This document shows, piece by piece, positions 1 through 64,000 of a stretch of 64,000 bases of DNA; within the stretch, counting starts at the first letter, position 1; each line of letters begins with the position of its first letter. This stretch comes from Bacteroidota bacterium. Its GTDB lineage: Bacteria; Bacteroidota; Bacteroidia; Palsa-948. The notes under the pieces were generated by a model. That model had not been told where the DNA came from and ran no database searches. It was given only the letters and a program-made list of their open reading frames with translations. Made by a program: the position numbers and the translations under genes. Location: positions 1-64,000 of the forward strand of contig JACQAL010000052.1 in assembly GCA_016195025.1 (NCBI GenBank). The letters are read 5' to 3'.

Positions 1-537
1 AACGCTGCTGGTATTATTATTCGCAACAACTGTGCTGTTCATATTACCATTTAATGCGCTTAACGACTGGCTGTTATTTACTACTGCCGTTCCCTGTATT
101 ACCGAATTGTAGAAAACTATCTGCGCTCCGTTTTGTGCTTTCAGTCCTTTGCCCACAGTTGTCTTCACCCCATTATGCGATTTGATAATTATTTTTGCTG
201 CATTTACCGTAATATTTCCGCCAACGTTGGTGCCGCTTAACGTAACTGTGCCTGCTGTTACTTTAAGGTCTCCGGCAATAGGATGAGCCGCGTCATATAG
301 AGTTCCTTCATCATCCGGTTCGAGAGGATCGGTGCTTCTTATGTCATCTATGTTGGCAAAATCGTATCCGCCCGAAGTGTCAACGGTCATGTTCACTTTA
401 TATCCCGCGGCTAGAGTAAGGCCTTTGGGATTTTTAAAATCAATGGTTGGTGTTCCCGGAATTTCATCTCTTCGCACTGTTCCCGGGTTGCCATTCGCTG
501 TTGTATTGGTGGAAATAATTGTTCCTTTTTCTGCCAT
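1..537 (-). CDS. Hypothetical protein, 3' end outside the window
   Basis: A minus-strand frame opens with ATG at 537 (MAEKGTIISTNTT...) and stays open for 179 codons to the window edge, so the C-terminus is missing. There is no signal peptide. The visible part is rich in Gly, Thr, Val and Asn with alternating hydrophobic residues (for example GGNITVNAAKIIIKS), which suggests a beta-rich, possibly beta-helical fold; this is inference. It lies 41 bp downstream of the tail-fibre-like gene on the same strand and may share its transcript. I do not recognise a family. The overlapping plus-strand ORF at 332-547 is its antisense shadow. Confidence 0.7.
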   Translation of the reverse strand, partial: MAEKGTIISTNTTANGNPGTVRRDEIPGTPTIDFKNPKGLTLAAGYKVNMTVDTSGGYDFANIDDIRSTDPLEPDDEGTLYDAAHPIAGDLKVTAGTVTLSGTNVGGNITVNAAKIIIKSHNGVKTTVGKGLKAQNGAQIVFYNSVIQGTAVVNNSQSLSALNGNMNSTVVANNNTSSV

Positions 538-578
538 GATGTTTTAGGTTTTAAGTGGTTATTAATAATTGATACGAT

Positions 579-2675
579 TTATTTTTCCGACTTCGCATCA
601 ATGCCCAAATGTAGTTTTATTTTTTCAATGTCGGTTTTGAATAAATTATTTTCCGCCTTCAGTTTTTCAATTTCCATTTTTTGAGAATCAAGTATTTTCT
701 GCTGTGAATTTTGTGAAGACCAGTATGATTGCTGAATCAATGCCATTACATGCGGTTCTTTCAAACAATCTTTTTCTCCTTTGGCATCGGTATGTGTTGG
801 GTAATGTTCTTCTCCGTCCACATAGGGATAATGCGTCATTGCATAGCCAATAATTTTTCCATCGGTGATTGCTTTTACGGCAACGCCCGGATGTTTTTCT
901 GAAAGCGTAAGCGGGTCACCTGGAGAAATGTTTCCGTTCTCATCCGAAACCTTTACAAGCAACTGACCAAGCAGGGCAATATTTACAGATTTTTTATCGT
1001 ACATGCGCTGTCCTTCCTGGTCATCATTATTTCTTGTGCCGTATTTTGAAACTACACCGAGCAGCATTTGCTCTTTTGAATTTGCCCGTTGCACCCCATT
1101 ATCATTAACCGAACTTAAGGAAACAATTTCTCCTATCGCAAGAGTAGTATCAGATGTTTTGAAAAATTCAGAATAATCTCCAACTCCGCTGTTATTTACA
1201 AAATAATTTGTATTATTTGTTCTGTACCAAATCCGGTTGCTTCCATTAACAGAAGTGGCAATGCTTCCATTCGCGGTTCTTACGGGAACTGCTCCATTCC
1301 CATCGGTTATTTTTGTTTCACCATTCTGAACCCATAAGCCATAGTTTCCAACTGTGCTGTTTAAAGCATCGCCATACAAACCATAATTAAGTCCCGGAGT
1401 TGTCGCATACGATTTGCCATACACGCCAGTTTTTGATCCGGTTGATGAACCCGTGCTACCTGTGGCTTCACCCAAAACACCAAAAGCATTAATAGTAGAA
1501 ATGCCTACATCGCCAAGAGCATAAACTCCCCTGAAGCCGCCTTCAAAATAACCGCCAATACCATAGCCGGCAGCATTCATGGAGTGCCCCCAAACTCCGT
1601 AGCCACTCAATGCAGTTGCATCCGTATTTTCACCATAAATTGCCCTGCTGCCTGCAACAGTTGTAGTAGAATGCAATTTATATAAAGGCGCAGTTGTTCC
1701 GATGCCTACATTGCCTGCATTTGTAATTCTCATTCTCTCGGTTAAAGTTGCAGAGGCATCGGGCGTGGTATAAAAAAGCATATCGGTGGGTAAATCGCCT
1801 GCACCACCCGAAGCAGCGCCTCTTATTGTTTGAATACGGGCTTGCCCTGTTGTTAAATCACTTGCACCAAAATCTAAATTAGCAAGTATATCATTGATGT
1901 TTGGGCTTTGTGTGGATTGCCGCAAAGCGATACTAGCCGGAATGCCTGCACCTGCAGTTGTATTTTGCACATCAAGGTCAGCAGTTCCGGTTGGAGGATT
2001 TAGAGCAGTAATCGCAACTTTTCCTTTTTCAAAATATCCAGCCCAGTTGCCTCCTGTTCCATACACTGCAAAATTATTTAGACCTGAGGTATGATAACCA
2101 AGATAGCCGGTTGCGGCAGTTCCTCCGGTTAAATCACCGCCAACTTCATAATAGGTAGTTCCAGCGTTGGAAGAATTTGTTGCAAAAATTCCTTTGTAGC
2201 TTGCGCTCGTTGAACTGATGTTGATTCCAAAATTGCCGCCTCCTCCTCCAACCAAACTCATTTTAATTCCGTTCTCTATTGTTCCATTAGTAAGAAAAGT
2301 TGTCAAATAATTTGCTGTGGGAGCAACAGTTCCAATCCCCACAATTCCGCTGCTTGCAGGAACAATCAAAGCATAATTGTTTGTTCCGCCTGTTGCAGAA
2401 AAATAACCTGCAATGTTTGTGGTGGAAGCGCCCGTAACTTCCGACCATATTCCATAGCCGGTTCCTGTAATTATTCCGCTGTTACTAATATGCAGACCTT
2501 TTGAACTGGCAGTTGTGCTGATTTGAAGAATCTCCAGCATGCTCAAAGTAGAATTGGCAGCGCCTGTGGTATTAATGCTGATGTTCTGCCCAATAGATTC
2601 TTCGACTCCGCTCAGAATGACAAAGCAGAAAAAAGAAATTATTAAAAAAAAATTTGAGCAACAATTTTTCATCAA
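579..2675 (-). CDS. Secreted tail-fibre-like beta-repeat protein
   Basis: 698 aa with an N-terminal signal peptide (about residues 1-30). The long middle part is made of Gly/Thr/Ser-rich repeats of the 'GNVGIGTTAP' kind, known from Bacteroidota surface proteins and phage tail fibres. Near residues 540-640 the stretch DYSEFF...GVVSKYG resembles the G2/IMC domain found at the end of phage fibres; that is a resemblance only. The last 50 residues form a probable coiled coil (QKMEIEKLKAENN). No T9SS sorting domain is visible, so the export route after Sec is unclear. A strong Bacteroidota promoter lies upstream (2698-2728). Part of the signal peptide (ILSGVEES) is encoded by a dispersed repeat at 2600-2625. 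A surface or structural role is inferred. Confidence 0.75.
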   Translation of the reverse strand: MMKNCCSNFFLIISFFCFVILSGVEESIGQNISINTTGAANSTLSMLEILQISTTASSKGLHISNSGIITGTGYGIWSEVTGASTTNIAGYFSATGGTNNYALIVPASSGIVGIGTVAPTANYLTTFLTNGTIENGIKMSLVGGGGGNFGINISSTSASYKGIFATNSSNAGTTYYEVGGDLTGGTAATGYLGYHTSGLNNFAVYGTGGNWAGYFEKGKVAITALNPPTGTADLDVQNTTAGAGIPASIALRQSTQSPNINDILANLDFGASDLTTGQARIQTIRGAASGGAGDLPTDMLFYTTPDASATLTERMRITNAGNVGIGTTAPLYKLHSTTTVAGSRAIYGENTDATALSGYGVWGHSMNAAGYGIGGYFEGGFRGVYALGDVGISTINAFGVLGEATGSTGSSTGSKTGVYGKSYATTPGLNYGLYGDALNSTVGNYGLWVQNGETKITDGNGAVPVRTANGSIATSVNGSNRIWYRTNNTNYFVNNSGVGDYSEFFKTSDTTLAIGEIVSLSSVNDNGVQRANSKEQMLLGVVSKYGTRNNDDQEGQRMYDKKSVNIALLGQLLVKVSDENGNISPGDPLTLSEKHPGVAVKAITDGKIIGYAMTHYPYVDGEEHYPTHTDAKGEKDCLKEPHVMALIQQSYWSSQNSQQKILDSQKMEIEKLKAENNLFKTDIEKIKLHLGIDAKSEK
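2600..2625 (-). repeat. Dispersed repeat of the 'CTGAGCGAAGTCGAAGG' family in a signal peptide
   Basis: On the coding strand this stretch reads close to TTGTCATTCTGAGCGGAG followed by TCGAAG. It is the same word family as 12977-13004 and, more diverged, 62085-62108. It encodes ILSGVEES at the end of the signal peptide and keeps the frame open. Confidence 0.6.
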
Positions 2676-2697
2676 AGAGGGGCTTAGACTAACACGT

Positions 2698-2728
2698 CAA
2701 ATGTAAAAAATAATTCTGATTAAGCAAA
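2698..2728 (-). promoter_or_regulatory. Predicted Bacteroidota promoter
   Basis: On the minus strand TTTG (2728-2725) is followed after exactly 19 bases by TACATTTG (2705-2698), an exact match to the known TTTG-N19-TAnnTTTG pattern. It reads into the gene starting at 2675. Confidence 0.7.
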
Positions 2729-2775
2729 TGAGTTGCAATGCATTTTAGACGAACGAAGAAAAAGAAAAGACCAGT

Positions 2776-4098
2776 TCAGTACTTCAATTGAAATTCACTC
2801 AGGTCAGGAATATTTTCGCGCTTGCGTTTCTTTTCATACTCATAAATCGTTCTCCCCAGATTTGCCAGAAACGGAAAACCAATTTCGTTGTATTCATATT
2901 TTCCATCATTCAGAATTCCATCGCTGTTCACATAAATGGTGGCGGCAAGCATGAACTCAGTTTTATTTTCAAAGTCCACAATGTAGGCGGCATCCGAAAG
3001 AAATCCATGCGACTGCCCCACAATATTAAAAATGCGGATGTTTTTATTCGTAATGGAGTCCTTTGAATCGCCATAGAGAAAATATTTTTTATAACTGTCC
3101 CAATATTTTTTACTGTCGTATTTCGGAAAATCGCTCTCACGCGGATACATGGAAAGATATTTTCTGAGAAAAGAATAATCATCGCCCGTAAGTTTGAATC
3201 TCTTGTCTTCAGGAACGCTTGCGGGAAAAATTACGGAGAGAAGCATGTCGTGAACTTCCTGCAGGGTCATGCAGTTCAGATAGGTGAAGTCCTTCGGCTG
3301 ATTCACCAATTTATTTTTGCTGTCCAGATATCCTTTCCCTATTTTTATTTCACCGAAAGGAGGAGGATATTTTTTTTCGCACACGAGCATCGGCTGGCGA
3401 TAAATTTCTTTTCCGCTTTTGTCGTAAAAGATAAACGGATTGGTGTGGCGGGCAAGTTCGCCAAGACAATTCACATCAAACGAATGAGTGATGCGCGTGT
3501 TCGCATAACCCATTTCCTGCATCCGCCTGTTCAGAAATTCCATTCCGACAAATGAAAACATGCGGTTGTACGCCTCGTCATCGCTCGTGAGTAGCATGCG
3601 CTTGATAAAGTGCGCCACCGAAGGATAACCGTTTTCAGCAGTAGAATCAAATTCCATTTTTGTCTGGCACTTCCACGCGCTGTCAATTTTCAGGCGGGAA
3701 AATTTGTCAACGCCTTTCTCGCGGAGTGAATTTATTTTTTCAAGAGCAAGCGCAGCAGCCGGAAGTTTGACCATGCTTGCAGGATAAAAATAAGTTGCAG
3801 GGTCGAGATGAAAATTATATTGTGTGAAATGAGGAATATTTTTTTTATCCCTGTCAATCTGCGTATAAATAATCTGAACTTTATACTCTCCTGAGTTCTG
3901 AAAAACACTCTGGAATTTTTCCGGTTCGGCTTTCAGCAATTCTTCTATGAAATTTGAATCGGATATTTTTCTTGGAATATCTTTCTGCGATGAATCCTGA
4001 AATCTGCCATTAAGCAAAAGAAAAAACAAACAAGCGATGAAAAGAACACTTCGTAGTTCGTAGGTTCGTATTTTTTTCGTACTTCGATGGAGTTTCAT
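2776..4098 (-). CDS. Serine hydrolase of the class A beta-lactamase fold
   Basis: 440 aa with an N-terminal hydrophobic segment (residues 17-30). It carries the serine acylation motif SxxK as S108-M-V-K111 in the context YPASMVKLP, and an SDN-like SDD motif near residue 172 (TSDDEAYNRM). I see no clear KTG triad; QSHGF near the C-terminus may fill that place. This fits the Bacteroidota 'serine hydrolase/beta-lactamase2' group, probably a periplasmic or lipid-anchored peptidase/esterase rather than a true beta-lactamase. It overlaps the upstream lipoprotein gene by 4 bp (ATGA), so translation is probably coupled. Its first 17 codons (RSTKKIRTYELRS) are encoded by a dispersed repeat at 4049-4090, so the N-terminus may have been acquired recently. 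Confidence 0.8.
   Translation of the reverse strand: MKLHRSTKKIRTYELRSVLFIACLFFLLLNGRFQDSSQKDIPRKISDSNFIEELLKAEPEKFQSVFQNSGEYKVQIIYTQIDRDKKNIPHFTQYNFHLDPATYFYPASMVKLPAAALALEKINSLREKGVDKFSRLKIDSAWKCQTKMEFDSTAENGYPSVAHFIKRMLLTSDDEAYNRMFSFVGMEFLNRRMQEMGYANTRITHSFDVNCLGELARHTNPFIFYDKSGKEIYRQPMLVCEKKYPPPFGEIKIGKGYLDSKNKLVNQPKDFTYLNCMTLQEVHDMLLSVIFPASVPEDKRFKLTGDDYSFLRKYLSMYPRESDFPKYDSKKYWDSYKKYFLYGDSKDSITNKNIRIFNIVGQSHGFLSDAAYIVDFENKTEFMLAATIYVNSDGILNDGKYEYNEIGFPFLANLGRTIYEYEKKRKRENIPDLSEFQLKY
4049..4090 (-). repeat. Dispersed 'TTCGTAGTTCGTAGG' repeat at the start of a gene
   Basis: Tandem words of the type ACTTCGTAGTTCGTAGG and TTCGTACTTCG cover the first codons of the serine hydrolase. They supply part of its N-terminus (RTYELRS) without a stop. 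The words resemble those in the intergenic repeats at 6691-6797 and 16886-16945. Confidence 0.55.
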
Positions 4099-5309
4099 TT
4101 CTTTTTCTTCTTCGACAGCATAAGGTTCGATTCGTTTTTATGCCATCTGTAGCCGATTCCAAACTCGAGCGACTTCACGTTTGTTTTATCCTGGTATGCT
4201 TTCACCAAATCTTCCTGCTTGTGCGCGCTGAACATGGGAATTGTTCCCGTGTATGTTCCGTAAAATTTATTATTCCAAATTGAATCTGAAAAAAACTTCA
4301 GTGGAATGCCTGAGTCATCCTGCAGCAGTAAATCACTTTGTTTCAAAATCAAACTTCTGATTACTGAAAAATAATTTTTATGCATGAGATAAGAAGCGGA
4401 TTTAAGAAAAGTGGTTACCGTTCCAAGTTCATTCACGAATGAAACAAACTGCGGTGTTTTATTTTTCACTCCTGCATCGGATAAATCAACAGAGAAATAA
4501 AAAAGTATTCTTGGTTTTTCTTCTCCGGTTTTATGAAAAGTGATTTCCACTCCCTGCGTTTTTATAGAATCTGCCTCAGCATCGCTGTAAATTATTTTTC
4601 CGGATGGAGCAAGATAAATCATTTGAATATTCTCTATGAAATTTCCTGTGCGCACGAGAAACAATAACATGACAGGAATAGTTCCATTCACTTCTTTTTG
4701 TTCCAGGTCCTTTTTCATGCTGAGTGTTCTGAAAAAACTGAAATTCAAAATGGAGTTGAGCGAGCGCTCCACTTCATTCAAATATTTTTCCAATGAATCG
4801 CTGGAATTTTTTCTGATTACAGGAATTTTTCCTCTCGGCTCAAGCCCCACAAGAACCATGGTATCTGAATTCGGGAAAAATATTTCCGCATTCAAAAAAT
4901 CCGGTCCGGAAAAAGGATAGAATAATGTGTGCGAAACCGAATCAGGAATCTCCTTCTTCGCCCATGCTGAAATTTTCTGAAGGCGCGTGCTGTCGTATTT
5001 CTGCCAGCGCGCTTCCATATTTTTTGAAAACTTCTGCCACTCTTTATCAACGAGCAAAGATGAATCCAATGTGGAATTTGAATCAGCAGGCATTCCCGCA
5101 ATGAAACGGGCAATGTCATTGTATTTTCTCTCGTAGATTTTTTTCTTCTCCGTTTTTACCAAAGTATCTTTTGCAAAGGAATCTTTTTTTAGTTCTTTCT
5201 TTTGCTCGCAGGTTTTTTCATTTCCGCAATTTGAAAAGATAATTGCTGTTGTAAAAAATAAAATGAAAGGCCAACATGGGCTAAAGCCCATCTTGCTTGG
5301 GAATTTCAT
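4095..5309 (-). CDS. Lipoprotein of unknown function
   Basis: I take the ATG at 5309 (MKFPSKMGFSPCW..., 404 aa). The frame stays open upstream to 5444, but that part overlaps the permease gene and a palindromic repeat; an ATG at 5291 is also possible. A hydrophobic segment ends in the lipobox-like FSNC, so the mature protein is probably a lipoprotein beginning at Cys, followed by a Lys/Glu-rich linker. The remaining 350 residues match no family I know. The gene sits between an APC permease and a serine hydrolase on one strand, 55 bp after the former and overlapping the latter by 4 bp. Both candidate start codons lie inside the repeat at 5278-5367. Confidence 0.7.
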   Translation of the reverse strand: MKFPSKMGFSPCWPFILFFTTAIIFSNCGNEKTCEQKKELKKDSFAKDTLVKTEKKKIYERKYNDIARFIAGMPADSNSTLDSSLLVDKEWQKFSKNMEARWQKYDSTRLQKISAWAKKEIPDSVSHTLFYPFSGPDFLNAEIFFPNSDTMVLVGLEPRGKIPVIRKNSSDSLEKYLNEVERSLNSILNFSFFRTLSMKKDLEQKEVNGTIPVMLLFLVRTGNFIENIQMIYLAPSGKIIYSDAEADSIKTQGVEITFHKTGEEKPRILFYFSVDLSDAGVKNKTPQFVSFVNELGTVTTFLKSASYLMHKNYFSVIRSLILKQSDLLLQDDSGIPLKFFSDSIWNNKFYGTYTGTIPMFSAHKQEDLVKAYQDKTNVKSLEFGIGYRWHKNESNLMLSKKKKK

Positions 5310-5367
5310 TAGCCCCGACCTTAAGGTCGGGGCTAATGAGCGAAGAAGAAACCGGGCTTTAGCCCTA
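5278..5367. repeat. Composite palindromic repeat between permease and lipoprotein genes
   Basis: Two nested inverted repeats are visible. The outer arms GGGCTAAAGCCC (about 5278-5289) and GGGCTTTAGCCC (about 5354-5365) surround a near-perfect palindrome at 5309-5336 (TTAGCCCCGACC and its complement). The unit supplies the permease stop codon at one edge and the lipoprotein start codons near the other, and fills the whole spacer. Confidence 0.8.
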
Positions 5368-6687
5368 GGCATTTTTCTCATCTGAAATTTTTTTATCTGC
5401 AAAATAAACAAGTAAGCCGATTGCCACAGTGGCAAATCCGGCAAGAGATTCTTTCTGCTTAAACATTAAGCCGTAAACAAGCAGCCAAGCACCGAACAAT
5501 AAAAAAATAATTGGCGTTACGGGATAACCCCATGTTTTATAAGGGCGGAGCAAATCAGGTTTTTTAATTCTCAGCACAAATAATCCGAGCACAGAAAAAA
5601 ATGTCATCAGGTTTAATGTAAATCCAATGTAAGTTATCACAGCGTCAAAAGTGGAAGTGAAAATAAAAAAAAGTGTGATGCAGCTCTGCGAGAGAATGGC
5701 GATGAACGGAATTCCGTTTTTATTTTTCATAGAGAAAAACCGAAACATGTGATGGTCTTCACCCATTACCTGCGAAACGCGGGGACCTGCGAGAATCATT
5801 CCGCTTACGGATGAAAGCAGCAGCATGGAAATTACTATCGCAATAATTTTTCCTCCGGTGGCTCCGAAAATTTTTGCAGCAGCGAGCGAGCCGATGTCCA
5901 CCACCGGAAATCCATCCGCGTCTTTCATTTCATCCAGCGGAATGGTATAGAGAAAAACAAAATTCAGCAGCACATAGAGAAAAAGCACGAGCAATGTTCC
6001 GCTGAAGAGCGAGCGCGGAAGATTTTTCTGCGGTGATTCAATTTCTCCGGCAATATAGGTGGAAGCATTCCAACCGGAATACGCGAATGAAACAAAGAAA
6101 AGTGAAACACCGAATGCGGGACTGAAAATATCGTTTGCTGTGTTTCTTGTTGCAGAAAAACTTGCAGTTCCTGTTCTATGCGCCAGCACTCCGAAAAAAA
6201 TAATTCCCAGAATCACCAGTACGTTTGTTGCCGTAAGAAAATTCTGAATTCCTCTTCCGGTTTTTAAATTACTGACATGAATGAGCGTAAGAAAAATTAC
6301 AACTGCCGCTGCAACGTAAACCGGATTCATCTCCGGAAAAACCCGCGACAAATATTTTCCCAGCGCGATTGCCGATGCAGCAACAGGCGCGGCAAATCCA
6401 ACCGTTGCCGAAACCCATCCGGAAAGAAATCCGACTGCCGGATGATAAATCCGCGAGAGAAAATTATATTCACCGCCCGAGCGCGGAAGCGCAGCGCCCA
6501 ATTCTCCATAGCAGAGCGCGCCAGTGAGTGCGGCAATTCCTCCAATCACCCAAAGCAGCAACAACGCAAATCCTGAATGAAGTCCGGCCGCCTGAAATCC
6601 TAAACTGGTGAACACACCGGTTCCAATCATGTTCGCAATGACAATGGAAGTGGCAGTGAAAAAGCCAATATATTTTTTTGAATTCAT
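5365..6687 (-). CDS. APC-family amino acid permease
   Basis: 440 aa with about 12 hydrophobic segments. The first membrane segment carries the unwound substrate-site motif (NMIGTGVFTSLG), followed by the family motif around residues 55-80 (GALCYGELGAALPRSGGEY). This places it in the amino acid-polyamine-organocation superfamily; the substrate cannot be told from sequence. Length and topology are normal. It heads a minus-strand group with the lipoprotein and serine hydrolase genes. The last codons (KNA, then TAG) run into the repeat at 5278-5367, so the original C-terminus may have been changed by it. Confidence 0.9.
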   Translation of the reverse strand: MNSKKYIGFFTATSIVIANMIGTGVFTSLGFQAAGLHSGFALLLLWVIGGIAALTGALCYGELGAALPRSGGEYNFLSRIYHPAVGFLSGWVSATVGFAAPVAASAIALGKYLSRVFPEMNPVYVAAAVVIFLTLIHVSNLKTGRGIQNFLTATNVLVILGIIFFGVLAHRTGTASFSATRNTANDIFSPAFGVSLFFVSFAYSGWNASTYIAGEIESPQKNLPRSLFSGTLLVLFLYVLLNFVFLYTIPLDEMKDADGFPVVDIGSLAAAKIFGATGGKIIAIVISMLLLSSVSGMILAGPRVSQVMGEDHHMFRFFSMKNKNGIPFIAILSQSCITLFFIFTSTFDAVITYIGFTLNLMTFFSVLGLFVLRIKKPDLLRPYKTWGYPVTPIIFLLFGAWLLVYGLMFKQKESLAGFATVAIGLLVYFADKKISDEKNA

Positions 6688-6690
6688 TCG

Positions 6691-6797
6691 GGTACAGATA
6701 ACGAAAGGATACTAATTTACAGAATTACGAATGGACTCAAATATTTTTGTATCCATTTGTAATTTCGCAAATCTGTAAATGATTAGTTATCTGTACC
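6691..6797. repeat. Large imperfect inverted repeat filling an intergenic gap
   Basis: A perfect 12-bp inverted repeat (GGTACAGATAAC at 6691-6702, complement at 6786-6797) closes a longer, imperfect foldback. Its inner arms contain related words (TTTACAGAATTACGAATGGA against TTTACAGATTTGCGAAATTA). It occupies nearly the entire gap between the permease start and the M23 gene stop. Confidence 0.8.
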
Positions 6798-6799
6798 GA

Positions 6800-7771
6800 T
6801 TAGTCGAACGATTGCGATGCGCGTGAAGAAAGTTCAATCATCTGCTGGTATTCTTCCGGAGAAAGGTCGTTGAAGAAATAATGAATGGGATTTACCTTCT
6901 CGCCATTTTTAATTACTTCGTAATGCACGTGCGGACCGGTGGAGCGGCCGGTGCTTCCCACATAGCCAATCAATTCTCCGCGCTTCACTTTTTGCCCGAC
7001 ATGCGCTGCCATGCGGCTCATGTGCCCGTACAAAGTTTTATATCCGAAACCGTGATTGATGATGACATGATTTCCGTATCCCTGCGCATCGGCATTTGCT
7101 TCTTCCACCACACCATCGCCTGTGGAATAAATTTCTGTTCCGGTGTTCGCAGTGAAATCAAGCCCCGGATGAAACTCGGAAGTTTTGTAAATGGGATCGG
7201 TTCTCCAGCCATAACCCGAAGGTTCATGTTTCAAATCTTTATTTGAAATTGGCTGAATGGCGGGAATCGAAGCGAGCATCTGCTCTTTGTTCTTCGCCAT
7301 CTTCACCACTTCGTCAAATGATTTTGACTGGATGTAAAGTTGTTTTGAAAGTTGATCGAGTTTCTTTGTGCTCTCAACAACTAGTTTTGAATTTTCATAA
7401 CCTTCCAATTCTTTGTATCTATCTACACCACCGAATCCTGCTTTGCGGATTTCATCGGCAATGGGATCAGCTTCAAAAATCATCCGGTAAATATTGTCAT
7501 CGCGTTTTTGAATATCGCCTAACACAGTTTGAACTTGCCCGAGTTTTTTGTTGAGGATGTCATATTGATAGGTCATCCACTCAATTTCACGCTTCTGCAT
7601 TTTTTCTTTGGGAGAATCGAAATAGGTGAAGGCGATGAAAACAGTTATGCCCGCAAACACAGTTCCAATGGCGAGATAAGAAAGTACGCGCAGAATAATT
7701 TTTCTCCAGCTGAATCCTACTTTTTCATAGGTCAGCGAGTGCGTATTAAATTTATACTTGATTTTAGACAT
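6800..7771 (-). CDS. Membrane-anchored M23 (LytM) metallopeptidase
   Basis: 323 aa. An N-terminal cytoplasmic stretch is followed by one membrane segment (about residues 27-50), a helical, probably coiled-coil stalk (55-165) and a C-terminal M23 domain. The zinc and catalytic residues are present: HPGLD (first His and Asp) and GPHVHYEV (HxH). It should cleave peptidoglycan peptides in the periplasm, or activate such an enzyme. It is divergent from alaS; this M23-alaS pairing is common in Bacteroidota as far as I recall. A -7 box TACCTTTG lies at 7821-7814. Confidence 0.9.
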   Translation of the reverse strand: MSKIKYKFNTHSLTYEKVGFSWRKIILRVLSYLAIGTVFAGITVFIAFTYFDSPKEKMQKREIEWMTYQYDILNKKLGQVQTVLGDIQKRDDNIYRMIFEADPIADEIRKAGFGGVDRYKELEGYENSKLVVESTKKLDQLSKQLYIQSKSFDEVVKMAKNKEQMLASIPAIQPISNKDLKHEPSGYGWRTDPIYKTSEFHPGLDFTANTGTEIYSTGDGVVEEANADAQGYGNHVIINHGFGYKTLYGHMSRMAAHVGQKVKRGELIGYVGSTGRSTGPHVHYEVIKNGEKVNPIHYFFNDLSPEEYQQMIELSSRASQSFD

Positions 7772-7809
7772 CTTTCTTTATTTACTAATGTACGAATCTG
7801 TAAAAAGTA

Positions 7810-7840
7810 TATGCAAAGGTAGATAAAAAATTTACTTTTG
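7810..7840 (+). promoter_or_regulatory. alaS: Predicted alaS promoter
   Basis: TATG (7810-7813) is followed after 19 bases by TACTTTTG (7833-7840), close to TTTG-N19-TAnnTTTG. Its start site would lie near 7847, giving a leader of about 80 bases. Confidence 0.45.
7814..7821 (-). promoter_or_regulatory. Predicted -7 promoter box for the M23 gene
   Basis: The minus strand reads TACCTTTG, matching TAnnTTTG. The expected -33 region is weak (GTGTGA). It lies between divergent genes and overlaps the region of the predicted alaS promoter. Confidence 0.45.
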
Positions 7841-7886
7841 TCACACCGAGGAGATTATCAATTAACAGGATTGCCAACATATAACA

Positions 7887-7921
7887 ATCGGTGTAATCTT
7901 GGAGTTAATATCGGTGTAATC
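7887..7921 (+). repeat. Direct repeat ATCGGTGTAATC in the alaS leader
   Basis: ATCGGTGTAATC occurs at 7887-7898 and 7910-7921, 23 bp apart, just before the alaS start. A third copy is at 23653-23664 downstream of a secreted-protein gene. It is a dispersed word rather than an alaS-specific site. Confidence 0.55.
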
Positions 7922-7928
7922 AAATAAA

Positions 7929-10577
7929 ATGAAATCGAGCAAAGTTAGAGAAAAGTTTTTAGAATATTTCCGGGGGAAAGACCACGAAATTGTTCCCTCC
8001 GCTCCGCTGGTGATTAAGAATGATCCCACGCTGATGTTCACCAACGCAGGCATGAATCAGTTCAAAGATTTATTTTTAGGAAATGCTCCCATAAAATTTC
8101 CGCGCGTTGCCGACACGCAAAAATGTTTGCGCGTTTCGGGCAAGCATAATGATTTGGAGGAAGTGGGTATTGACACCTATCATCACACGATGTTTGAAAT
8201 GCTCGGCAACTGGAGTTTCGGAGATTATTTTAAGAAGGAAGCAATCAAATGGGCATACGAACTTCTCACGGGCGTTTATAAAATTTCTCCCGACAGAATG
8301 TATGTAACCGTTTTCGAAGGAAGTTCTGAGGAAAAAATTCCTTTAGACCAGGAAGCGTATGATAGCTGGAAAAATTATTTTCCTTCTTCACGAATACTAA
8401 ACGGAAATAAAAAAGATAATTTCTGGGAGATGGGCGATACCGGACCATGCGGACCATGCTCTGAAATTCATGTTGACTTGCGCGATGACAAGGAAAGAAG
8501 TAAGGCAGATGGAAAAACGTTGGTGAACAAAGGAAATCCGCAGGTGATTGAAATCTGGAATTTGGTTTTCATCGAGTTCAATCGAAAAGCAGACGGCTCG
8601 CTCGAAAAACTTCCCGCGCGGCATGTGGATACCGGAATGGGATTCGAACGCTTGTGCATGGTTCTGCAGGGAAAAAAATCTACTTACGATACAGATGTTT
8701 TTCAACCCATCATTCGCAAAATCGAAGACCTCTGCGGCTTGCGCTACTCCGAACTCAAAACTCCCAACTCCGAACTAATTAACATTGGCATGCGTGTGAT
8801 TGCTGATCACATTCGTGCGATTTCATTTGCGATTTCTGACGGGCAGCTTCCTTCCAACACCGGAGCCGGTTATGTGATAAGAAGAATTTTACGCAGGGCG
8901 GTTCGCTATGGTTATCAGTCGCTCGGAATCAAAGAGCCGTTTCTTTATCGTTTAGTTCCTGTGCTCGCAAATCAGATGGGAGATTTTTTTCCGGAAATAA
9001 ATTCTCAGAAACTTTTTGTGGAAAAAGTAATCAAGGAAGAAGAAATTTCTTTCTTCCGCACGCTCGAACAGGGATTGAAAAAAATTGACAGTGTTTGCAT
9101 ATCAATTTCTAATTCGGGTAAAGAAAAAATTGTGGACGGAAAAACTATTTTTGAATTATACGATACTTATGGATTTCCGGTTGACCTCACTTCGCTTATC
9201 GCGCGGCAATATGGTTTGAGCATTGACGAAAAAGGTTTTGAAACGGAAATGGAAAAGCAGAAAGAGCGTTCAAGAAACGCAAATGTGATTGATACAGATG
9301 ATTGGGTTGATGTGATAAGTGATGATACTTTTCATACAGGAGGATTTGTTGGTTATGATTCCTTGGAAACTCAAACCAGAATTATTAAATACAGAAAAGT
9401 TAAAAGTAAAGGCAAAGAACAATATCAAATTGTCCTCCACATGAATCCGTTTTATGCTGAGAGCGGAGGACAGGTTGGCGATACTGGAATCCTTGAATCA
9501 AGAGGAGAAAAAATAATTATTACTAATACAAAAAAAGAAAATGACTTATACATTCTAATTGCAGATAAAATGCCAACTGATGTTACAACATTGCTTATTG
9601 CTCGAGTTGACAAGCAAAAACGTTTGCTCACGATGAACAATCACACCGCTACGCATTTGCTTCATGCTTCGCTGAGAGAAATTTTAGGAAAGCACGTGGA
9701 ACAGAAAGGTTCGCTTGTGAATGAGGAGCATTTACGCTTTGACTTTTCGCATTTTTCAAAAGTTACGGATGAAGAACTTGCAAAGATTGAAGCGCGCGTG
9801 AATGAAAAAATACGCGAGAATATTTCGCGCAATGTGGAAGTGATGGCGCTTGATAAAGCAAAACAATTGGGAGCAATGGCGCTCTTCGGAGAAAAATACG
9901 GAGATACTGTTCGCGTAGTAACATTTGATAAAAATTTTTCCATCGAACTCTGTGGAGGAACGCACGCGCTGAGCACCGGACAAATCGGTTATTTCAAAAT
10001 TACTTCTGAGGGCGCGGTGGCTGCCGGCATCCGCAGGATTGAAGCGGTGACTGCGGTGAAGGCAGAAGAATTTATCAACCGCCAAATCGGAACGCTGAAT
10101 CAGATTAAAGAACTGCTAAAAAATCCGAAAGATATTTTTAAAAGCATTGAGCAATTACAAAATGAAAATTCTGAACTGGCGCGGAAAGTTGAATCTGTTC
10201 TTCATGAAAAAGCAAAATTCGTTCAGGCAGAATTAATTTCTAAAGTGAAAAAGCAGAATGGAATTAATTTTATTACAGAAAAAATTGAACTCGATTCTTC
10301 CGAAGCAATTAAAACACTTTCCTTCGAACTGAAAAACAAAATAGAAAATCTTTTTCTCGTGCTTGGCGCGAACGTGAATGGCAAACCAAGTTTAACCGTA
10401 ATGCTTTCCGATAATCTCGTGAAAGAAAAAAATCTTCATGCCGGAAACATTGTGAAGGAACTCGCTAAAGAAATTAACGGTGGCGGTGGCGGACAACCCT
10501 TCTACGCAACTGCAGGCGGAAACAATGCGGAGGGACTTGACAAAGCAATTAGCGCTGCTAAAAAATTTCTTTCGTAA
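7929..10577 (+). CDS. alaS: Alanyl-tRNA synthetase
   Basis: 882 aa, normal length for bacterial AlaRS. The N-terminal class II catalytic core begins MKSSKVREKFLEYF and includes TNAGMNQFKDLFLG. The editing domain carries the zinc motif HTATHLLH and the later CGGTH, and a C-terminal helical and glycine-rich C-Ala part follows (GGGGGQPFYATAGG). It charges tRNA-Ala in the cytoplasm. One oddity: near residues 275-285 the peptide YSELKTPNSELIN is encoded by a tandem-word repeat (8748-8776), just before the conserved RVIADHIRA motif. The stop codon is one base from the stop of convergent yidC. Confidence 0.97.
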   Translation: MKSSKVREKFLEYFRGKDHEIVPSAPLVIKNDPTLMFTNAGMNQFKDLFLGNAPIKFPRVADTQKCLRVSGKHNDLEEVGIDTYHHTMFEMLGNWSFGDYFKKEAIKWAYELLTGVYKISPDRMYVTVFEGSSEEKIPLDQEAYDSWKNYFPSSRILNGNKKDNFWEMGDTGPCGPCSEIHVDLRDDKERSKADGKTLVNKGNPQVIEIWNLVFIEFNRKADGSLEKLPARHVDTGMGFERLCMVLQGKKSTYDTDVFQPIIRKIEDLCGLRYSELKTPNSELINIGMRVIADHIRAISFAISDGQLPSNTGAGYVIRRILRRAVRYGYQSLGIKEPFLYRLVPVLANQMGDFFPEINSQKLFVEKVIKEEEISFFRTLEQGLKKIDSVCISISNSGKEKIVDGKTIFELYDTYGFPVDLTSLIARQYGLSIDEKGFETEMEKQKERSRNANVIDTDDWVDVISDDTFHTGGFVGYDSLETQTRIIKYRKVKSKGKEQYQIVLHMNPFYAESGGQVGDTGILESRGEKIIITNTKKENDLYILIADKMPTDVTTLLIARVDKQKRLLTMNNHTATHLLHASLREILGKHVEQKGSLVNEEHLRFDFSHFSKVTDEELAKIEARVNEKIRENISRNVEVMALDKAKQLGAMALFGEKYGDTVRVVTFDKNFSIELCGGTHALSTGQIGYFKITSEGAVAAGIRRIEAVTAVKAEEFINRQIGTLNQIKELLKNPKDIFKSIEQLQNENSELARKVESVLHEKAKFVQAELISKVKKQNGINFITEKIELDSSEAIKTLSFELKNKIENLFLVLGANVNGKPSLTVMLSDNLVKEKNLHAGNIVKELAKEINGGGGGQPFYATAGGNNAEGLDKAISAAKKFLS
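8748..8776 (+). repeat. In-frame 'CCGAACTC/CCCAACTC' repeat inside alaS
   Basis: Tandem words CCGAACTCAAAACTCCCAAC and CCGAACT encode SELKTPNSELIN in a surface loop before a conserved motif. They have the look of the dispersed tandem-word repeats found elsewhere in this window. Confidence 0.5.
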
Positions 10578-10578
10578 A

Positions 10579-12501
10579 CTATTTCACTCTTTTCTGCGAA
10601 GTGCCATTTCTGCTCTTCTGCACTTCTTCCAATCGCTTCTGTAATTTCTGCTGGAAAGAAGATTTTGGTTTTTCGGGTTTCTTCATGTGCTCGGCAATCT
10701 GCGCATGCAATTTTTTATCGTCCACCAGATATTTTCTGATTACCCACATCTGTAAAAAGCTGATTACGTTCGCAAGCGTGTAATAATAACTCAGCCCCGC
10801 AGAAAATTTATTGAGGAATGGAAGAAACATCACCGGCATAATGTACATCATGTATTTCATTCCGGGCATTTGCTGGTTTTGCGTGCTGCTCATCAGTTGG
10901 CTGTTCATCTGCGTATAAATTAAAGTGGTGATGGTGCAGAGCAGCGCCCACACGCTCACGTGGTCGCCATAAATAAAATCTATCACTGGCACATGCCCGA
11001 AATTCCAAATTGAATCGAACGAAGAAAAATCTTTCACCCACCAGAAACCGTGCTGGCGAAGTTCAATGGATGAAGGAAAAAACCGAACGAGCGCAATGAG
11101 AATGGGCATTTGCAGCAGTGCGGGAATGCATCCGGCAAGCGGGCTCACGCCTGCTTTTCTATAGAGCGCCATGGTTGCCTGCTGCTTTTTCATCGGGTCA
11201 TCCTTGCCGAATTTTTTGTTTATCTCGTCAATTTCCGGTTTCAGAACTTTCATTTTTGCAGACGACACATAGGTTTTATAGGCAACCGGGAAAAGAAGAA
11301 TTTTGAAAACTAAAGTAAGAGCGAGAATAATGAGCGCGTAACTCACATGAATCCCTTCAAGGAAATTAAAAATCGGAATTACCAGAAAACGATTTACCCA
11401 ACCAAAAACTCCCCATCCCAGAGGAATCTGCCGCTCGAGTTCGAGCCCTTCAAATTGTTTCAGCGTTTGATAATGATTCGGTCCGAAATAAAATTTCATT
11501 CCGAAACTTTCATTCGGCTTGTGCGAATAAGGAATGGTGAGGTTTGCAGAAAAATCTTTTATATATTTCTCAGAAGTTTTTTCATTGCGCGAAGTCACAT
11601 CCGCGCCCGACTTGTCAAAAAAATCGTCTGCGATAATCACCGAAGTAAAAAATTGCTGCTTGAACGCCACCCATTTTGTTTTTGCAGAAAGATTTTTTGT
11701 TTCGTCTTTCATCTCGCTGATGTAATCCGGGTCTTCATCCAGATATTTAAAATAAACTGTGGAAGCCGCCTGCTGATTTTTCAGGGTTTGTTCCTGCGAA
11801 GGAATTTTCATCGCCCAGTTCAAACTGAACTCATTCAGGTTGGAAGCCACCACATCCTGCATGCCGACAATATTTAATTTGCAACCGAGCAGGTAAGAAT
11901 TTCCTGCGAGCGAGTATTCGTATTCAATATATTTTGCCTTGTCATTGTTTGCATACAAGCGCATGGAAATTTTTTTCGTTTCGCCTTCTTTCACTTCAAA
12001 TGAAGTTCCGGTTGGCTGAAAAAATAAATCTAGCGTGTTGATGGTGCGGTTATGTTCGGTGTCGAATAAAATTCCGAAGGAAGAAGAATCCTTGTCAAAT
12101 AATTCCAGCGCGGTGGAATCGAAGCGAAAATATTTTTTCAGAAGCACGGAAGAAATTCTTCCGCCTTTCTTTGAAATGGTTGCTTTGAGTTTTTCATTTT
12201 CAATTGTGAAAAATTGGTTCGAGTCATTTGCCGCAGAAGAAAAAACATCATACTTGTTTGCAAGGGCAGAATCAGAAATGGTTGATGGTTGATGGCTGAT
12301 GGCTGATGTATCCTTGCCAACCGCCAACTGCCGACTGCCGACTGTATCTTGTGCCTTCTGCTTCTGAACCAACTCCAGCGAATCTTTTGTGTGCTTTTGT
12401 TTTTCTATTTGTTCCTTCGTTGGCGCGGCATACCACATCCATGCGAACATAATGGCGCAAATCAAACTGATGCCGATAAGAGTGTTTCTGTCTAAGCCCA
12501 T
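10579..12501 (-). CDS. yidC: Membrane protein insertase YidC
   Basis: 640 aa. An N-terminal membrane anchor (MGLDRNTLIGISLICAIMF) is followed by a periplasmic beta-sandwich domain, then the conserved five-helix insertase core. The core shows the YidC/Oxa1 features: basic cytoplasmic loop (SSAKMKVLKPEIDEINKKFG), KKQQATMALYRKAGVSPLAGC, and a final helix near LSYYYTLANVISFLQMW. The C-terminal tail is basic. It inserts membrane proteins with or without SecYEG. Residues about 52-77, in the linker after the anchor, are encoded by two dispersed repeats (12271-12345), giving QLAVGKDTSAISHQPS. This region varies in the family, so function should be kept. A -7 box TATCTTTG lies at 12551-12544. Confidence 0.96.
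   Translation of the reverse strand: MGLDRNTLIGISLICAIMFAWMWYAAPTKEQIEKQKHTKDSLELVQKQKAQDTVGSRQLAVGKDTSAISHQPSTISDSALANKYDVFSSAANDSNQFFTIENEKLKATISKKGGRISSVLLKKYFRFDSTALELFDKDSSSFGILFDTEHNRTINTLDLFFQPTGTSFEVKEGETKKISMRLYANNDKAKYIEYEYSLAGNSYLLGCKLNIVGMQDVVASNLNEFSLNWAMKIPSQEQTLKNQQAASTVYFKYLDEDPDYISEMKDETKNLSAKTKWVAFKQQFFTSVIIADDFFDKSGADVTSRNEKTSEKYIKDFSANLTIPYSHKPNESFGMKFYFGPNHYQTLKQFEGLELERQIPLGWGVFGWVNRFLVIPIFNFLEGIHVSYALIILALTLVFKILLFPVAYKTYVSSAKMKVLKPEIDEINKKFGKDDPMKKQQATMALYRKAGVSPLAGCIPALLQMPILIALVRFFPSSIELRQHGFWWVKDFSSFDSIWNFGHVPVIDFIYGDHVSVWALLCTITTLIYTQMNSQLMSSTQNQQMPGMKYMMYIMPVMFLPFLNKFSAGLSYYYTLANVISFLQMWVIRKYLVDDKKLHAQIAEHMKKPEKPKSSFQQKLQKRLEEVQKSRNGTSQKRVK
12271..12345 (-). repeat. 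Two adjacent in-frame dispersed repeats inside yidC
   Basis: 12271-12308 consists of 'GGTTGATGG/GGCTGATGG' words and 12313-12344 of 'CAACTGCCGACTGCCGACTG' words. Both are read through in frame in the periplasmic linker of YidC. The first family also occurs in ribE (17092-17122). Confidence 0.75.
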
Positions 12502-12543
12502 TTTTATTAAAGACGAATTATACTTCCTGAAATTTTAGGATGG

Positions 12544-12551
12544 CAAAGATA
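12544..12551 (-). promoter_or_regulatory. yidC: Predicted -7 box for yidC
   Basis: The minus strand reads TATCTTTG, matching TAnnTTTG, 43 bases before the start codon. The -33 element is poor. Confidence 0.45.
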
Positions 12552-12604
12552 CTATTATATAGCAGTAAAAAAGGAATGCAGCGAAGCAAAGACAACTAAA
12601 ATTT

Positions 12605-13060
12605 TTACTGCTTGAATCCAACCAGAATGGAAACACAGCCGCTGGGCACCAAGCCGGATGGGGCATCCGAATCGGGAACCATTACTTCGATGGTAAGCTG
12701 CTGGGTGGACTCAACCGAAAAATCCCAGTAATCTGATTTTCCCTGGTCTTTACTGCTGAAGAGTTGGGTTTTGCTTGCATCTTTCATTACAAACCAAACA
12801 TCACCGAGCGTTTCCTGCGCGCCTACCATGATGCGGTAGGTTTGCCCGGAATAAAATGTGAGCGTAAGTTCAGCGTGGTCGCCTGAGAGAAGGACCGAAC
12901 TGTTTATTTGCCCGTTGTGAATGAAAGGCGTTAGTTTTGGAATTTGTTTTTTCACAAATCCTTTACACTGTGCAAACCCTTCGACTTCGCTCAGGGTGAC
13001 AAAGAGAAGCGCAGCAGCGCAAATCAAAATTATTCTTTTGGAGTTGAAAATATTTTTCAT
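12605..13060 (-). CDS. Small secreted protein of unknown function
   Basis: 151 aa with a signal peptide (about residues 1-31), then a compact domain (LTLTFYSGQTYRIMVGAQE, WFVMKDASKTQLFSSKD, TIEVMVPDSD) that looks like an all-beta sensor or binding fold. I cannot name the family. The end of the signal peptide (TLSEVEGFAQ) is encoded by a dispersed repeat (12977-13004). The gene starts 7 bp after the lipoprotein gene 13068-13997 ends, so the two are probably one operon with a shared envelope role. Confidence 0.8.
   Translation of the reverse strand: MKNIFNSKRIILICAAALLFVTLSEVEGFAQCKGFVKKQIPKLTPFIHNGQINSSVLLSGDHAELTLTFYSGQTYRIMVGAQETLGDVWFVMKDASKTQLFSSKDQGKSDYWDFSVESTQQLTIEVMVPDSDAPSGLVPSGCVSILVGFKQ
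12977..13004 (-). repeat. Dispersed repeat in a signal peptide (LSEVEG peptide)
   Basis: The coding strand contains GTCACCCTGAGCGAAG then TCGAAGGG. It encodes TLSEVEG at the end of a signal peptide, at the same relative place as the related copy at 2600-2625. Confidence 0.75.
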
Positions 13061-13067
13061 GCGATAT

Positions 13068-13997
13068 TTAGTTTTTACCGGTAATGATTTTGTTTCTGAT
13101 TTCAGCGGATTTGACAGTGAGTTTGTCCACCATATCAGGAGAAATTGAATAAGAAATTTTTCCTCCGATAGTAGTTACTTTGGTGGAAGGATTTGTTTTT
13201 ACATCTGAGTTGGTTTTTGTTTCCATCTTCACCATATCAAAAATTTCTTTGAGCGATTTTACATCGGGCAGCACCGAAGCCACTCCTGCATCTTTTTCGT
13301 AGGTGCTGAGCAGTCCTACCACATTATCCATCGTTCCTTTTTGTTCTGCAATGCGGGTAACAATGTCCTGCGGATTTTTTGAGGTCTTCGCAAGCTGCGT
13401 TCCCAGATAAAGCGCTTCAATGAATCCGCCCGCAATTACAAGTGCAGAAGAACTTTCGCGCTGGCTTTCTTTCAGCATTTCATCGGTAGTCATGTAAGAA
13501 CCGGAAATAATAGTCAGCAGCGAATCTTTTTTTCCTGAGTTTGCCTGCACGCGCTCAACGGTTTTTTCGTCAAACGCATTTCCTACTCCAAGCGACTCGG
13601 CAAGTTTGCGCGTGGCGGCAAGATAGAGAATGGATTCCTGCGTATTGTCATCAAACACGCTGGTATAACTCAGGTCAGCGCCATACACGCCAAGGTTCAG
13701 CGCCTTGCTCGTGTTGCTCATGTATTTTCCCGCATCGTTCGGATTGTTGAGCAAATCCTTATTATACTTTGCTCCGGCTTTCTGAATTAACTGCGCAAGT
13801 TCAATGGGGGAAGGAATGGCGTAAAAAATATTTTGCGCCTTGCTGGTGGTTTTGGTCATTCCTCCTGTGCTGCCCACGTCAGAGGTGTCGGTTTCTTCGC
13901 CTTCACCTTTTCCTTCGTTGCCTCCGCAACTGCTGAAGAAAGGAGAAAGAAAAGAAATTAAAATGCCGCCAAGAAATAATTTTTTCAAAACTTTCAT
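13068..13997 (-). CDS. Putative lipoprotein of unknown function
   Basis: 309 aa. The signal sequence ends at a lipobox-like FSSC (about residue 24), followed by a Gly/Glu-rich linker. The rest is predicted mostly helical (SPIELAQLIQKAGAKYNKDL, KALNLGVYGADLSY, IAGGFIEALYLG). I recall similar unnamed lipoproteins in Bacteroidota but cannot give a function. It is followed after 7 bp by the small secreted protein gene. A promoter (GTTG-N18-TATCTTTG) lies at 14070-14041. Confidence 0.8.
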   Translation of the reverse strand: MKVLKKLFLGGILISFLSPFFSSCGGNEGKGEGEETDTSDVGSTGGMTKTTSKAQNIFYAIPSPIELAQLIQKAGAKYNKDLLNNPNDAGKYMSNTSKALNLGVYGADLSYTSVFDDNTQESILYLAATRKLAESLGVGNAFDEKTVERVQANSGKKDSLLTIISGSYMTTDEMLKESQRESSSALVIAGGFIEALYLGTQLAKTSKNPQDIVTRIAEQKGTMDNVVGLLSTYEKDAGVASVLPDVKSLKEIFDMVKMETKTNSDVKTNPSTKVTTIGGKISYSISPDMVDKLTVKSAEIRNKIITGKN

Positions 13998-14040
13998 GAT
14001 GATTTGGTTAAATGAATAAAAGGTTTTTCATTGGAATTGC

Positions 14041-14070
14041 CAAAGATAAAAAAATATTCTATCAGCCAAC
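14041..14070 (-). promoter_or_regulatory. Predicted promoter for the lipoprotein operon
   Basis: The minus strand reads GTTG, 18 bases, then TATCTTTG (14048-14041). It lies between the polA stop and the lipoprotein start. Confidence 0.5.
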
Positions 14071-14083
14071 TTGTTGATTATTT

Positions 14084-16885
14084 CTAATGGGCTGAGAGCC
14101 AGTCGGAGCCGGTGCCTGCTTCCACTTCAATGGGAACGGAAAGTTTCAGAGCATGTTTCATTTTGTCTTCCACGAGGGGTTTCACGTCTTCAATTTCATC
14201 TTTGTGAACATCAAAAACCAATTCATCGTGCACCTGCAAAATCATTTTCGATTTGAATTTTTTCTTTTGGAATTCTTTCTGGATGTTTATCATTGCAATC
14301 TTAATCATATCCGCAGCGCTGCCTTGAATAGGCGCGTTAATGGCATTGCGCTCCGCAAATCCGCGAACGGTGTGGTTGCTTGAATTAATGTCGCGTAAAT
14401 ATCTTCTTCTTCCTAAAATAGTTTCCACGTATCCTTTTTCTTTAGCGAGTTCAATGCTTTTATTCATGTACTCTTTTATTTTCGGATACTGCGCAAAATA
14501 AGTATCAATAATTCCTTTTGCTTCCGTGCGCGGAATATTCAGCCGCTGCGCCAATCCGAAAGCAGAAATTCCATAGATGATTCCGAAGTTCACCATCTTG
14601 GCATTGCGTCTCATATCTGAATTTACATTATCAATGGGAACATTATAAACTTTTGACGCGGTTGCCGAGTGAATATCGTTTCCGCTTTTGAACGCTTCAA
14701 TCATATTTTCATCTTCGCTCAGCGCGGCAATCACGCGAAGTTCCACCTGCGAATAATCAGCAGAGAGCAAAGTGAAATTATTATTTCGCGGAACAAACGC
14801 TTTGCGGATTTCTCTTCCGCGTTCGGTGCGGATGGGAATGTTCTGAAGATTGGGATTGTCGGAACTTAATCTTCCGGTCACTGCCACAATTTGACTATAT
14901 GTTGTATGAACTCTTCCCGTTCTTGGATTCACCAGTTCCGGAAGTGTATCCACATAGGTGTTTTTCAGTTTCTGCAGTTCGCGGTAATCAAGAATTTTAT
15001 CTATGATAGGATGAGTGCCTTTTAATTTTTCCAGGATGTCTTCACTGGTTGCATGCTGGCCGGTTTTTGTTTTTTTGCTTTTCTCTGCAATCTTCAATTC
15101 TTCAAAAAGAATTTCCCCCACTTGCTTCGGAGAAGAAATATTAAATTCTTTTCCGGCAAGGGAATAAATTTCTTTTTCTGATTTCACAATATCATTTGCA
15201 AGTACGGATGATAATTCTTTCAGCGCGCTGATATCTATTTTTACTCCTTCCGATTCCATAGCGGACAGAACGGGAACGAGCGGCATCTCCACTTCCTCGA
15301 AAAGTTTTTTTGTTTCCGTTTCTTTCAGCATCGGCATAAATTTTTCTCCAAGCTGAAGAGTGATGTCTGCATCTTCCGCAGCGTATTCGCAAATTTGTTC
15401 TGTCGGAACAGCACGCATGCTGAGTTGCCCTTTCCCTTTTTTTCCTATGAGCGTTTCAATGGAAACGGGAGAATAGTGCAAATAGGTTTCGGCAAGAATG
15501 TTCATGTTGTGGCGCATGTCGGGCTGAATGAGGTAATGCGCTATCATCGTGTCGAAAAGTTTTCCTTTTATCTCTATGTCGTACCATTTCAGTACGGACA
15601 TATCGTATTTAATATTCTGCCCGGACTTTTCTATTTTTTCATTTTCAAAAATTTCTTTGAACTCATTTACTATTGCTTGCGCTTCATTGTAATTTTCAGG
15701 AACCGGAATGTAATATGCTTCTGTCGGTTTGAATGAAAAAGATATTCCCACCAGTTCCACGTTGTGCGCATCTGTTCCGGTTGTTTCCGTATCAAAGCAA
15801 ATAGATTTTTGTCTGGATAATTCCGCTATGAGTTTTTTTCTTTTCTCTTTGGTGTCAACCAAATGATACGTGTGCGGAATATCTTTTATCGTGGATAATA
15901 TTTTTGTTGGCTCTTCGGTGAGAATTGTAGTAGTTGTTTCCGTTTTTATTTCTGAAACAACCGTTGTGCCGTTGGTTTTAGCTATAGAAACAGAGGATGT
16001 TTGCGCAACAAAAGTTTCTCCCAAAACTCTTTTCGCGATAGTGCGGAATTCAAGTTCATTAAAAATTTCGGAAAGCATTTCTTTATTTGGAGAAGAAATT
16101 ATTAAATCCTCTTCATCCCATTTCACAGGAACTTCGCAATGAATGGTGGCGAGTTGTTTGGATAGCAATGCCTGCTGAGAAAAGTTCCTCACATTTTCCT
16201 GGAGTTTCCCTTTCAGCTTATCGGCATTTTTTATTACACCTTCCACGCTTCCGAATTCATTCACCAGTTTGATGGCGGTTTTTTCTCCCACGCCCGGAAC
16301 TCCGGGAATATTATCTGCCGAATCGCCCATCAAACCTAAAATATCTTTCACCTGCGCCACATTTTTTATTTCCCATCGCTTGAGAATATCTTCTTCGCGC
16401 AACGTGGTCCAGCCGCTTTTGAATGCGGGCGGACGGAACATAAAAGTTTTATCACTCACCAGCTGTCCGAAATCTTTATCGGAAGTAACCATGTATGTTT
16501 CGTAGCCGTGTTTCTCCGCTTTTTTTGCAAGCGTGCCGATGACATCGTCCGCTTCAAACCCGTCACATTCCAGAACAGGAATTCCAAATCCTTCAAGAAT
16601 TTTTTTTATGTACGGAACAGATGCAATAATATCTTCCGGTGTTGCCTGGCGGTGCGCTTTATATTCGGAATAGACAGTTTCACGTTCGGTTGGTGCATGC
16701 GTATCGAAAGCAACGGCAATGTGCGTGGGCTTTTCTTTATTCAGAAGCTCCAGCAAAATATTTGTGAAGCCAAAAATTGCGGATGTGTTTTGTCCTTTGG
16801 AAGTGACACGCGGAGATTTTACCAACGCATAATACGCGCGGTAGATGAGCGCCATTGCATCTAATAAAAAAAGTTTCTTGTTCAT
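14084..16885 (-). CDS. polA: DNA polymerase I
   Basis: 933 aa with all three domains. The 5' nuclease is at about 1-290 (FLLDAMALIYRAYYA, GFEADDVIGTLAKKA). The 3'-5' exonuclease is at about 345-540, with its acidic residues intact (ICFDTETTGTDAHNVELVG), so proofreading is probably active. The polymerase domain is at 560-933 with motif A (DYSQVELRVIAALS), motif B (RRNAKMVNFGIIYG) and motif C (VHDELVFDV). It fills gaps and removes primers in replication and repair. The gap to the upstream ribE gene (60 bp) is filled by repeat-like words. Next downstream is the lipoprotein operon, which has its own promoter. Confidence 0.97.
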   Translation of the reverse strand: MNKKLFLLDAMALIYRAYYALVKSPRVTSKGQNTSAIFGFTNILLELLNKEKPTHIAVAFDTHAPTERETVYSEYKAHRQATPEDIIASVPYIKKILEGFGIPVLECDGFEADDVIGTLAKKAEKHGYETYMVTSDKDFGQLVSDKTFMFRPPAFKSGWTTLREEDILKRWEIKNVAQVKDILGLMGDSADNIPGVPGVGEKTAIKLVNEFGSVEGVIKNADKLKGKLQENVRNFSQQALLSKQLATIHCEVPVKWDEEDLIISSPNKEMLSEIFNELEFRTIAKRVLGETFVAQTSSVSIAKTNGTTVVSEIKTETTTTILTEEPTKILSTIKDIPHTYHLVDTKEKRKKLIAELSRQKSICFDTETTGTDAHNVELVGISFSFKPTEAYYIPVPENYNEAQAIVNEFKEIFENEKIEKSGQNIKYDMSVLKWYDIEIKGKLFDTMIAHYLIQPDMRHNMNILAETYLHYSPVSIETLIGKKGKGQLSMRAVPTEQICEYAAEDADITLQLGEKFMPMLKETETKKLFEEVEMPLVPVLSAMESEGVKIDISALKELSSVLANDIVKSEKEIYSLAGKEFNISSPKQVGEILFEELKIAEKSKKTKTGQHATSEDILEKLKGTHPIIDKILDYRELQKLKNTYVDTLPELVNPRTGRVHTTYSQIVAVTGRLSSDNPNLQNIPIRTERGREIRKAFVPRNNNFTLLSADYSQVELRVIAALSEDENMIEAFKSGNDIHSATASKVYNVPIDNVNSDMRRNAKMVNFGIIYGISAFGLAQRLNIPRTEAKGIIDTYFAQYPKIKEYMNKSIELAKEKGYVETILGRRRYLRDINSSNHTVRGFAERNAINAPIQGSAADMIKIAMINIQKEFQKKKFKSKMILQVHDELVFDVHKDEIEDVKPLVEDKMKHALKLSVPIEVEAGTGSDWLSAH

Positions 16886-16945
16886 GAATTGTTATATGAT
16901 TCTAATATACGAATTGTACTAATGATACAAATAAAACAAATGATA
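16886..16945. repeat. Intergenic repeat of 'TACGAATTGTACTAATGATAC' type words
   Basis: The 60-bp gap between polA and ribE consists of short related words (ATACGAATTGTACTAATG, ATGATACTAATAATGG). They resemble the arms of the foldback at 6691-6797. Confidence 0.45.
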
Positions 16946-17590
16946 CTAATAATGGAGGGAAGAAAAAGTTTTATGGATGTGCTTTGCGAGAATGTCAAAC
17001 TCGATATTCACTTCATTGCCGACTTTCAGCGATTTGAAATTAGTGTGAGAAAAAGTGTGAGGGATGATGGCAACGGAAAAAGACAATGGTTTATGTTGAA
17101 TGGTTGATGGTGGATGGTTAACAGCCACAACAGTTAATGAAACTCCGTTAATGCAAATGCTTCCTTTGTCAATAATTAAACTTTTGAATTTTGAATTTTG
17201 AATTTTGAATTGAAATAGCCAACTTCCTTTCTCTTTCTTAATTGATTTAACTTTCGCTGTTGTATCCACATGCCCCTGCACAAAATGCCCATCCACCCTG
17301 TCGCCAACTTTCAGCGGACGTTCTAAATTTATTTCATCGCCAACTTTTAATTTTCCGAGATTGGTTCTGGAGAGAGTTTCTTTTATTGCAGTAACCGAAT
17401 AAATTCCCCTCTCCTTTTTAAGGAGAGAGGTTGGGGGTGAGGTCACGGTCAGGCACACTCCATTATGCGCCACGCTTTGTCCTTCTTTCAATTCATTTGC
17501 GAAAGAAGATTCAACGATGAACGTACTGTTTCCTTTTTCTTTTTTTATGGAAACAATTTTTCCAGGCGCTTCAATGATTCCTGTAAACAT
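16946..17590 (-). CDS. ribE: Riboflavin synthase alpha chain with repeat-encoded inserts
   Basis: 214 aa in the usual two-barrel layout. It starts MFTGIIEAPGKI, has the barrel motifs VAHNGVCLTV and GHFVQGHVDTTA in the first half and ICINGVSLTVVAV in the second. It dismutates 6,7-dimethyl-8-ribityllumazine to riboflavin. Three stretches coincide with dispersed repeats: TSPPTSLLKKERG (17406-17444), FKIQNSKFKS (17182-17212) and NHPPSTIQHKP (17092-17122). Against my memory of E. coli RibC (the same enzyme), the first and third look like insertions of about 7-9 residues in loops; the middle one replaces a segment of equal length. The enzyme is probably still functional, since all core motifs are intact. 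Confidence 0.93.
   Translation of the reverse strand: MFTGIIEAPGKIVSIKKEKGNSTFIVESSFANELKEGQSVAHNGVCLTVTSPPTSLLKKERGIYSVTAIKETLSRTNLGKLKVGDEINLERPLKVGDRVDGHFVQGHVDTTAKVKSIKKEKGSWLFQFKIQNSKFKSLIIDKGSICINGVSLTVVAVNHPPSTIQHKPLSFSVAIIPHTFSHTNFKSLKVGNEVNIEFDILAKHIHKTFSSLHY
17092..17122 (-). repeat. In-frame 'GGTTGATGG' repeat inside ribE
   Basis: Words TGAATGGTTGATGGTGGATGG encode NHPPSTIQH on the minus strand. The same family is in yidC at 12271-12308. Confidence 0.7.
17182..17212 (-). repeat. In-frame 'TTTGAATT' tandem repeat inside ribE
   Basis: Four near-identical 8-bp units (TTTTGAAT) encode KIQNSKFKS. The protein length at this point matches homologues, so the DNA may be a converted or coincidental tract. 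Confidence 0.65.
17406..17444 (-). repeat. Palindromic 'CCCCTCTCC' repeat inside ribE
   Basis: CCCCTCTCCTTTTTAAGGAG followed by AGAGGTTGGGGGTGAGGTC. The same element, complementary and over nearly 40 bp, is in the DUF1365 gene at 58432-58472. Here it encodes TSPPTSLLKKERG. Confidence 0.85.
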
Positions 17591-17626
17591 GCGTGACGAA
17601 TGTACAAAAGAATTGCGCGGGGCTTC

Positions 17627-20380
17627 TTACTCGTGGCTCAGGATGGTAACATTTCCTTTCAGCGCGCGCGGAACAATTCCTTCGAGGCGGATGTCATTCA
17701 CAATGCAGATGTAATAATACACGCCATCGGAGCAAAGTTTGTTTGTCTGCGAACTTTTTCCGTTCCACATGATTTCCGCGTCAGTGGTGTGGAATACTTC
17801 CGTGCCCCAGCGGTTGTAAATGCGGATGTCAATATCCTTTACATATTTATACGGATGCAGCGGAGTGAAATAATCGTTGGAGCCGTCCGCGTTGGGCGTG
17901 AACACATTCGGCAACTCGTAGTACGGGCAATTATCCACGCACACCACATTGCTGAACGCGCTTTGGTTTCCGAAGGAATCAACGGCAGTAACCGCATAGC
18001 ATCCGGCAATGGAATTTAAACTATCGTGAAGGAAAGAAGTGATGCTGATGGTATGAATGGTATCGAGCACGGAATACTCTCCGTTCTGAACAGGCGTATA
18101 ATAAATGATATAATAGATTGCATCGTTGCTGCAGGAGTTGTTCGGGTTGGTCCAGGTTAAAAGATTTTGCTGGAGAATGCAACTGGAATCAATGGCGAGC
18201 GCGGGCGGGCAGGGCGGAGTTTTATCTATTGCCGCGCAGCAAAGTTCCTGTGACCAATTAATCAATGGCGATGGAAGCGATGGGTCGGCATACGCGCCCG
18301 TGCTCCTCACTTTATAACAGTAAACGGTATCGTTGGCAAGTCCGGTGTCGGTAAAAGTTTGCAGCGTGGTAGTAGTGGCAATGGAATCCCAGTTGCCGGT
18401 GAAATGATTTTTGCGGAACACATCGTATTGTGAATTGAGCCACGGCACCTGCTCGTTCCATGTAATTTGAATTTGATTATCGCTGGGATTGCAGGAAAGA
18501 AAAACCGAAGATGCTTTCTGCGCCTGGCATGGGTTGGTAGTAGTTCCATAATGAAAATCCACACGGTAAGTATATCCCGAAGCGGAAGTGCCAAGCGGGG
18601 TGTCGGTATAAGTGGTGTCAAGCGCGGCAAAAGAATTATTGGTGAAAGAAGCAATGAGAGCGGAAGGCGTGCAGTTGCCTGCGCAGCGGTATAAATTAAT
18701 GGTGAATGGCGGGCCATTAAGCGTATCAATTCCTCCGAGCGCAGTATCGGTGAGCGGCTTCAGCCATTTAATAAACATGCTTCCGTTTGCTCCTGTGCTT
18801 ATCACGCTCACGTTAGTCATAATCGGAACATCCCGCCTGAGTTCGTTGCAGGCAGGAGCCGAAGCATAACTTTCTGCGCCATCGCTGTAATAGGCAACCA
18901 CACGGTAGGCGTAAATAATTCCATGCGTGAGCCCGTTCCCGTTGTTGTTGTCGGTGTAAGAAGTAATGCTCTTGCCCACGGTGGCAATGAGCGAATAGCC
19001 CCACGCTGCCGGAACGCTCGTTTGGCAATAGCCGGGCACGTTGGAATCGCAGCCAATGGCGCGGTAAATTTTATATCCCTTAAAAACATTGCCGGTGGTT
19101 TGGCTGCAGAGGGCGGCATCCCATTTCAAATTCATTTCGGAGCAATGAGGGGAAGCGGAAAGGTTTTTCGGAGCGGGCGCAATCACGGTTATGTTAAACG
19201 ATGCGAACGCAGAAAGAGGCATGGGCGGACTATCGGGCAGCCCGTCATCGGTGGTTTTGAGCGTAACGGTATAGGGAGAACTTCTCACTTCTTTGCAATC
19301 GGGTTTCCAGGAGAAAGTGCCGGTGGCAACAGGCGTATTCAATCCCGTAACTGAAAAAGTGGCTGCGGGAGTGAGCGTGAAGGGGTTTCCGGCAGCCGTA
19401 AAAAGCGTTATGTTGTGTCCATCGGGGTCGGTGGCGGTAACGGTGAGCGTGAGAGAGGTGTTGGCTTCAATGCAGGTATCGTGCGCTGAAATCACAGGCG
19501 GGTCGTTGGCGCAATCGCAAACGGTTACCTGCATATCTCTGCGCACGGTGCCTGCGAGCGCATAACTTCCGTCCCCAATTTTTCTCCACTGCTCAATGTC
19601 AATGGCAAAGTTCCATTCATCGCAATCGGGGTCGTTTTGCGGAAAGGGAGGAACATTCCAGATAAAATCTCCGGTAAGCGCATTCACCGAAACACCGGAA
19701 GGAAGCCAGTAGCCGGAAATGGGCAGGTTGGCATCTTCGTAGCACACTCCGAGTTTATAGGATAAACTATCATTGTCAGGGTCTACTGCGCCCGGGTTGT
19801 GAATGAATAATTTTCCTGCGCAGGCGCGGTCAATGGGGCAGTAGTTGAGAACGGGCGATGAGTTGCAGCCGATGAAAGGATTTATGATTAACGTATCCTG
19901 TATGCTGAAAGGGGTTTTTACCTGATTGCCGGGAATATTTATGATGCCGTTGTTGCGGTTGGGGTCGGTCATGGAAATAATATAAGCACCAGGACCGGGA
20001 TACGTATGCGTAATGGTGTAAACATTTTTTTTCACATCAATGCTTTGCAGGTTCACCCCGCAGGCAGTTGACCATTCGCCCATGTGATGCGTGGAGCAGG
20101 GATTGCCATTGCCACCGCAATTTGCTGTCCAGGGGTCGGAAGTGGGGTCGCCCGGTTCATAGTTGGCGCGGCAAACGGTATAGTGTGCGGTATCGTCTCC
20201 AAAGTTAATCATGAGAGAGCAGCGGTCTGCCGCGTTGCTGCTGCCTTTGGTGTAGGTGGTGATGGTGATGGAATACGTGAGCCCGCCAAGGCAGGTATAG
20301 GTGATTTCTCCTGCGCGCTCATGCGTTGCATGAGAGAAGAAAGGGAAAAGAATTAAAAGTATGAGCGCTGTTTTTTTCAT
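17627..20380 (-). CDS. Secreted protein with fibronectin-like domains and T9SS type B sorting domain
   Basis: 917 aa. The signal peptide (MKKTALILLILFPFFSHA) is followed by an N-terminal Cys-rich module (HERAGEITYTCLGG). Cadherin-like/Ig-like segments follow, then several fibronectin type III-like domains (for example residues 420-800, NLSASPHCSEMNLKWD). The C-terminus (about 825-917) is the gliding-motility-associated type B sorting domain: LPNVFTPNADGSNDYF ... IYNRWGTEVFHT ... GVYYYICIV. The protein should cross the outer membrane by the type IX system and stay at, or be released from, the surface. An adhesive role is inferred. It lies 36 bp upstream of ribE but is probably transcribed separately. 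Confidence 0.9.
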   Translation of the reverse strand: MKKTALILLILFPFFSHATHERAGEITYTCLGGLTYSITITTYTKGSSNAADRCSLMINFGDDTAHYTVCRANYEPGDPTSDPWTANCGGNGNPCSTHHMGEWSTACGVNLQSIDVKKNVYTITHTYPGPGAYIISMTDPNRNNGIINIPGNQVKTPFSIQDTLIINPFIGCNSSPVLNYCPIDRACAGKLFIHNPGAVDPDNDSLSYKLGVCYEDANLPISGYWLPSGVSVNALTGDFIWNVPPFPQNDPDCDEWNFAIDIEQWRKIGDGSYALAGTVRRDMQVTVCDCANDPPVISAHDTCIEANTSLTLTVTATDPDGHNITLFTAAGNPFTLTPAATFSVTGLNTPVATGTFSWKPDCKEVRSSPYTVTLKTTDDGLPDSPPMPLSAFASFNITVIAPAPKNLSASPHCSEMNLKWDAALCSQTTGNVFKGYKIYRAIGCDSNVPGYCQTSVPAAWGYSLIATVGKSITSYTDNNNGNGLTHGIIYAYRVVAYYSDGAESYASAPACNELRRDVPIMTNVSVISTGANGSMFIKWLKPLTDTALGGIDTLNGPPFTINLYRCAGNCTPSALIASFTNNSFAALDTTYTDTPLGTSASGYTYRVDFHYGTTTNPCQAQKASSVFLSCNPSDNQIQITWNEQVPWLNSQYDVFRKNHFTGNWDSIATTTTLQTFTDTGLANDTVYCYKVRSTGAYADPSLPSPLINWSQELCCAAIDKTPPCPPALAIDSSCILQQNLLTWTNPNNSCSNDAIYYIIYYTPVQNGEYSVLDTIHTISITSFLHDSLNSIAGCYAVTAVDSFGNQSAFSNVVCVDNCPYYELPNVFTPNADGSNDYFTPLHPYKYVKDIDIRIYNRWGTEVFHTTDAEIMWNGKSSQTNKLCSDGVYYYICIVNDIRLEGIVPRALKGNVTILSHE

Positions 20381-20383
20381 TGC

Positions 20384-20470
20384 TTACTGCTGCACCAGAA
20401 ACTTTCCCGAGAAAATATTTTTTCCGCGTGAATATGCCTTTAACAAATATATGCCATATTTTTCACGAGC
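20384..20470 (-). pseudogene. Orphan fragment of a T9SS type A sorting domain
   Basis: On the minus strand, in the gap just before the 917-aa gene, one frame reads AREKYGIYLLKAYSRGKN followed by IFSGKFLVQQ and TAA. This is the last two strands of a typical type A sorting domain (compare GMYFLKVTDGDSVWTKKL at 31021). The frame opens only 17 codons earlier after a stop, with no start codon and no cargo domain. I read it as the tail of a lost secreted-protein gene. Confidence 0.6.
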
Positions 20471-20549
20471 AAAGAATAATGCAACAAAAATAGTGCTAAT
20501 TCAATGAAGCGCCAAGCAATAATTGAAAAATATTTCTTTTACTCCGCCT

Positions 20550-20795
20550 TCATTTCGTGCCGGTGAGGTTTAACTTCGAAGCATAACTCTGAATTTTCTT
20601 GTGCAAATTCTTAACCCAAACAATGCGCGCGCCTTTTTTATGAGGCACAAAATCCTTTTTCTTTTTATGCGTTTGTTTGGTTGCTTTTTTCTTTACTCTC
20701 ATGGCAGTAATATCAGTAATCATATTGTTGCAAACGCTGTCCCAAAGATGAAAATTGCTGTTTTTAGCGCGAAAATCGGCATAGTGGATATTCAC
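20550..20795 (-). CDS. Small basic hypothetical protein, possibly truncated
   Basis: 81 codons from a GTG at 20795 (or 50 aa from the ATG that begins MRVKKKATKQ). The product is strongly basic and unlike its neighbours: TDITAMRVKKKATKQTHK, then KKDFVPHKKGARIVWVKNLH. There is no signal peptide. It starts right at the edge of the 21-bp repeat array and ends about 80 bp before the orphan sorting-domain fragment, inside a relic-looking zone. It could be the N-terminal remainder of a longer protein or a spurious frame; I do not recognise a family. Confidence 0.35.
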   Translation of the reverse strand: MNIHYADFRAKNSNFHLWDSVCNNMITDITAMRVKKKATKQTHKKKKDFVPHKKGARIVWVKNLHKKIQSYASKLNLTGTK

Positions 20796-20796
20796 A

Positions 20797-21007
20797 GAAC
20801 ATTTTGAAGGTCTTCAAATACTATTTGTAGCGCTGCAAATATTATTTGGAGAACTCACCGATTATTTTGAAGTACCGCAAAATATATTTGAAGTACTGCA
20901 AACTTATTCTGAAGCGCTGCAAATACTATTTGCAGTACTCACCGATTATTCTGAAGAACTGCAAACTATATTCGAAGCGCTGCAAACTTATTTTGAAGCA
21001 CTGCAAA
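20797..21007. repeat. Degenerate 21-bp tandem repeat array, about ten units
   Basis: Units of exactly 21 bp follow each other, for example TACTGCAAACTTATTCTGAAG (20 of 21 bases shown: TACTGCAAACTTATTCTGAA), then CGCTGCAAATACTATTTGCA-G. Each ends in (G)AAG or similar and most contain CTGCAAA; two units carry ACTCACCGATTATT instead. On the plus strand one frame is open from 20785 to the TAA at 21015-21017 and gives heptads such as FEVLQTY, SEALQIL, SEELQTI, FEALQTY. There is no ATG or GTG start in that frame. Confidence 0.85.
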
Positions 21008-21039
21008 TAAATTGGTAAGTGCGGTAACTGCCGCGGTTG

Positions 21040-21064
21040 GCGCGGTAATTATCAATTGCCGCGC
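21040..21064 (-). terminator. GC-rich hairpin downstream of the 814-aa gene
   Basis: GCGCGGTAATT (21040-21050), loop ATC, then AATTGCCGCGC (21054-21064) form an 11-bp stem with one wobble pair. It is 10 bp past the stop of the minus-strand gene. There is no U tract, so it is a weak terminator or an RNA-end-protecting hairpin. Confidence 0.4.
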
Positions 21065-21074
21065 GAAGCAAATC

Positions 21075-23519
21075 TTATTCGGAAGCGCTGATAATAATTT
21101 TCTTTGTACTGATTCCCTGCTCCGTTGCCACTTTCAGGAAATAAATTCCGCTCGCTACGCTCAGGTTTACGGTTTCCTGTTTCCGGTTAACGGTTAACGA
21201 ATACACTTTTTCTCCAAACACATTATAAATCTCTATCCTCTCAATATTCAGATTTAAACTTTGAACCGTGAACTTTCCCTCAGCAGGGTTGGGATAAATT
21301 TCAATATTCTCTTTTGCCTCCATTGCATAAACACTTGTTAAAGGACCCACAGTAAGAACAACTGTGTCGGTTAAAACGGGCGCGTTAAAATCAAACACAA
21401 TGGCTGCGTGGTTTTTAATTTTTGTTCCGCCCGGATTATTCGGCTTCTGAAGAATCTGAAACTTAATAAAGCCATGACTTGCCAGTTCATTGGTGGTGCT
21501 GTCGGGAAGATTAATATTGCTGAATGTCCATGCCGCCACTCCATTTCCGAACGATTGAAAGATGTACGGATGGCTGCTTATTCCGCTGATAATGGATGCA
21601 GCATTCAAATGTGTATCTATTGTATCATACACCACAATATTCCATGCAGTATCATTTCCCGTATTCTGAAACCCGATGGTGTAAAACACCGTGTCCGTTT
21701 TAAGAATGGTTGCCGTGGTAATTGCAACTTTGTTGGTAGTGGTGGTTGCCAACTTCTCATTCGGGTCACTCGAACCTATGATGGTATGCACATCTTCCGA
21801 ATTATTATTTGTCAAATCGCAATCGCCTGCGTAAGGAGTTGTTTGCGCATGAACGGTGAGTGTATCTCCAAGCGTTGAATTGCACGAAACCGAATCAGTA
21901 ACCGTAAAAGAAACCAGTTGGCCGGCTGCCATGGTTCCAAGATTCCATGTGTAAAGTGTTCCGGAAAAACTGCTCCACGGAAGCGTGCTGCTGAGCGGAA
22001 TAATCCTGCCAAGCGGGTTGTCAAAATCTATGGTAAGCACAGCGCCTGCTACATTTATTGTTCCATAATTTGCGCATTGCACAGCATACTTATTCTTCAA
22101 ACATCTTCGCTGAGAAGTTGTGGCAATATTCACACCCAAATCGGCACAGGAAACAGTCGGCTGCATTCCAAAGTTTAAACCATTAACGAAGTTTAATACA
22201 TTCACAGAAGCCGAATAATAAGAAGGGGAAACAGGGCAGTTCTGAGACCAGTAATTTTTAGGAACCAAACTTATCGTATAATTCCCGGGAGAAACTGCAA
22301 TGCTGTAATCGCCATTGGAATTAGTGGAGCCGGAATAAATAATTTGCGAAGAAGTTTCCTGCGCCTGCACCGTCCAGTTGCCAAGCGGATTATCACCGGG
22401 GTCTTTTATGCAGTTGGCATTGGCATCGGAAAAGGCAGCACCTTGAAGATAATTACATGCGCCAATTTTTACCATGCTGCAAAACGTGCAGGTATCATTA
22501 TAACTTGCCCTGATGGCAGAAAGGCAAACCGAATAAGTGCCGTTACCCGTAATGTAAGTATGAACAGGCCATTGACCTGTTCCTGTATTTCCATCCCCAA
22601 AGTTCCAAAGCCATTGAGAAACCGGGTACGAACAATATGCATTAAAATAAATTGTGTTTGGCTGCAATGAATCTATGCCATAATTAAAGTTAAGCGAACA
22701 AGGCGGATTGCTCCCACCGGTAATCACAATAGTGTTGCAATCTGTTTTTCCGCATCCACCGGAACTATCCCAATACGTCAGGCAGGCGGAATAAGTTCCA
22801 TTGTATTGATACGTATGCACAGGATTCTGAACCGAAGAATTATTGCCATCGCCAAACTGCCAATCATAATTAGGAATGCTTGCTCCCGAACACGTGCCGG
22901 TAAATGAAACTGTAGTCACATTAGTGGTATGCGTAACCGCCACATTCAGTTTTTGCGCGCAGGGAGTAGAGTTAATGGTATCGCAGAAAGAACACGTGTC
23001 GCCCGAAATAGTTACCGTGCTGAGGCAAACGGAATACGTGGCGTTAACAGAATAGGAGTGAGAGGGGCTCTGCAGCGTGGACGTATTTCCATCGCCAAAG
23101 TTCCAGAACCAACTCACGCTGTAAGACGAATTGTTATAGAAATAAACATAGGGCTGCACAGAGTCAACATTGGCAGTAAAGGTGGCATTGCACGGAGCAT
23201 GCGGGGCATTTACAATCTGCACCGTATCGCAAACGGTGCTGTTGCAGGTCTGCGGAAAAGAATCGGAAATGGTTAAACAAACTGTATAAGTGGTGGCGTA
23301 TTGATACGTGTGTGGCGCAGGATTGCCGGAGTTATCATAATAGCCATCGCCAAACGTCCACAAATGCCCGATGGAAGTGCTGTAAGTAGAAGCATCGGTA
23401 ACTGAAACCGTGGCGGCATTCACCGTATGCGTATAAGCCGCCTGGCATTGCGCAAAAGAAATGCAGCGCGCAAGGATTAATAAAGATAAGGCGAAAAGAA
23501 AGCGTAAAGAATTTTTCAT
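21075..23519 (-). CDS. PKD-domain protein with T9SS type A sorting domain
   Basis: 814 aa. The signal peptide (about 1-23) is followed by four PKD domains at about 25-340, each with the WxFGDG motif (LWTFGDGYYD, WFWNFGDGNTS, YDWQFGDGNNS, WLWNFGDGNTG). A SdrD-B-like domain follows (AAFSDANANCIKDPGDNPLG), then a DUF11-like conserved-repeat region (FYTIGFQNTGNDTAWNIVV). A type A sorting domain ends the protein (IEIYPNPAEGKFTVQS ... GIYFLKVATEQGISTKKI). It should be exported by the type IX system as a surface or adhesin-like protein. Within the sorting domain VNRKQETVN is encoded by a repeat-like tract (21165-21198). Promoter TTG-N20-TTACTTTG lies upstream. Confidence 0.9.
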   Translation of the reverse strand: MKNSLRFLFALSLLILARCISFAQCQAAYTHTVNAATVSVTDASTYSTSIGHLWTFGDGYYDNSGNPAPHTYQYATTYTVCLTISDSFPQTCNSTVCDTVQIVNAPHAPCNATFTANVDSVQPYVYFYNNSSYSVSWFWNFGDGNTSTLQSPSHSYSVNATYSVCLSTVTISGDTCSFCDTINSTPCAQKLNVAVTHTTNVTTVSFTGTCSGASIPNYDWQFGDGNNSSVQNPVHTYQYNGTYSACLTYWDSSGGCGKTDCNTIVITGGSNPPCSLNFNYGIDSLQPNTIYFNAYCSYPVSQWLWNFGDGNTGTGQWPVHTYITGNGTYSVCLSAIRASYNDTCTFCSMVKIGACNYLQGAAFSDANANCIKDPGDNPLGNWTVQAQETSSQIIYSGSTNSNGDYSIAVSPGNYTISLVPKNYWSQNCPVSPSYYSASVNVLNFVNGLNFGMQPTVSCADLGVNIATTSQRRCLKNKYAVQCANYGTINVAGAVLTIDFDNPLGRIIPLSSTLPWSSFSGTLYTWNLGTMAAGQLVSFTVTDSVSCNSTLGDTLTVHAQTTPYAGDCDLTNNNSEDVHTIIGSSDPNEKLATTTTNKVAITTATILKTDTVFYTIGFQNTGNDTAWNIVVYDTIDTHLNAASIISGISSHPYIFQSFGNGVAAWTFSNINLPDSTTNELASHGFIKFQILQKPNNPGGTKIKNHAAIVFDFNAPVLTDTVVLTVGPLTSVYAMEAKENIEIYPNPAEGKFTVQSLNLNIERIEIYNVFGEKVYSLTVNRKQETVNLSVASGIYFLKVATEQGISTKKIIISASE
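21165..21198 (-). repeat. Repeat-like tract in a sorting domain
   Basis: Tandem words GTTTACGGTTTCCTG, TTTCCGGTTAACGGTTAAC encode LTVNRKQETVNLS in the sorting domain of the PKD protein. Related words are of the same general type as the other in-frame tracts. Confidence 0.45.
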
Positions 23520-23545
23520 GTGAAGTTTTGGTTTAGAATATTTTT

Positions 23546-23576
23546 CAAAGTAACAAAAAATTATTCACGCAGGCAA
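23546..23576 (-). promoter_or_regulatory. Predicted promoter of the PKD protein gene
   Basis: The minus strand reads TTG (23576-23574), 20 bases, then TTACTTTG (23553-23546), one mismatch from TAnnTTTG. The start codon is at 23519. Confidence 0.45.
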
Positions 23577-23673
23577 TGATAATCGTCATTGAATCTTGCC
23601 CGTTCATTAACCGGAGTAAATAAAAAATAGGTAGAATCTTTTCTTTTAAGAAATCGGTGTAATCTCAGTATGC

Positions 23674-24045
23674 TCAGTAAATCTTAATCGTCTTGCTCAC
23701 CTGGTGCCCGGCTTCAAGTTTCACTAATCCGCCACCGCTGTTTAATCCCAGCACGGCAGGAGGCGTAACATCTGCCTGCAGAATGGCAGGAAGTTTAAAG
23801 GTAAAATTAGCAGTGCCTGAAGCATCGGTAGCGCCCGTTTGGTCTTGTATCTGCAAGTTTCCGTTGGTGCCTGGCGGAGGATACATGTGTATGGTTGCGC
23901 CCGGCACAGGAACCGAAGTGGTTCCGTTAACAATATTTATCACCACATCGCAGTCCTTGTTCTTCTTGCACGAAACAATAACCACTGCAGTAATGGAAGC
24001 GCAACAAACAAAGGCAAAAAATAATTTATGGAAAATGTTTTTCAT
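23674..24045 (-). CDS. Small lipoprotein with a carboxypeptidase-regulatory-like fold
   Basis: 123 aa. The signal sequence ends in a lipobox-like VSC (about residue 26), followed by KKNKDCD. The mature part (VVINIVNGTTSVPVPGATI, ATDASGTANFTFKLPAIL) resembles the beta-sandwich regulatory-like or Ig-like domains that Bacteroidota lipoproteins often carry. Function unknown. It has a textbook promoter 23 bases before its start and appears to be a single-gene unit between mqnC and the PKD gene. Confidence 0.8.
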   Translation of the reverse strand: MKNIFHKLFFAFVCCASITAVVIVSCKKNKDCDVVINIVNGTTSVPVPGATIHMYPPPGTNGNLQIQDQTGATDASGTANFTFKLPAILQADVTPPAVLGLNSGGGLVKLEAGHQVSKTIKIY

Positions 24046-24067
24046 CGTTCCAAGGATTAAAGCACGG

Positions 24068-24098
24068 CAAAGGTAAATATTAGTTGCAATTAACCAAA
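24068..24098 (-). promoter_or_regulatory. Strong predicted Bacteroidota promoter of the small lipoprotein gene
   Basis: On the minus strand TTTG (24098-24095), 19 bases, TACCTTTG (24075-24068): a full match to TTTG-N19-TAnnTTTG. Confidence 0.7.
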
Positions 24099-24180
24099 AA
24101 TAAATAAATGGCCGCCCCCCGCCCTGAAAGGAGCTGTTTTTTTTTTCAAGATAAGATTGTTAACAGGAGAAATTTTATGA

Positions 24181-24241
24181 ATGGTTAAATGGCTGGATGG
24201 TTATATGGTTGAGCCATGTAGCCATATAACAATTTAACCAT
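24181..24241. repeat. Foldback repeat 'ATGGTTAAAT' downstream of mqnC
   Basis: ATGGTTAAATGGCTGGATGG at the left and the complement of ATGGTTAAATTGTTATATGG at the right form an imperfect hairpin of about 61 bp. It begins 4 bp past the mqnC stop. It may act as a transcript end; the words resemble the 'GGTTGATGG' family in yidC and ribE. Confidence 0.65.
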
Positions 24242-24244
24242 CTT

Positions 24245-25375
24245 TCAGTAATTCACCGCCTGCTCTTCAATTTCCGCGGGAAGTTTTCGGAATTCATATT
24301 GCTGATTTCGTAACTGCGGAATAAATCCTGCTTCGCGGATGGCATCCTGAATTGTTTTATACGTGAAGCGGTGCGGAGCGCCTGCCGCGCTCACCACATT
24401 TTCTTCGAGCATGATGCTGCCGAAATCATTCGCGCCCGCGTGCAGGCAGAGTTGCGCAATTTCTTTTCCCACCGTGAGCCAGCTCGCCTGAATGTTGTGG
24501 ATGTTCGGCAGCATAATGCGGCTCAGTGCAATCATGCGGATGTATTCTTCGCCTGTGGTTAAATTTTTTACTCCGCGCACTTCGGCAAGCAATGTATCCA
24601 CATCCTGAAACGTCCACGGAATGAAAGCGAGAAAACCTTTTGCGTGTTTTGGTTTTTCGTTTTGCACTTCTCTGAGCCAAACCAGATGTTCGAAGCGCTC
24701 GTAAATAGTTTCCACATGCCCGAACATCATGGTGGCGGAAGTGGTAATATTTAATTTATGTGCCGCACGCATCACATCGAGCCATTCTTTTCCTCCGCAC
24801 TTGCCGTTGGAAATCAACCTGCGCACGCGGTCGTTTAATATTTCTGCTCCTGCTCCGGGAAGAGAATCCAATCCGGCATCCACGAGCGCTTTCAACACTT
24901 CGGTGTGAGTAGATTTTTCCAGTTTGGTAATGTGCGCCACTTCGGGCGGACCGAGCGAATGCAATTTCAACTGCGGGTATAATTTTTTCAGCGAGGAAAA
25001 TAAACCGGTATAAAATTTTAATCCGAGTTCAGGATGATGCCCGCCCTGCAGCAGCAACTGGTCGCCACCCCAGCGAAAGGTTTCTTCAATTTTCTTTTTG
25101 TAAGTTTCAATATCTGTAATATAACTTTCGGGATGGCCCGGAATGCGGTAGAAGTTGCAGAACTTGCAGTTGGCAATGCACACGTTGGTGGTGTTCACAT
25201 TGCGGTCAATCTGCCAGGTAACAATATGCTCGCTTCCCTGCTTCTGAATTTTTCGCAGTTCATTCGCCACGTACATGAGTTCGGAAAGAGGCGCGATCTC
25301 AAAAAGAAAAACTCCTTCTTCAATGGAAAGAAAATCAAAGTTCAATGCGCGTTTCAGTAAAGAATCAATATTCAT
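24245..25375 (-). CDS. mqnC: Cyclic dehypoxanthinyl futalosine synthase (radical SAM)
   Basis: 376 aa. The radical SAM iron-sulphur motif CxxxCxxC is at C66, C70 and C73 (NVCIANCKFCNFYR), followed by QGGHHPELGLKFY, which is typical of MqnC rather than MqnE. It cyclises dehypoxanthinyl futalosine in the futalosine route to menaquinone, implying menaquinone-based respiration. The start at 25375 is 40 bp from the divergent aminopeptidase start. No other mqn genes are in the window, as usual for this scattered pathway. Confidence 0.92.
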   Translation of the reverse strand: MNIDSLLKRALNFDFLSIEEGVFLFEIAPLSELMYVANELRKIQKQGSEHIVTWQIDRNVNTTNVCIANCKFCNFYRIPGHPESYITDIETYKKKIEETFRWGGDQLLLQGGHHPELGLKFYTGLFSSLKKLYPQLKLHSLGPPEVAHITKLEKSTHTEVLKALVDAGLDSLPGAGAEILNDRVRRLISNGKCGGKEWLDVMRAAHKLNITTSATMMFGHVETIYERFEHLVWLREVQNEKPKHAKGFLAFIPWTFQDVDTLLAEVRGVKNLTTGEEYIRMIALSRIMLPNIHNIQASWLTVGKEIAQLCLHAGANDFGSIMLEENVVSAAGAPHRFTYKTIQDAIREAGFIPQLRNQQYEFRKLPAEIEEQAVNY

Positions 25376-25415
25376 TTTTTATATACATTTACCTTCTCTC
25401 AAAAATAAGAATTAT

Positions 25416-26852
25416 ATGACCTCCATTAAAAAATCACCCGCGCCTTCTGAAAATGAAAATGTAGTGGCGCTATGCAAAAAGAATTCCAACTTTTCTTCCT
25501 TCGGGCTTTCACCGGCAGAAATTTCCTACGTGAAAAATGAATTTGAGAAGAAGGATAAAAAAATGGTGGTGCTCAATCAACTCAGGCGCATAATTATTCT
25601 TCAACTGCTGGAGAAAAAAGCAAAAGAACACCAAACCCTCGAAGCGCTGCGCAAAGCGGGAGATAAGATTTCTTCTTACCTGAACGAAAACAAAAAAGAA
25701 GCAGTGGTGATTGCAGATGGAGTGAACGATGGCAAAGCAACGCTCGCACTTGCCGAAGGAATTGCGCTGGGCAATTATCAGTTCATTAAATACAAAACCA
25801 AAGAAGTTGAAAAGGAAAAACATTCGCTTGCAACCATTTTCATCCATTCGAAAAAAGTTTCTCTGAAAGATATTGAGCAGTTGCAAATAGTGCTGGATTC
25901 GGTAATGGAAGCGCGCTCGCTGGTGAACGAACCCGTGAGCACGCTCAATGCAAATGCGCTTGCCAAAGAATTTCAGCGCCTCGGCAAAGAAGCGGGATTC
26001 AAAGTAACCGTGTTCGAGAAAACAAAAATAGAAGCGCACCGCATGGGCGGATTGCTCGCGGTGAACCAGGGAAGCATTGACCCGCCCACCTTCACCATCA
26101 TGGAATGGAAACCCGCGCGCGTGAAAAATAAAAAACCCGTTGTGCTCGTGGGAAAAGGAGTAGTGTACGATACAGGCGGATTAAGTTTGAAGCCCACGCC
26201 CAACTCGATGGATTACATGAAGTGCGACATGGCGGGTTCTGCCGCGGTGGGCTGCACTATGTACGCCATTGCAAAAGCAAAACTTCCCGTGCACGTGATT
26301 GGATTGGTTCCCGCAACGGATAATCGTCCCGGAGGAAATGCATACGCACCGGGCGATATAATAAATATGTATGACGGGCAAAAAGTGGAAATGCTCAATG
26401 CTGATGCCGAAGGCAGAATGATTCTTGCCGATGCGCTCGCGTGGGCGAAGCAATATAATCCTGAATTAGTGATTGACCTTGCCACGCTCACAGGCGCTGC
26501 TGCTGCGGCTGTCGGAACTTTTGGAATGGTGGCAATGGGCACCGCCAGCGAAGCGCAGAAAAATAAACTGAAGGCAAGCGGAAATAACGTGCATGAGCGC
26601 CTGGCGGAATTTCCCTTCTGGGAAGAATACGATGACCTTATTAAATCTGACATTGCCGATATGAAAAACATTGGAGGACCGCACGGAGGAGCGATTACTG
26701 CCGGAAAATTTCTCGCGCGCTTCACTTCTTATCCGTGGATTCATTTAGATATTGCCGGTCCTGCTTTTCTTCCCTCGAGAGATTCTTACAGGGGAAAAGG
26801 CGGAACAGGAACGGGAGTGAGGTTGCTGTTTGACTTCCTGAAGAATTATTGA
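25416..26852 (+). CDS. Leucyl aminopeptidase family protein (M17)
   Basis: 478 aa from the ATG at 25416 (MTSIKKSPAPSEN). The frame stays open further upstream to 25275, but that overlaps divergent mqnC. The C-terminal catalytic domain carries the M17 signature residues: VGKGVVYDTGGLSLKP (metal- and substrate-binding Lys and Asp) and NADAEGRMILADALA, a form of NTDAEGR with Ala for Thr. GGPHGGAITAGKFLARF is also typical. It removes N-terminal residues from peptides in the cytoplasm. The stop codon touches the left arm of the repeat-flanked four-helix-bundle unit. Confidence 0.93.
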   Translation: MTSIKKSPAPSENENVVALCKKNSNFSSFGLSPAEISYVKNEFEKKDKKMVVLNQLRRIIILQLLEKKAKEHQTLEALRKAGDKISSYLNENKKEAVVIADGVNDGKATLALAEGIALGNYQFIKYKTKEVEKEKHSLATIFIHSKKVSLKDIEQLQIVLDSVMEARSLVNEPVSTLNANALAKEFQRLGKEAGFKVTVFEKTKIEAHRMGGLLAVNQGSIDPPTFTIMEWKPARVKNKKPVVLVGKGVVYDTGGLSLKPTPNSMDYMKCDMAGSAAVGCTMYAIAKAKLPVHVIGLVPATDNRPGGNAYAPGDIINMYDGQKVEMLNADAEGRMILADALAWAKQYNPELVIDLATLTGAAAAAVGTFGMVAMGTASEAQKNKLKASGNNVHERLAEFPFWEEYDDLIKSDIADMKNIGGPHGGAITAGKFLARFTSYPWIHLDIAGPAFLPSRDSYRGKGGTGTGVRLLFDFLKNY

Positions 26853-26880
26853 GTGAGAGAGTTGATGAGTTATTGAGTTT
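26851..26880 (+). repeat. Left arm of an inverted repeat around the four-helix-bundle gene
   Basis: GAGAGAGTTGATGAGTTATT then GAGTTT. It matches the complement of 27284-27310 (AATGAGTTGATGAGTGGTTG then AGTT) with the shared core GAGTTGATGAGT and TTGAGTT. Confidence 0.7.
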
Positions 26881-26899
26881 AACAACAAATACAGAATAC

Positions 26900-27271
26900 A
26901 TGACAAATGCTGAGTTTGCCGAATATTTTAAAAATCGGACAAAAAAATTTGCGTTAAACATCATTAAAAATTTTCAGAAACTTCCTAAAACAGATGAGGC
27001 AAGGATAATAGGGAAACAATTATTAAGATCAGCTACTTCGACTGCGGCAAATTACAGAGCGGTATGTCGTGCAAGGTCTGACGCAGAATTTTTTTCTAAG
27101 CTTAGCATTGTTGTGGAAGAAGCAGATGAATCTGTTTTTTGGTTAGAAATATTATTAGAATCAGAAATAATTATTGATTCGGAAATATCAAATACTAAGT
27201 CTTTATTAAAAGAAGCAAATGAAATTTTATCGGTTGTTTCTTCATCCCGAAAAACCATGAGAAACGGATAA
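26900..27271 (+). CDS. Four-helix-bundle protein (23S rRNA intervening-sequence family)
   Basis: 123 aa from ATG 26900 (MTNAEFAEYFKNRTKKFA). The frame is also open from a TTG at 26849, but those codons lie in the repeat arm. The sequence fits the S23/TIGR02436 four-helix-bundle family: LLRSATSTAANYRAVCRARS and FSKLSIVVEEADESVFWLE are hallmark segments. These small proteins are known from intervening sequences in 23S rRNA genes and as dispersed orphan genes; their function is not established. Here the gene stands alone between an aminopeptidase and pdxA, flanked by inverted repeats (26851-26880 and 27277-27316), so it may move as a unit. Confidence 0.88.
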   Translation: MTNAEFAEYFKNRTKKFALNIIKNFQKLPKTDEARIIGKQLLRSATSTAANYRAVCRARSDAEFFSKLSIVVEEADESVFWLEILLESEIIIDSEISNTKSLLKEANEILSVVSSSRKTMRNG

Positions 27272-27276
27272 TTGCC

Positions 27277-27316
27277 TTTAACTCTTTAACTCAACCACTC
27301 ATCAACTCATTAACTT
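27277..27316 (+). repeat. Right arm of the inverted repeat around the four-helix-bundle gene
   Basis: TTTAACTCTTTAACTCAACC then ACTCATCAACTCATTAACTT. The complement shares GAGTTGATGAGT-NN-TTGAGTT with the left arm. It ends 3 bp before the pdxA start codon. Confidence 0.7.
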
Positions 27317-27319
27317 AAA

Positions 27320-28366
27320 ATGTCAGAAAAAATAAAAGTAGGCATCACGCAAGGCGACACGAATGGAATCGGGCTGGAAGTGATTATCAAAACTTTTTCT
27401 GATTCCGCCATGCTTGAAATGTGCACGCCTGTGCTTTTCAGTTCGCAGAAAACATTTTCATATCACCGGAAAGCGCTTAATACCGAAATGCGTTTCAACC
27501 CCATTCGCAATATCGAGCAAGCCGCGCATAAACAATTCAACATATATAATGTATACGAAGAAGAAATAAATATTGAATTCGGAAAATCTACGGAGACAGC
27601 CGGCAAGTATGCGCTTAAATCCATTGAAGCCGCCTGCGAAGCATTGGAGCAAAAAAAAATTGATGTGCTCGTTACTGCTCCCATTAACAAGCACAACATT
27701 CAATCGGAAAATTTTCAGTTCAAGGGGCACACCGAGTATCTGGAGATGCGCTTCAAATCAAATGCGCTTATGCTGATGTGCGCAGATAAAGTGAGAGTGG
27801 GAGTTGTAACCGGTCATGTTCCGCTTGCAAATGTTTCCGCCATTATCAGTGAAGAAAAGATTTTGCAGAAAATAAAAATCATGAACAAAACCCTCGTTGA
27901 AGATTTCGGAATTCGCAAACCGAAAATAGCGGTGCTCGGATTGAATCCTCATGCAGGCGATAACGGAACAATCGGTGGAGAAGAAAATGCGGTGATTGTT
28001 CCCGCCATTGCAAAAGCGAAAAATGAAAACCTCACTGTGCTCGGTCCGTATTCTGCCGATGGATTTTTCGGAAGCGGCATGCAGCATAAATTTAGCGCGG
28101 TGCTCGCCATGTACCACGACCAGGGGCTTGTTCCGTTCAAAGCACTGGCGTTTGATTCGGGAGTGAATTATACCGCAGGGCTTTCCATCATCCGCACTTC
28201 TCCCGACCATGGCGTGGGATATGATATTGCAGGAAAAAACCTTGCATATGAATCTTCTTTCCGCTCTGCCGTTTATCTTGCCTGCGATATTTTCAGAACG
28301 CGCAACGGATGGAAACAAATGACCGCTAATCCGCTGAAGCATTACGCGCAGAGCGAGCGGGAATAA
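27320..28366 (+). CDS. pdxA: 4-hydroxythreonine-4-phosphate dehydrogenase
   Basis: 348 aa, normal length. PdxA motifs are present: start KVGITQGDTNGIGLEV, then VLVTAPINKHNI, metal-binding histidines in FKGHTEYL, MYHDQGLVPFK and TSPDHGVGYDIAGK. It oxidises 4-phosphohydroxy-L-threonine in the DXP-dependent pathway to pyridoxal phosphate, in the cytoplasm. Its start lies 3 bp from the right repeat arm of the four-helix-bundle unit, so its leader and perhaps its promoter are supplied by the repeat. It may be transcribed from the upstream aminopeptidase gene. Confidence 0.95.
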   Translation: MSEKIKVGITQGDTNGIGLEVIIKTFSDSAMLEMCTPVLFSSQKTFSYHRKALNTEMRFNPIRNIEQAAHKQFNIYNVYEEEINIEFGKSTETAGKYALKSIEAACEALEQKKIDVLVTAPINKHNIQSENFQFKGHTEYLEMRFKSNALMLMCADKVRVGVVTGHVPLANVSAIISEEKILQKIKIMNKTLVEDFGIRKPKIAVLGLNPHAGDNGTIGGEENAVIVPAIAKAKNENLTVLGPYSADGFFGSGMQHKFSAVLAMYHDQGLVPFKALAFDSGVNYTAGLSIIRTSPDHGVGYDIAGKNLAYESSFRSAVYLACDIFRTRNGWKQMTANPLKHYAQSERE

Positions 28367-28508
28367 TTTTTATTTATCTGAAAACCTTTTAACATTTCTA
28401 CCTTATTATAATGTATTCCTCAGAGCTTCCATGAGAAAATTTCTCAGCACTTAAGATACTTCGAATGGAAACCAATTGTAATGAGAATCAAATAAACAAG
28501 GCAAAATG

Positions 28509-28541
28509 TTCGACCAATGCCTAAAAAACTTCGACTAATAC
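28509..28541 (+). promoter_or_regulatory. Direct-repeat operator candidate
   Basis: TTCGACCAATGC and TTCGACTAATAC match at 10 of 12 positions and are spaced 21 bp, two helical turns. The second ends one base before the TTG of the predicted -33 box, a usual place for an activator site. Confidence 0.4.
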
Positions 28542-28572
28542 TTGACTTTTGGCGATTAATGTTGTTCCTTTG
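28542..28572 (+). promoter_or_regulatory. Predicted promoter of the C1 peptidase gene
   Basis: TTG (28542-28544), 20 bases, TTCCTTTG (28565-28572), one mismatch from TAnnTTTG. The leader would be about 140 bases. Confidence 0.35.
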
Positions 28573-28722
28573 TTCTTGAGTTCATAGAAATTCTCTTTCA
28601 CGTTCTTAATTTACTGCCGCGCTTTCAGCACTGAGAAGGTTTGATTGGAAAACAAAAACATCAACCTACATCCGGTGAAATTCGCAAAAGCGAATATTAC
28701 CGGGCGTAAAAAATTATCTCTT

Positions 28723-31083
28723 ATGAAAAAACATTTAAAATGTTTGTTTGCGATTCTCGCAACATTGTTCGCTTTCAGCGGGCAGGCAGGAAACTTTGTG
28801 CAGGTCACACAAAGTAATTCAGGGCAATCAGTTCAAATTGCCGCCAATCAGGTTTTAGAAATACAACTACCCAGAAGACCGTCTACCGGTTATATCTGGA
28901 CTGAAATTTCTGCTTCTGTTAATCAGGCACAGCGCTCCGTTTCAAAAATTGGAGAGGATGAGTGGATAGCTGATCCCGCGGCTCCTGTAATGAAAAATGG
29001 CAAGCACATGGTTGGACAATCCGGCACTCAAATTATCAGATATGCTGGCACTTCTCAGGGAACCACTACTCTTTCATTTGAATTAAAACGCCCATGGGAA
29101 AAAAATACTCCTATGGATTATTTTACCATCACGGTTGTGTCGGATGGAAAATATACAGGAAGTTATTCTCCTGCAAAAAAAAACACAAGTGATATAAGTA
29201 ACCATAAAACATTTACACCGCTTGGAGTCCCAACTACAGTCGATTGGCGTTCACAATGCCCGCCCGTAGAAAACCAGGGAGGTTGCGGAGATTGCTGGGC
29301 GTATGCATCTGTTGGAGTTTTTGAATGTAACATGAAAATTATTGATAACGTTACAAAAGATCTTTCAGAAGAATTTGTGACCGATTGTTTCACTCAGTGT
29401 AATGGCTGCAATGGCGGATGGTCTGCATTAGAATGTTGGATGCCCAATTATACCGGAGCCAACCCTCAGGGAGGAGGGGCTGTTTATGAATCTGATGACA
29501 AAACTACCTGCAATCAAACCGGAAATACAGGAACGTGCGGTTCCTCCGGTTATCCCCATCATGAAACAATTACCAGCCATATTATGGTTCCGAATGAAAA
29601 TGCGAATGGAATTCCTCCGGATGCCGATATGAAAACCGCTATCTATAATTATGGACCAATTTGGATAGCTTATGATGCTTCAACCAATAGTAATACACAA
29701 AATTATTCTGGCGGAGTAATAACAGGAAGCGGGACAAATGTAGACCATGCTGTTATTATTGTTGGATATAAAGACGACAACTCTGTTCCCGGTGGCGGAT
29801 ATTGGATAGTGCGAAATTCATGGGGGTCAGGTTTTGGATTGAATGGGTATTTTTATATGTCTTATGGCTCTTATTCTATTGGAACCGAGGCAGAATACAT
29901 TAATTATAAAGGAGGCATATCTTATGCTGCATTAGATGCCGGAACTTCTGCTATTATTTCCCCCAATGGCACCATTTGCAATACAACATTCACACCTCAG
30001 GTAACAATCGAAAATTTTGGAACAAGCACTCTCACATCTTGCACCATTCTTTATCATGTGGACAATCAAGCCAATCTAAGTCATGCATGGACGGGTTCAC
30101 TTGCTAAGGGACAAACTGTGAATGTTACTCTTCCTGCCATGACAGTTTCCGGTGGCTCGCATACATTCACAAGCAGCACCAGCAACCCCAACAGCAGCAC
30201 CGATGGAAACACAAGCAACGACCAGATGCAAAGTTCATTCAATGTTTCAACTACTGCTGCATCGCTTCCCTTGCAGGAAAGTTTTGAAGCCAGCGCCAAT
30301 GTTCCTACCGGATGGACAATTGATGACGAAAGCAGCGATGGTTTCAAATGGGTGGTGAGCACTTCGGTGAGCGGATGGGGAACGGGCACGCACTGCATGG
30401 CGTTTGACAACTGCAGCCCGTCAACCGATATTACCGGAACAAGAGACAGGTTCATTACCACCGCGTATAATTTTTCAAACGCCACTTCCGCGCAAATGAC
30501 TTTTGATGTGGCTTCCACCTATCTTATATTAAACAGCAAAACGTATACGGATACGCTTGCGGTGTTTTATTCTACCAATTGCGGAAGCACATGGAACAAG
30601 ATTTATTATAAAGGCGGAGCCAACCTGGCAACCGCTCCCAATCTGACTGCTGCAGCTCCCACATGCTTTATTCCCACTTCATCGCAATGGCGCACCGAAA
30701 CAGTTAACCTGAATGCGCTGGCAGGGCAAGGCAGCGTGATGTTTTCTTTTGAAAACCGTTCGCAGTGGGCGGAATGGATGTATGTGGACAATATCAATAT
30801 CACTTCGGTAACGGGTGTTGCCGATTTGAATTCACCCGGCAATTTTACTATCTATCCGAACCCTGCCACTTCCTCTATTACAATTGAAGGAAATGTTCAG
30901 TCGGAAAAAATCCGCTACAGCATCTGCAACCTGATTGGCGCGGAAATAAAAGCGGGAGAAATTTCTTCCAGCGGAAATTTGTTCAAAGGAAATATTCCGG
31001 TAAGTGAACTGGCTAACGGAATGTATTTCCTGAAAGTTACCGATGGAGATTCTGTTTGGACTAAAAAGTTAAATAAGCAATAA
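28723..31083 (+). CDS. Secreted papain-family (C1A) peptidase fused to a chagasin-like inhibitor domain
   Basis: 786 aa from the ATG at 28723, which gives a good signal peptide (MKKHLKCLFAILATLFAFSG); the frame is open 26 codons further upstream. Residues about 24-140 look like a chagasin/I42 cysteine-peptidase inhibitor: the binding-loop motif RPSTGYIW (52-59), a later TTTLSFELKRPWEKN. A C1A papain domain follows (170-410) with Gln185, Cys191 (ENQGGCGDCWAYAS), His342 (VDHAVIIVGY) and Asn365 (VRNSWGSGFG). Then come a CARDB-like domain, a MAM-like/jelly-roll domain (540-700) and a T9SS type A sorting domain (715-786). It should be a surface or released peptidase whose inhibitor-like domain acts as a proregion or self-control module (inference). 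Confidence 0.88.
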   Translation: MKKHLKCLFAILATLFAFSGQAGNFVQVTQSNSGQSVQIAANQVLEIQLPRRPSTGYIWTEISASVNQAQRSVSKIGEDEWIADPAAPVMKNGKHMVGQSGTQIIRYAGTSQGTTTLSFELKRPWEKNTPMDYFTITVVSDGKYTGSYSPAKKNTSDISNHKTFTPLGVPTTVDWRSQCPPVENQGGCGDCWAYASVGVFECNMKIIDNVTKDLSEEFVTDCFTQCNGCNGGWSALECWMPNYTGANPQGGGAVYESDDKTTCNQTGNTGTCGSSGYPHHETITSHIMVPNENANGIPPDADMKTAIYNYGPIWIAYDASTNSNTQNYSGGVITGSGTNVDHAVIIVGYKDDNSVPGGGYWIVRNSWGSGFGLNGYFYMSYGSYSIGTEAEYINYKGGISYAALDAGTSAIISPNGTICNTTFTPQVTIENFGTSTLTSCTILYHVDNQANLSHAWTGSLAKGQTVNVTLPAMTVSGGSHTFTSSTSNPNSSTDGNTSNDQMQSSFNVSTTAASLPLQESFEASANVPTGWTIDDESSDGFKWVVSTSVSGWGTGTHCMAFDNCSPSTDITGTRDRFITTAYNFSNATSAQMTFDVASTYLILNSKTYTDTLAVFYSTNCGSTWNKIYYKGGANLATAPNLTAAAPTCFIPTSSQWRTETVNLNALAGQGSVMFSFENRSQWAEWMYVDNINITSVTGVADLNSPGNFTIYPNPATSSITIEGNVQSEKIRYSICNLIGAEIKAGEISSSGNLFKGNIPVSELANGMYFLKVTDGDSVWTKKLNKQ

Positions 31084-31095
31084 GGTTAAAATTAA

Positions 31096-31123
31096 GAAGG
31101 GGGCATCAAGCCCCCTTCTTTTT
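31096..31123 (+). terminator. Rho-independent terminator touching the next start codon
   Basis: GAAGGGGGC (31096-31104), loop ATCAA, GCCCCCTTC (31110-31118), then TTTTT. It follows the C1 peptidase gene by 13 bp and ends only 4 bases before the ATG of the next gene at 31128. Confidence 0.85.
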
Positions 31124-31127
31124 ACCT

Positions 31128-32180
31128 ATGAGAAAATTTTATTTTACTTTTCTGTGCGTAACTGCTTTTCTCTTTAATGTTCAGGCGCAATATATTTTTA
31201 ATGGCTGCAACAATCGCCCGGATTATGGAGATAGTTTAAAAGGAACTACAAGCCAATATGATTCTACAGGCATTGCTCCGGGAAGCAGCGGAGCAAACAT
31301 CACATGGAATTATACGAATCTGACATTGAATAACACGAAACTGATTTCTCATTTATATAAAGACCCGGCAAAAACCAAAGATACTTCCGCTTCAGGTTCA
31401 CCTTTATTTCCCGCTGCTAATCTTGCCGACTTAACTCCTAATGGATTTAATTCTTATTACCAATATACTCCTGACAGCGTAACGTATCTGGGTAATTATA
31501 AGGATGTGCATACGTATGAACTTGTATTTGGTTCGGAAAAACAAAATATCTGTCCTCTCAGTTTTGGAAATAGTTATTACAATTCTTTCTCCGTTCATCC
31601 CATTGGAGTATGTACACATAATTCATACATAAACAGAACAACTACGTATGACGCTTATGGAACGCTTAACATATCCAAGTCAAGTTACGCTGTTGCGCGG
31701 ATAAAAATTGTAGAACAAGAGATAGATTCTTCCTGCACGCCCAACATACCTCCGGAATTTAAATACGATACTACTTATGTGTGGTTTGATATTAATACCG
31801 GTCAGCCGGTTTTTTCATGGAAATATTATTGTGATACCAACCTTCATTACATAAATAAATATGTGGAAGGATATTCTTATTCTCATTTGCCGGCTACCGT
31901 AGTTACAAGTGTTCAGCCGGTTGATGAACAGAAATCTCAGTTTATAGTTTATCCAAACCCTGCAAGCGCTTACGTTGCAATTGAAGGAACAAGCAAATCA
32001 GATAAAGTTTGCTACAGCATCTGCAACATGCTGGGCGCGGAAATAAAAGCGGGAGAAATTTCTTCCAGCGGAAATTCGTTCAAAGGAAATATTCCGGTGA
32101 GCGAACTCGCAAACGGAATGTATATGCTGAAAGTTACCGATGGAACAAACGCATGGACGAAAAAACTCAACAAGCAGTAA
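31128..32180 (+). CDS. T9SS type A cargo protein of unknown function
   Basis: 350 aa. The signal peptide is clear (MRKFYFTFLCVTAFLFNVQA), which fixes the start. The middle (about 25-265) is Tyr/Asn/Thr-rich (NGCNNRPDYGDSLKGTT, NITWNYTNLTLNNTKL) and unfamiliar to me. The last 75 residues are a type A sorting domain (FIVYPNPASAYVAIEG ... GMYMLKVTDGTNAWTKKL) that is nearly the same as that of the C1 peptidase just upstream, including the DNA. The terminator hairpin right before its start leaves no room for its own promoter, so it must be read through from upstream or need a special start. Confidence 0.85.
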   Translation: MRKFYFTFLCVTAFLFNVQAQYIFNGCNNRPDYGDSLKGTTSQYDSTGIAPGSSGANITWNYTNLTLNNTKLISHLYKDPAKTKDTSASGSPLFPAANLADLTPNGFNSYYQYTPDSVTYLGNYKDVHTYELVFGSEKQNICPLSFGNSYYNSFSVHPIGVCTHNSYINRTTTYDAYGTLNISKSSYAVARIKIVEQEIDSSCTPNIPPEFKYDTTYVWFDINTGQPVFSWKYYCDTNLHYINKYVEGYSYSHLPATVVTSVQPVDEQKSQFIVYPNPASAYVAIEGTSKSDKVCYSICNMLGAEIKAGEISSSGNSFKGNIPVSELANGMYMLKVTDGTNAWTKKLNKQ

Positions 32181-32204
32181 CGAACCAGTAATCGTCATGT
32201 TGAG

Positions 32205-32239
32205 AAAGGGCTCTGATTTTTCGGAGCCCTTTTTATTTT
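32205..32239 (+). terminator. Rho-independent terminator
   Basis: AAAGGGCTC (32205-32213), 10-base loop, GAGCCCTTT (32224-32232), followed by TTATTTT. It ends the C1 peptidase/T9SS cargo transcript. Confidence 0.85.
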
Positions 32240-32266
32240 CAGCGAAAAGAAAAAAGAATACTTTTG
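32236..32266 (+). promoter_or_regulatory. Predicted promoter of the amidohydrolase gene
   Basis: TTTT (32236-32239), 19 bases, TACTTTTG (32259-32266), close to TTTG-N19-TAnnTTTG. The leader would be very short (about 14 bases). Confidence 0.5.
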
Positions 32267-32286
32267 TTTTCTTCTAAAGTTCCCCT

Positions 32287-35200
32287 ATGAAACGACTTTT
32301 TCTTCTCCTCACATTATTCATTATCCATTATCCATTATCCATTTTATTTTCCCAGGAAACTTTTCCCACCAATGGTGCTCCTGACAAACGCCATACTTAT
32401 TATGCTTTCACCAATGCAAAAATTATTATTGATTATCAAACCACCATTGAAAAAGGAACACTACTTATTAAGGATGGAATTATTGTTGACGCTGGAACAA
32501 CGGTTGCCATTCCGAAAGGCGCAGTGGCGTATGACTTAAAGGGAAAAAACATTTATCCCTCGCTCATTGATATTTACACAACGTACGGAATGCCCCTCCC
32601 CGAAATGAAAAAGCCGGGCGATAGAATGTTTTATCGCGGGCCGCAGATGGAAAGCAATATCAAAGGCGCGTATGGCTGGAACCAGGCGATTCATCCCGAA
32701 ACAGAAGCCGATAAAATTTTTACCAAAGATTCAAAGAGCGCGGAAGAGTGGCGCAAACTTGGTTTCGGTGCGGTGATGAGTTTCAAGAAAGATGGAATCG
32801 CGCGCGGCTCTGCCGTTTTTGTCTCGCTGGCGGACGAAAAAGAAAATCAAATCATCCTGAAAGAAAAAGCCGCTGCCATGTATTCGTTCGACAAAGGAAC
32901 CAGCACGCAGGATTATCCGAGTTCACAAATGGGAAGCATCGCCTTGCTGCGCCAAACATATTATGACGCGCAGTGGTATAAATCCCAAATTACAAATCCC
33001 AAATCCCAAATAGAATACAATATTTCTCTCGAGGCATGGAGTAAATTGCAAACTCTTCCGCAGATTTTTGAAGTGAATGATAAACTTTCTGCATTGCGCG
33101 CAGATAAAGTTTGTGACGAGTTCAAAATTCAATACATCATCAAAGGTGCGGGCGATGAATACCAGCGCATGGATGAAATAAAAAACACCAACGCAAAATT
33201 TATTCTTCCGCTGAAATTTCCGATGCCCTACGATGTGGAAGACGCGTACGATGCTTCGCTCATTTCCTATTCCGATTTGAAACACTGGGAAATGGCGTCC
33301 ATGAATCCATCGGCATTCGAGAAAAAAAATATTCCGTTCGCGCTCACAACAGATGGGCTGAAAGAAAAAAATATGTTCTGGAAAAATCTCCGCAAGGCGA
33401 TTGAATACGGGCTTTCAGAAAAAGAAGCGCTCAAAGCATTAACACTTTCTCCTGCTGAAATGCTCGGCATGCAAAATCAAATCGGCTCGTTGAAAAAAGG
33501 AATGGTGGCAAACTTTATCATCACTTCCGGAAATTTGTTTGACGAGAAAACTTCCATCTATGAAAACTGGGTGCAGGGAAAGCAATACGTGATTAAGGAG
33601 AAAGATATGCCCGACCTTCGCGGGAATTATAAATTGGAAGCGGAAAATAAAATTTACAATCTGAAAATTTCCGGTGATGCGGAAAAGCCAAAAGCCGATA
33701 TCAGCATTCCGGTTCCGAATTCAAAAAAAGATTCAGCGAAAGTTTCTGCGGAGTTTTCTGTGGCGGGGAAATTAGTTTCCATGAATTTTATTTTCAAAGG
33801 CGACAGCGGCACAACGCGCTTCAGCGGAAATGTTGAGAATGAAAATCCTGCCACAATAAAAGGGAAAGGTCAATTGTCGAATGGGCATTGGGTAAACTGG
33901 ACTGCAACATATTTATCCGAACTTCCGAAAGACACAGCAAAAAAAGATTCCACGAAAAAGGAAATCGTGAAACATTATCCAACCCTGGATGATGTGATTT
34001 ATCCTTTCAATGCATACGGACAAAAGAAAATGGCTGAGCAACTTCCCAAAGCAATTCTTATAAAGAATACTACTGTCTGGACAAATGAGCCGGAAGGCAT
34101 TTTGAAAAATCAGGATGTGATTCTTTTCAATGGAAAGATTATTAATATGTCTGGCGGTGCAACGATTGATTCAGCAACTACTGCAAAATATTTAGTCATA
34201 GATGGAACAGGGAAGCATCTCACTCCCGGAATCATTGACGAACATTCTCACATCGCCATTTCAAACGGAGTGAACGAAAGCGCGCAGGCATCGAGCGCGG
34301 AAGTTCGGATTGGAGATGTGATTGACTGCGATGATATAAATATTTATAGAAATCTTTCGGGCGGAGTGGTGGCTTCGCAGTTGCTTCACGGCAGTGCAAA
34401 TCCCATTGGAGGGCAATCGGGAATTATAAAACTCCGCTGGGGAAAATCTCCCGAGGAAATGAAAATAAAAGGCGCGGACGGCTTCATCAAATTCGCGCTC
34501 GGAGAAAATGTGAAGCAAAGCAACTGGGGCGACTTCAACACCGTTCGCTTTCCGCAAACGAGAATGGGTGTTGAGCAGGTTTACTTTGATTATTTCACCC
34601 GCGCGAAAGAATATTCTTCAAAGTGGAAAGCATTTGGCGATGGAATGAAAGGAAATAAAACTACTGCCGGAATTCCAGAAATAGATTTTCTCGAATCATT
34701 AATTTATGGTTCTGCTCCACAAAATATTTCTTCCACTGTTGCAATGCCGAGAAGAGATTTGGAACTCGATGCCATTTCAGAAATCCTGAACAAGAAAATA
34801 TTTATCACCTGCCATTCGTATGTGCAGAGCGAAATCAACATGCTCATGCACGTGGGCGATTCAATGGGCTTCCGCGTAAATACATTCACGCATATTCTCG
34901 AAGGATATAAAGTGGCGGACAAAATGAAAGCGCGCGGCATTGGCGCTTCTACTTTTTCAGATTGGTGGGCGTATAAGATGGAAGTGAAGGAAGCGATTCC
35001 CTACAACGCTGCTCTCATGGAAAAAATGGGAATTGTTACCGCGATTAATTCCGATGACGCGGAGATGTCACGCAGGTTAAATCAGGAAGCAGCAAAGTCA
35101 GTGAAGTATGGAAATCTTTCCGAAGAAGAAGCGCTGAAACTTTGCACGATTAATCCCGCGAAACTTTTGCATTTAGATTCTCACATGGGAAGCATCAAGG

Positions 35201-35463
35201 TTGGAAAAGATGCCGATGTTGTTTTGTGGACGGATAATCCTCTTTCCGTTTACGCGAAAGTTGACAAAACAATTATTGACGGACAAATTTATTTTGATGC
35301 CGACACCGATAAAAAACTCCGCGATGACATACGCACCGACCGCGCGCGCATTATTAATTTAATGATTCAGGCGAAGAAAGGCGGTGAGCCAACGCAAAAA
35401 CCCGAGAAGAAAGAAAAGAAGGAATATAACTGCCGTGAGGAATTGGAAAATTCGGAATATTAA
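32287..35463 (+). CDS. Secreted double amidohydrolase
   Basis: 1058 aa with a signal peptide (about 1-23). It carries two amidohydrolase-like halves. In the first (about 38-440) the expected metal-binding HxH after the 'P(G)LID' strand is missing (NIYPSLIDIYTTYG), so it is probably catalytically dead. The second (about 590-1040) keeps it (LTPGIIDEHSHIAI, near residue 652) with a later His (FTHILEGYKVADK) and Asp (AINSDDAEMSRRL). The family is close to imidazolonepropionase-like hydrolases; the substrate is unknown. Two repeat-like tracts are read in frame: one in the signal peptide (32311-32344, IIHYPLSILF) and one near residue 233 (32981-33011, KSQITNPKSQIE). Confidence 0.88.
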   Translation: MKRLFLLLTLFIIHYPLSILFSQETFPTNGAPDKRHTYYAFTNAKIIIDYQTTIEKGTLLIKDGIIVDAGTTVAIPKGAVAYDLKGKNIYPSLIDIYTTYGMPLPEMKKPGDRMFYRGPQMESNIKGAYGWNQAIHPETEADKIFTKDSKSAEEWRKLGFGAVMSFKKDGIARGSAVFVSLADEKENQIILKEKAAAMYSFDKGTSTQDYPSSQMGSIALLRQTYYDAQWYKSQITNPKSQIEYNISLEAWSKLQTLPQIFEVNDKLSALRADKVCDEFKIQYIIKGAGDEYQRMDEIKNTNAKFILPLKFPMPYDVEDAYDASLISYSDLKHWEMASMNPSAFEKKNIPFALTTDGLKEKNMFWKNLRKAIEYGLSEKEALKALTLSPAEMLGMQNQIGSLKKGMVANFIITSGNLFDEKTSIYENWVQGKQYVIKEKDMPDLRGNYKLEAENKIYNLKISGDAEKPKADISIPVPNSKKDSAKVSAEFSVAGKLVSMNFIFKGDSGTTRFSGNVENENPATIKGKGQLSNGHWVNWTATYLSELPKDTAKKDSTKKEIVKHYPTLDDVIYPFNAYGQKKMAEQLPKAILIKNTTVWTNEPEGILKNQDVILFNGKIINMSGGATIDSATTAKYLVIDGTGKHLTPGIIDEHSHIAISNGVNESAQASSAEVRIGDVIDCDDINIYRNLSGGVVASQLLHGSANPIGGQSGIIKLRWGKSPEEMKIKGADGFIKFALGENVKQSNWGDFNTVRFPQTRMGVEQVYFDYFTRAKEYSSKWKAFGDGMKGNKTTAGIPEIDFLESLIYGSAPQNISSTVAMPRRDLELDAISEILNKKIFITCHSYVQSEINMLMHVGDSMGFRVNTFTHILEGYKVADKMKARGIGASTFSDWWAYKMEVKEAIPYNAALMEKMGIVTAINSDDAEMSRRLNQEAAKSVKYGNLSEEEALKLCTINPAKLLHLDSHMGSIKVGKDADVVLWTDNPLSVYAKVDKTIIDGQIYFDADTDKKLRDDIRTDRARIINLMIQAKKGGEPTQKPEKKEKKEYNCREELENSEY
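32311..32344 (+). repeat. In-frame 'CATTATC' tandem tract in a signal peptide
   Basis: Four to five copies of CATTATC/CATTATT encode FIIHYPLSILF, the hydrophobic core of the amidohydrolase signal peptide. Confidence 0.6.
32981..33011 (+). repeat. In-frame 'AATCCCAAAT' tandem tract inside the amidohydrolase
   Basis: AATCCCAAATTACAAATCCC then AAATCCCAAAT encode KSQITNPKSQIE between two conserved helices. Confidence 0.6.
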
Positions 35464-35481
35464 TTTTTCTCTTACCAACCT

Positions 35482-36543
35482 TTAATAAGAAACATAATTA
35501 TACTGAAGAAAGAATCCTCCTTCGGCAGGGGTGGATTCTGTCAGAAGCCCTTTTGAATTGTAGGTATCGGTGGAAACTAATTTTCCGTTTGAATAATTCT
35601 CCACGATTTTATTTTTCTTGGATACTTTTTCTTTTTTTGTGAGCGAAGCCGAGCCCTCTTTTTTTTGTACGGACGATGCCGAGAAAGCAGGCATGGCAGG
35701 AAAAGAAGAATTTTTTGGAAAAGCGAATGGCAGCGAAGAAGAACTCAGCACTTTTCCTTTGGTGTTGAGTTTGGTGTAGGTGATTTTATCTTTTTCGTAT
35801 TTTTTCTTCTCGGTGGTTTTTGAAACTCCGTCTGAAATTATTTCTTCCGCCAGTTGTCCCTGCTTGTCGTAATTGTAGGTGTATACTTTATGCTCTGTAA
35901 CTTTTCCTTTGTCATAGCGCATGTAATCCACCGGGAAACCTTTTTCATTGTACTTTGTGTAATCGGAAATTCCTTTCGGAAAATAATTGTGAACGGTTCG
36001 CTCCACCGGATTTCCGCTGCCGGAATATTTTATTTCGTCATTCATGATGGTATCTTTCCGCACGCGGAGCAATGAATACGTGATGCTGCGCTTTTCTCCC
36101 TTGTCGGAAAAATCGTATTCCCATTTGGTAACCGTTTGCGACATTTCGCTTTCGTAAATATCCTTGCGGTAGCGGTTCATCCAGCCGCCATAGTTGTAGG
36201 AATAATTTTCGCTGAAAGAATTTATTTTGGCGGAGTCCTTGTCAATTTTTCCTTCACGGTAATTCACCAGGTTTCCTTTCGCATCATATTCCCATTCGTT
36301 AAAGTAATACGTTTCTTTTTCGGAAGCGTTGGGAATAATTAATTTTATGAGGCATCCGTTTGCATCATACTCGCGCACAGAGTTGAAATTTTTTTTCTTT
36401 GTTTTCTTTTCCACTTTATATTCCCACTGCTGCTCCACATTATTTTTTCTGAATGCCGAAGTTTCATTGGTGTCGCAGCGGAAAGAGTTTTGTGCGAAAG
36501 AAACTGTTGGAATAATAAATATGAACAAAAAGAAGTTTTTCAT
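35482..36543 (-). CDS. Secreted YD-repeat-like protein
   Basis: 353 aa with a signal peptide (MKNFFLFIFIIPTVSFAQ). The middle has irregular YD-like repeats of the Rhs type (REYDANGCLIKL, WEYDAKGNLVNYREG, KYNEKGFPVDYMRY, YNYDKQGQLAEEI). There is no Rhs core box, no toxin domain and no sorting domain, so it is better seen as a periplasmic or surface beta-rich protein than a toxin. It ends convergently 18 bp from the amidohydrolase gene and starts 10 bp after the leucine-rich-repeat gene, with which it probably forms an operon. Confidence 0.8.
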   Translation of the reverse strand: MKNFFLFIFIIPTVSFAQNSFRCDTNETSAFRKNNVEQQWEYKVEKKTKKKNFNSVREYDANGCLIKLIIPNASEKETYYFNEWEYDAKGNLVNYREGKIDKDSAKINSFSENYSYNYGGWMNRYRKDIYESEMSQTVTKWEYDFSDKGEKRSITYSLLRVRKDTIMNDEIKYSGSGNPVERTVHNYFPKGISDYTKYNEKGFPVDYMRYDKGKVTEHKVYTYNYDKQGQLAEEIISDGVSKTTEKKKYEKDKITYTKLNTKGKVLSSSSLPFAFPKNSSFPAMPAFSASSVQKKEGSASLTKKEKVSKKNKIVENYSNGKLVSTDTYNSKGLLTESTPAEGGFFLQYNYVSY

Positions 36544-36553
36544 TAAACAGAAA

Positions 36554-37327
36554 TTAATTATTTATACTGATATACCAGCCATATCCATAAGGGCATTTAT
36601 GAATAGAAGTGGAAGGCGGAGCTCCCCACATGTCCAGCAATGCATATCTTTTAATTGTTGAATTTACCCAAGGGATTTTGCAAATGTTTTGTGGAAGTTC
36701 TATAACTGCACCGCATTTGTATAAATTAAGAGACGACAAGTTTGATAAAGACCAAATTGATTGGGGAACTTTTTCCAGTTTATTTCGGCTTAAATTCAGT
36801 GTTTGAAGATTTTCAAATGAAGATATCAATGGAGAGATAGAAGAAATGTTGTTAAATTCCAAATTTAGATTGATTAAGTTTTCAAGCGTATAAAATGTAA
36901 AAGGAAGAGAAGTTAATTTATTGTTTGATAAATCTAAATTTATCAGATTCTTTAATCCTCCGATTTCTTCCGGCAGCAGAGTTAGTTCGTTTCTCTTCAG
37001 GTCGAGTTCTTTCAGGTTTACAAGATTTCCGAATTCTGCAGGTAATGTTTTAAGATAATTATCTCCAATGTCAGCGACTTCAAGATTTTTTAATTGGCTG
37101 ATTTCAGGACAGAGTTCTTTGAGTCCGCAACCATAAAGTTTCAGAACTTTCAAGTTGGTGAGTTTAGCAATATCCGGAGATAGTTTTTCGAGTTGCGCGC
37201 CACTAAGATTCAGGTCCGTTATTTCGGCAGGATTGAGAAGCGCCATTTCAAGATTATGCGAAACTTTTTTTTCTTGCGCAAAACATGCGGAAGATAAAAC
37301 CGAAAGAAGCAAAAATGAATACCGCAT
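36554..37327 (-). CDS. Secreted leucine-rich-repeat protein
   Basis: 257 aa with a signal peptide (MRYSFLLLSVLSSACFAQ). About seven to eight leucine-rich repeats of 23 residues follow (LTNLKVLKLYGCGLKELCPE, LKELDLKRNELTLLPEE, LINLDLSNNKLTSLP, LQTLNLSRNKLEKVP). The C-terminal 50 residues (PPSTSIHKCPYGYGWY) cap the solenoid. This is a protein-binding scaffold; its partner is unknown. It lies between a YD-repeat-like gene and a DUF5655-like gene on one strand with short gaps of 10 and 13 bp. Confidence 0.85.
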   Translation of the reverse strand: MRYSFLLLSVLSSACFAQEKKVSHNLEMALLNPAEITDLNLSGAQLEKLSPDIAKLTNLKVLKLYGCGLKELCPEISQLKNLEVADIGDNYLKTLPAEFGNLVNLKELDLKRNELTLLPEEIGGLKNLINLDLSNNKLTSLPFTFYTLENLINLNLEFNNISSISPLISSFENLQTLNLSRNKLEKVPQSIWSLSNLSSLNLYKCGAVIELPQNICKIPWVNSTIKRYALLDMWGAPPSTSIHKCPYGYGWYISINN

Positions 37328-37340
37328 TTGGTGTTATGAA

Positions 37341-37775
37341 TTATTTTTTTCTCCGGGAGGAATCCTTCGGACCCGCCATGCTGTAAGAAATCTTCAGCCA
37401 ATTTACTAATTGTTTGTCCACCTCATTTGGATTTTCCAATCTGACATAATGCACCACTTTGGTTTTTGTATAGCGGAATGTCTTGTAAACGGGAAACTCA
37501 TTCGTTTCCTCCGGTAGAAAAAAATCAATGTCGAGAGAATCTTTCCGCAATTTAACTCCCATAAACGTGCTGCTGTTTTTCAGCAGGATGCCGCTTTTCA
37601 CCGGGCTCACATTCACCCTGCCGAATTTTTTTGTTTTGTTCAGAATTTTTTCATACACCTTTTTCACATTTGGTTTTTTGTTCACGAAATGCACACTGGC
37701 ATTCACTTTCACGCACGAGTGATAATTGGTGGCATGTTTAAACTGCCTTCCGCATTTGGGGCAAATCCAGGGCAT
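37341..37775 (-). CDS. DUF5655-like protein with an N-terminal zinc-ribbon-like motif
   Basis: 144 aa, cytoplasmic. The first 21 residues hold a zinc-binding-like pattern (C5, C8, H19, C21 in WICPKCGRQFKHATNYHSC). The rest fits the DUF5655 pattern as I recall it: VYEKILNKTKKFGRVNVSP, KNSSTFMGVKLRKDSLDI, VVHYVRLENPNEVDKQLVNW. The function of the domain is not known; it has features of nucleic-acid-related small domains. It heads the three-gene minus-strand group with the LRR and YD genes. Confidence 0.75.
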   Translation of the reverse strand: MPWICPKCGRQFKHATNYHSCVKVNASVHFVNKKPNVKKVYEKILNKTKKFGRVNVSPVKSGILLKNSSTFMGVKLRKDSLDIDFFLPEETNEFPVYKTFRYTKTKVVHYVRLENPNEVDKQLVNWLKISYSMAGPKDSSRRKK

Positions 37776-37794
37776 GAAAAAAAATTATGAATGC

Positions 37795-37829
37795 CAAAAA
37801 TAAAAAACCCAGACAACTGCCTGGGTTTT
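37795..37829 (-). terminator. Rho-independent terminator of the giant gene
   Basis: On the minus strand AAAACCCAG (37829-37821), 8-base loop, CTGGGTTTT (37812-37804), then TTTATTTTTGG. It lies 18 bp past the stop of the 4625-codon gene. Confidence 0.85.
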
Positions 37830-37847
37830 ATTGTGAAAAAATTTATT

Positions 37848-40800
37848 CTACCTGAAGAGGATAACTCGCTTGTTCACCGTTCCTTTTTCGGTAACTATTT
37901 CAAGGTTATAAACTCCTTCGGTGAAGTTGCGCGTGTTGATTTCATATTTGCGCTTTGTGATGCCGCTTGTTCCGCTGGAAGTATATTTCGCATTGGTGAG
38001 TGCGCTCACTCTGTCGCCCAGCGTATTTATCATGTAAATATCTATGGGCGATTCAAGCGTGGTGTTGAACTCAAGCGTGAATGCATCTATGGCGGGGTTC
38101 GGATAAATCAGAACATTTTCTACCGGAACATTTATCATTGGAACTCCCAGCGGATTCACCTGTACAATAATTGTTTTACTGCCGGAACATCCGTATTGAT
38201 TTGTTCCGGTAACAGTGTAGGTAGTTGTTACGCTCGGGGAAACAATAATTGTCTGCGTGGTTTGCCCGCCTGGCGCCCACGAATAAGTTACCGCATTGTA
38301 AGCAGTGAGCGTTGCCGATTGTCCAATCACTATGGAAGTTGAATACGTATTCGCAGTTACCGGAGGATTCGGATTAATCGTAAGCACTGCCGTATCGGAA
38401 ACAGAATTTCCGCAGCCCGCAGCATAATTCGCAACATAGAAAGTATAGGTTCCCACTGCTGAAATTCCGGTGTTGAAACTATTTCCTGAACCTGCCATGT
38501 TAATAAGTGTTGCATCGGTGAACCACTGAGGATTATTTCCGGTGGAAGTAAGCACGGCAGGATTTCCATAGCAGAGCGCAGTATCATTCGCAGTGGGTTT
38601 CACAGGAGCAGGATTAATAATGAGTGAAACAGAATCGGCTCCGCTGCTCACGCATCCGCTCAAACTATCTTTCACCCAGTAGGTGTAAACGCCCACCGCA
38701 GTTTGGCCGGTGTTGAAAGTATTTCCGGTGTTCACCAGGTTCGTGAGCGATGGATTGCTGTACCACATCGGGTTGAAGCCGGTGGAAGTAAGAGGCGGAA
38801 TTGGATTTCCGAAGCAGGCAGTTACATTGTTCGCAACAGGAATAGCAGGAGAAGTTATAATGGAAAGCGTGGAAGTATCGGCAGCGCTTTCACAACCCGT
38901 TACAGAATCTTTCTGTGTTACATAATAAAAATAATTTCCGGGAGAAGTTTGCCCGGTTGTGAAAGAATTTCCTGTGAAGACAAGCGTCCATGAAGTATCA
39001 TACCACTGCACATTTGTTCCGATTGCGGTGAGATTCGGAATTGAAGAAGCCGAACAAACGGTTGTATCAAGCGCAGCGGGCGCAGAAGGCAGCACATTAA
39101 TCGTAAGCAGAACGGAATCTTTCAAACTTGCACAGCCGGTCATGGAATTGGTTTGCGTTGCATAGTAAGTGTAGGTTCCCACAGCAGTTTGTCCTGTTGA
39201 AAAAGTATCTCCGCTGAACACAACCATCATGGAAGTATCGTACCATTGAACATTTGTTCCAACGAAAATTAAATCGGGAACGGAATTGCCGAAGCAAACG
39301 CTCGTATCATTTACAGAAGGAGTTGCCGGCAGGGAATTAATTGTAAGCATTGCCGTATCCGATGGTCCTTGCGGGCAGCCGGGCGTGCTGTCAGTCGCAA
39401 AGAATGTATAAGTGCCAACACCCGTTAATCCTGTTGGATATGGATTTCCACTGAAAACAAAATTCGTAAGCGCAGCATTGCTGTACCAATTAATAATTGT
39501 TCCGGTGGTTGCATTCAAATCAGGAATTGCAGAGCCGAAGCAGGCAGACGTATCGGAAACAACCGGAGCGGCTGTGGGTTGAGTGCTGATGATAAGCAGC
39601 ACCGCAACCGGCACACTGGAGCAGGCAGTCACTGTGTTTGTCTGCGTTACATAATAGGTATAAGTTCCCGCAGCAGTTTGCCCGGTATTGAAAGTGTCTC
39701 CGCTGAACACAAGCGTCATGGAAGTATCGTACCATTGAATGTTTGTTCCGGCTGCCACCAGCGGAGGAACAAGCGCTCCGAAACATACTGCCACATTTGA
39801 AGTGGAAGGAGCAGAAGCCGCATTGATTGTAAGCAGAACGGTATCACCCAAACTTTCGCAGGTGGTTACCGTGTTTGTCTGCGTGGCAATGAATGTATAA
39901 GTGCCTGGCGAAGTTACTCCGCTCGCAAACGGGCTTCCTGTTCCTACCAAAGTCATAAATCCATCGTACCACTTAATAGTTGTTCCGCTTGCGGTTAAAT
40001 CAGGAGTGGGATTGCCGTAGCAAATTGCCGTATCGTTCATTGCAACAGGAGAAGAGGGAAGCGCATTGATGATAAGTGTTGCAGTATCAGCCGGACCTTC
40101 GCATCCGTTTACGATTTGCGTTACATAATACGTATAGGTTCCGGCAGCAGTTTGCCCTGTGGCAAATGAGGTTCCGGTAAATACCATTGCTCCGGAAGTA
40201 TCATACCATTGAATATTTGTTCCCGTTGCGGTCAAATCAGGAATCACTGAACCGAAGCACGCGCTCTGGCTGGAAGTGGTTGGCGCAGCAGGAAGCGGAT
40301 TGATGATAAGATATACCGTGTCGCTTGAACTTTGCACGAAGTTTACTGTTTGCGTTACATAATAAGTATACGTTCCCACAGCCGTTTGTCCCGTAGGAAA
40401 TGGATTTCCGGAAAATACAAGATTGGTGAGCGCGGCATCATCGTACCATTGAAGATTTGTTCCTGTTGCCGTTAAATCAGGAACGGGCTGCCCGAAGCAA
40501 ACCGTATCGTTCACTCCAAGCGGTGCTCCCGGCACTATGGTAAGAAGCAGAGTGTCTTTTGCGCTTTCGCAGCCGTTCATGGTTTGCGAAACATAGTATG
40601 TGTAAGTTCCTACCGCAGTTTGCCCGGTGTTGTAAGAATTCCCGCTTCCCACTAACGTGAGTGAAGCATCATACCACTGCACATTTGTTCCGCTGGCGGA
40701 AAGAACAACCGGAGGTCCTCCGAAAATAACCGTAGTGTCATTTACCGCAAGTGCAGGAGTGAAATTTATTTTGAAGAGTACAGTATCGGACGGTCCTTTG

Positions 40801-43800
40801 CATCCGCTGGAAGTTTGCGTTACATAATAGGTATAGGTTCCCGATGCAGTTACGGTTGGAGTGAAAGGGCTTCCGCTGAATTCAAGAAGGGTTGTTGCCG
40901 CATCGTCCCACCATTCAATGTTTGTTCCTGCCGCGGTGAAAGATGAATTGGGAGAACCAAAACAAACTGAATCGCTCTGCGGAGAAGACATGGGCGCAGC
41001 AGGAAGAGGATTAATGGTTACACTGACAGTTGCTGCCGCACCGGTGCATCCGCTTGCAGTTGCGGTTACAGAATAAGTTCCGCTTGAAGCAGAGGTTGCA
41101 TTTGTAATAGTTGGATTCTGCAAAGAAGAAGTAAATCCATTGGGTCCGTTCCAGTTATAAGTCGGGCTTCCGCTGGCGCTCGCAGTCAAACTCAATGTTT
41201 GCCCTTCGCATACGGGAGAATTGCTTCCCGCACTTGGCGCTGAAGGAATCGGATTCACCGTTACAGAAACTGTGGATGCAGGACCTGCACATCCGAATTC
41301 AGTTGCCGCAACAGAATAAGTTCCTGTGGCAGCAGTGGTTGCAGCAATGATGACGGGATTCTGCGATGAAGAAGTAAATCCATTTGGTCCGCTCCATGAA
41401 TATGTCGGGCTTCCGCTTGTGTTTGCGGTCAAACTCAAATTACTTCCATCGCAAATCGGAGAATTGCTTCCCGCTGCAGGAGCCGATGGAGTTTGATTTA
41501 TAGTTACCGAAGTTGTTCCAGCCGCGCTTTGAGGACATCCTGCATTAATTGCAACTACCGAATACGTTCCGCTTGCAGAAGTTGTTACACTTGCAATGTT
41601 GGGATTCTGTGCGGTGGAAGTAAATCCATTCGGTCCGTTCCAATTATATGCTAAACCGGAATTCGATGCAGTCAAACTTAATGTTTGACCGGAGCAAACC
41701 GGAGAATTGCTTCCGGCTGTTGGAACCGAAGGCGGAGTATTTACAATCACCGTGGTTGTTCCCGCAGCGCCTGTGCATCCGTTTTCGGTGGACGTTACAG
41801 AATAAGTTCCTGCATCGGCAGTTCCCGCAGAAACAATAACCGGATTTTGTGCGGTGGAAGTAAATCCATTTGGTCCGTTCCAGTTGTAAATTGCTCCAAC
41901 ACCTGCAACAGCAGTTAAACTCAAATTATCTCCCGTGCAAACCGGAGAATTGTTTCCTACTGCAGGCGCAGCAGGAATCGGATTCACCGTTACAGAAGTT
42001 GTTCCTGCAGGACCCGTGCATCCGAATTCAGTTGCTGTTACAGAATAATTTCCAGATGCGGCAGTTGTCGCAGCAACAATGACAGGATTTTGTGAAGCCG
42101 AAGTAAATCCGCTTGGACCATTCCATGAATAAGTCGGGCTTCCACTTGTGCTCGCTATTAAACTTAAATCCGTTCCCGCGCAAATCGGAGAATTGCTTCC
42201 GGCAGCAGGCGCAGAGGGAGATTGATTAATCGTAACTGAAACCGTTCCCGCAGAACTTGTCGGGCATCCCGAAACAGTAACCGTTACCGAATAAGTTCCG
42301 CTTGCAGCAGTGGTTACGCCTGCAATGATTGGATTTTGCGCAGTGGAAGTAAATCCATTCGGTCCGTTCCAGTTATAAGTTGCACCGCTGACTGTGCTTG
42401 CCGTCAAACTTAAAGTTTGTCCGGAGCAAACAGGAGAGTTGCTTCCTGCTGTCGGAGTTCCCGGAGGAGGATTCACGGTTACGCTTACAGTTCCCGCAGG
42501 ACCTGTGCAGCCAAATGCAGTTGCTGTTACAGAATAAGTTCCGCTTGCAGAAGTTGGCGCAGCAACTATGACAGGATTTTGCGAAGTGGAAGTAAATCCG
42601 CTCGGACCATTCCATGAATAAGTCGGACTTCCGCTTGCGCTCGCTGTTAAACTTAAATCGGTTCCTGCACAAATCGGAGAATTGCTTCCGGCAGTCGGAG
42701 CAGATGGAGTTTGATTAATCGTTATCGAAGTTGTTCCTGCCGCGCTGATCGGACAACCCGGAACACTTGCCGTTACAGAATAATTTCCGCTTGCGGCAGT
42801 AGTGACGCTTGCTATATTTGGATTTTGTGTGGTAGAAGAAAATCCATTCGGCCCATTCCAGTTATAAGAATTTCCTGAATTAGATGCAGTCAAACTTAAT
42901 GTTTGTCCGGAGCAGACAGGAGAATTGCTTCCTGCTGTTGGAACGGAAGGAGGATTATTTACAACCACAGAAGTTGTTCCCGCAGGACCAGTGCATCCGT
43001 TTTCAGTTGCAGTTACAGAATAATTTCCGGCATTAATTGTTCCGGCAGAAGCAATCACAGGATTTTGCGAAGCGGAAGTAAATCCATTCGGTCCGTTCCA
43101 ATTATAAGTCGGACTTCCGCTTGTGCTTGCTGTTAAACTTATGTTATCTCCCACGCAAACCGGACTATTGCTTGATGCAACAGGAGCCGATGGTGTTTGA
43201 TATACGGTTACGCTGGTTGTTCCCGCAGCGCTTGGCGCACAGCCGGGATTAATTGCAATAACAGAATAAGTTCCGTTTGCTGCAGTGGAAACCGAAACAA
43301 TAACCGGGTTCTGCGAGGTGGAAGAAAATCCATTTGGGCCCGTCCATGAATAAGAAGCGCCTGTGGAAGTGGCAGTCAAACTTAAATTTTGTCCCGAGCA
43401 AACAGGAGAATTGCTTCCGGCAGTTGGCGCAGCAGGCGGAGGATTCACAATTACATTCACGGTTCCGGCAGGACCTGTGCAGCCATTATCCGTAGCAGTT
43501 ACCGAATAGGTTCCGGCATCGGTTACCGATGCAGAAATAATTACCGGATTCTGAAGCGTGGAAGAAAATCCATTCGGTCCGTTCCAATTATAAGTGGAAC
43601 TTCCCATCGTGCTTGAAGTTAAACTTAAATTATTTCCCGTACAAATCGGAGAATTGCTTCCGGCAATTGGCGCAGCAGGCGTTTGATTTACTATCACGGA
43701 AGTTGTTCCTGCAGGACCCGTGCATCCGTTTTCCGTTGCAGTTACTGAATAAGTTCCGCTGCCAAGCGTGGTGATATTGCTGATGGTTGGATTTTGTAAG

Positions 43801-46800
43801 CCGGAAACAAAACTATTGGGACCGTTCCAATTGTAAGTGGGACTTCCGCCTGCACTCGCTGTTAAACTCAACGTAGTTCCCGAACAAACCGGACTATTGC
43901 TTGAAGCGCTCGGTGCCGATGGAGTTACATTCACAGTAACCGAAACAGTTCCGGCAGCACCGGTGCATCCATTCACAGTTGCAGTTACAGAATAGGTTCC
44001 CGACTGAGCAGTGGTGGCGCTTGTAATAGTTGGATTCTGCAGCGAAGAAGTAAATCCATTCGGTCCGTTCCAATTATAAGTTGCACCGGTAATTGTGCTT
44101 GCGGTCAAACTCAATGTCATTCCCGTGCATGCAGGATTATTGTATCCGGCAGCGGGAGCGGAAGGAATTGCATTCACAGTTACAGAAGTTGTTCCTGCAG
44201 GACTGGTGCATCCGTTATCAGTTGCAGTCACAGAATAATTTCCGCTCGCTGCAATAGTTGCAGCAACAATAACCGGATTTTGATTTGTTGAGGTGAAACT
44301 ATTCGGTCCGTTCCAATTATAAGTGGAACTTCCAACAGTGCTTGCGGTTAAACTCAAATTGTTTCCAGCGCAAATGGGAGAGTTGCTTCCTGCAGCGGGA
44401 GAAGAAGGAGTTTGATTCACTACAACCGTAGTTGTTCCCGCAGAACTTGCAGGACAGCCGGAAACCGTTGCCGTAACAGAATAAGTTCCTGCCATTGCTG
44501 TGGTAACTGGTGTGAGAACAGGATTCTGAACGGAAGAAGTAAAACTATTCGGTCCGTTCCAATTATATGTGGCGCCTGTAATTGTGCTCGCAGTCAAACT
44601 TAAATTTTGCCCGGTACACGCAGGCGAATTGCTTCCGGCAGTGGGTGTGCCGGGCGGAGCATTAATAGTTAGTTTAACTGTCTTCGGCAAACTCGGGCAA
44701 CCGTAAACAGAATCGGTTGCCGTTACATAATAGGTATAAGTTCCCACTGCAGTTTGAGTGGAGACAAAAGAATTTCCAACGTGAACCAAGTTTGTAAGAG
44801 GAGGGTTATCGTACCATTTAATTGTATCGCCAGCATTTCCGGTTGCAATCAGCGGAGGATTCGGACTGGTGCCGAAACAAACAGCAGTATCTTTTGAAAC
44901 AGGCGCAACAGGCGCAACAGAATCAATTGTCAGAGTAACCGCAACGGAATCCAGTTTTTTCAGCGGGTCATTTGAATTGATGTAGATGTGATAATTATAA
45001 GTTCCGGGATTTGTTCCGCTCTTTACAAATATCAGCGTTGACACAAGTGTATCCATAGCCGGTGTTGTGTCTGAAACCGGAACAAAAGTTACCCATCCGG
45101 GAATGGAAGAAGGCACCGGAGAATTTGGTTTCACTGCCGATGCCCCATTCACAAAAGTTCCGTTATGTCCTCCTGAAGAAAGGTCATTGGCAGTGCCGTT
45201 GTCAAAATTATAATAAGCAACCAGACCGGTTTCATTTCCTTTGAGCGGAGAATATAGGGTGGAGGTAATCTGCGATTGCGCGCGCGCGTAATTCCAGATG
45301 CGAACCTCATCAATTAAGCCGGGAAAATAATCTCCGCAGCACGATTCGCCACCAATCCAGGTTCCGCCCGAATAGCCGACATAATTTGGTTCAACCGTTC
45401 CGGAAGCTTTCAGCACGCCATTCACATATACTCTCGCAGTGGTTCCGTCATCTGTTCCAACGATATGATACCATGTTCCGAGCACAACCGAAACTCCCGA
45501 TGAAATGGTTTGCGTGCAGCCGCTCGGCTGGCGGATTTCCATTCCTAAAACCCCATTGTCCTGCACAATTCCCCAGTCATAGCAGGCGCCCATTCCTCCC
45601 ACAATGGTATGTCTTCCCCCGGGAGTTCCCGAAGGCATCACCCATGCTTCAAGTGTCCATTTGCTTCCGGGCGACCATGCTCCGGTATTTACATATTGAC
45701 TGGAACCATTCACGGATAAACTTTTTCCTCCGGTGGCAGTAAGGTTCCACGATAATGGGCTGCCGCCTGTGTTACATATGTGTAGCGAATCAATTATGGT
45801 ATCCTGGCAAATGGAAAAATGCACATTATATGAATTCGGGAAATGACATTCAATCGGGCGGGCAAAAGATTTTCCCAGCAGGCAAACTTTCCGTATGGTA
45901 TCGTTATTCAGAATGGTGAGCGTGTCGTAAAAAGTTACCGGGGAAGTTACCGGGGAAAACGTGACAACAAGCTGGGTGGAATCTCCGGGAAGAAGATTAA
46001 ATATTTTTGGCGCGACAGTGAACACAGAATTGTTATTGGTAATGTTTGTTACTTTCAAAGTATCGCAACCGGTATTTTTCACATAGAACGTATCGGTATT
46101 CGTGGTGTATTCCATAATGGAATCGAGATACAAACAATTTTTTGAGAGCGTAATTTTTCCTTTGCCTGTAACATTAAGAGTTACCGGAACCGTATCTTTT
46201 CCTTTTAGCGGATCGTTCGAAGAAATAATTATGGTGGTGGAGTAAGTGCCAATGGTTAATCCGCAACTGTTGAATGTAATATTTGTGATGGCTGAGTCGT
46301 TCGGTGCAATTGTATCTGTTATAATTGGAAATGTAATCCACTTGGCTTGCGTGCCGGTAACGGAAATATCATCCATATCAATTCCGCTGTAAACAACGGA
46401 ACCATCACTGGTGAAAAGAAAACGCACATTAATTGAGTCGCCATTATTTACAAAAGGTGTCAGCGAAATAGTATGCTGCGTCCAGCTATGAAAACTGCAG
46501 TTAAGAGTTGTTAAGGTATTGAATGGTCCGCCATTTACGCTGAGTTGAACAGAATAATAATCGAAACTGCATTCTGTTTGCCCTTTCTCCCAGAAATTTA
46601 ACGAGCAGGTTGTTTTGTCGCTTACGGTTAATTTTTTAGCAAGTTGAATATATTGGTTCATGCTGTTGGAATAATTGCCGATGGGACTTTCCTTAAGAGA
46701 ATATGTTCCCGAATGCGGGTCTGCAACAATTGCCCATGTGTTGGGCGAACCTCCGGTTACCCACTTTGATAATCCGTTTTCAAATCCTTCAACAAAATTC

Positions 46801-49800
46801 TGGTTGCCCGTAACCTGCTCAATAAGATTGCTTCCTCCGGTGTTATGCACTGTAAGCGGAAGCGTAATGGAATCGCAGCACGAAAGAGTAACGTTAAAAG
46901 CAGAAGGCGAATGGGTTTCAATCGGGCGTGCAAATGATTTTCCCGATAAGCAAACTTTTTTTGTTACATCGCTGTTTAAAATAGTGAGCGTATCATAAAA
47001 TGGACCGGGAGAAGTTACCGGGCTGAAAGTAATTTTCAGTTTAGCAGAATCTCCGGTAGCAATTTTAAATGAAGTTGCGCTGACGGTGAAAACAGAAGTT
47101 TGTTTGGTGATATTGGAAACCGTTAATGTATCGCATCCGGTATTTTTTATATAAAGAGAATCGGTATGCGATGTAAATTCCATAATGGAATCGAGATACA
47201 GGCAGGTTTTTGTCAGGGAAATTTTTCCCGCGCCAATCACCGTTAATGAAACAGGAACCACCACCGGATTATTCAGCGGGTCGTTATTGCTGATGGAAAT
47301 ATTTGCCGTATATGTTCCCACGCTCAATCCGCTCGAATTAAAAGTTACGGCAACCGTATTGGAAGAACTTGGCGTAACGGTTCCTGTATTGGGCGCAACT
47401 GCCAGCCATCCTAAAAGTTTTATGGTGTAATCTTCCGCCTGTCCGTATTGTTCATTGCTGCACGATGTCGGAATGGAAGAGAATTGGTAATCGGACGCTA
47501 TGCGCATTCTCACCGCTTTGTTTTTTACCGCTGAAGTTGGAACTATGAATGTCCCCGTGTGAATTGCATTCGGAAGCGAGTTGAGATTATTCATGATTTG
47601 TTCTCCGCTCTGAAAAACTCCGTCATTGTTGTAATCAATCCATGCTTCCACGTATTCATTGTAACTTGTTCCTGTTTGCACGGAAAGCGTGTATATTTTC
47701 CCAGGAACAAGAATTGTGTTTTGAGTGGATGTATAATCTTTATAGCCGTCAATTCCGTTACCCGTAGAATTATTAATTGTGTTTAATGTGACGTTGTAAA
47801 TTCCCATCCCGCAGCAATAGCCGGTGGTAGTTGGCGTGCAGGAAGCAGCAATGGGAAGTGCATTTCCCTGAATATTTATGTTGTAGATAAGATTATTTCC
47901 ACCCGAGTTGTTTATGGTAAGAATAACAGTAGCCGAATCAACGCAGGCAAGCGTATCGTACAAGGGAGAAGGGCTCACCGAAATAATCGGCCGCGGAAAT
48001 CCTTTTCCCGACAGGCAAACTTTTTTTGTTACATCGCTGTTAAGAATAGTAAGCGTGTCGTAATAAGTTCCGACAGTAGTTGGTGCAAACGTTACGATTG
48101 CTTTTACGGAATCGCCCGGAAGAATATTTCCTGAATTGGGAGTAACCGTGAAGAAAGAAGTTTGCGTAAAAGCATTGGTAACTTTCAACGTATCGCATCC
48201 TGTATTTTTGATGTACAAAGAATCTTTATGCGTGGTGTAAACCATGATGGAATCAAGGTACATGCAGTTTTTTGAGAGTGTAATTTTTCCTGCGCCCGTC
48301 ACCGTCATGGTTACAGGAACAACATCGGGGCTATGCACCGGGTCATTTGAATTAATCGTTATACTGGAAGTGTAAGTTCCAACTATAAGCCCGGTAGAAA
48401 TAAATTCAACCGGCATTTTAACAGTGTTGTTGAAAGCAACTGTATCGGTGGAAGAATCAAAAATCAGCCATGCAGGAGCAACCGGAGCGTTGGGTGTAAC
48501 GGTGGTGGCTCCGTTATTTAAAGTTCCGTTATGCCCTCCGGAAGAAAGGTCGGTTACGGTTCCGTTATCAAAATTATAATAAGCAACCAGCCCCGCTTCA
48601 TTTCCGAAAAGCCGCCTGCCCATAGTGGAAGTTATTTGCGATTGAGTGCGCGTAACATTCCAGATGCGGACTTCATCAATCAATCCGGAAAAATAATTTC
48701 CGCAGCACGATTCGCCTCCAATCCAGGTTCCGCCCGTGTAGCCGGAATAATTCGGGTCTACCGAACCTGAACTTTTCAAAACTCCGTTCACATAAATTTT
48801 TGCAGTTGTTCCGTCATTCGTTCCGACAATATGATACCATGTGCCGACTACTGCAAGCACATTCGATGAAATTGTTTGCGAGCAGCCTCCGGGCCTTATT
48901 CCAACGCCAAAGTATCCGTTCTCCAAAACAATTCCCCAGTCAAGACAACCGCCCATTCCGCCTGCAATCGTGTGCCTGCCTGCCGGAAGCGAAGTGGGTC
49001 TTACCCACGCTTCAATAGTCCATTTAGTTCCGGGCGACCATGCGCCAATGTTCGCATATTGACTGGAGCCGTTTACGGATAAACTTTTGCCGGAAGAACT
49101 GGAAGTGAGATTAAAATATAAATCGCTTGCCCCGGTATTGCTGACAGCAAGCGTATCGTAAACCGTATCCGCGCACGTGAGCGTTTCATTAAAACTGCCT
49201 GGGCTATGCGTTTCAATGGGAGCGGCAAATGATTTTCCGGAGAGGCAAACCCTTTTGGTTACATCATTATTTAATATGGTAATGGTATCATAAAAAGTCC
49301 CGACAGTGGTTGGCGCAAAAGTGACATAAACCTTTGCGGAATCGTACGGAAGAATATTTCCTGAATTGGGAGTTACGGTAAAAACAGAAGTTTGCGTGAA
49401 AGCATTCGTGACTTTCAGTGTATCGCATCCAGTATTTTTTACATAGAGAGAATCGGTGTGCGTGGTATATTGCATGATGGAATCAAGATACATGCACGAT
49501 TTTGTGAGGGAAATTTTTCCCGCACCAATTACAGTTAGAGTGGTGGGAATATTTACCGAACTGTTCTGCGGGTCATTAGAATTAATTGTAATATTTGTGC
49601 TGTAAGTTCCTGCCGCATAGCCGCAACTTTTGAATTTCACGCTCACAATTGCAGAGTCGCCAATAGAAACATTTCCTGAAGCAGGTGTTACCTGCAGCCA
49701 TGGAATGCCATAAGAAAACTCAACACTCATGGTTTGCGTAGGACCATTGCAGGTTGCTGTATTGATGCCCCCCCAGTTGTTGTTTCCGATTTCGGGCCGC

Positions 49801-51725
49801 AACAAATAAACATTGGGTGATGCTCCGTCACAGTTGCAGGCCACTGTATTTACAGCAAGTTGAATTCCTCCGTTGCAGGCGTTTACATAAACATTCCATG
49901 TATTACCCGCCACCGTAGTGCTGTAATTAGTTAGGGTGTTCATTGCATTGGCAATATTGGCAATGGCAGTTGCATCGGTAAGTGTAATCCCAGTTGGATT
50001 ATTGGAACCGTATATTCTTAATTTATTATAAGGATGCGAAGTAAGTTGCTGCCTGAAAGTTACCCACGCTGTTGCTTGTGTAGTTGGTGTTTGCCCTTGG
50101 GTGAATGATTGGGAATATAAAATGGTAGAACTATACCCCGATAAATTATAATTCAGAGTACTTCCGCCCGTATTAAAAATTTTAAGAGTATCGGTTGTTG
50201 AATCACAGCAGGCAAGAGTAGCGCTTAAAGAAGTGGGTTTATAAGAAAGTACCGGAGCAGGAATGGAATACCCCTGTAAACAGAAAGTAGTATCGGCTGC
50301 ATTATTATAAACGGTAATGGAAGTAGTGTGATTGCCCGATGTGGTTGGACTGAATTTCACAATTAATTTTCCGGAATTGATTGCCTGAATAGAGGAAGGA
50401 TATGAAACAACGGAGAACTGCCCGTCTGAAGAAACTACGCTTGAAATAATAACCGAATCGCATCCGTTATTGCTGAGCAGGATGGTATCGTTTTCATTGG
50501 CGCCTGTAATCAGCGTATCGTATTTCGGGCAGGAGTTGGGAAGTGAAATATCAAGATTCAAAGTTTGTGTCGGGCACATTTGTGTTACGCGCACGGCAAC
50601 GTTTCTGCTTGTATAGGTTCCGTCTCCCAACTGCCCGTATCCGTTATACCCGCACGCCCATATTGAACCGCTGTTATCCATAGCAAGGGTATGATATAAT
50701 CCTGCCGCCACGAAAGAGATATTCGTTAAGCCATTCATCTGCACAGGAACGGCACTTCCTGAAAAAGAATTATTTCCCAATTGCCCGTAACCATTGTAGC
50801 CCCATGCACAAGCAATGCCGTTTACTTTGGCAGCAATGGAATTATATCCTCCTGCCTGAAGAACTTTTATTCCGGTAAGAAATCCAACATTGCCGATTCC
50901 GTGAATCTGCACGGCAGTTGTGCGGTCTGAATAGGTGTTATCACCTAATTGTCCGTAACCGTTATAACCGAATGCCCATCCGGTGCTGTCGGTTTTTAAA
51001 ATAACTGTATGATAAAGTCCGCCTGCAATTGTTTTTGCTCCGCTCAATCCTGAAACCTGCACAGGAATTATTCTCTGCGTTGTGGTTCCGTCTCCTAATT
51101 GTCCATTGCCATTATATCCCCATGCCCATGCTGTTCCGTTATTTTTAACCGCCAATGAATGGTATCCTCCGGCTCCGATTGAAATTACTCCTGAAATATT
51201 ATGCACCTGAACAGGAACATTGCGCCCGGTAAAAGTGCTGTCTCCCAATTGTCCGTATCCATTATATCCCCATGCCCAAACTGTGCCGTCATTTTTCAAT
51301 GCCAGAGAGTGATATCCTCCGGCAGCAATGGCAATAATTCCTGTCAATCCTGAAACCTGAACAGGTACTGTTCTTGTGTTGTAAGTTCCATCTCCCAATT
51401 GTCCGTATCCGTTATATCCCCACGCCCAAACTGTGCCGTTATTTTTTAAAGCAAGGTTATGATTCCACCCGGCCGCAACCGAAGTTACTCCGCTTAATCC
51501 TGAAACAGCGCCTGAAAGATTTCTGTTTGTGAAAGTGCCGTTTCCAAGTTCTCCGTCACCATTGTATCCCCACGTCCATGCTTCGGAACAAGCGCTGCAC
51601 TGCGCAGCAGAATGATAATAGCCGCCAGAAATCGTTTGCGCGCTGGAGGAAGAAATCAAGAATGAAAAAAATCCGGAGAAAGAAAAAAACAGCGATATAA
51701 AAAGTGCGTAAAAAATTTTCTTCAT
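37848..51725 (-). CDS. Giant 4625-aa secreted repeat protein with RCC1 propeller, LamG, Ig-like arrays and T9SS domain
   Basis: Signal peptide about 1-30. Residues 33-385 hold seven RCC1 repeats (WAWGYNGYGQLGDGT), the number of a closed seven-bladed propeller. Then come five choice-of-anchor/ASH-like modules (YLDSIMEYTTHTDSLYVKN, TFAPTTVGTYYDTLTI), with inserts: two LamG domains (about 878-1075 and 2000-2200, SLSVNGSSQYANIGAW, GGTWIGGESCCG), a GEVED domain (1290-1440, YVEAWIDYNNDGVFQSGEQ) and a MAM-like domain (1640-1800). A first Ig-like copy precedes 15 tandem Ig-like repeats of about 81 aa (YNWNGPNGFTS) and 11 of about 80 aa (VQWYDTSMTLVFSGDTF). A type A sorting domain ends it (NVLIYPNPAIDAFTLEF). 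A surface filament or adhesin exported by the type IX system is the likely role. No stop or frameshift interrupts 13.9 kb. Confidence 0.93.
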   Translation of the reverse strand: MKKIFYALFISLFFSFSGFFSFLISSSSAQTISGGYYHSAAQCSACSEAWTWGYNGDGELGNGTFTNRNLSGAVSGLSGVTSVAAGWNHNLALKNNGTVWAWGYNGYGQLGDGTYNTRTVPVQVSGLTGIIAIAAGGYHSLALKNDGTVWAWGYNGYGQLGDSTFTGRNVPVQVHNISGVISIGAGGYHSLAVKNNGTAWAWGYNGNGQLGDGTTTQRIIPVQVSGLSGAKTIAGGLYHTVILKTDSTGWAFGYNGYGQLGDNTYSDRTTAVQIHGIGNVGFLTGIKVLQAGGYNSIAAKVNGIACAWGYNGYGQLGNNSFSGSAVPVQMNGLTNISFVAAGLYHTLAMDNSGSIWACGYNGYGQLGDGTYTSRNVAVRVTQMCPTQTLNLDISLPNSCPKYDTLITGANENDTILLSNNGCDSVIISSVVSSDGQFSVVSYPSSIQAINSGKLIVKFSPTTSGNHTTSITVYNNAADTTFCLQGYSIPAPVLSYKPTSLSATLACCDSTTDTLKIFNTGGSTLNYNLSGYSSTILYSQSFTQGQTPTTQATAWVTFRQQLTSHPYNKLRIYGSNNPTGITLTDATAIANIANAMNTLTNYSTTVAGNTWNVYVNACNGGIQLAVNTVACNCDGASPNVYLLRPEIGNNNWGGINTATCNGPTQTMSVEFSYGIPWLQVTPASGNVSIGDSAIVSVKFKSCGYAAGTYSTNITINSNDPQNSSVNIPTTLTVIGAGKISLTKSCMYLDSIMQYTTHTDSLYVKNTGCDTLKVTNAFTQTSVFTVTPNSGNILPYDSAKVYVTFAPTTVGTFYDTITILNNDVTKRVCLSGKSFAAPIETHSPGSFNETLTCADTVYDTLAVSNTGASDLYFNLTSSSSGKSLSVNGSSQYANIGAWSPGTKWTIEAWVRPTSLPAGRHTIAGGMGGCLDWGIVLENGYFGVGIRPGGCSQTISSNVLAVVGTWYHIVGTNDGTTAKIYVNGVLKSSGSVDPNYSGYTGGTWIGGESCCGNYFSGLIDEVRIWNVTRTQSQITSTMGRRLFGNEAGLVAYYNFDNGTVTDLSSGGHNGTLNNGATTVTPNAPVAPAWLIFDSSTDTVAFNNTVKMPVEFISTGLIVGTYTSSITINSNDPVHSPDVVPVTMTVTGAGKITLSKNCMYLDSIMVYTTHKDSLYIKNTGCDTLKVTNAFTQTSFFTVTPNSGNILPGDSVKAIVTFAPTTVGTYYDTLTILNSDVTKKVCLSGKGFPRPIISVSPSPLYDTLACVDSATVILTINNSGGNNLIYNINIQGNALPIAASCTPTTTGYCCGMGIYNVTLNTINNSTGNGIDGYKDYTSTQNTILVPGKIYTLSVQTGTSYNEYVEAWIDYNNDGVFQSGEQIMNNLNSLPNAIHTGTFIVPTSAVKNKAVRMRIASDYQFSSIPTSCSNEQYGQAEDYTIKLLGWLAVAPNTGTVTPSSSNTVAVTFNSSGLSVGTYTANISISNNDPLNNPVVVPVSLTVIGAGKISLTKTCLYLDSIMEFTSHTDSLYIKNTGCDTLTVSNITKQTSVFTVSATSFKIATGDSAKLKITFSPVTSPGPFYDTLTILNSDVTKKVCLSGKSFARPIETHSPSAFNVTLSCCDSITLPLTVHNTGGSNLIEQVTGNQNFVEGFENGLSKWVTGGSPNTWAIVADPHSGTYSLKESPIGNYSNSMNQYIQLAKKLTVSDKTTCSLNFWEKGQTECSFDYYSVQLSVNGGPFNTLTTLNCSFHSWTQHTISLTPFVNNGDSINVRFLFTSDGSVVYSGIDMDDISVTGTQAKWITFPIITDTIAPNDSAITNITFNSCGLTIGTYSTTIIISSNDPLKGKDTVPVTLNVTGKGKITLSKNCLYLDSIMEYTTNTDTFYVKNTGCDTLKVTNITNNNSVFTVAPKIFNLLPGDSTQLVVTFSPVTSPVTFYDTLTILNNDTIRKVCLLGKSFARPIECHFPNSYNVHFSICQDTIIDSLHICNTGGSPLSWNLTATGGKSLSVNGSSQYVNTGAWSPGSKWTLEAWVMPSGTPGGRHTIVGGMGACYDWGIVQDNGVLGMEIRQPSGCTQTISSGVSVVLGTWYHIVGTDDGTTARVYVNGVLKASGTVEPNYVGYSGGTWIGGESCCGDYFPGLIDEVRIWNYARAQSQITSTLYSPLKGNETGLVAYYNFDNGTANDLSSGGHNGTFVNGASAVKPNSPVPSSIPGWVTFVPVSDTTPAMDTLVSTLIFVKSGTNPGTYNYHIYINSNDPLKKLDSVAVTLTIDSVAPVAPVSKDTAVCFGTSPNPPLIATGNAGDTIKWYDNPPLTNLVHVGNSFVSTQTAVGTYTYYVTATDSVYGCPSLPKTVKLTINAPPGTPTAGSNSPACTGQNLSLTASTITGATYNWNGPNSFTSSVQNPVLTPVTTAMAGTYSVTATVSGCPASSAGTTTVVVNQTPSSPAAGSNSPICAGNNLSLTASTVGSSTYNWNGPNSFTSTNQNPVIVAATIAASGNYSVTATDNGCTSPAGTTSVTVNAIPSAPAAGYNNPACTGMTLSLTASTITGATYNWNGPNGFTSSLQNPTITSATTAQSGTYSVTATVNGCTGAAGTVSVTVNVTPSAPSASSNSPVCSGTTLSLTASAGGSPTYNWNGPNSFVSGLQNPTISNITTLGSGTYSVTATENGCTGPAGTTSVIVNQTPAAPIAGSNSPICTGNNLSLTSSTMGSSTYNWNGPNGFSSTLQNPVIISASVTDAGTYSVTATDNGCTGPAGTVNVIVNPPPAAPTAGSNSPVCSGQNLSLTATSTGASYSWTGPNGFSSTSQNPVIVSVSTAANGTYSVIAINPGCAPSAAGTTSVTVYQTPSAPVASSNSPVCVGDNISLTASTSGSPTYNWNGPNGFTSASQNPVIASAGTINAGNYSVTATENGCTGPAGTTSVVVNNPPSVPTAGSNSPVCSGQTLSLTASNSGNSYNWNGPNGFSSTTQNPNIASVTTAASGNYSVTASVPGCPISAAGTTSITINQTPSAPTAGSNSPICAGTDLSLTASASGSPTYSWNGPSGFTSTSQNPVIVAAPTSASGTYSVTATAFGCTGPAGTVSVTVNPPPGTPTAGSNSPVCSGQTLSLTASTVSGATYNWNGPNGFTSTAQNPIIAGVTTAASGTYSVTVTVSGCPTSSAGTVSVTINQSPSAPAAGSNSPICAGTDLSLIASTSGSPTYSWNGPSGFTSASQNPVIVAATTAASGNYSVTATEFGCTGPAGTTSVTVNPIPAAPAVGNNSPVCTGDNLSLTAVAGVGAIYNWNGPNGFTSTAQNPVIVSAGTADAGTYSVTSTENGCTGAAGTTTVIVNTPPSVPTAGSNSPVCSGQTLSLTASNSGLAYNWNGPNGFTSTAQNPNIASVTTSASGTYSVVAINAGCPQSAAGTTSVTINQTPSAPAAGSNSPICDGSNLSLTANTSGSPTYSWSGPNGFTSSSQNPVIIAATTAATGTYSVAATEFGCAGPASTVSVTVNPIPSAPSAGSNSPVCEGQTLSLTASASGSPTYNWNGPNGFTSSLQNPTITNATSASSGTYSVTATASGCTGAAATVSVTINPLPAAPMSSPQSDSVCFGSPNSSFTAAGTNIEWWDDAATTLLEFSGSPFTPTVTASGTYTYYVTQTSSGCKGPSDTVLFKINFTPALAVNDTTVIFGGPPVVLSASGTNVQWYDASLTLVGSGNSYNTGQTAVGTYTYYVSQTMNGCESAKDTLLLTIVPGAPLGVNDTVCFGQPVPDLTATGTNLQWYDDAALTNLVFSGNPFPTGQTAVGTYTYYVTQTVNFVQSSSDTVYLIINPLPAAPTTSSQSACFGSVIPDLTATGTNIQWYDTSGAMVFTGTSFATGQTAAGTYTYYVTQIVNGCEGPADTATLIINALPSSPVAMNDTAICYGNPTPDLTASGTTIKWYDGFMTLVGTGSPFASGVTSPGTYTFIATQTNTVTTCESLGDTVLLTINAASAPSTSNVAVCFGALVPPLVAAGTNIQWYDTSMTLVFSGDTFNTGQTAAGTYTYYVTQTNTVTACSSVPVAVLLIISTQPTAAPVVSDTSACFGSAIPDLNATTGTIINWYSNAALTNFVFSGNPYPTGLTGVGTYTFFATDSTPGCPQGPSDTAMLTINSLPATPSVNDTSVCFGNSVPDLIFVGTNVQWYDTSMMVVFSGDTFSTGQTAVGTYTYYATQTNSMTGCASLKDSVLLTINVLPSAPAALDTTVCSASSIPNLTAIGTNVQWYDTSWTLVFTGNSFTTGQTSPGNYFYYVTQKDSVTGCESAADTSTLSIITSPAIPVANNVTACFGNPIPPLTSTGFNPMWYSNPSLTNLVNTGNTFNTGQTAVGVYTYWVKDSLSGCVSSGADSVSLIINPAPVKPTANDTALCYGNPAVLTSTGNNPQWFTDATLINMAGSGNSFNTGISAVGTYTFYVANYAAGCGNSVSDTAVLTINPNPPVTANTYSTSIVIGQSATLTAYNAVTYSWAPGGQTTQTIIVSPSVTTTYTVTGTNQYGCSGSKTIIVQVNPLGVPMINVPVENVLIYPNPAIDAFTLEFNTTLESPIDIYMINTLGDRVSALTNAKYTSSGTSGITKRKYEINTRNFTEGVYNLEIVTEKGTVNKRVILFR
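38372..41010 (-). repeat. 11 tandem ~240-bp Ig-like coding repeats
   Basis: Each unit encodes about 80 residues with the pattern CFG..PDLTATGTN.QWYD, then TGQTAVGTYTYYVTQT and DTVLLTIN. A twelfth copy sits apart at about 44663-44920, before the other array. Confidence 0.85.
41011..44662 (-). repeat. 15 tandem ~243-bp Ig-like coding repeats
   Basis: Each unit encodes about 81 residues with TAGSNSPVCSGQTLSLTAS, YNWNGPNGFTSTAQNP, SGTYSVTATVSGC. The units alternate in two subtypes (GCTGPAGT and GCPxSAAGT), suggesting duplication of pairs. Confidence 0.88.
50560..51625 (-). repeat. Seven RCC1-type coding repeats
   Basis: WGYNGxGQLG appears seven times at about 50-60 residue intervals, with strongly similar DNA (words around CAATTGTCCGTATCCATT and TATATCCCCATGCCCA). 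Confidence 0.85.
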
Positions 51726-51855
51726 GAAGATGTATTTTATTTCCGGATGAGCATTATGTAAGGGTCGTAAAAATAATAAAATGTTTCTGACAGAACAGAT
51801 ATTTTTTTAAAAACAATATTTCATAAATTTTCAGAATTTCCGAACAAGTAATTAT

Positions 51856-51863
51856 TACATTTG
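51856..51863 (+). promoter_or_regulatory. Predicted -7 box for the TPR/PD40 gene
   Basis: TACATTTG matches TAnnTTTG. The start codon is at 51914. The -33 box is not clear. Confidence 0.45.
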
Positions 51864-51913
51864 TGACCGCTTTACTACGCATAAAATACTTCATGGTTAC
51901 AAAAACTTTTCAA

Positions 51914-54733
51914 ATGAAAAAATACTTCCTTATTTCGTTTTCTTTCGCCTCCATTTTATTATTTGCCGGAGACGAAAAAAATTCTTCCACTTCTCCTTCT
52001 CCAATTGCAACCATGACAGAAGACGGCAACGCACTTCTCAAAAAAGGGCAGTTCAGCGCGGCAATGGCGGTTTGGCAAAAAGTTCTGGAAGCAGAACCGG
52101 ATAACGCCAACGCAAATTTCAAAATGGGAATGTGCTGGTACAATTCCATTGACGAATCTCCCAAAGCGCTTCCTTATTTAAAGAAGGCATCGAAAAAAAT
52201 TTCCGACAAATACGATTTCTTTTCTCCTGCTGAAAAAAATGCTCCGGCAGATGTGTTTTATTTTTTGGGTGAAACATATCTTGCTTCCGATTTACCCGAC
52301 AGCGCGCTGTGGATGTTTTTCCAGTACGAAGATAAATTCAACGGCAATCCCCCCATACCGGTTGACCGACAAATCAGAAATTGCATCAACGCGAAAAATT
52401 CCAAAAAGAATCCGCGCGATGTGAGCATGAAAAATCCGGGCAAGAATGTGAATTCGTCTTTCGCGGAAACAAATCCTGTTCTAACCATAGATAATTCCGT
52501 AATGTTTTTCGCTTCGCGAAGAGTTGCGAAGGATGCGAACAAGCAAGTGAGCAACGTGACTGGAAAATTCGATAAAGATATTTACTACACCTTCAAAGAT
52601 AAAAGCGGAAAATGGGAGCCGGCAATTCCGTTCAAGTGGAATACCGCTCAAGACGAAGCGCCACTTTATATTTCTCCTGATGGTCTGACTTTATATTTCT
52701 GTAAAGATGTAAAAGGACAATCAGATATTTTTTCAAGCAACTATGTAGATAAAGTTTGGAGCAATCCAAAACCCGTTTCTGAAATTAATTCTTCCGCGAA
52801 CGAAACGGGCGTTTCAATTTCTGCAGATGGAAAATATTTATACTTCTGTTCAGACAGAGAAGGTGGAAACGGAAAGTTCGACATTTATCAATGCGTAAAA
52901 GTTGGAACGAAATGGAGCGCGCCAAAAAATTTAGGAACTGCGCTCAACACTTCCTTCTCCGAAATTTCCCCCTATATAAATCCCAACGGCAAAACTTTAT
53001 TCTTTGCTTCCAACGGCTACCGCGATGGAATGGGCGGCTACGATATTTTTTATTCCGAACTGAAAGACGATGGAACATGGACACATCCCGCCAACATGGG
53101 TTTTCCCGTCAACACCACGCGCGATGATATTGACTATTACATCACGGGCGGAGGAAACCGTTACTACGCAACCGTGCGTGAAGACAAAGACAGTTACGAC
53201 ATTTTCAAAATTGAAGGAGGCGGATTTCCCGTTGAAAATATTGAATCGGGCGGAATGGTAACGCTCACGCAGGAGATGAATGTATCCGATGTGGTGGAAG
53301 TTCAGAAGACCGTGGAGAAAGAAGTGGAAGTGGTGGAAACTGTTGAAACCACTGTGGAAGTAATTAAGGAAGTGGAAAAAGTGGATGTGGAAAAAGAAAA
53401 ACGGCAAATGGATTCGATGATGGTGCTTGCGAAAAAAGAAGCGGGACTTGAAAAGCAGCAGTTCGAAATTGAAAAAGCAAAATACGAAGCGCAGAAAGCG
53501 CAGGCGCATGCCGATAGTTTGAAAGCCATTGCCGATATGAAAACTGCCGATGCAAACAAAGCAAAAGCGGAAGCCGATGCAAAAAAATCTGACGCTGACA
53601 AAGCCAAAGCCGATGCCGACAAAGCAAAATCAGATGCAGTAATTTCTGCTTCTGAAGCCGCGAAAGCAAAAGCCGATGCTACCATTGCTGCAGCGCAAAA
53701 AGCAAAGGATGATGCCGCGGCTGCCAAAGCAAATGCCGATGCAAAACTTTCTGAAGCTAACAAGGCCAAAGCCGATGCGGCAACAGCTGCTGCAGAAGCC
53801 GCGAAAGTAAAAGCCGAAGCTGATAAGCAAAAAGCAGCAGCAGCAGCAGCAGAGGCAGCAACAGCCAAAGCAGCAGCGGAACAAAAAAATAATGAACTGA
53901 AAATTCAATTGGCAGAAGCAGAGAAGCCGAAGAACGAAGCCGCGAAAGCAAAAGCCGATGCCGACAAAGCGAAAGCGGAAGCCGATAAATTAAAAGCGCA
54001 GGAAACAATTGCCGCTGCCGCGAAATCAAAAACGGATGCGGTGATTGCTGCCTCTGAAAAAGCAAAAGCGGATGCCGATGCCGCAAAGTCAAAAGCCGAA
54101 ATTGCTTCCGCGGAAAAAGCGAAAGCTGATGCAGCGAAAGCTGATGCTGCCGCGAAAGCCGCGCAGGCAGCAGCCGATGCAAAAAATGCCGATGCAGCAA
54201 AAGCAAAAGCGCAGGCAGAAATTGCTTCTGCGGAAAAAGCAAAAGCCGATGCCGCAAAAGCCGATGCAGTTGCGAAGACAGCGCAAGCCGCAGCCGATAA
54301 ATCAAAAGCAGATGCGGATTCGAAAAAAGCAATTTCCGATGCTGCCGCTGCCGACAAAGCAAAAGCAGATGCTGCCAAAGCCGATGCCGCTGCAAAAATT
54401 GCGCAGGCTTCCGCTGATAAAGCCAAAGCAGATGCGGACAAAGCAACTGCAGTTGCCGAAAAAGCAAAAGCCGATGCGGACGCTAAAAAAGCGGATGCCG
54501 ATAAATTAAAAGCGCAGGCAGATATTTCTGCTGCGGAAAAAGCAAAAGCGGACGCAGCCAAAACTCAGGCGGCCGCTGAGAAAGCGAAAGCAGATGCGGA
54601 AAAAGCAAAAGCGGACGCAGAAGCAAAAAAAGCGCAGGCGGAAATTATCAAAGCACAACAACCGCAACCGCAGAAAACAAATTCCGGAAATAAAACAGGA
54701 GGAGCAAAACCAAATCCGAAAGGAGAAAAATAA
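51914..54733 (+). CDS. TPR/PD40 envelope protein with a long Ala/Lys-rich helix
   Basis: 939 aa from the ATG at 51914, which begins a proper signal peptide (MKKYFLISFSFASILLFAG). Upstream codons to 51863 overlap the promoter. Residues 35-140 are TPR-like (ALLKKGQFSAAMAVWQKVLE). Residues 180-430 carry PD40/WD40-like beta-propeller motifs (LYISPDGLTLYFCKD, SISADGKYLYFCSDREGG, YINPNGKTLFFASNGYRDG). About residues 460-930 are one extended helix of 'AKADADKAKADA' type, like TolA or periplasmic spanning rods. Related Bacteroidota proteins (PorE-like, with TPR and PD40) end in an OmpA-like peptidoglycan-binding domain; here that domain is absent and the helix takes its place. An envelope-spanning or scaffolding role is inferred. 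Confidence 0.85.
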   Translation: MKKYFLISFSFASILLFAGDEKNSSTSPSPIATMTEDGNALLKKGQFSAAMAVWQKVLEAEPDNANANFKMGMCWYNSIDESPKALPYLKKASKKISDKYDFFSPAEKNAPADVFYFLGETYLASDLPDSALWMFFQYEDKFNGNPPIPVDRQIRNCINAKNSKKNPRDVSMKNPGKNVNSSFAETNPVLTIDNSVMFFASRRVAKDANKQVSNVTGKFDKDIYYTFKDKSGKWEPAIPFKWNTAQDEAPLYISPDGLTLYFCKDVKGQSDIFSSNYVDKVWSNPKPVSEINSSANETGVSISADGKYLYFCSDREGGNGKFDIYQCVKVGTKWSAPKNLGTALNTSFSEISPYINPNGKTLFFASNGYRDGMGGYDIFYSELKDDGTWTHPANMGFPVNTTRDDIDYYITGGGNRYYATVREDKDSYDIFKIEGGGFPVENIESGGMVTLTQEMNVSDVVEVQKTVEKEVEVVETVETTVEVIKEVEKVDVEKEKRQMDSMMVLAKKEAGLEKQQFEIEKAKYEAQKAQAHADSLKAIADMKTADANKAKAEADAKKSDADKAKADADKAKSDAVISASEAAKAKADATIAAAQKAKDDAAAAKANADAKLSEANKAKADAATAAAEAAKVKAEADKQKAAAAAAEAATAKAAAEQKNNELKIQLAEAEKPKNEAAKAKADADKAKAEADKLKAQETIAAAAKSKTDAVIAASEKAKADADAAKSKAEIASAEKAKADAAKADAAAKAAQAAADAKNADAAKAKAQAEIASAEKAKADAAKADAVAKTAQAAADKSKADADSKKAISDAAAADKAKADAAKADAAAKIAQASADKAKADADKATAVAEKAKADADAKKADADKLKAQADISAAEKAKADAAKTQAAAEKAKADAEKAKADAEAKKAQAEIIKAQQPQPQKTNSGNKTGGAKPNPKGEK

Positions 54734-54753
54734 TTGCTGAATTTATTAAAGAG

Positions 54754-54787
54754 AAAGGAGGGAGTGACATTCCTCCTTTTTTATTTT
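54754..54787. terminator. Bidirectional terminator hairpin
   Basis: AAAGGAGG (54754-54761), 10-base loop, CCTCCTTT (54772-54779), then TTTATTTT. It lies between the convergent TPR/PD40 gene and the lipid operon. Confidence 0.8.
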
Positions 54788-54792
54788 AGAAA

Positions 54793-56028
54793 TCAGTGGA
54801 GCAGGTTATTCGGGCGCGTGTAAATCATCTGCATCACATTAATATTTCTCATTGAGAAAGCTGCTTCGCAATAAGAAAAATAATAATTCCACTTGCGGAT
54901 GAATTTTTCATCGAAGCCAAGTTTTTTTATTTCAGAAATGTTTTTGTTGAACTGTTCGCGCCAGATGGAAAGTGTTTTCGCATAATCCAAACCGAATTCT
55001 TTCAAATCAACCAGCGATAAATCTCCGGTGGAATTTATTGCGCGGTTAATTCTTCCAACCGATGGAAGAAGCGAACCGGGAAAAATATATTTCTGAATCC
55101 AGTCCACGCCTTTGCGAAAACTTTCATAGCGGGAATCAGGGCAGGTAATTACCTGCAGAGCAAGAATTCCGTTCTTCTTTAACAACTCATGGCATTTTTT
55201 GAAATATACATCGAGAAATTTATCTCCGACCGCTTCGAGCATTTCGATGGAAATTATTTTATCGTACTGCCCTTCCAGTTTTCTATAATCAAGTAATTCT
55301 ATTTTTATTTTATCGGAAAGATTTTCCTGCGTAACTTTTTCTTGTGCGAATTTTAATTGTTCTTCAGAAATTGTAATGGAGTTTACTTTGCATCCATAAT
55401 TCTTCGCCATGAAAATAGCGTTGCCTCCCCATCCGCTTCCGATTTCCAAAACATGGTCAGATGATTTTAGTTTCAGTTGCTCGCAAAGCCGTTTGTATTT
55501 TTCTAATTGCGCCAGCTGTAAATTTATTCCCTCTTCTTTAAAATAGGCGGAAGAGTAGGTCATTGTCGGGTCAAGAAATAATTTGAAAAAATCATTATTC
55601 AAATCATAATGCTCTGAAATATTTTTTTTGGAACCGTTCAGATCGTTTGCATTTTTCCAATGAGAAATTTTATTCCAAAATTTTAAAAGATTAAGCGCAA
55701 ATGTTTTTGTTCGACTTCCGGAAAGCCCCGGTGCATTTTCAATGTTGAGCAAAAACCATTTTATGACATTGGAAATATTATCTGTTTCCCAATCCCCATC
55801 CACATACGATTCGCCAAAGCCGATATCTCCAAACAAAACACAGCGTTTGAAAAAAATTTCATTTCGGATTTCTATGTTCGCTGAAATAGTTCCTTCTCCG
55901 TTACCAAGCGCAAATAATTCGCCAGAGGGAAGGGAGATGCCTAATCTTCCCTTGTCCATTTTCGCGAGCATCTCCAGGACGATGGATTCGTAAAAAGATT
56001 TTTTTCGTGTGAGTGCGAGGGTGTTCAT
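54793..56028 (-). CDS. Cyclopropane-fatty-acid-synthase-type methyltransferase (full length)
   Basis: 411 aa. The N-terminal part (1-115) is the CFA-synthase N-domain; the SAM-binding domain starts near 140 (ISEHYDLNNDFFKLFLDP, VLEIGSGWGG, IEMLEAVG). CFA synthases methylenate the double bonds of acyl chains in membrane phospholipids. At the place where I recall E. coli Cfa having its conserved cysteine (YSCAYW), this protein has YSSAYF, a Ser. It is the last gene of a five-gene minus-strand operon with a second CFA-type methyltransferase, so the two probably act on one modified-fatty-acid pathway, 5 bp after the phosphatase gene. Confidence 0.9.
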   Translation of the reverse strand: MNTLALTRKKSFYESIVLEMLAKMDKGRLGISLPSGELFALGNGEGTISANIEIRNEIFFKRCVLFGDIGFGESYVDGDWETDNISNVIKWFLLNIENAPGLSGSRTKTFALNLLKFWNKISHWKNANDLNGSKKNISEHYDLNNDFFKLFLDPTMTYSSAYFKEEGINLQLAQLEKYKRLCEQLKLKSSDHVLEIGSGWGGNAIFMAKNYGCKVNSITISEEQLKFAQEKVTQENLSDKIKIELLDYRKLEGQYDKIISIEMLEAVGDKFLDVYFKKCHELLKKNGILALQVITCPDSRYESFRKGVDWIQKYIFPGSLLPSVGRINRAINSTGDLSLVDLKEFGLDYAKTLSIWREQFNKNISEIKKLGFDEKFIRKWNYYFSYCEAAFSMRNINVMQMIYTRPNNLLH

Positions 56029-56033
56029 TTGAT

Positions 56034-58004
56034 TTAAACTCTTATTCCAATCACAAGCATATCGTCAATCTGTTCTAAACTGCCTTTCCACTTTTTAAAA
56101 GTGTCAAAGAGAATCTCTTCCTGTTTCACCATCGGTTCATTCTGAATGGAGAGAAGAACTTCCTGAAGTTGTTTGTATTTGAATTTTTTTCCTTTGGGCC
56201 CACCAAACTGGTCGGCATAGCCATCGGAGAAAATATAAAGAGTATCGCCTTTGTGCAAATTTATTTTTTGGTTGGTGAACGGAAGACCTTTGCCGAGATA
56301 ATATCCAATCGGGCGTTTGTCGGCAAGGTATTCTTCCATTTTATAAGTGCCGTTTTCTTTTCTGAGCAGGAGCAGCGGATTATAGGCGCCCGCAAATTCC
56401 ACCGCGTTGTTTTTGTCATCAAACGAAAGCAGCGCAATGTCCATTCCGTCTTTTGTTGCGCCTTCTTTGCCGCTCTGCTTGAGCGCGCGGATAATATTAA
56501 AGCGGAGTTCGCTCAGAATTTCCGAGGGCTGCGTGATGCCCCGTTGGTTTACAATCTCATTGAGAAAAGCATTTCCGAGCATGCTCATGAAACCGCCCGG
56601 CACTCCATGGCCGGTGCAATCAACTGCGGCAATAATGCGCTTTCCGTTTTTTTCAGCGAACCAGTAAAAATCACCGCTCACCACATCTTTTGGCTGAAAC
56701 AAAACAAACGCATCAGGAAAAAGTTTGTACTTGATTTCCTTGGCGGGAAGAATGGCTTCCTGAATGTTTTTTGCATAGTTGATGGAATCGGTTATGTCTT
56801 TGTTTTTTTCTGCTATGATTAAATTTTTAGCCATAAGTTCTTCATTGGTTTTTTTCTTTGCCTTGTAGCGTTTGTAAATTACAAATGCAATACTGGCAAG
56901 CGCAAGAAAAATAATTATGCAGACAATCTCTGTCCAGAATTGTTTTAGTTCGGTTAGTTCTTTTTCTTGTTTTGTAAGGGCATCTTTTTTGTCTTCTTCA
57001 AGTTTTGTTACTTTCTCCTGCTTTTCAATTTCATATTTTGCCTGAATTGCCATTGCTGTATTAACATTTTGATTCTTTATTAAAGAATCATTTATTTTCT
57101 GGAAACGATATGCATTTTTGTAATCCTCCAATGATTCAAATGCAATTCTAATTGGGTCTACCACCTCTGTTATTAATTCGCCAATGTTTTTTTTGTTTGC
57201 GTATTCAAAAGATGATAATAATAATGGTAATGCCTGTTTATTTTCCCCTTGGTTTAAAAATATTTTACCTTTTATGGCATTTGTCCAATTATGACCAAAC
57301 TGATAATTATTGTTTAGATAATAACATGAATCTGATTTGCTGCAATAATAAAAAGCAGAATCAAATTCCCTTTTATTAATAAATAATTCTGCTACATTTA
57401 TATAATCAACATCAGGACATTTTCCATTTTTCAATTTCAATGTTATGGCTTTATTATAATAATATAGTGCCGAATCAAATTTCATTTCATCTTGATAAAC
57501 AAGACCCATCGTTCCCCAATTATATGGCAGCATATCATAATATTTTTGTTTTTCATTTATTGAAATTGCTTTTTTAAGATACTCTATGGATTTCTCATTG
57601 TTCTGCACACTACTATAAACCTGACCAAGCCTGAAGTACGAATTTGAAATTCCTTTAATGTCGTTTATTTCTTCTCTTATTTTTAATGAAGTATAAAATT
57701 TTTCTGCTGCTTTAGAATAATCAATATTCTGAAACAAATAATAACGTCCTTCAAGTACATTGGCGTCTCCAATGGCTTTTTTATAATTAATTCTTCCTGA
57801 TAGATTAATTGCGCTGTCGCAATAGAATACCAATTTGTCACTATTAAATTCCTCCTTCGCTACCTGCAATAGAATTTTAATTTTATTTGTGTCAACTTTT
57901 TCTTTTGCAAGAAGTGTTAGCAGGGAGTCAATTTTATTTTGTTGCCCCAAGCAAGAGCAACTAATAGCAAAAAATAAACTGTAGGAAATTATTTTTCTCA
58001 TCAA
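56034..58004 (-). CDS. TPR-containing SpoIIE-type (PP2C) phosphatase
   Basis: 656 aa. Signal peptide or N-terminal anchor (about 1-20), then five to six TPR repeats (40-300, NSYFRLGQVYSSVQNNEKSI), a coiled coil, a membrane segment (about 352-375, IVCIIIFLALASIAFVIY) and a cytoplasmic SpoIIE/PP2C domain (about 430-656). Metal-binding residues are present: GDFYWFAEK, AAVDCTGHGVPGGFMSMLG, DGMDIALLSFD, FSDGYADQFGG. This layout is a common Bacteroidota sensor-phosphatase that dephosphorylates anti-sigma-factor antagonists. Here it sits inside a lipid-modification operon (6 bp after DUF1365, 5 bp before the CFA gene), so a link between sensing and lipid change is suggested, not shown. Confidence 0.92.
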   Translation of the reverse strand: MMRKIISYSLFFAISCSCLGQQNKIDSLLTLLAKEKVDTNKIKILLQVAKEEFNSDKLVFYCDSAINLSGRINYKKAIGDANVLEGRYYLFQNIDYSKAAEKFYTSLKIREEINDIKGISNSYFRLGQVYSSVQNNEKSIEYLKKAISINEKQKYYDMLPYNWGTMGLVYQDEMKFDSALYYYNKAITLKLKNGKCPDVDYINVAELFINKREFDSAFYYCSKSDSCYYLNNNYQFGHNWTNAIKGKIFLNQGENKQALPLLLSSFEYANKKNIGELITEVVDPIRIAFESLEDYKNAYRFQKINDSLIKNQNVNTAMAIQAKYEIEKQEKVTKLEEDKKDALTKQEKELTELKQFWTEIVCIIIFLALASIAFVIYKRYKAKKKTNEELMAKNLIIAEKNKDITDSINYAKNIQEAILPAKEIKYKLFPDAFVLFQPKDVVSGDFYWFAEKNGKRIIAAVDCTGHGVPGGFMSMLGNAFLNEIVNQRGITQPSEILSELRFNIIRALKQSGKEGATKDGMDIALLSFDDKNNAVEFAGAYNPLLLLRKENGTYKMEEYLADKRPIGYYLGKGLPFTNQKINLHKGDTLYIFSDGYADQFGGPKGKKFKYKQLQEVLLSIQNEPMVKQEEILFDTFKKWKGSLEQIDDMLVIGIRV

Positions 58005-58010
58005 GAAATA

Positions 58011-58820
58011 TTATTTGTAAGACCTGTATACTTCCCGCTGCAAATCTATATGCGAATTCTTTTTGTGGTATGGAATTTTTTTCAACCATAGCTTGAACGC
58101 ATTCCAGTGAATCAAAGATATGATTTGTAAAGTTATAAACGGGAAGCGGATGGCGTACCAGAATAATCTTGAATTGGTAAGTTCTTTTCTTGTGCCCGTG
58201 AGTGTAGTGATGATTATTTTATTATTGTCTTTTGCAAGTGTATCAATTTTTATATTCAGTTTTTCATCAGGAATTCCAATATTAAAATCGAACTGTGTAT
58301 CCATATCTGTAAAAGGAGAAACGTAAAAGTGCTTTGTGGTGTTGAGATGGAATTTCTTACCGTAAAAGTTTTCTTTGCTGAGGAAGAATGGTTTCATTTC
58401 CCTGTAAGTGTTGCTGATTTCAACAACACAAGACCTCACCTCCAACCCCTCTCCTTGAGAAGGAGAGGGGAGTATGAAGTAAAACGAAACAGGATTGAAC
58501 TGGTATCCGAATGTGCAGAGGTTTGTAAGAAGAAATATTTTTTCATTTTTCAATTCAATTCCGTTTTGTTTCAGGTAATCTCTGATATGTTCTTTAGTTG
58601 ATTTTGTTTTATCGGGATTTTCTTTTGGCAGTTGCAGATGGTCTTTGTCGCGGAAGTTGAAAACATTAAAACGATTCCTGCTGATGAAGAAAAACTTTTT
58701 TGCGAGAACATCAATTTCATCCCAATCAATATAGAACATGAACACATTGTAATGAAATCGGTGTTGCTTCGGTTCAAAGCGATGGTGCATTACTTGCGCT
58801 CTGTATAAACAGGAATTCAT
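58011..58820 (-). CDS. DUF1365 protein with a repeat-encoded insert
   Basis: 269 aa from the ATG at 58820, which overlaps the stop of the oxidoreductase gene by 4 bp (ATGA). The frame is open to 58850 but that lies in the neighbour. DUF1365 pattern: NSCLYRAQVMHHRFEPKQHR, TNLCTFGYQFNPVSFYF, KHFYVSPFTDMD. Genes of this family are regularly next to CFA-type methyltransferases and an FAD oxidoreductase, as here, and a lipid role is likely, though the reaction is not known to me. After FYFILP the peptide SPSQGEGLEVRS is encoded by the dispersed repeat at 58432-58472. Confidence 0.88.
   Translation of the reverse strand: MNSCLYRAQVMHHRFEPKQHRFHYNVFMFYIDWDEIDVLAKKFFFISRNRFNVFNFRDKDHLQLPKENPDKTKSTKEHIRDYLKQNGIELKNEKIFLLTNLCTFGYQFNPVSFYFILPSPSQGEGLEVRSCVVEISNTYREMKPFFLSKENFYGKKFHLNTTKHFYVSPFTDMDTQFDFNIGIPDEKLNIKIDTLAKDNNKIIITTLTGTRKELTNSRLFWYAIRFPFITLQIISLIHWNAFKLWLKKIPYHKKNSHIDLQREVYRSYK
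58432..58472 (-). repeat. 'CCCCTCTCC' palindromic repeat inside the DUF1365 gene
   Basis: GACCTCACCTCCAACCCCTC then TCCTTGAGAAGGAGAGGGG. It aligns over nearly 40 bp with the complement of 17406-17444 in ribE. Both genes are on the minus strand, so the element has opposite orientations relative to coding and is in frame in both. Confidence 0.85.
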
Positions 58821-60076
58821 AATACTTTTTTTCCAGTTAATTGCTCGCATAAATTTACAGATGACAACAATGCGTCCTCATGAAAGCCATATCTGAAATA
58901 ACTTCCGCAAAAATACAGCGGACCGCTTTCGTTTAATTTTGGTAATTCTTTTTGTGCTTTCACGGCTTCCAAATCAAACAGCGGGTGAGTGTATTCAATT
59001 GTCTTGATTATTTTTTTCTTATCAATATTTTCTTCGCTATTAATATTCACAAAATAATTTTTCTTTTCCGAAACTTGTTGAAGTGAATTCATCCAGTAAA
59101 TTGTAGAAGGCATTAAAGTATTATTCTTTTCTTCTATTCTGTAGTTCCAGCTTGACCATGCGCGTTTTGTTTTAGGCATTACGCTTTCATCTGTGTGAAG
59201 CGTTGCAATATTTTTCTGGTACTTAAATTTGCTCAGCAATCTTTTTTCTTCTTCTGTTGGATTTGAAATCATTTTTAAAGATTCATCTCCGTGAGAGGCA
59301 AAAATTACTTTATCAAATATTTTTTCTCCATTCTTTGAAATTACTTTTGCTTTATTATTTTCTCTTTCAACTTTCACGACAGGATTATTAACTTCAATTT
59401 TTTCTTTGAAAGGTTTGATAAAGATATCACGGTAGGTTTTGCTTCCGTTTTCTACTGTGTACCACTGGTGCTGTGTATTCAGTCCGAGGAAACCGTGATT
59501 GAAAAAAAATCTTACGAGCGTTTGTGCCGGGAAGTTGACCATTAAATCCATCGGAGTGCTCCACACGGCAGAACACATCGGTATTAAATATTTCCAGAGC
59601 ATGTCTTGGCTATAATCTTCTTCCTTTATATATGTACTCAATGAATAATTATCGTACTTAGGATTATCAAGAATTTTTATACTCTCACTGTTGAAGCTGG
59701 AAATTTGTTTCAGCATTTTTATATATCGAGAACTGAAAATATTTTTCCGTTGCGCAAATAATCCGTTTAGTCCCGAACCGCAATATTCCAGTCCGCTCGG
59801 CACATGCTGAACGGAAAACGACATGGAAGTTTTTTTCGTGGGAACTTTTAATTCAGAAAAAAGTTTTGTTAAAAGCGGATACGTAACGTGATTAAAAACC
59901 ATGAAGCCCGTGTCAATGAAAATTTCTTTTCCATCTTCATCAATAGTGATTGTATTTGTGTGTCCGCCTACATAATCATTCTTCTCGTAAATCGTCAAAT
60001 CAAATTTATGCCGGAGAAAATGTGCGCAAGACATTCCCGCGATTCCTGTTCCGATTATAGCGAGCGACTCTTTCAT
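58817..60076 (-). CDS. FAD-dependent amine-oxidase-like oxidoreductase
   Basis: 419 aa from the ATG at 60076 (MKESLAIIGTGIAGMSCAHF), which overlaps the previous stop by 4 bp (ATGA). Rossmann motif GTGIAG with the Glu (IYEKNDYVGGHTNT), and the C-terminal FAD site (LYFCGSYFRYGFHEDALLS). Proteins of this group stand in conserved clusters with DUF1365 and CFA-type methyltransferases; a role in desaturating or oxidising acyl chains is inferred from that context. Normal length, no broken motifs. Translationally coupled on both sides. Confidence 0.9.
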   Translation of the reverse strand: MKESLAIIGTGIAGMSCAHFLRHKFDLTIYEKNDYVGGHTNTITIDEDGKEIFIDTGFMVFNHVTYPLLTKLFSELKVPTKKTSMSFSVQHVPSGLEYCGSGLNGLFAQRKNIFSSRYIKMLKQISSFNSESIKILDNPKYDNYSLSTYIKEEDYSQDMLWKYLIPMCSAVWSTPMDLMVNFPAQTLVRFFFNHGFLGLNTQHQWYTVENGSKTYRDIFIKPFKEKIEVNNPVVKVERENNKAKVISKNGEKIFDKVIFASHGDESLKMISNPTEEEKRLLSKFKYQKNIATLHTDESVMPKTKRAWSSWNYRIEEKNNTLMPSTIYWMNSLQQVSEKKNYFVNINSEENIDKKKIIKTIEYTHPLFDLEAVKAQKELPKLNESGPLYFCGSYFRYGFHEDALLSSVNLCEQLTGKKVL

Positions 60077-61101
60077 TTTTTCCTGAAGAGATAATGACAA
60101 ACCATCCACTCGTTTCCATTGTTAAATCCCCAGAGTTCAGCGCAAGCCATGAAGAAAATTCTCCAGTAGACAAACCATTTCAAAGCATTTTCTTTTCCAT
60201 ATGTATTTCCAAAAATGGAAATGATTTCTTTTTTATTCGAATCCATATTTTTCAGCCAGGCTTCTGAAGTTTTTGAATAATGGGTTCCGTTTACAATCCA
60301 GAAATTCTCTTTCACTAAATGCTCGTCAAAATAAAAAAGCAAATCATTGTTTGGCATTATTCCTCCTGTGAAAAAGTATTTGCTCATCCAATCCGATTCA
60401 TCTTTTATTTCAAACTTGTAAGCAGATTTTTTGTGAGTGAAAATATGCACGAACAATTTTCCATCCTCTTTCAGCCAGTTTGAAATTCTTTTCATCAGTT
60501 CGTGATAATTCCTCATATGTTCAAACATTTCCACGGAAATAACTCGGTCAAATTTCTTATCGCCAGAAAAATGATTCATATCCGCTGTAATAATGGTAAG
60601 ATTTGAAATGTTTCTCTTCTTTGCTTCATTGTCAATATAAATTTTCTGTGTGCGTGAATTGGAAACTGAAGTTATATTGCTCTTCGGAAATTTTTCCGCT
60701 ATGAATAACGATAGCGAACCCCATCCGCAGCCGAGTTCAAGAATTTCCATTCCGTCTTTTAATTCTGCTCGCTCGCAGGTTAATTCGAGCATGTCGCACT
60801 CGGCAGTATTTAAATCAGAAACTCCTTCCTTATAATAACAGGAACTGTATTTCAAATGTTTTCCTAAAACAAGTTTGTAAAATTCTGTCGGCACTTCGTA
60901 ATGCTGTTCATTTGCGGAATTAGTTTCAACAGCAATGGGAGAATTTTTCAGTTCGTCAATTAATTCAAGCAAATATTTTTTATTTGCTTCTGCGCTTCCT
61001 TTATTTTCTTCATAAAGCCGCTGCTGAAGCAATTGCCGAATCTTCCAGCAAATCAATGAATCGGGAATGATATTTTTCTCTAGAAGAAAATTTAAAACCA
61101 T
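60073..61101 (-). CDS. CFA-type SAM-dependent methyltransferase (short form)
   Basis: 342 aa. The SAM domain carries ILELGCGWGSLSLFIAEKF and ISVEMFEHMRNYHELMKR. The CFA-like part shows EQHYEVPTEFYKLVLGKHL and YSSCYYKEGV. It lacks the full N-domain of the 411-aa CFA gene in the same operon and belongs to the shorter branch that clusters with DUF1365 and FAD-oxidoreductase genes. Probably methylates or otherwise modifies unsaturated acyl chains. First gene of the minus-strand operon; the ATG at 61101 overlaps a plus-strand ATG (CATG, 61099-61102) of the divergent DUF1295 reading frame. Confidence 0.9.
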   Translation of the reverse strand: MVLNFLLEKNIIPDSLICWKIRQLLQQRLYEENKGSAEANKKYLLELIDELKNSPIAVETNSANEQHYEVPTEFYKLVLGKHLKYSSCYYKEGVSDLNTAECDMLELTCERAELKDGMEILELGCGWGSLSLFIAEKFPKSNITSVSNSRTQKIYIDNEAKKRNISNLTIITADMNHFSGDKKFDRVISVEMFEHMRNYHELMKRISNWLKEDGKLFVHIFTHKKSAYKFEIKDESDWMSKYFFTGGIMPNNDLLFYFDEHLVKENFWIVNGTHYSKTSEAWLKNMDSNKKEIISIFGNTYGKENALKWFVYWRIFFMACAELWGFNNGNEWMVCHYLFRKK

Positions 61102-61150
61102 GACTGGTGAAACTAACTATTTTCTTCTCATCTTTGCTGAAACTTATTTC

Positions 61151-61921
61151 ATGCAACATATATTAATTGACAGCGCCATCGGTATTCTTTCATTCATTCT
61201 TGTTGTCTACGCCATAGCGCAATTTATCAAAGACAACAGCATCGTGGATATTGCCTGGGGAATCGGTTTCATCATTGCCACCTCCATTTCTTTTCTCGAG
61301 TCGAATAAATTTTTTGTACAAAATCTTCTGGCGAATTCGTTGGTTGTTATATGGGGATTGCGACTTGCGATTTATATTTTCGTTCGCCATCACGGAAAAC
61401 CAGAAGACTATCGTTATAAAGAAATGCGCGACAGTTGGGGAAAAAATGTTCTGCTGATGGGATTCTTGAAAGTTTTTTTTCCGCAGGCAATCGTGATGTA
61501 CATAATTGCTTTTCCGATTCTGGTGGTGAATTCTTTTCCGCACAATGAAATTCAAATCACGGATATTGCAGGTGGAATCATCTGGCTCATCGGATTTTTC
61601 TTTGAAGCCGTTGGCGATATGCAAATGTTCAACTATAAAAAAAATCCGGCAAATAAAGGAAAAGTGATGCGCTACGGTTTATGGAAATTTACCCGCCACC
61701 CGAATTATTTTGGAGAAGCAACTATGTGGTGGGGAATTTTTCTGATTGCGATTCCTTCCGGTTACTGGTATCTCTCGCTTCTCAGTCCAATTGTAATTAC
61801 ACTCCTTATTATAAAAGTAACGGGCGTTGAACTGCTCGAAAAAAAATATAAAGACAATGTGGAATATCAGGATTACAATCGCAAAACAAATTCATTTTTC
61901 CCCGGGCTTCCGAAAAAATAA
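61151..61921 (+). CDS. DUF1295 membrane protein (steroid-5-alpha-reductase-like fold)
   Basis: 256 aa from the ATG at 61151 (MQHILIDSAIGILSFIL). Earlier starts (61100, 61067) would overlap the divergent methyltransferase gene. Six or more membrane segments. Family motifs: IVDIAWGIGFI near the start, and at the end GLWKFTRHPNYFGEATMWWGIF, ELLEKKYKDNVEYQDY. DUF1295 proteins share the membrane fold of isoprenylcysteine methyltransferases and steroid 5-alpha-reductases. The neighbour operon is a lipid-modification set, and DUF1295 is a frequent partner of it, so it is probably the membrane reductase or methyltransferase of the same pathway (inference). Confidence 0.88.
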   Translation: MQHILIDSAIGILSFILVVYAIAQFIKDNSIVDIAWGIGFIIATSISFLESNKFFVQNLLANSLVVIWGLRLAIYIFVRHHGKPEDYRYKEMRDSWGKNVLLMGFLKVFFPQAIVMYIIAFPILVVNSFPHNEIQITDIAGGIIWLIGFFFEAVGDMQMFNYKKNPANKGKVMRYGLWKFTRHPNYFGEATMWWGIFLIAIPSGYWYLSLLSPIVITLLIIKVTGVELLEKKYKDNVEYQDYNRKTNSFFPGLPKK

Positions 61922-62011
61922 TTTCAGAATTTCTACAGAATCATTCTTCACATTCGCAGTTGAAAACTAATTTATCTTGACAAATAATCGTTTTCTCTTC
62001 GGAAAAAATTT

Positions 62012-62019
62012 TACATTTG
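62012..62019 (+). promoter_or_regulatory. Predicted -7 box for the kelch protein gene
   Basis: TACATTTG matches TAnnTTTG, 20 bases before the start codon at 62039. A weak TTTT lies 17 bases upstream. Confidence 0.45.
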
Positions 62020-62038
62020 AAAAATCATTCAACAAAAA

Positions 62039-63274
62039 ATGAATCTCTTTACAAAACTTTTCTTTTTACATTTTCTTTTTTCCGTTGTCGCTCTGAGTGA
62101 ATTGGAAGGGCAGCAATACATCTGGACGCAGAAAGCATCTTTGCCTGCAGCTGCGCGCCATCGCTGCGCGGTGCTGAACATTGGCGGGCGCGCATATCTC
62201 GGGCTCGGGCATTACAACGTGATGGGCGATGTGCTCTTCGATGACTGGTGGGAATATGACCCGGGAACAAATTCATGGACGCAGAAAGCAAATTTTGGCG
62301 GAGGAAAACGTTTAGGCCCTGCTTACTTCACCATCGGAAATAAAGGTTATGTCGGAACAGGAAGAGACATCACCGGGACAAACTACAATGACTTGTGGGA
62401 ATATGACCCGATGACAAACAAGTGGACACAAAAAGCTTCGTTTGCAGGTTCCGCCAGAAGGATGGCAGTTGGATTTCCCATAGGCAACAAAGGATATATT
62501 GGAACAGGCGAAGGTCCTACCAACTATCTCGCAAGTTTATGGGAGTACGACCCTTCCACAAATTCCTGGACACAAAAGGCATCCTATCCTCCGGGCGGAA
62601 GATTTGCTGCGACAGGTTTTTCCATAGGGAACAAAGGATATTTGGGAACAGGAGAAGATAACACCGGAAATTCCAGCAATGATTTTTATGAATATGACCC
62701 CGCCACAAATGTCTGGACGCTAAAAGCAAATGTTCCCGGAGTTGCACGCGAAGCCGCCTGCGGATTTTCTTACAACGGAAAAGGATACATCGGCACAGGT
62801 GAAGATTATCAGAGCGGAAATTCGCAAAGCGATTTTTATGAATATGACCCGACAACAAATTCCTGGGATACGATTGCAAATTTTGCCGGCACTGCCCGCA
62901 GATACATGGTGGGAGTTTCACTCGGCACAAGAGCATATGCGGGAACGGGAACCAGCGGAAATAATTTTAACGACTGGTGGGAATACGGAAATCTTTCAGC
63001 GGTTGATGAATTGAATCCGGAAGACAGGGTTTCAATTTTTCCAAATCCTTTCTCCGAAAGCGCTGCACTGCGAATTACTAATCCTGGCGAATTGCAAATA
63101 GAAAAATTACAGATAAAAGTTTTTGATAACACAGGAAAAGAAATTCTTCCACTTATAATTCGTAATGCGGATTCATTCGTAATTCGCAGAGGAGACATTG
63201 CCGCAGGAATTTATTTTCTCCGGTTGATTTCAGAAAACAAAATCATTGCAACTAAAAAATTTATTATTCAGTGA
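62039..63274 (+). CDS. Secreted six-kelch protein with T9SS type A sorting domain
   Basis: 411 aa with a signal peptide (about 1-24). Six kelch-like repeats cover about 28-320, each with WTQKAxF, IGNKGYVGTG and NDLWEYDPxTN, enough for a closed six-bladed propeller. The C-terminal part (about 335-411) is a type A sorting domain (VSIFPNPFSESAALRIT, AGIYFLRLISENKIIATKK). It should be exported by the type IX system. The signal peptide end VALSELEGQQ resembles the LSEVEG repeat peptide, in diverged form. The stop codon overlaps the GTG of the next kelch gene (GTGA). Confidence 0.9.
   Translation: MNLFTKLFFLHFLFSVVALSELEGQQYIWTQKASLPAAARHRCAVLNIGGRAYLGLGHYNVMGDVLFDDWWEYDPGTNSWTQKANFGGGKRLGPAYFTIGNKGYVGTGRDITGTNYNDLWEYDPMTNKWTQKASFAGSARRMAVGFPIGNKGYIGTGEGPTNYLASLWEYDPSTNSWTQKASYPPGGRFAATGFSIGNKGYLGTGEDNTGNSSNDFYEYDPATNVWTLKANVPGVAREAACGFSYNGKGYIGTGEDYQSGNSQSDFYEYDPTTNSWDTIANFAGTARRYMVGVSLGTRAYAGTGTSGNNFNDWWEYGNLSAVDELNPEDRVSIFPNPFSESAALRITNPGELQIEKLQIKVFDNTGKEILPLIIRNADSFVIRRGDIAAGIYFLRLISENKIIATKKFIIQ
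62085..62108 (+). repeat. Diverged copy of the LSEVEG-type dispersed repeat
   Basis: GTCGCTCTGAGTGAATTGGA then AGGG, about three quarters identical to the copy at 12977-13004, in the same place at the end of a signal peptide (ALSELEG). Confidence 0.4.
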
Positions 63275-64000
63275 GAATTTTCAAAACGATATTGATTTTA
63301 TTTCTTTCGCTTTTTTTTGCGAAAAGTTTTTCTCAGAACACCTGGAAAAAAGTTGCCGCTTTCGCAGGAAGCAAGCGCGAGCGCTCGGTTGGATTTGCAT
63401 AGCGAACAAAGGATATATCGGCATAGGACAGGATACAGCAAACAATATGCTGAATGATTTCTGGGAATACGATACAACCTTCAATGCATGGACGCAACTT
63501 GCAGATTTTGGCGGAGTGGCAAGGCGCGATGCAGTTGGATTTTCCATCGGAAGCAAAGGATATATCGGAACCGGAATTGATAATTACGATTCGAATTTCG
63601 GAAATCAACTCAGCGATTTTTGGGAATATGATCCCGCTTCGAATGTGTGGACGCAGCGCGCAAACTTCCCCGGAAATTTTGGCGGAGGAGTTTACAAGGC
63701 AACCGGTTTTGAAGCGGGCGGAATGGGATACATCTGCGGAGGGCAGGTGGGTTCTTCTTCTTACAGCAACGAGTTGTGGCAATACAATCCGTCAACCAAT
63801 ATGTGGCTGCAGCGCGCAAACTTTCCTCCGGGTGACCGCTTCGGCTTGACAAGTTTTTCCATTAACGGAAAAGGATATGTGGGAACAGGCGCTGACTATA
63901 ATTTAATGAACAACGATTTATGGGAATACAATCCATCAGGCGACACATGGGCGCAGAAAAATAATTTGCCCGCTTCGCAGCGAATGTACTGCACGGGTTT
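63271..64000 (+). pseudogene. Second kelch protein, frameshifted, 3' end outside the window
   Basis: Starts with GTG at 63271 overlapping the previous stop (GTGA). It encodes a signal peptide (RIFKTILILFLSLFFAKSFS) and the first kelch strand, then hits TAG at 63400. A +1-shifted frame beginning with ATA at 63399 continues the kelch pattern without a gap (IANKGYIGIGQD ... NDFWEYD) and stays open to the window end, giving four more kelch-like units. One missing A near 63399 explains it. Either a recent single-base deletion or a sequencing error. It is a tandem duplicate of the upstream kelch gene, more diverged in its repeats. Confidence 0.8.

Follow-up and report, generated by a model that had tools for sequence, protein, structure and literature searches.

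Heptamer arrays and short palindromes lie in frame in riboflavin synthase and other conserved genes of a Bacteroidota genus

The window, i.e. the whole stretch of 64,000 nucleotides analysed (Bacteroidota bacterium, assembly GCA_016195025.1, contig JACQAL010000052.1, positions 1 to 64,000), contains the riboflavin synthase gene ribE (Table 1). The encoded protein matches the equivalog HMM NF006767 with 221 bits against a cut-off of 155, and its two Lum_binding stretches and MFTG start identify it as a riboflavin synthase. An earlier note on this DNA had placed three repeat tracts inside the gene, and all three, which are referred to as sites 1, 2, and 3, are found there. Like its interpretation as a whole, the assignment of the tracts to three families by the earlier note is supported in part: sites 2 and 3 are both heptamer arrays, while site 1 is indeed a different kind of repeat, a palindromic element.

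Table 1. Positions of ribE, its in-frame tracts, and further repeats in the window
Feature	Position	Strand	Description
ribE, riboflavin synthase	16946..17590	-	214 aa, intact frame
RibE site 1, palindromic element	17406..17444	-	39 nt; palindrome plus half-repeat; gene strand ACCTCACCCCCAACCTCTCTCCTTAAAAAGGAGAGGGG
RibE site 2, heptamer array	about 17182..17212	-	(AAAATTC)4.3; aa 127-137, QFKIQNSKFKS
RibE site 3, degenerate heptamer array	17085..17122	-	AACCATC/AACCATT; C-domain hairpin loop
Site 1 palindrome, intergenic copy	58433..58470	-	repeat match within the window
yidC heptamer array	12278..12308	-	peptide TSAISHQPSTI
yidC second heptamer array	12316..12344	-	peptide TVGSRQLAVG
Palindrome-type repeat, signal peptide of ORF 12605-13060	12974..13000	-	read as VTLSEVEGF
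Heptamer array of amidohydrolase 32287-35463, signal-peptide core	32312..32343	+	TLFIIHYPLSI
Amidohydrolase heptamer array	32993..33011	+	peptide TNPKSQI

The site 1 element encodes residues 49–62, VTSPPTSLLKKERG, in the hairpin loop of the N-domain. Its palindrome has 14 copies in the genome at no more than three mismatches, and the reversed pattern has none. Site 2 reads (TTTTGAA)4.3 on the forward strand with 100% matches, and its periodicity is reached by no codon-shuffled version of ribE. Site 3, encoding VNHPPSTIQHK (residues 157–167) and neighbours, is a degenerate 7/14-mer with 85% matches. Its lag-7 identity is 20/31 (p=0.004 vs codon shuffles), and 31 of 38 positions are identical to those of a homogeneous AACCATT array. 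A search of the window against Rfam returned no family match, and neither did the plasmid collection contain a match to the site 1 palindrome.

The AlphaFold model of RibE has a mean pLDDT of 91.2 and finds its best PDB match in 1i8d (TM 0.87). In this model, site 1 lies between strands 45–51 and 63–68, and site 3 lies between strands 150–158 and 170–175, where the confidence falls to 66. The two sites are equivalent β-hairpin loops of the two lumazine-binding domains, the hairpins being GQSVAHNGVCLTV-loop-YSVTAIKETL and KGSICINGVSLTV-loop-FSVAIIPHTF, respectively. Both are surface hairpins. The earlier suggestion that the outer tracts lengthen loops is borne out, and the conserved motifs are intact, as had also been stated. 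The middle tract does not extend a loop. Site 2 comprises the end of strand 123–130 and the helix 133–138, and is only one residue longer than in relatives from the class. Hence, it is mainly a replacement.

The genus is represented by seven genomes (G000–G006, with G000 being the genome under study), whose species tree is (G000, G004, G005, ((G001,G006),(G002,G003))). RibE of the six other genomes shows 62–66% identity. Palindromes are present at site 1 in G000, in G003 in degenerate form, and in G006 as a larger compound insert, and are absent from the sisters G001 and G002 and from G004 and G005. Site 3 is of the heptamer type in G000 and G003, holds a palindrome from a different family (CTCCCC..GGGGGAG) in G002, G004, and G005, and is a short loop in G001 and G006. 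By our reading of these states on the species tree, sites 1 and 3 would each require at least three changes. Heptamer arrays occupy site 2 in six genomes, with a unit that is different in nearly each (AAAATTC, AAAGTTC, AAAATCC, CAAGTCT, and CAAGTCA); G003 is degenerate at this site. The tract peptides were also looked for in distant orthologues, and 24 relatives from the class lack them, which leaves the earlier view of the tracts standing on this point. The G006 insert at site 1 (L050, G006:C175:3000-6500) is ~27 residues longer than in the sister species and looks like several nested palindromes. In G002 (L023), the C-terminus of RibE, NIPIAIGIK, resembles a reading of the CCCGATAGCTATCGGG palindrome; judged from this resemblance, it is possibly a fourth RibE position used by a repeat.

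The abundance of such tracts was measured in a 539 kb sample of G000. The 472 kb of coding sequence therein contains 83 heptamer, octamer, or palindrome tracts, one per 5.7 kb. At least one tract is found in 61 of the 390 genes and at least three in five, as counted by a uniform detector that misses the degenerate tract among the three of RibE. Period-7 tandem arrays number 30 in the 539 kb, and arrays of periods 4–6 number zero. Other affected genes include those for arginyl-tRNA synthetase (ArgS, three arrays), YidC (two), a heptosyltransferase (two), and an amidohydrolase (two). The earlier note had regarded the crowding as unexpected in a small essential gene. The five genes with at least three tracts rule out that RibE is uniquely crowded, and its tracts are not specific to it but belong to a genome-wide and genus-wide population. 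Repeats of other kinds also occur in the window. A 4626-aa protein, probably a large surface or secreted protein, is encoded at 37848-51725 and contains a 243-nt tandem array (~15 copies, 41044-44567) and further repeat sets. The coding sequence at 53488-54641 has dense 15/21/120-nt repeats with lysine-alanine-aspartate-rich units of the AKADA type, and a tandem array of 21/42/84-nt units (TTTGAAGCACTGCAAATATTA-like) is located at 20803-21009, where no gene was called.

We aligned five genes over the genus, namely those of RibE, ArgS, YidC, the heptosyltransferase, and the amidohydrolase. At sites known from G000, a micro-repeat is present at 30 of 68 orthologous positions, compared with 7 of 6742 windows from the rest of these genes; as these windows overlap, the p-value of the comparison is nominal. 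The occupant of a site may differ in kind. Near residue 236 of the amidohydrolase (the 32993..33011 site), G000 has a heptamer array, G004 has a full in-frame palindrome (TPLSSGRGAGGEV), and G001, G003, G005, and G006 have short empty sites. At one ArgS site, G000 and G006 carry heptamers, and G002, G003, and G005 carry palindromes. All three states, heptamer, palindrome, and empty, are thus found at a single site in both the amidohydrolase and RibE (site 3). The yidC gene of G006 (L180) has one in-frame TAA within the matched stretch, which may stem from decay to a pseudogene, an error of assembly, or damage by a repeat.

Heptamer arrays that share a site have a common register relative to the codon alignment, while the unit differs in all copies. 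Between G004 and G006, the differences at RibE site 2 fall on the unit positions as 5,0,0,5,1,1,3, and between G000 and G002, those in ArgS fall as 0,0,4,0,0,0,4 (p<0.001 for each); some other pairs are non-significant in this test of parallel change, and the pairs share history and are hence non-independent. Selection at the codon level explains the parallel unit changes poorly because the phase of a 7-mer relative to the codons shifts from one copy to the next. We infer that the units are homogenised without net change of length; selection for the pattern of the peptide could alternatively maintain the register. Units also recur between loci. At a lower threshold, 57 arrays give 58 pairs with the same canonical unit, compared with 2.6 expected from the genome's own 7-mers and a maximum of 10 in 1000 draws, and the AACCATC unit accounts for nine arrays on its own. 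Since 7 cannot be divided by 3, each of the three frames of a heptamer array free of stops yields one and the same cycle of seven residues. Such an array is therefore open wherever it lands on that strand, and selection would act only on net length and folding. This frame arithmetic may be the reason why periods 7 and 8 are tolerated. No enzyme is known to make such arrays. Within the open-licence literature, our searches turned up neither a report of them from coding sequence of Bacteroidota nor a description of their concerted, frame-independent mode.

The placement of the repeats was compared with that in other Bacteroidota, using simple codon-model gene calls made for this analysis and samples of 366 kb from relatives, 1.36 Mb from control loci, and 400 kb from class genomes rich in P1, the family of the RibE site 1 palindrome. 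In the genus, 33 period-7 arrays are in coding sequence and 8 are intergenic (coding fraction 0.87), while the 80 control loci have 2 and 15, respectively (Fisher p=1.5e-6). Likewise, P1 is found 17 times in coding sequence and 12 times between genes in the genus, as opposed to 1 and 17 times in stretches of four P1-rich outgroups (p=2e-4). The family also occurs outside the genus, with 73 of 149 class genomes carrying it; what differs is its placement in coding sequence. The peculiarity of the genus lies in where the repeats are placed, not in their kind. One gene of a P1-rich genome outside the genus (L265, G052:C10, CDS 16604-19249) combines a P1 palindrome with a heptamer array; mixed invasion is thus not strictly confined to the genus.

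Genes for Y1 transposases (Y1_Tnp) are present in six of the seven genus genomes. P4 palindromes (L221) and P6 palindromes (L230) flank or cluster by such genes, but P1 does not as a rule. G001 has no Y1_Tnp match yet nine P1 copies, and the correlation between P1 and Y1 copy numbers is weak (rho 0.71, p=0.07, n=7). The view that Y1 transposases drive all palindromes is thus unsupported. In G000 (L173, G000:C19, 1457-1476 and 2056-2075; L221), two CCCCGACATAAATGTCGGGG-type palindromes flank a Y1 transposase gene; one of the pair is inside a neighbouring coding sequence, so that the arrangement resembles a REPtron-like unit with an intragenic REP.

These elements resemble several known systems in part. 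Rickettsia palindromic elements (RPE-1 to RPE-7) and the WPEs of Wolbachia lie in frame in conserved genes at sites common to orthologues, and for RPE-4/6/7 the choice between hotspot and divergence was left open (PMC3767692; PMC2229807). The repeats described here share this behaviour, not membership. RPEs are 100–150 bp palindromes of Rickettsiales, whereas the site 1 element has 39 nt and belongs to a Bacteroidia genome; more generally, the elements of this Bacteroidota genus are 20–40 nt long, comprise several unrelated palindrome families as well as heptamer arrays, and replace one another at one site. GTAG/CGTC REPs are short, at times intragenic palindromes associated with Y1 transposases (PMC3733652, PMC3116915). 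The P4 palindromes flanking a Y1 transposase gene are similar in this respect, but the site 1 element has neither GTAG nor CGTC on either strand, and no transposase partner is apparent for P1. The site 1 element lacks the defining features of both RPEs and GTAG/CGTC REPs and belongs to neither group. The heptameric repeats of Xanthomonas and Nostoc (GGGAATC type) and the heptanucleotide repeats of cyanobacteria have a 7-nt unit, mostly in four units, and are dispersed in the genome; they are G-rich and under-represented in coding regions (PMC4692102). The arrays of this genus likewise have a 7-nt unit, about four copies, and a dispersed distribution, but are A-rich or mixed, mostly coding, and variable in unit. 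In YPO1552 of Yersinia, a MITE-derived repeat forms part of a signal peptide (PMC2229807), whereas heptamer arrays supply signal-peptide parts repeatedly within one genome here.

Taken together, these data make it likely that the ribE tracts are genomic micro-repeats, neutral or slightly deleterious, which entered the frame at loops tolerating extra residues. They are best read as selfish or neutral elements that resemble Rickettsia palindromic elements and intragenic REPs and are recurrently turned over. The palindromes would arrive via a REP-like copy-and-insert process, partly linked to IS200-like Y1 transposases, and such a process is plausible. The heptamer arrays would grow to about four units and then be rewritten unit by unit, via transient misalignment or conversion with other arrays, which would alter the peptide and keep the length. 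Purifying selection would then leave the repeats in loops, linkers, and signal peptides. Replication slippage in place, with each array arising in a freely variable loop and with neither a genome-wide pool nor movement, could also yield arrays of about four units, conserve their register between species, and change the units in concert, and loops tolerate such change. We nevertheless regard it as unlikely: local slippage alone does not predict that unrelated loci coincide in their units, a single-unit step would shift the frame, and slippage cannot produce palindromic families whose near-identical copies number dozens in each genome.

That the repeats are kept for a function, as hairpins in the mRNA, as regulatory G/C elements, or as useful loops or signal peptides, would accord with the position of heptamer arrays in proteins, as 14 of the 41 in coding sequence begin within the first 30 residues (2.4 expected, start codons as called) and often form the hydrophobic core of an apparent signal peptide. 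N-terminal placement may, however, reflect tolerance, and the corresponding site of sister species is occupied by a different family, a different peptide, or no repeat at all; given also the Rfam result for the window, we consider a maintained function improbable to a still greater degree. Removal of the inserts from RNA or protein, or their origin as artefacts of metagenome assembly, is hardly conceivable. Although all seven genomes have the look of draft assemblies, the frames are open nearly throughout these independent assemblies, the one exception being the YidC of G006 with its stop, and the flanks are orthologues at 63–80% identity. RibE site 2 has no net insertion relative to the sisters, so there is nothing to excise. 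Among these readings, recurrent turnover of neutral or selfish micro-repeats remains the one that we prefer. A more far-reaching proposal, which we find doubtful though worth stating, is that, throughout the genomes of this genus, the frame-independent heptamer arrays of protein loops are actively written and rewritten by an unknown process.

Most of what is known about repeat insertion within the genes of conserved bacterial proteins comes from Rickettsiales and scattered REPs, and for these earlier systems it is unclear whether orthologous inserts represent hotspots or diverged descendants. As the seven genomes show heptamer, palindrome, and empty states of one loop, recurrent replacement is directly visible here, and parallel unit change at a fixed register in essential genes makes both the rewriting process and its cost testable. 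The findings suggest a concrete source, at the DNA level, of loop length variation and signal-peptide cores in proteins, and point to tiny repeats that are still colonising protein loops throughout the genome. If arrays were actively rewritten, essential proteins of the genus would undergo a concerted, repeat-driven renewal of their loops on the time scale of species.
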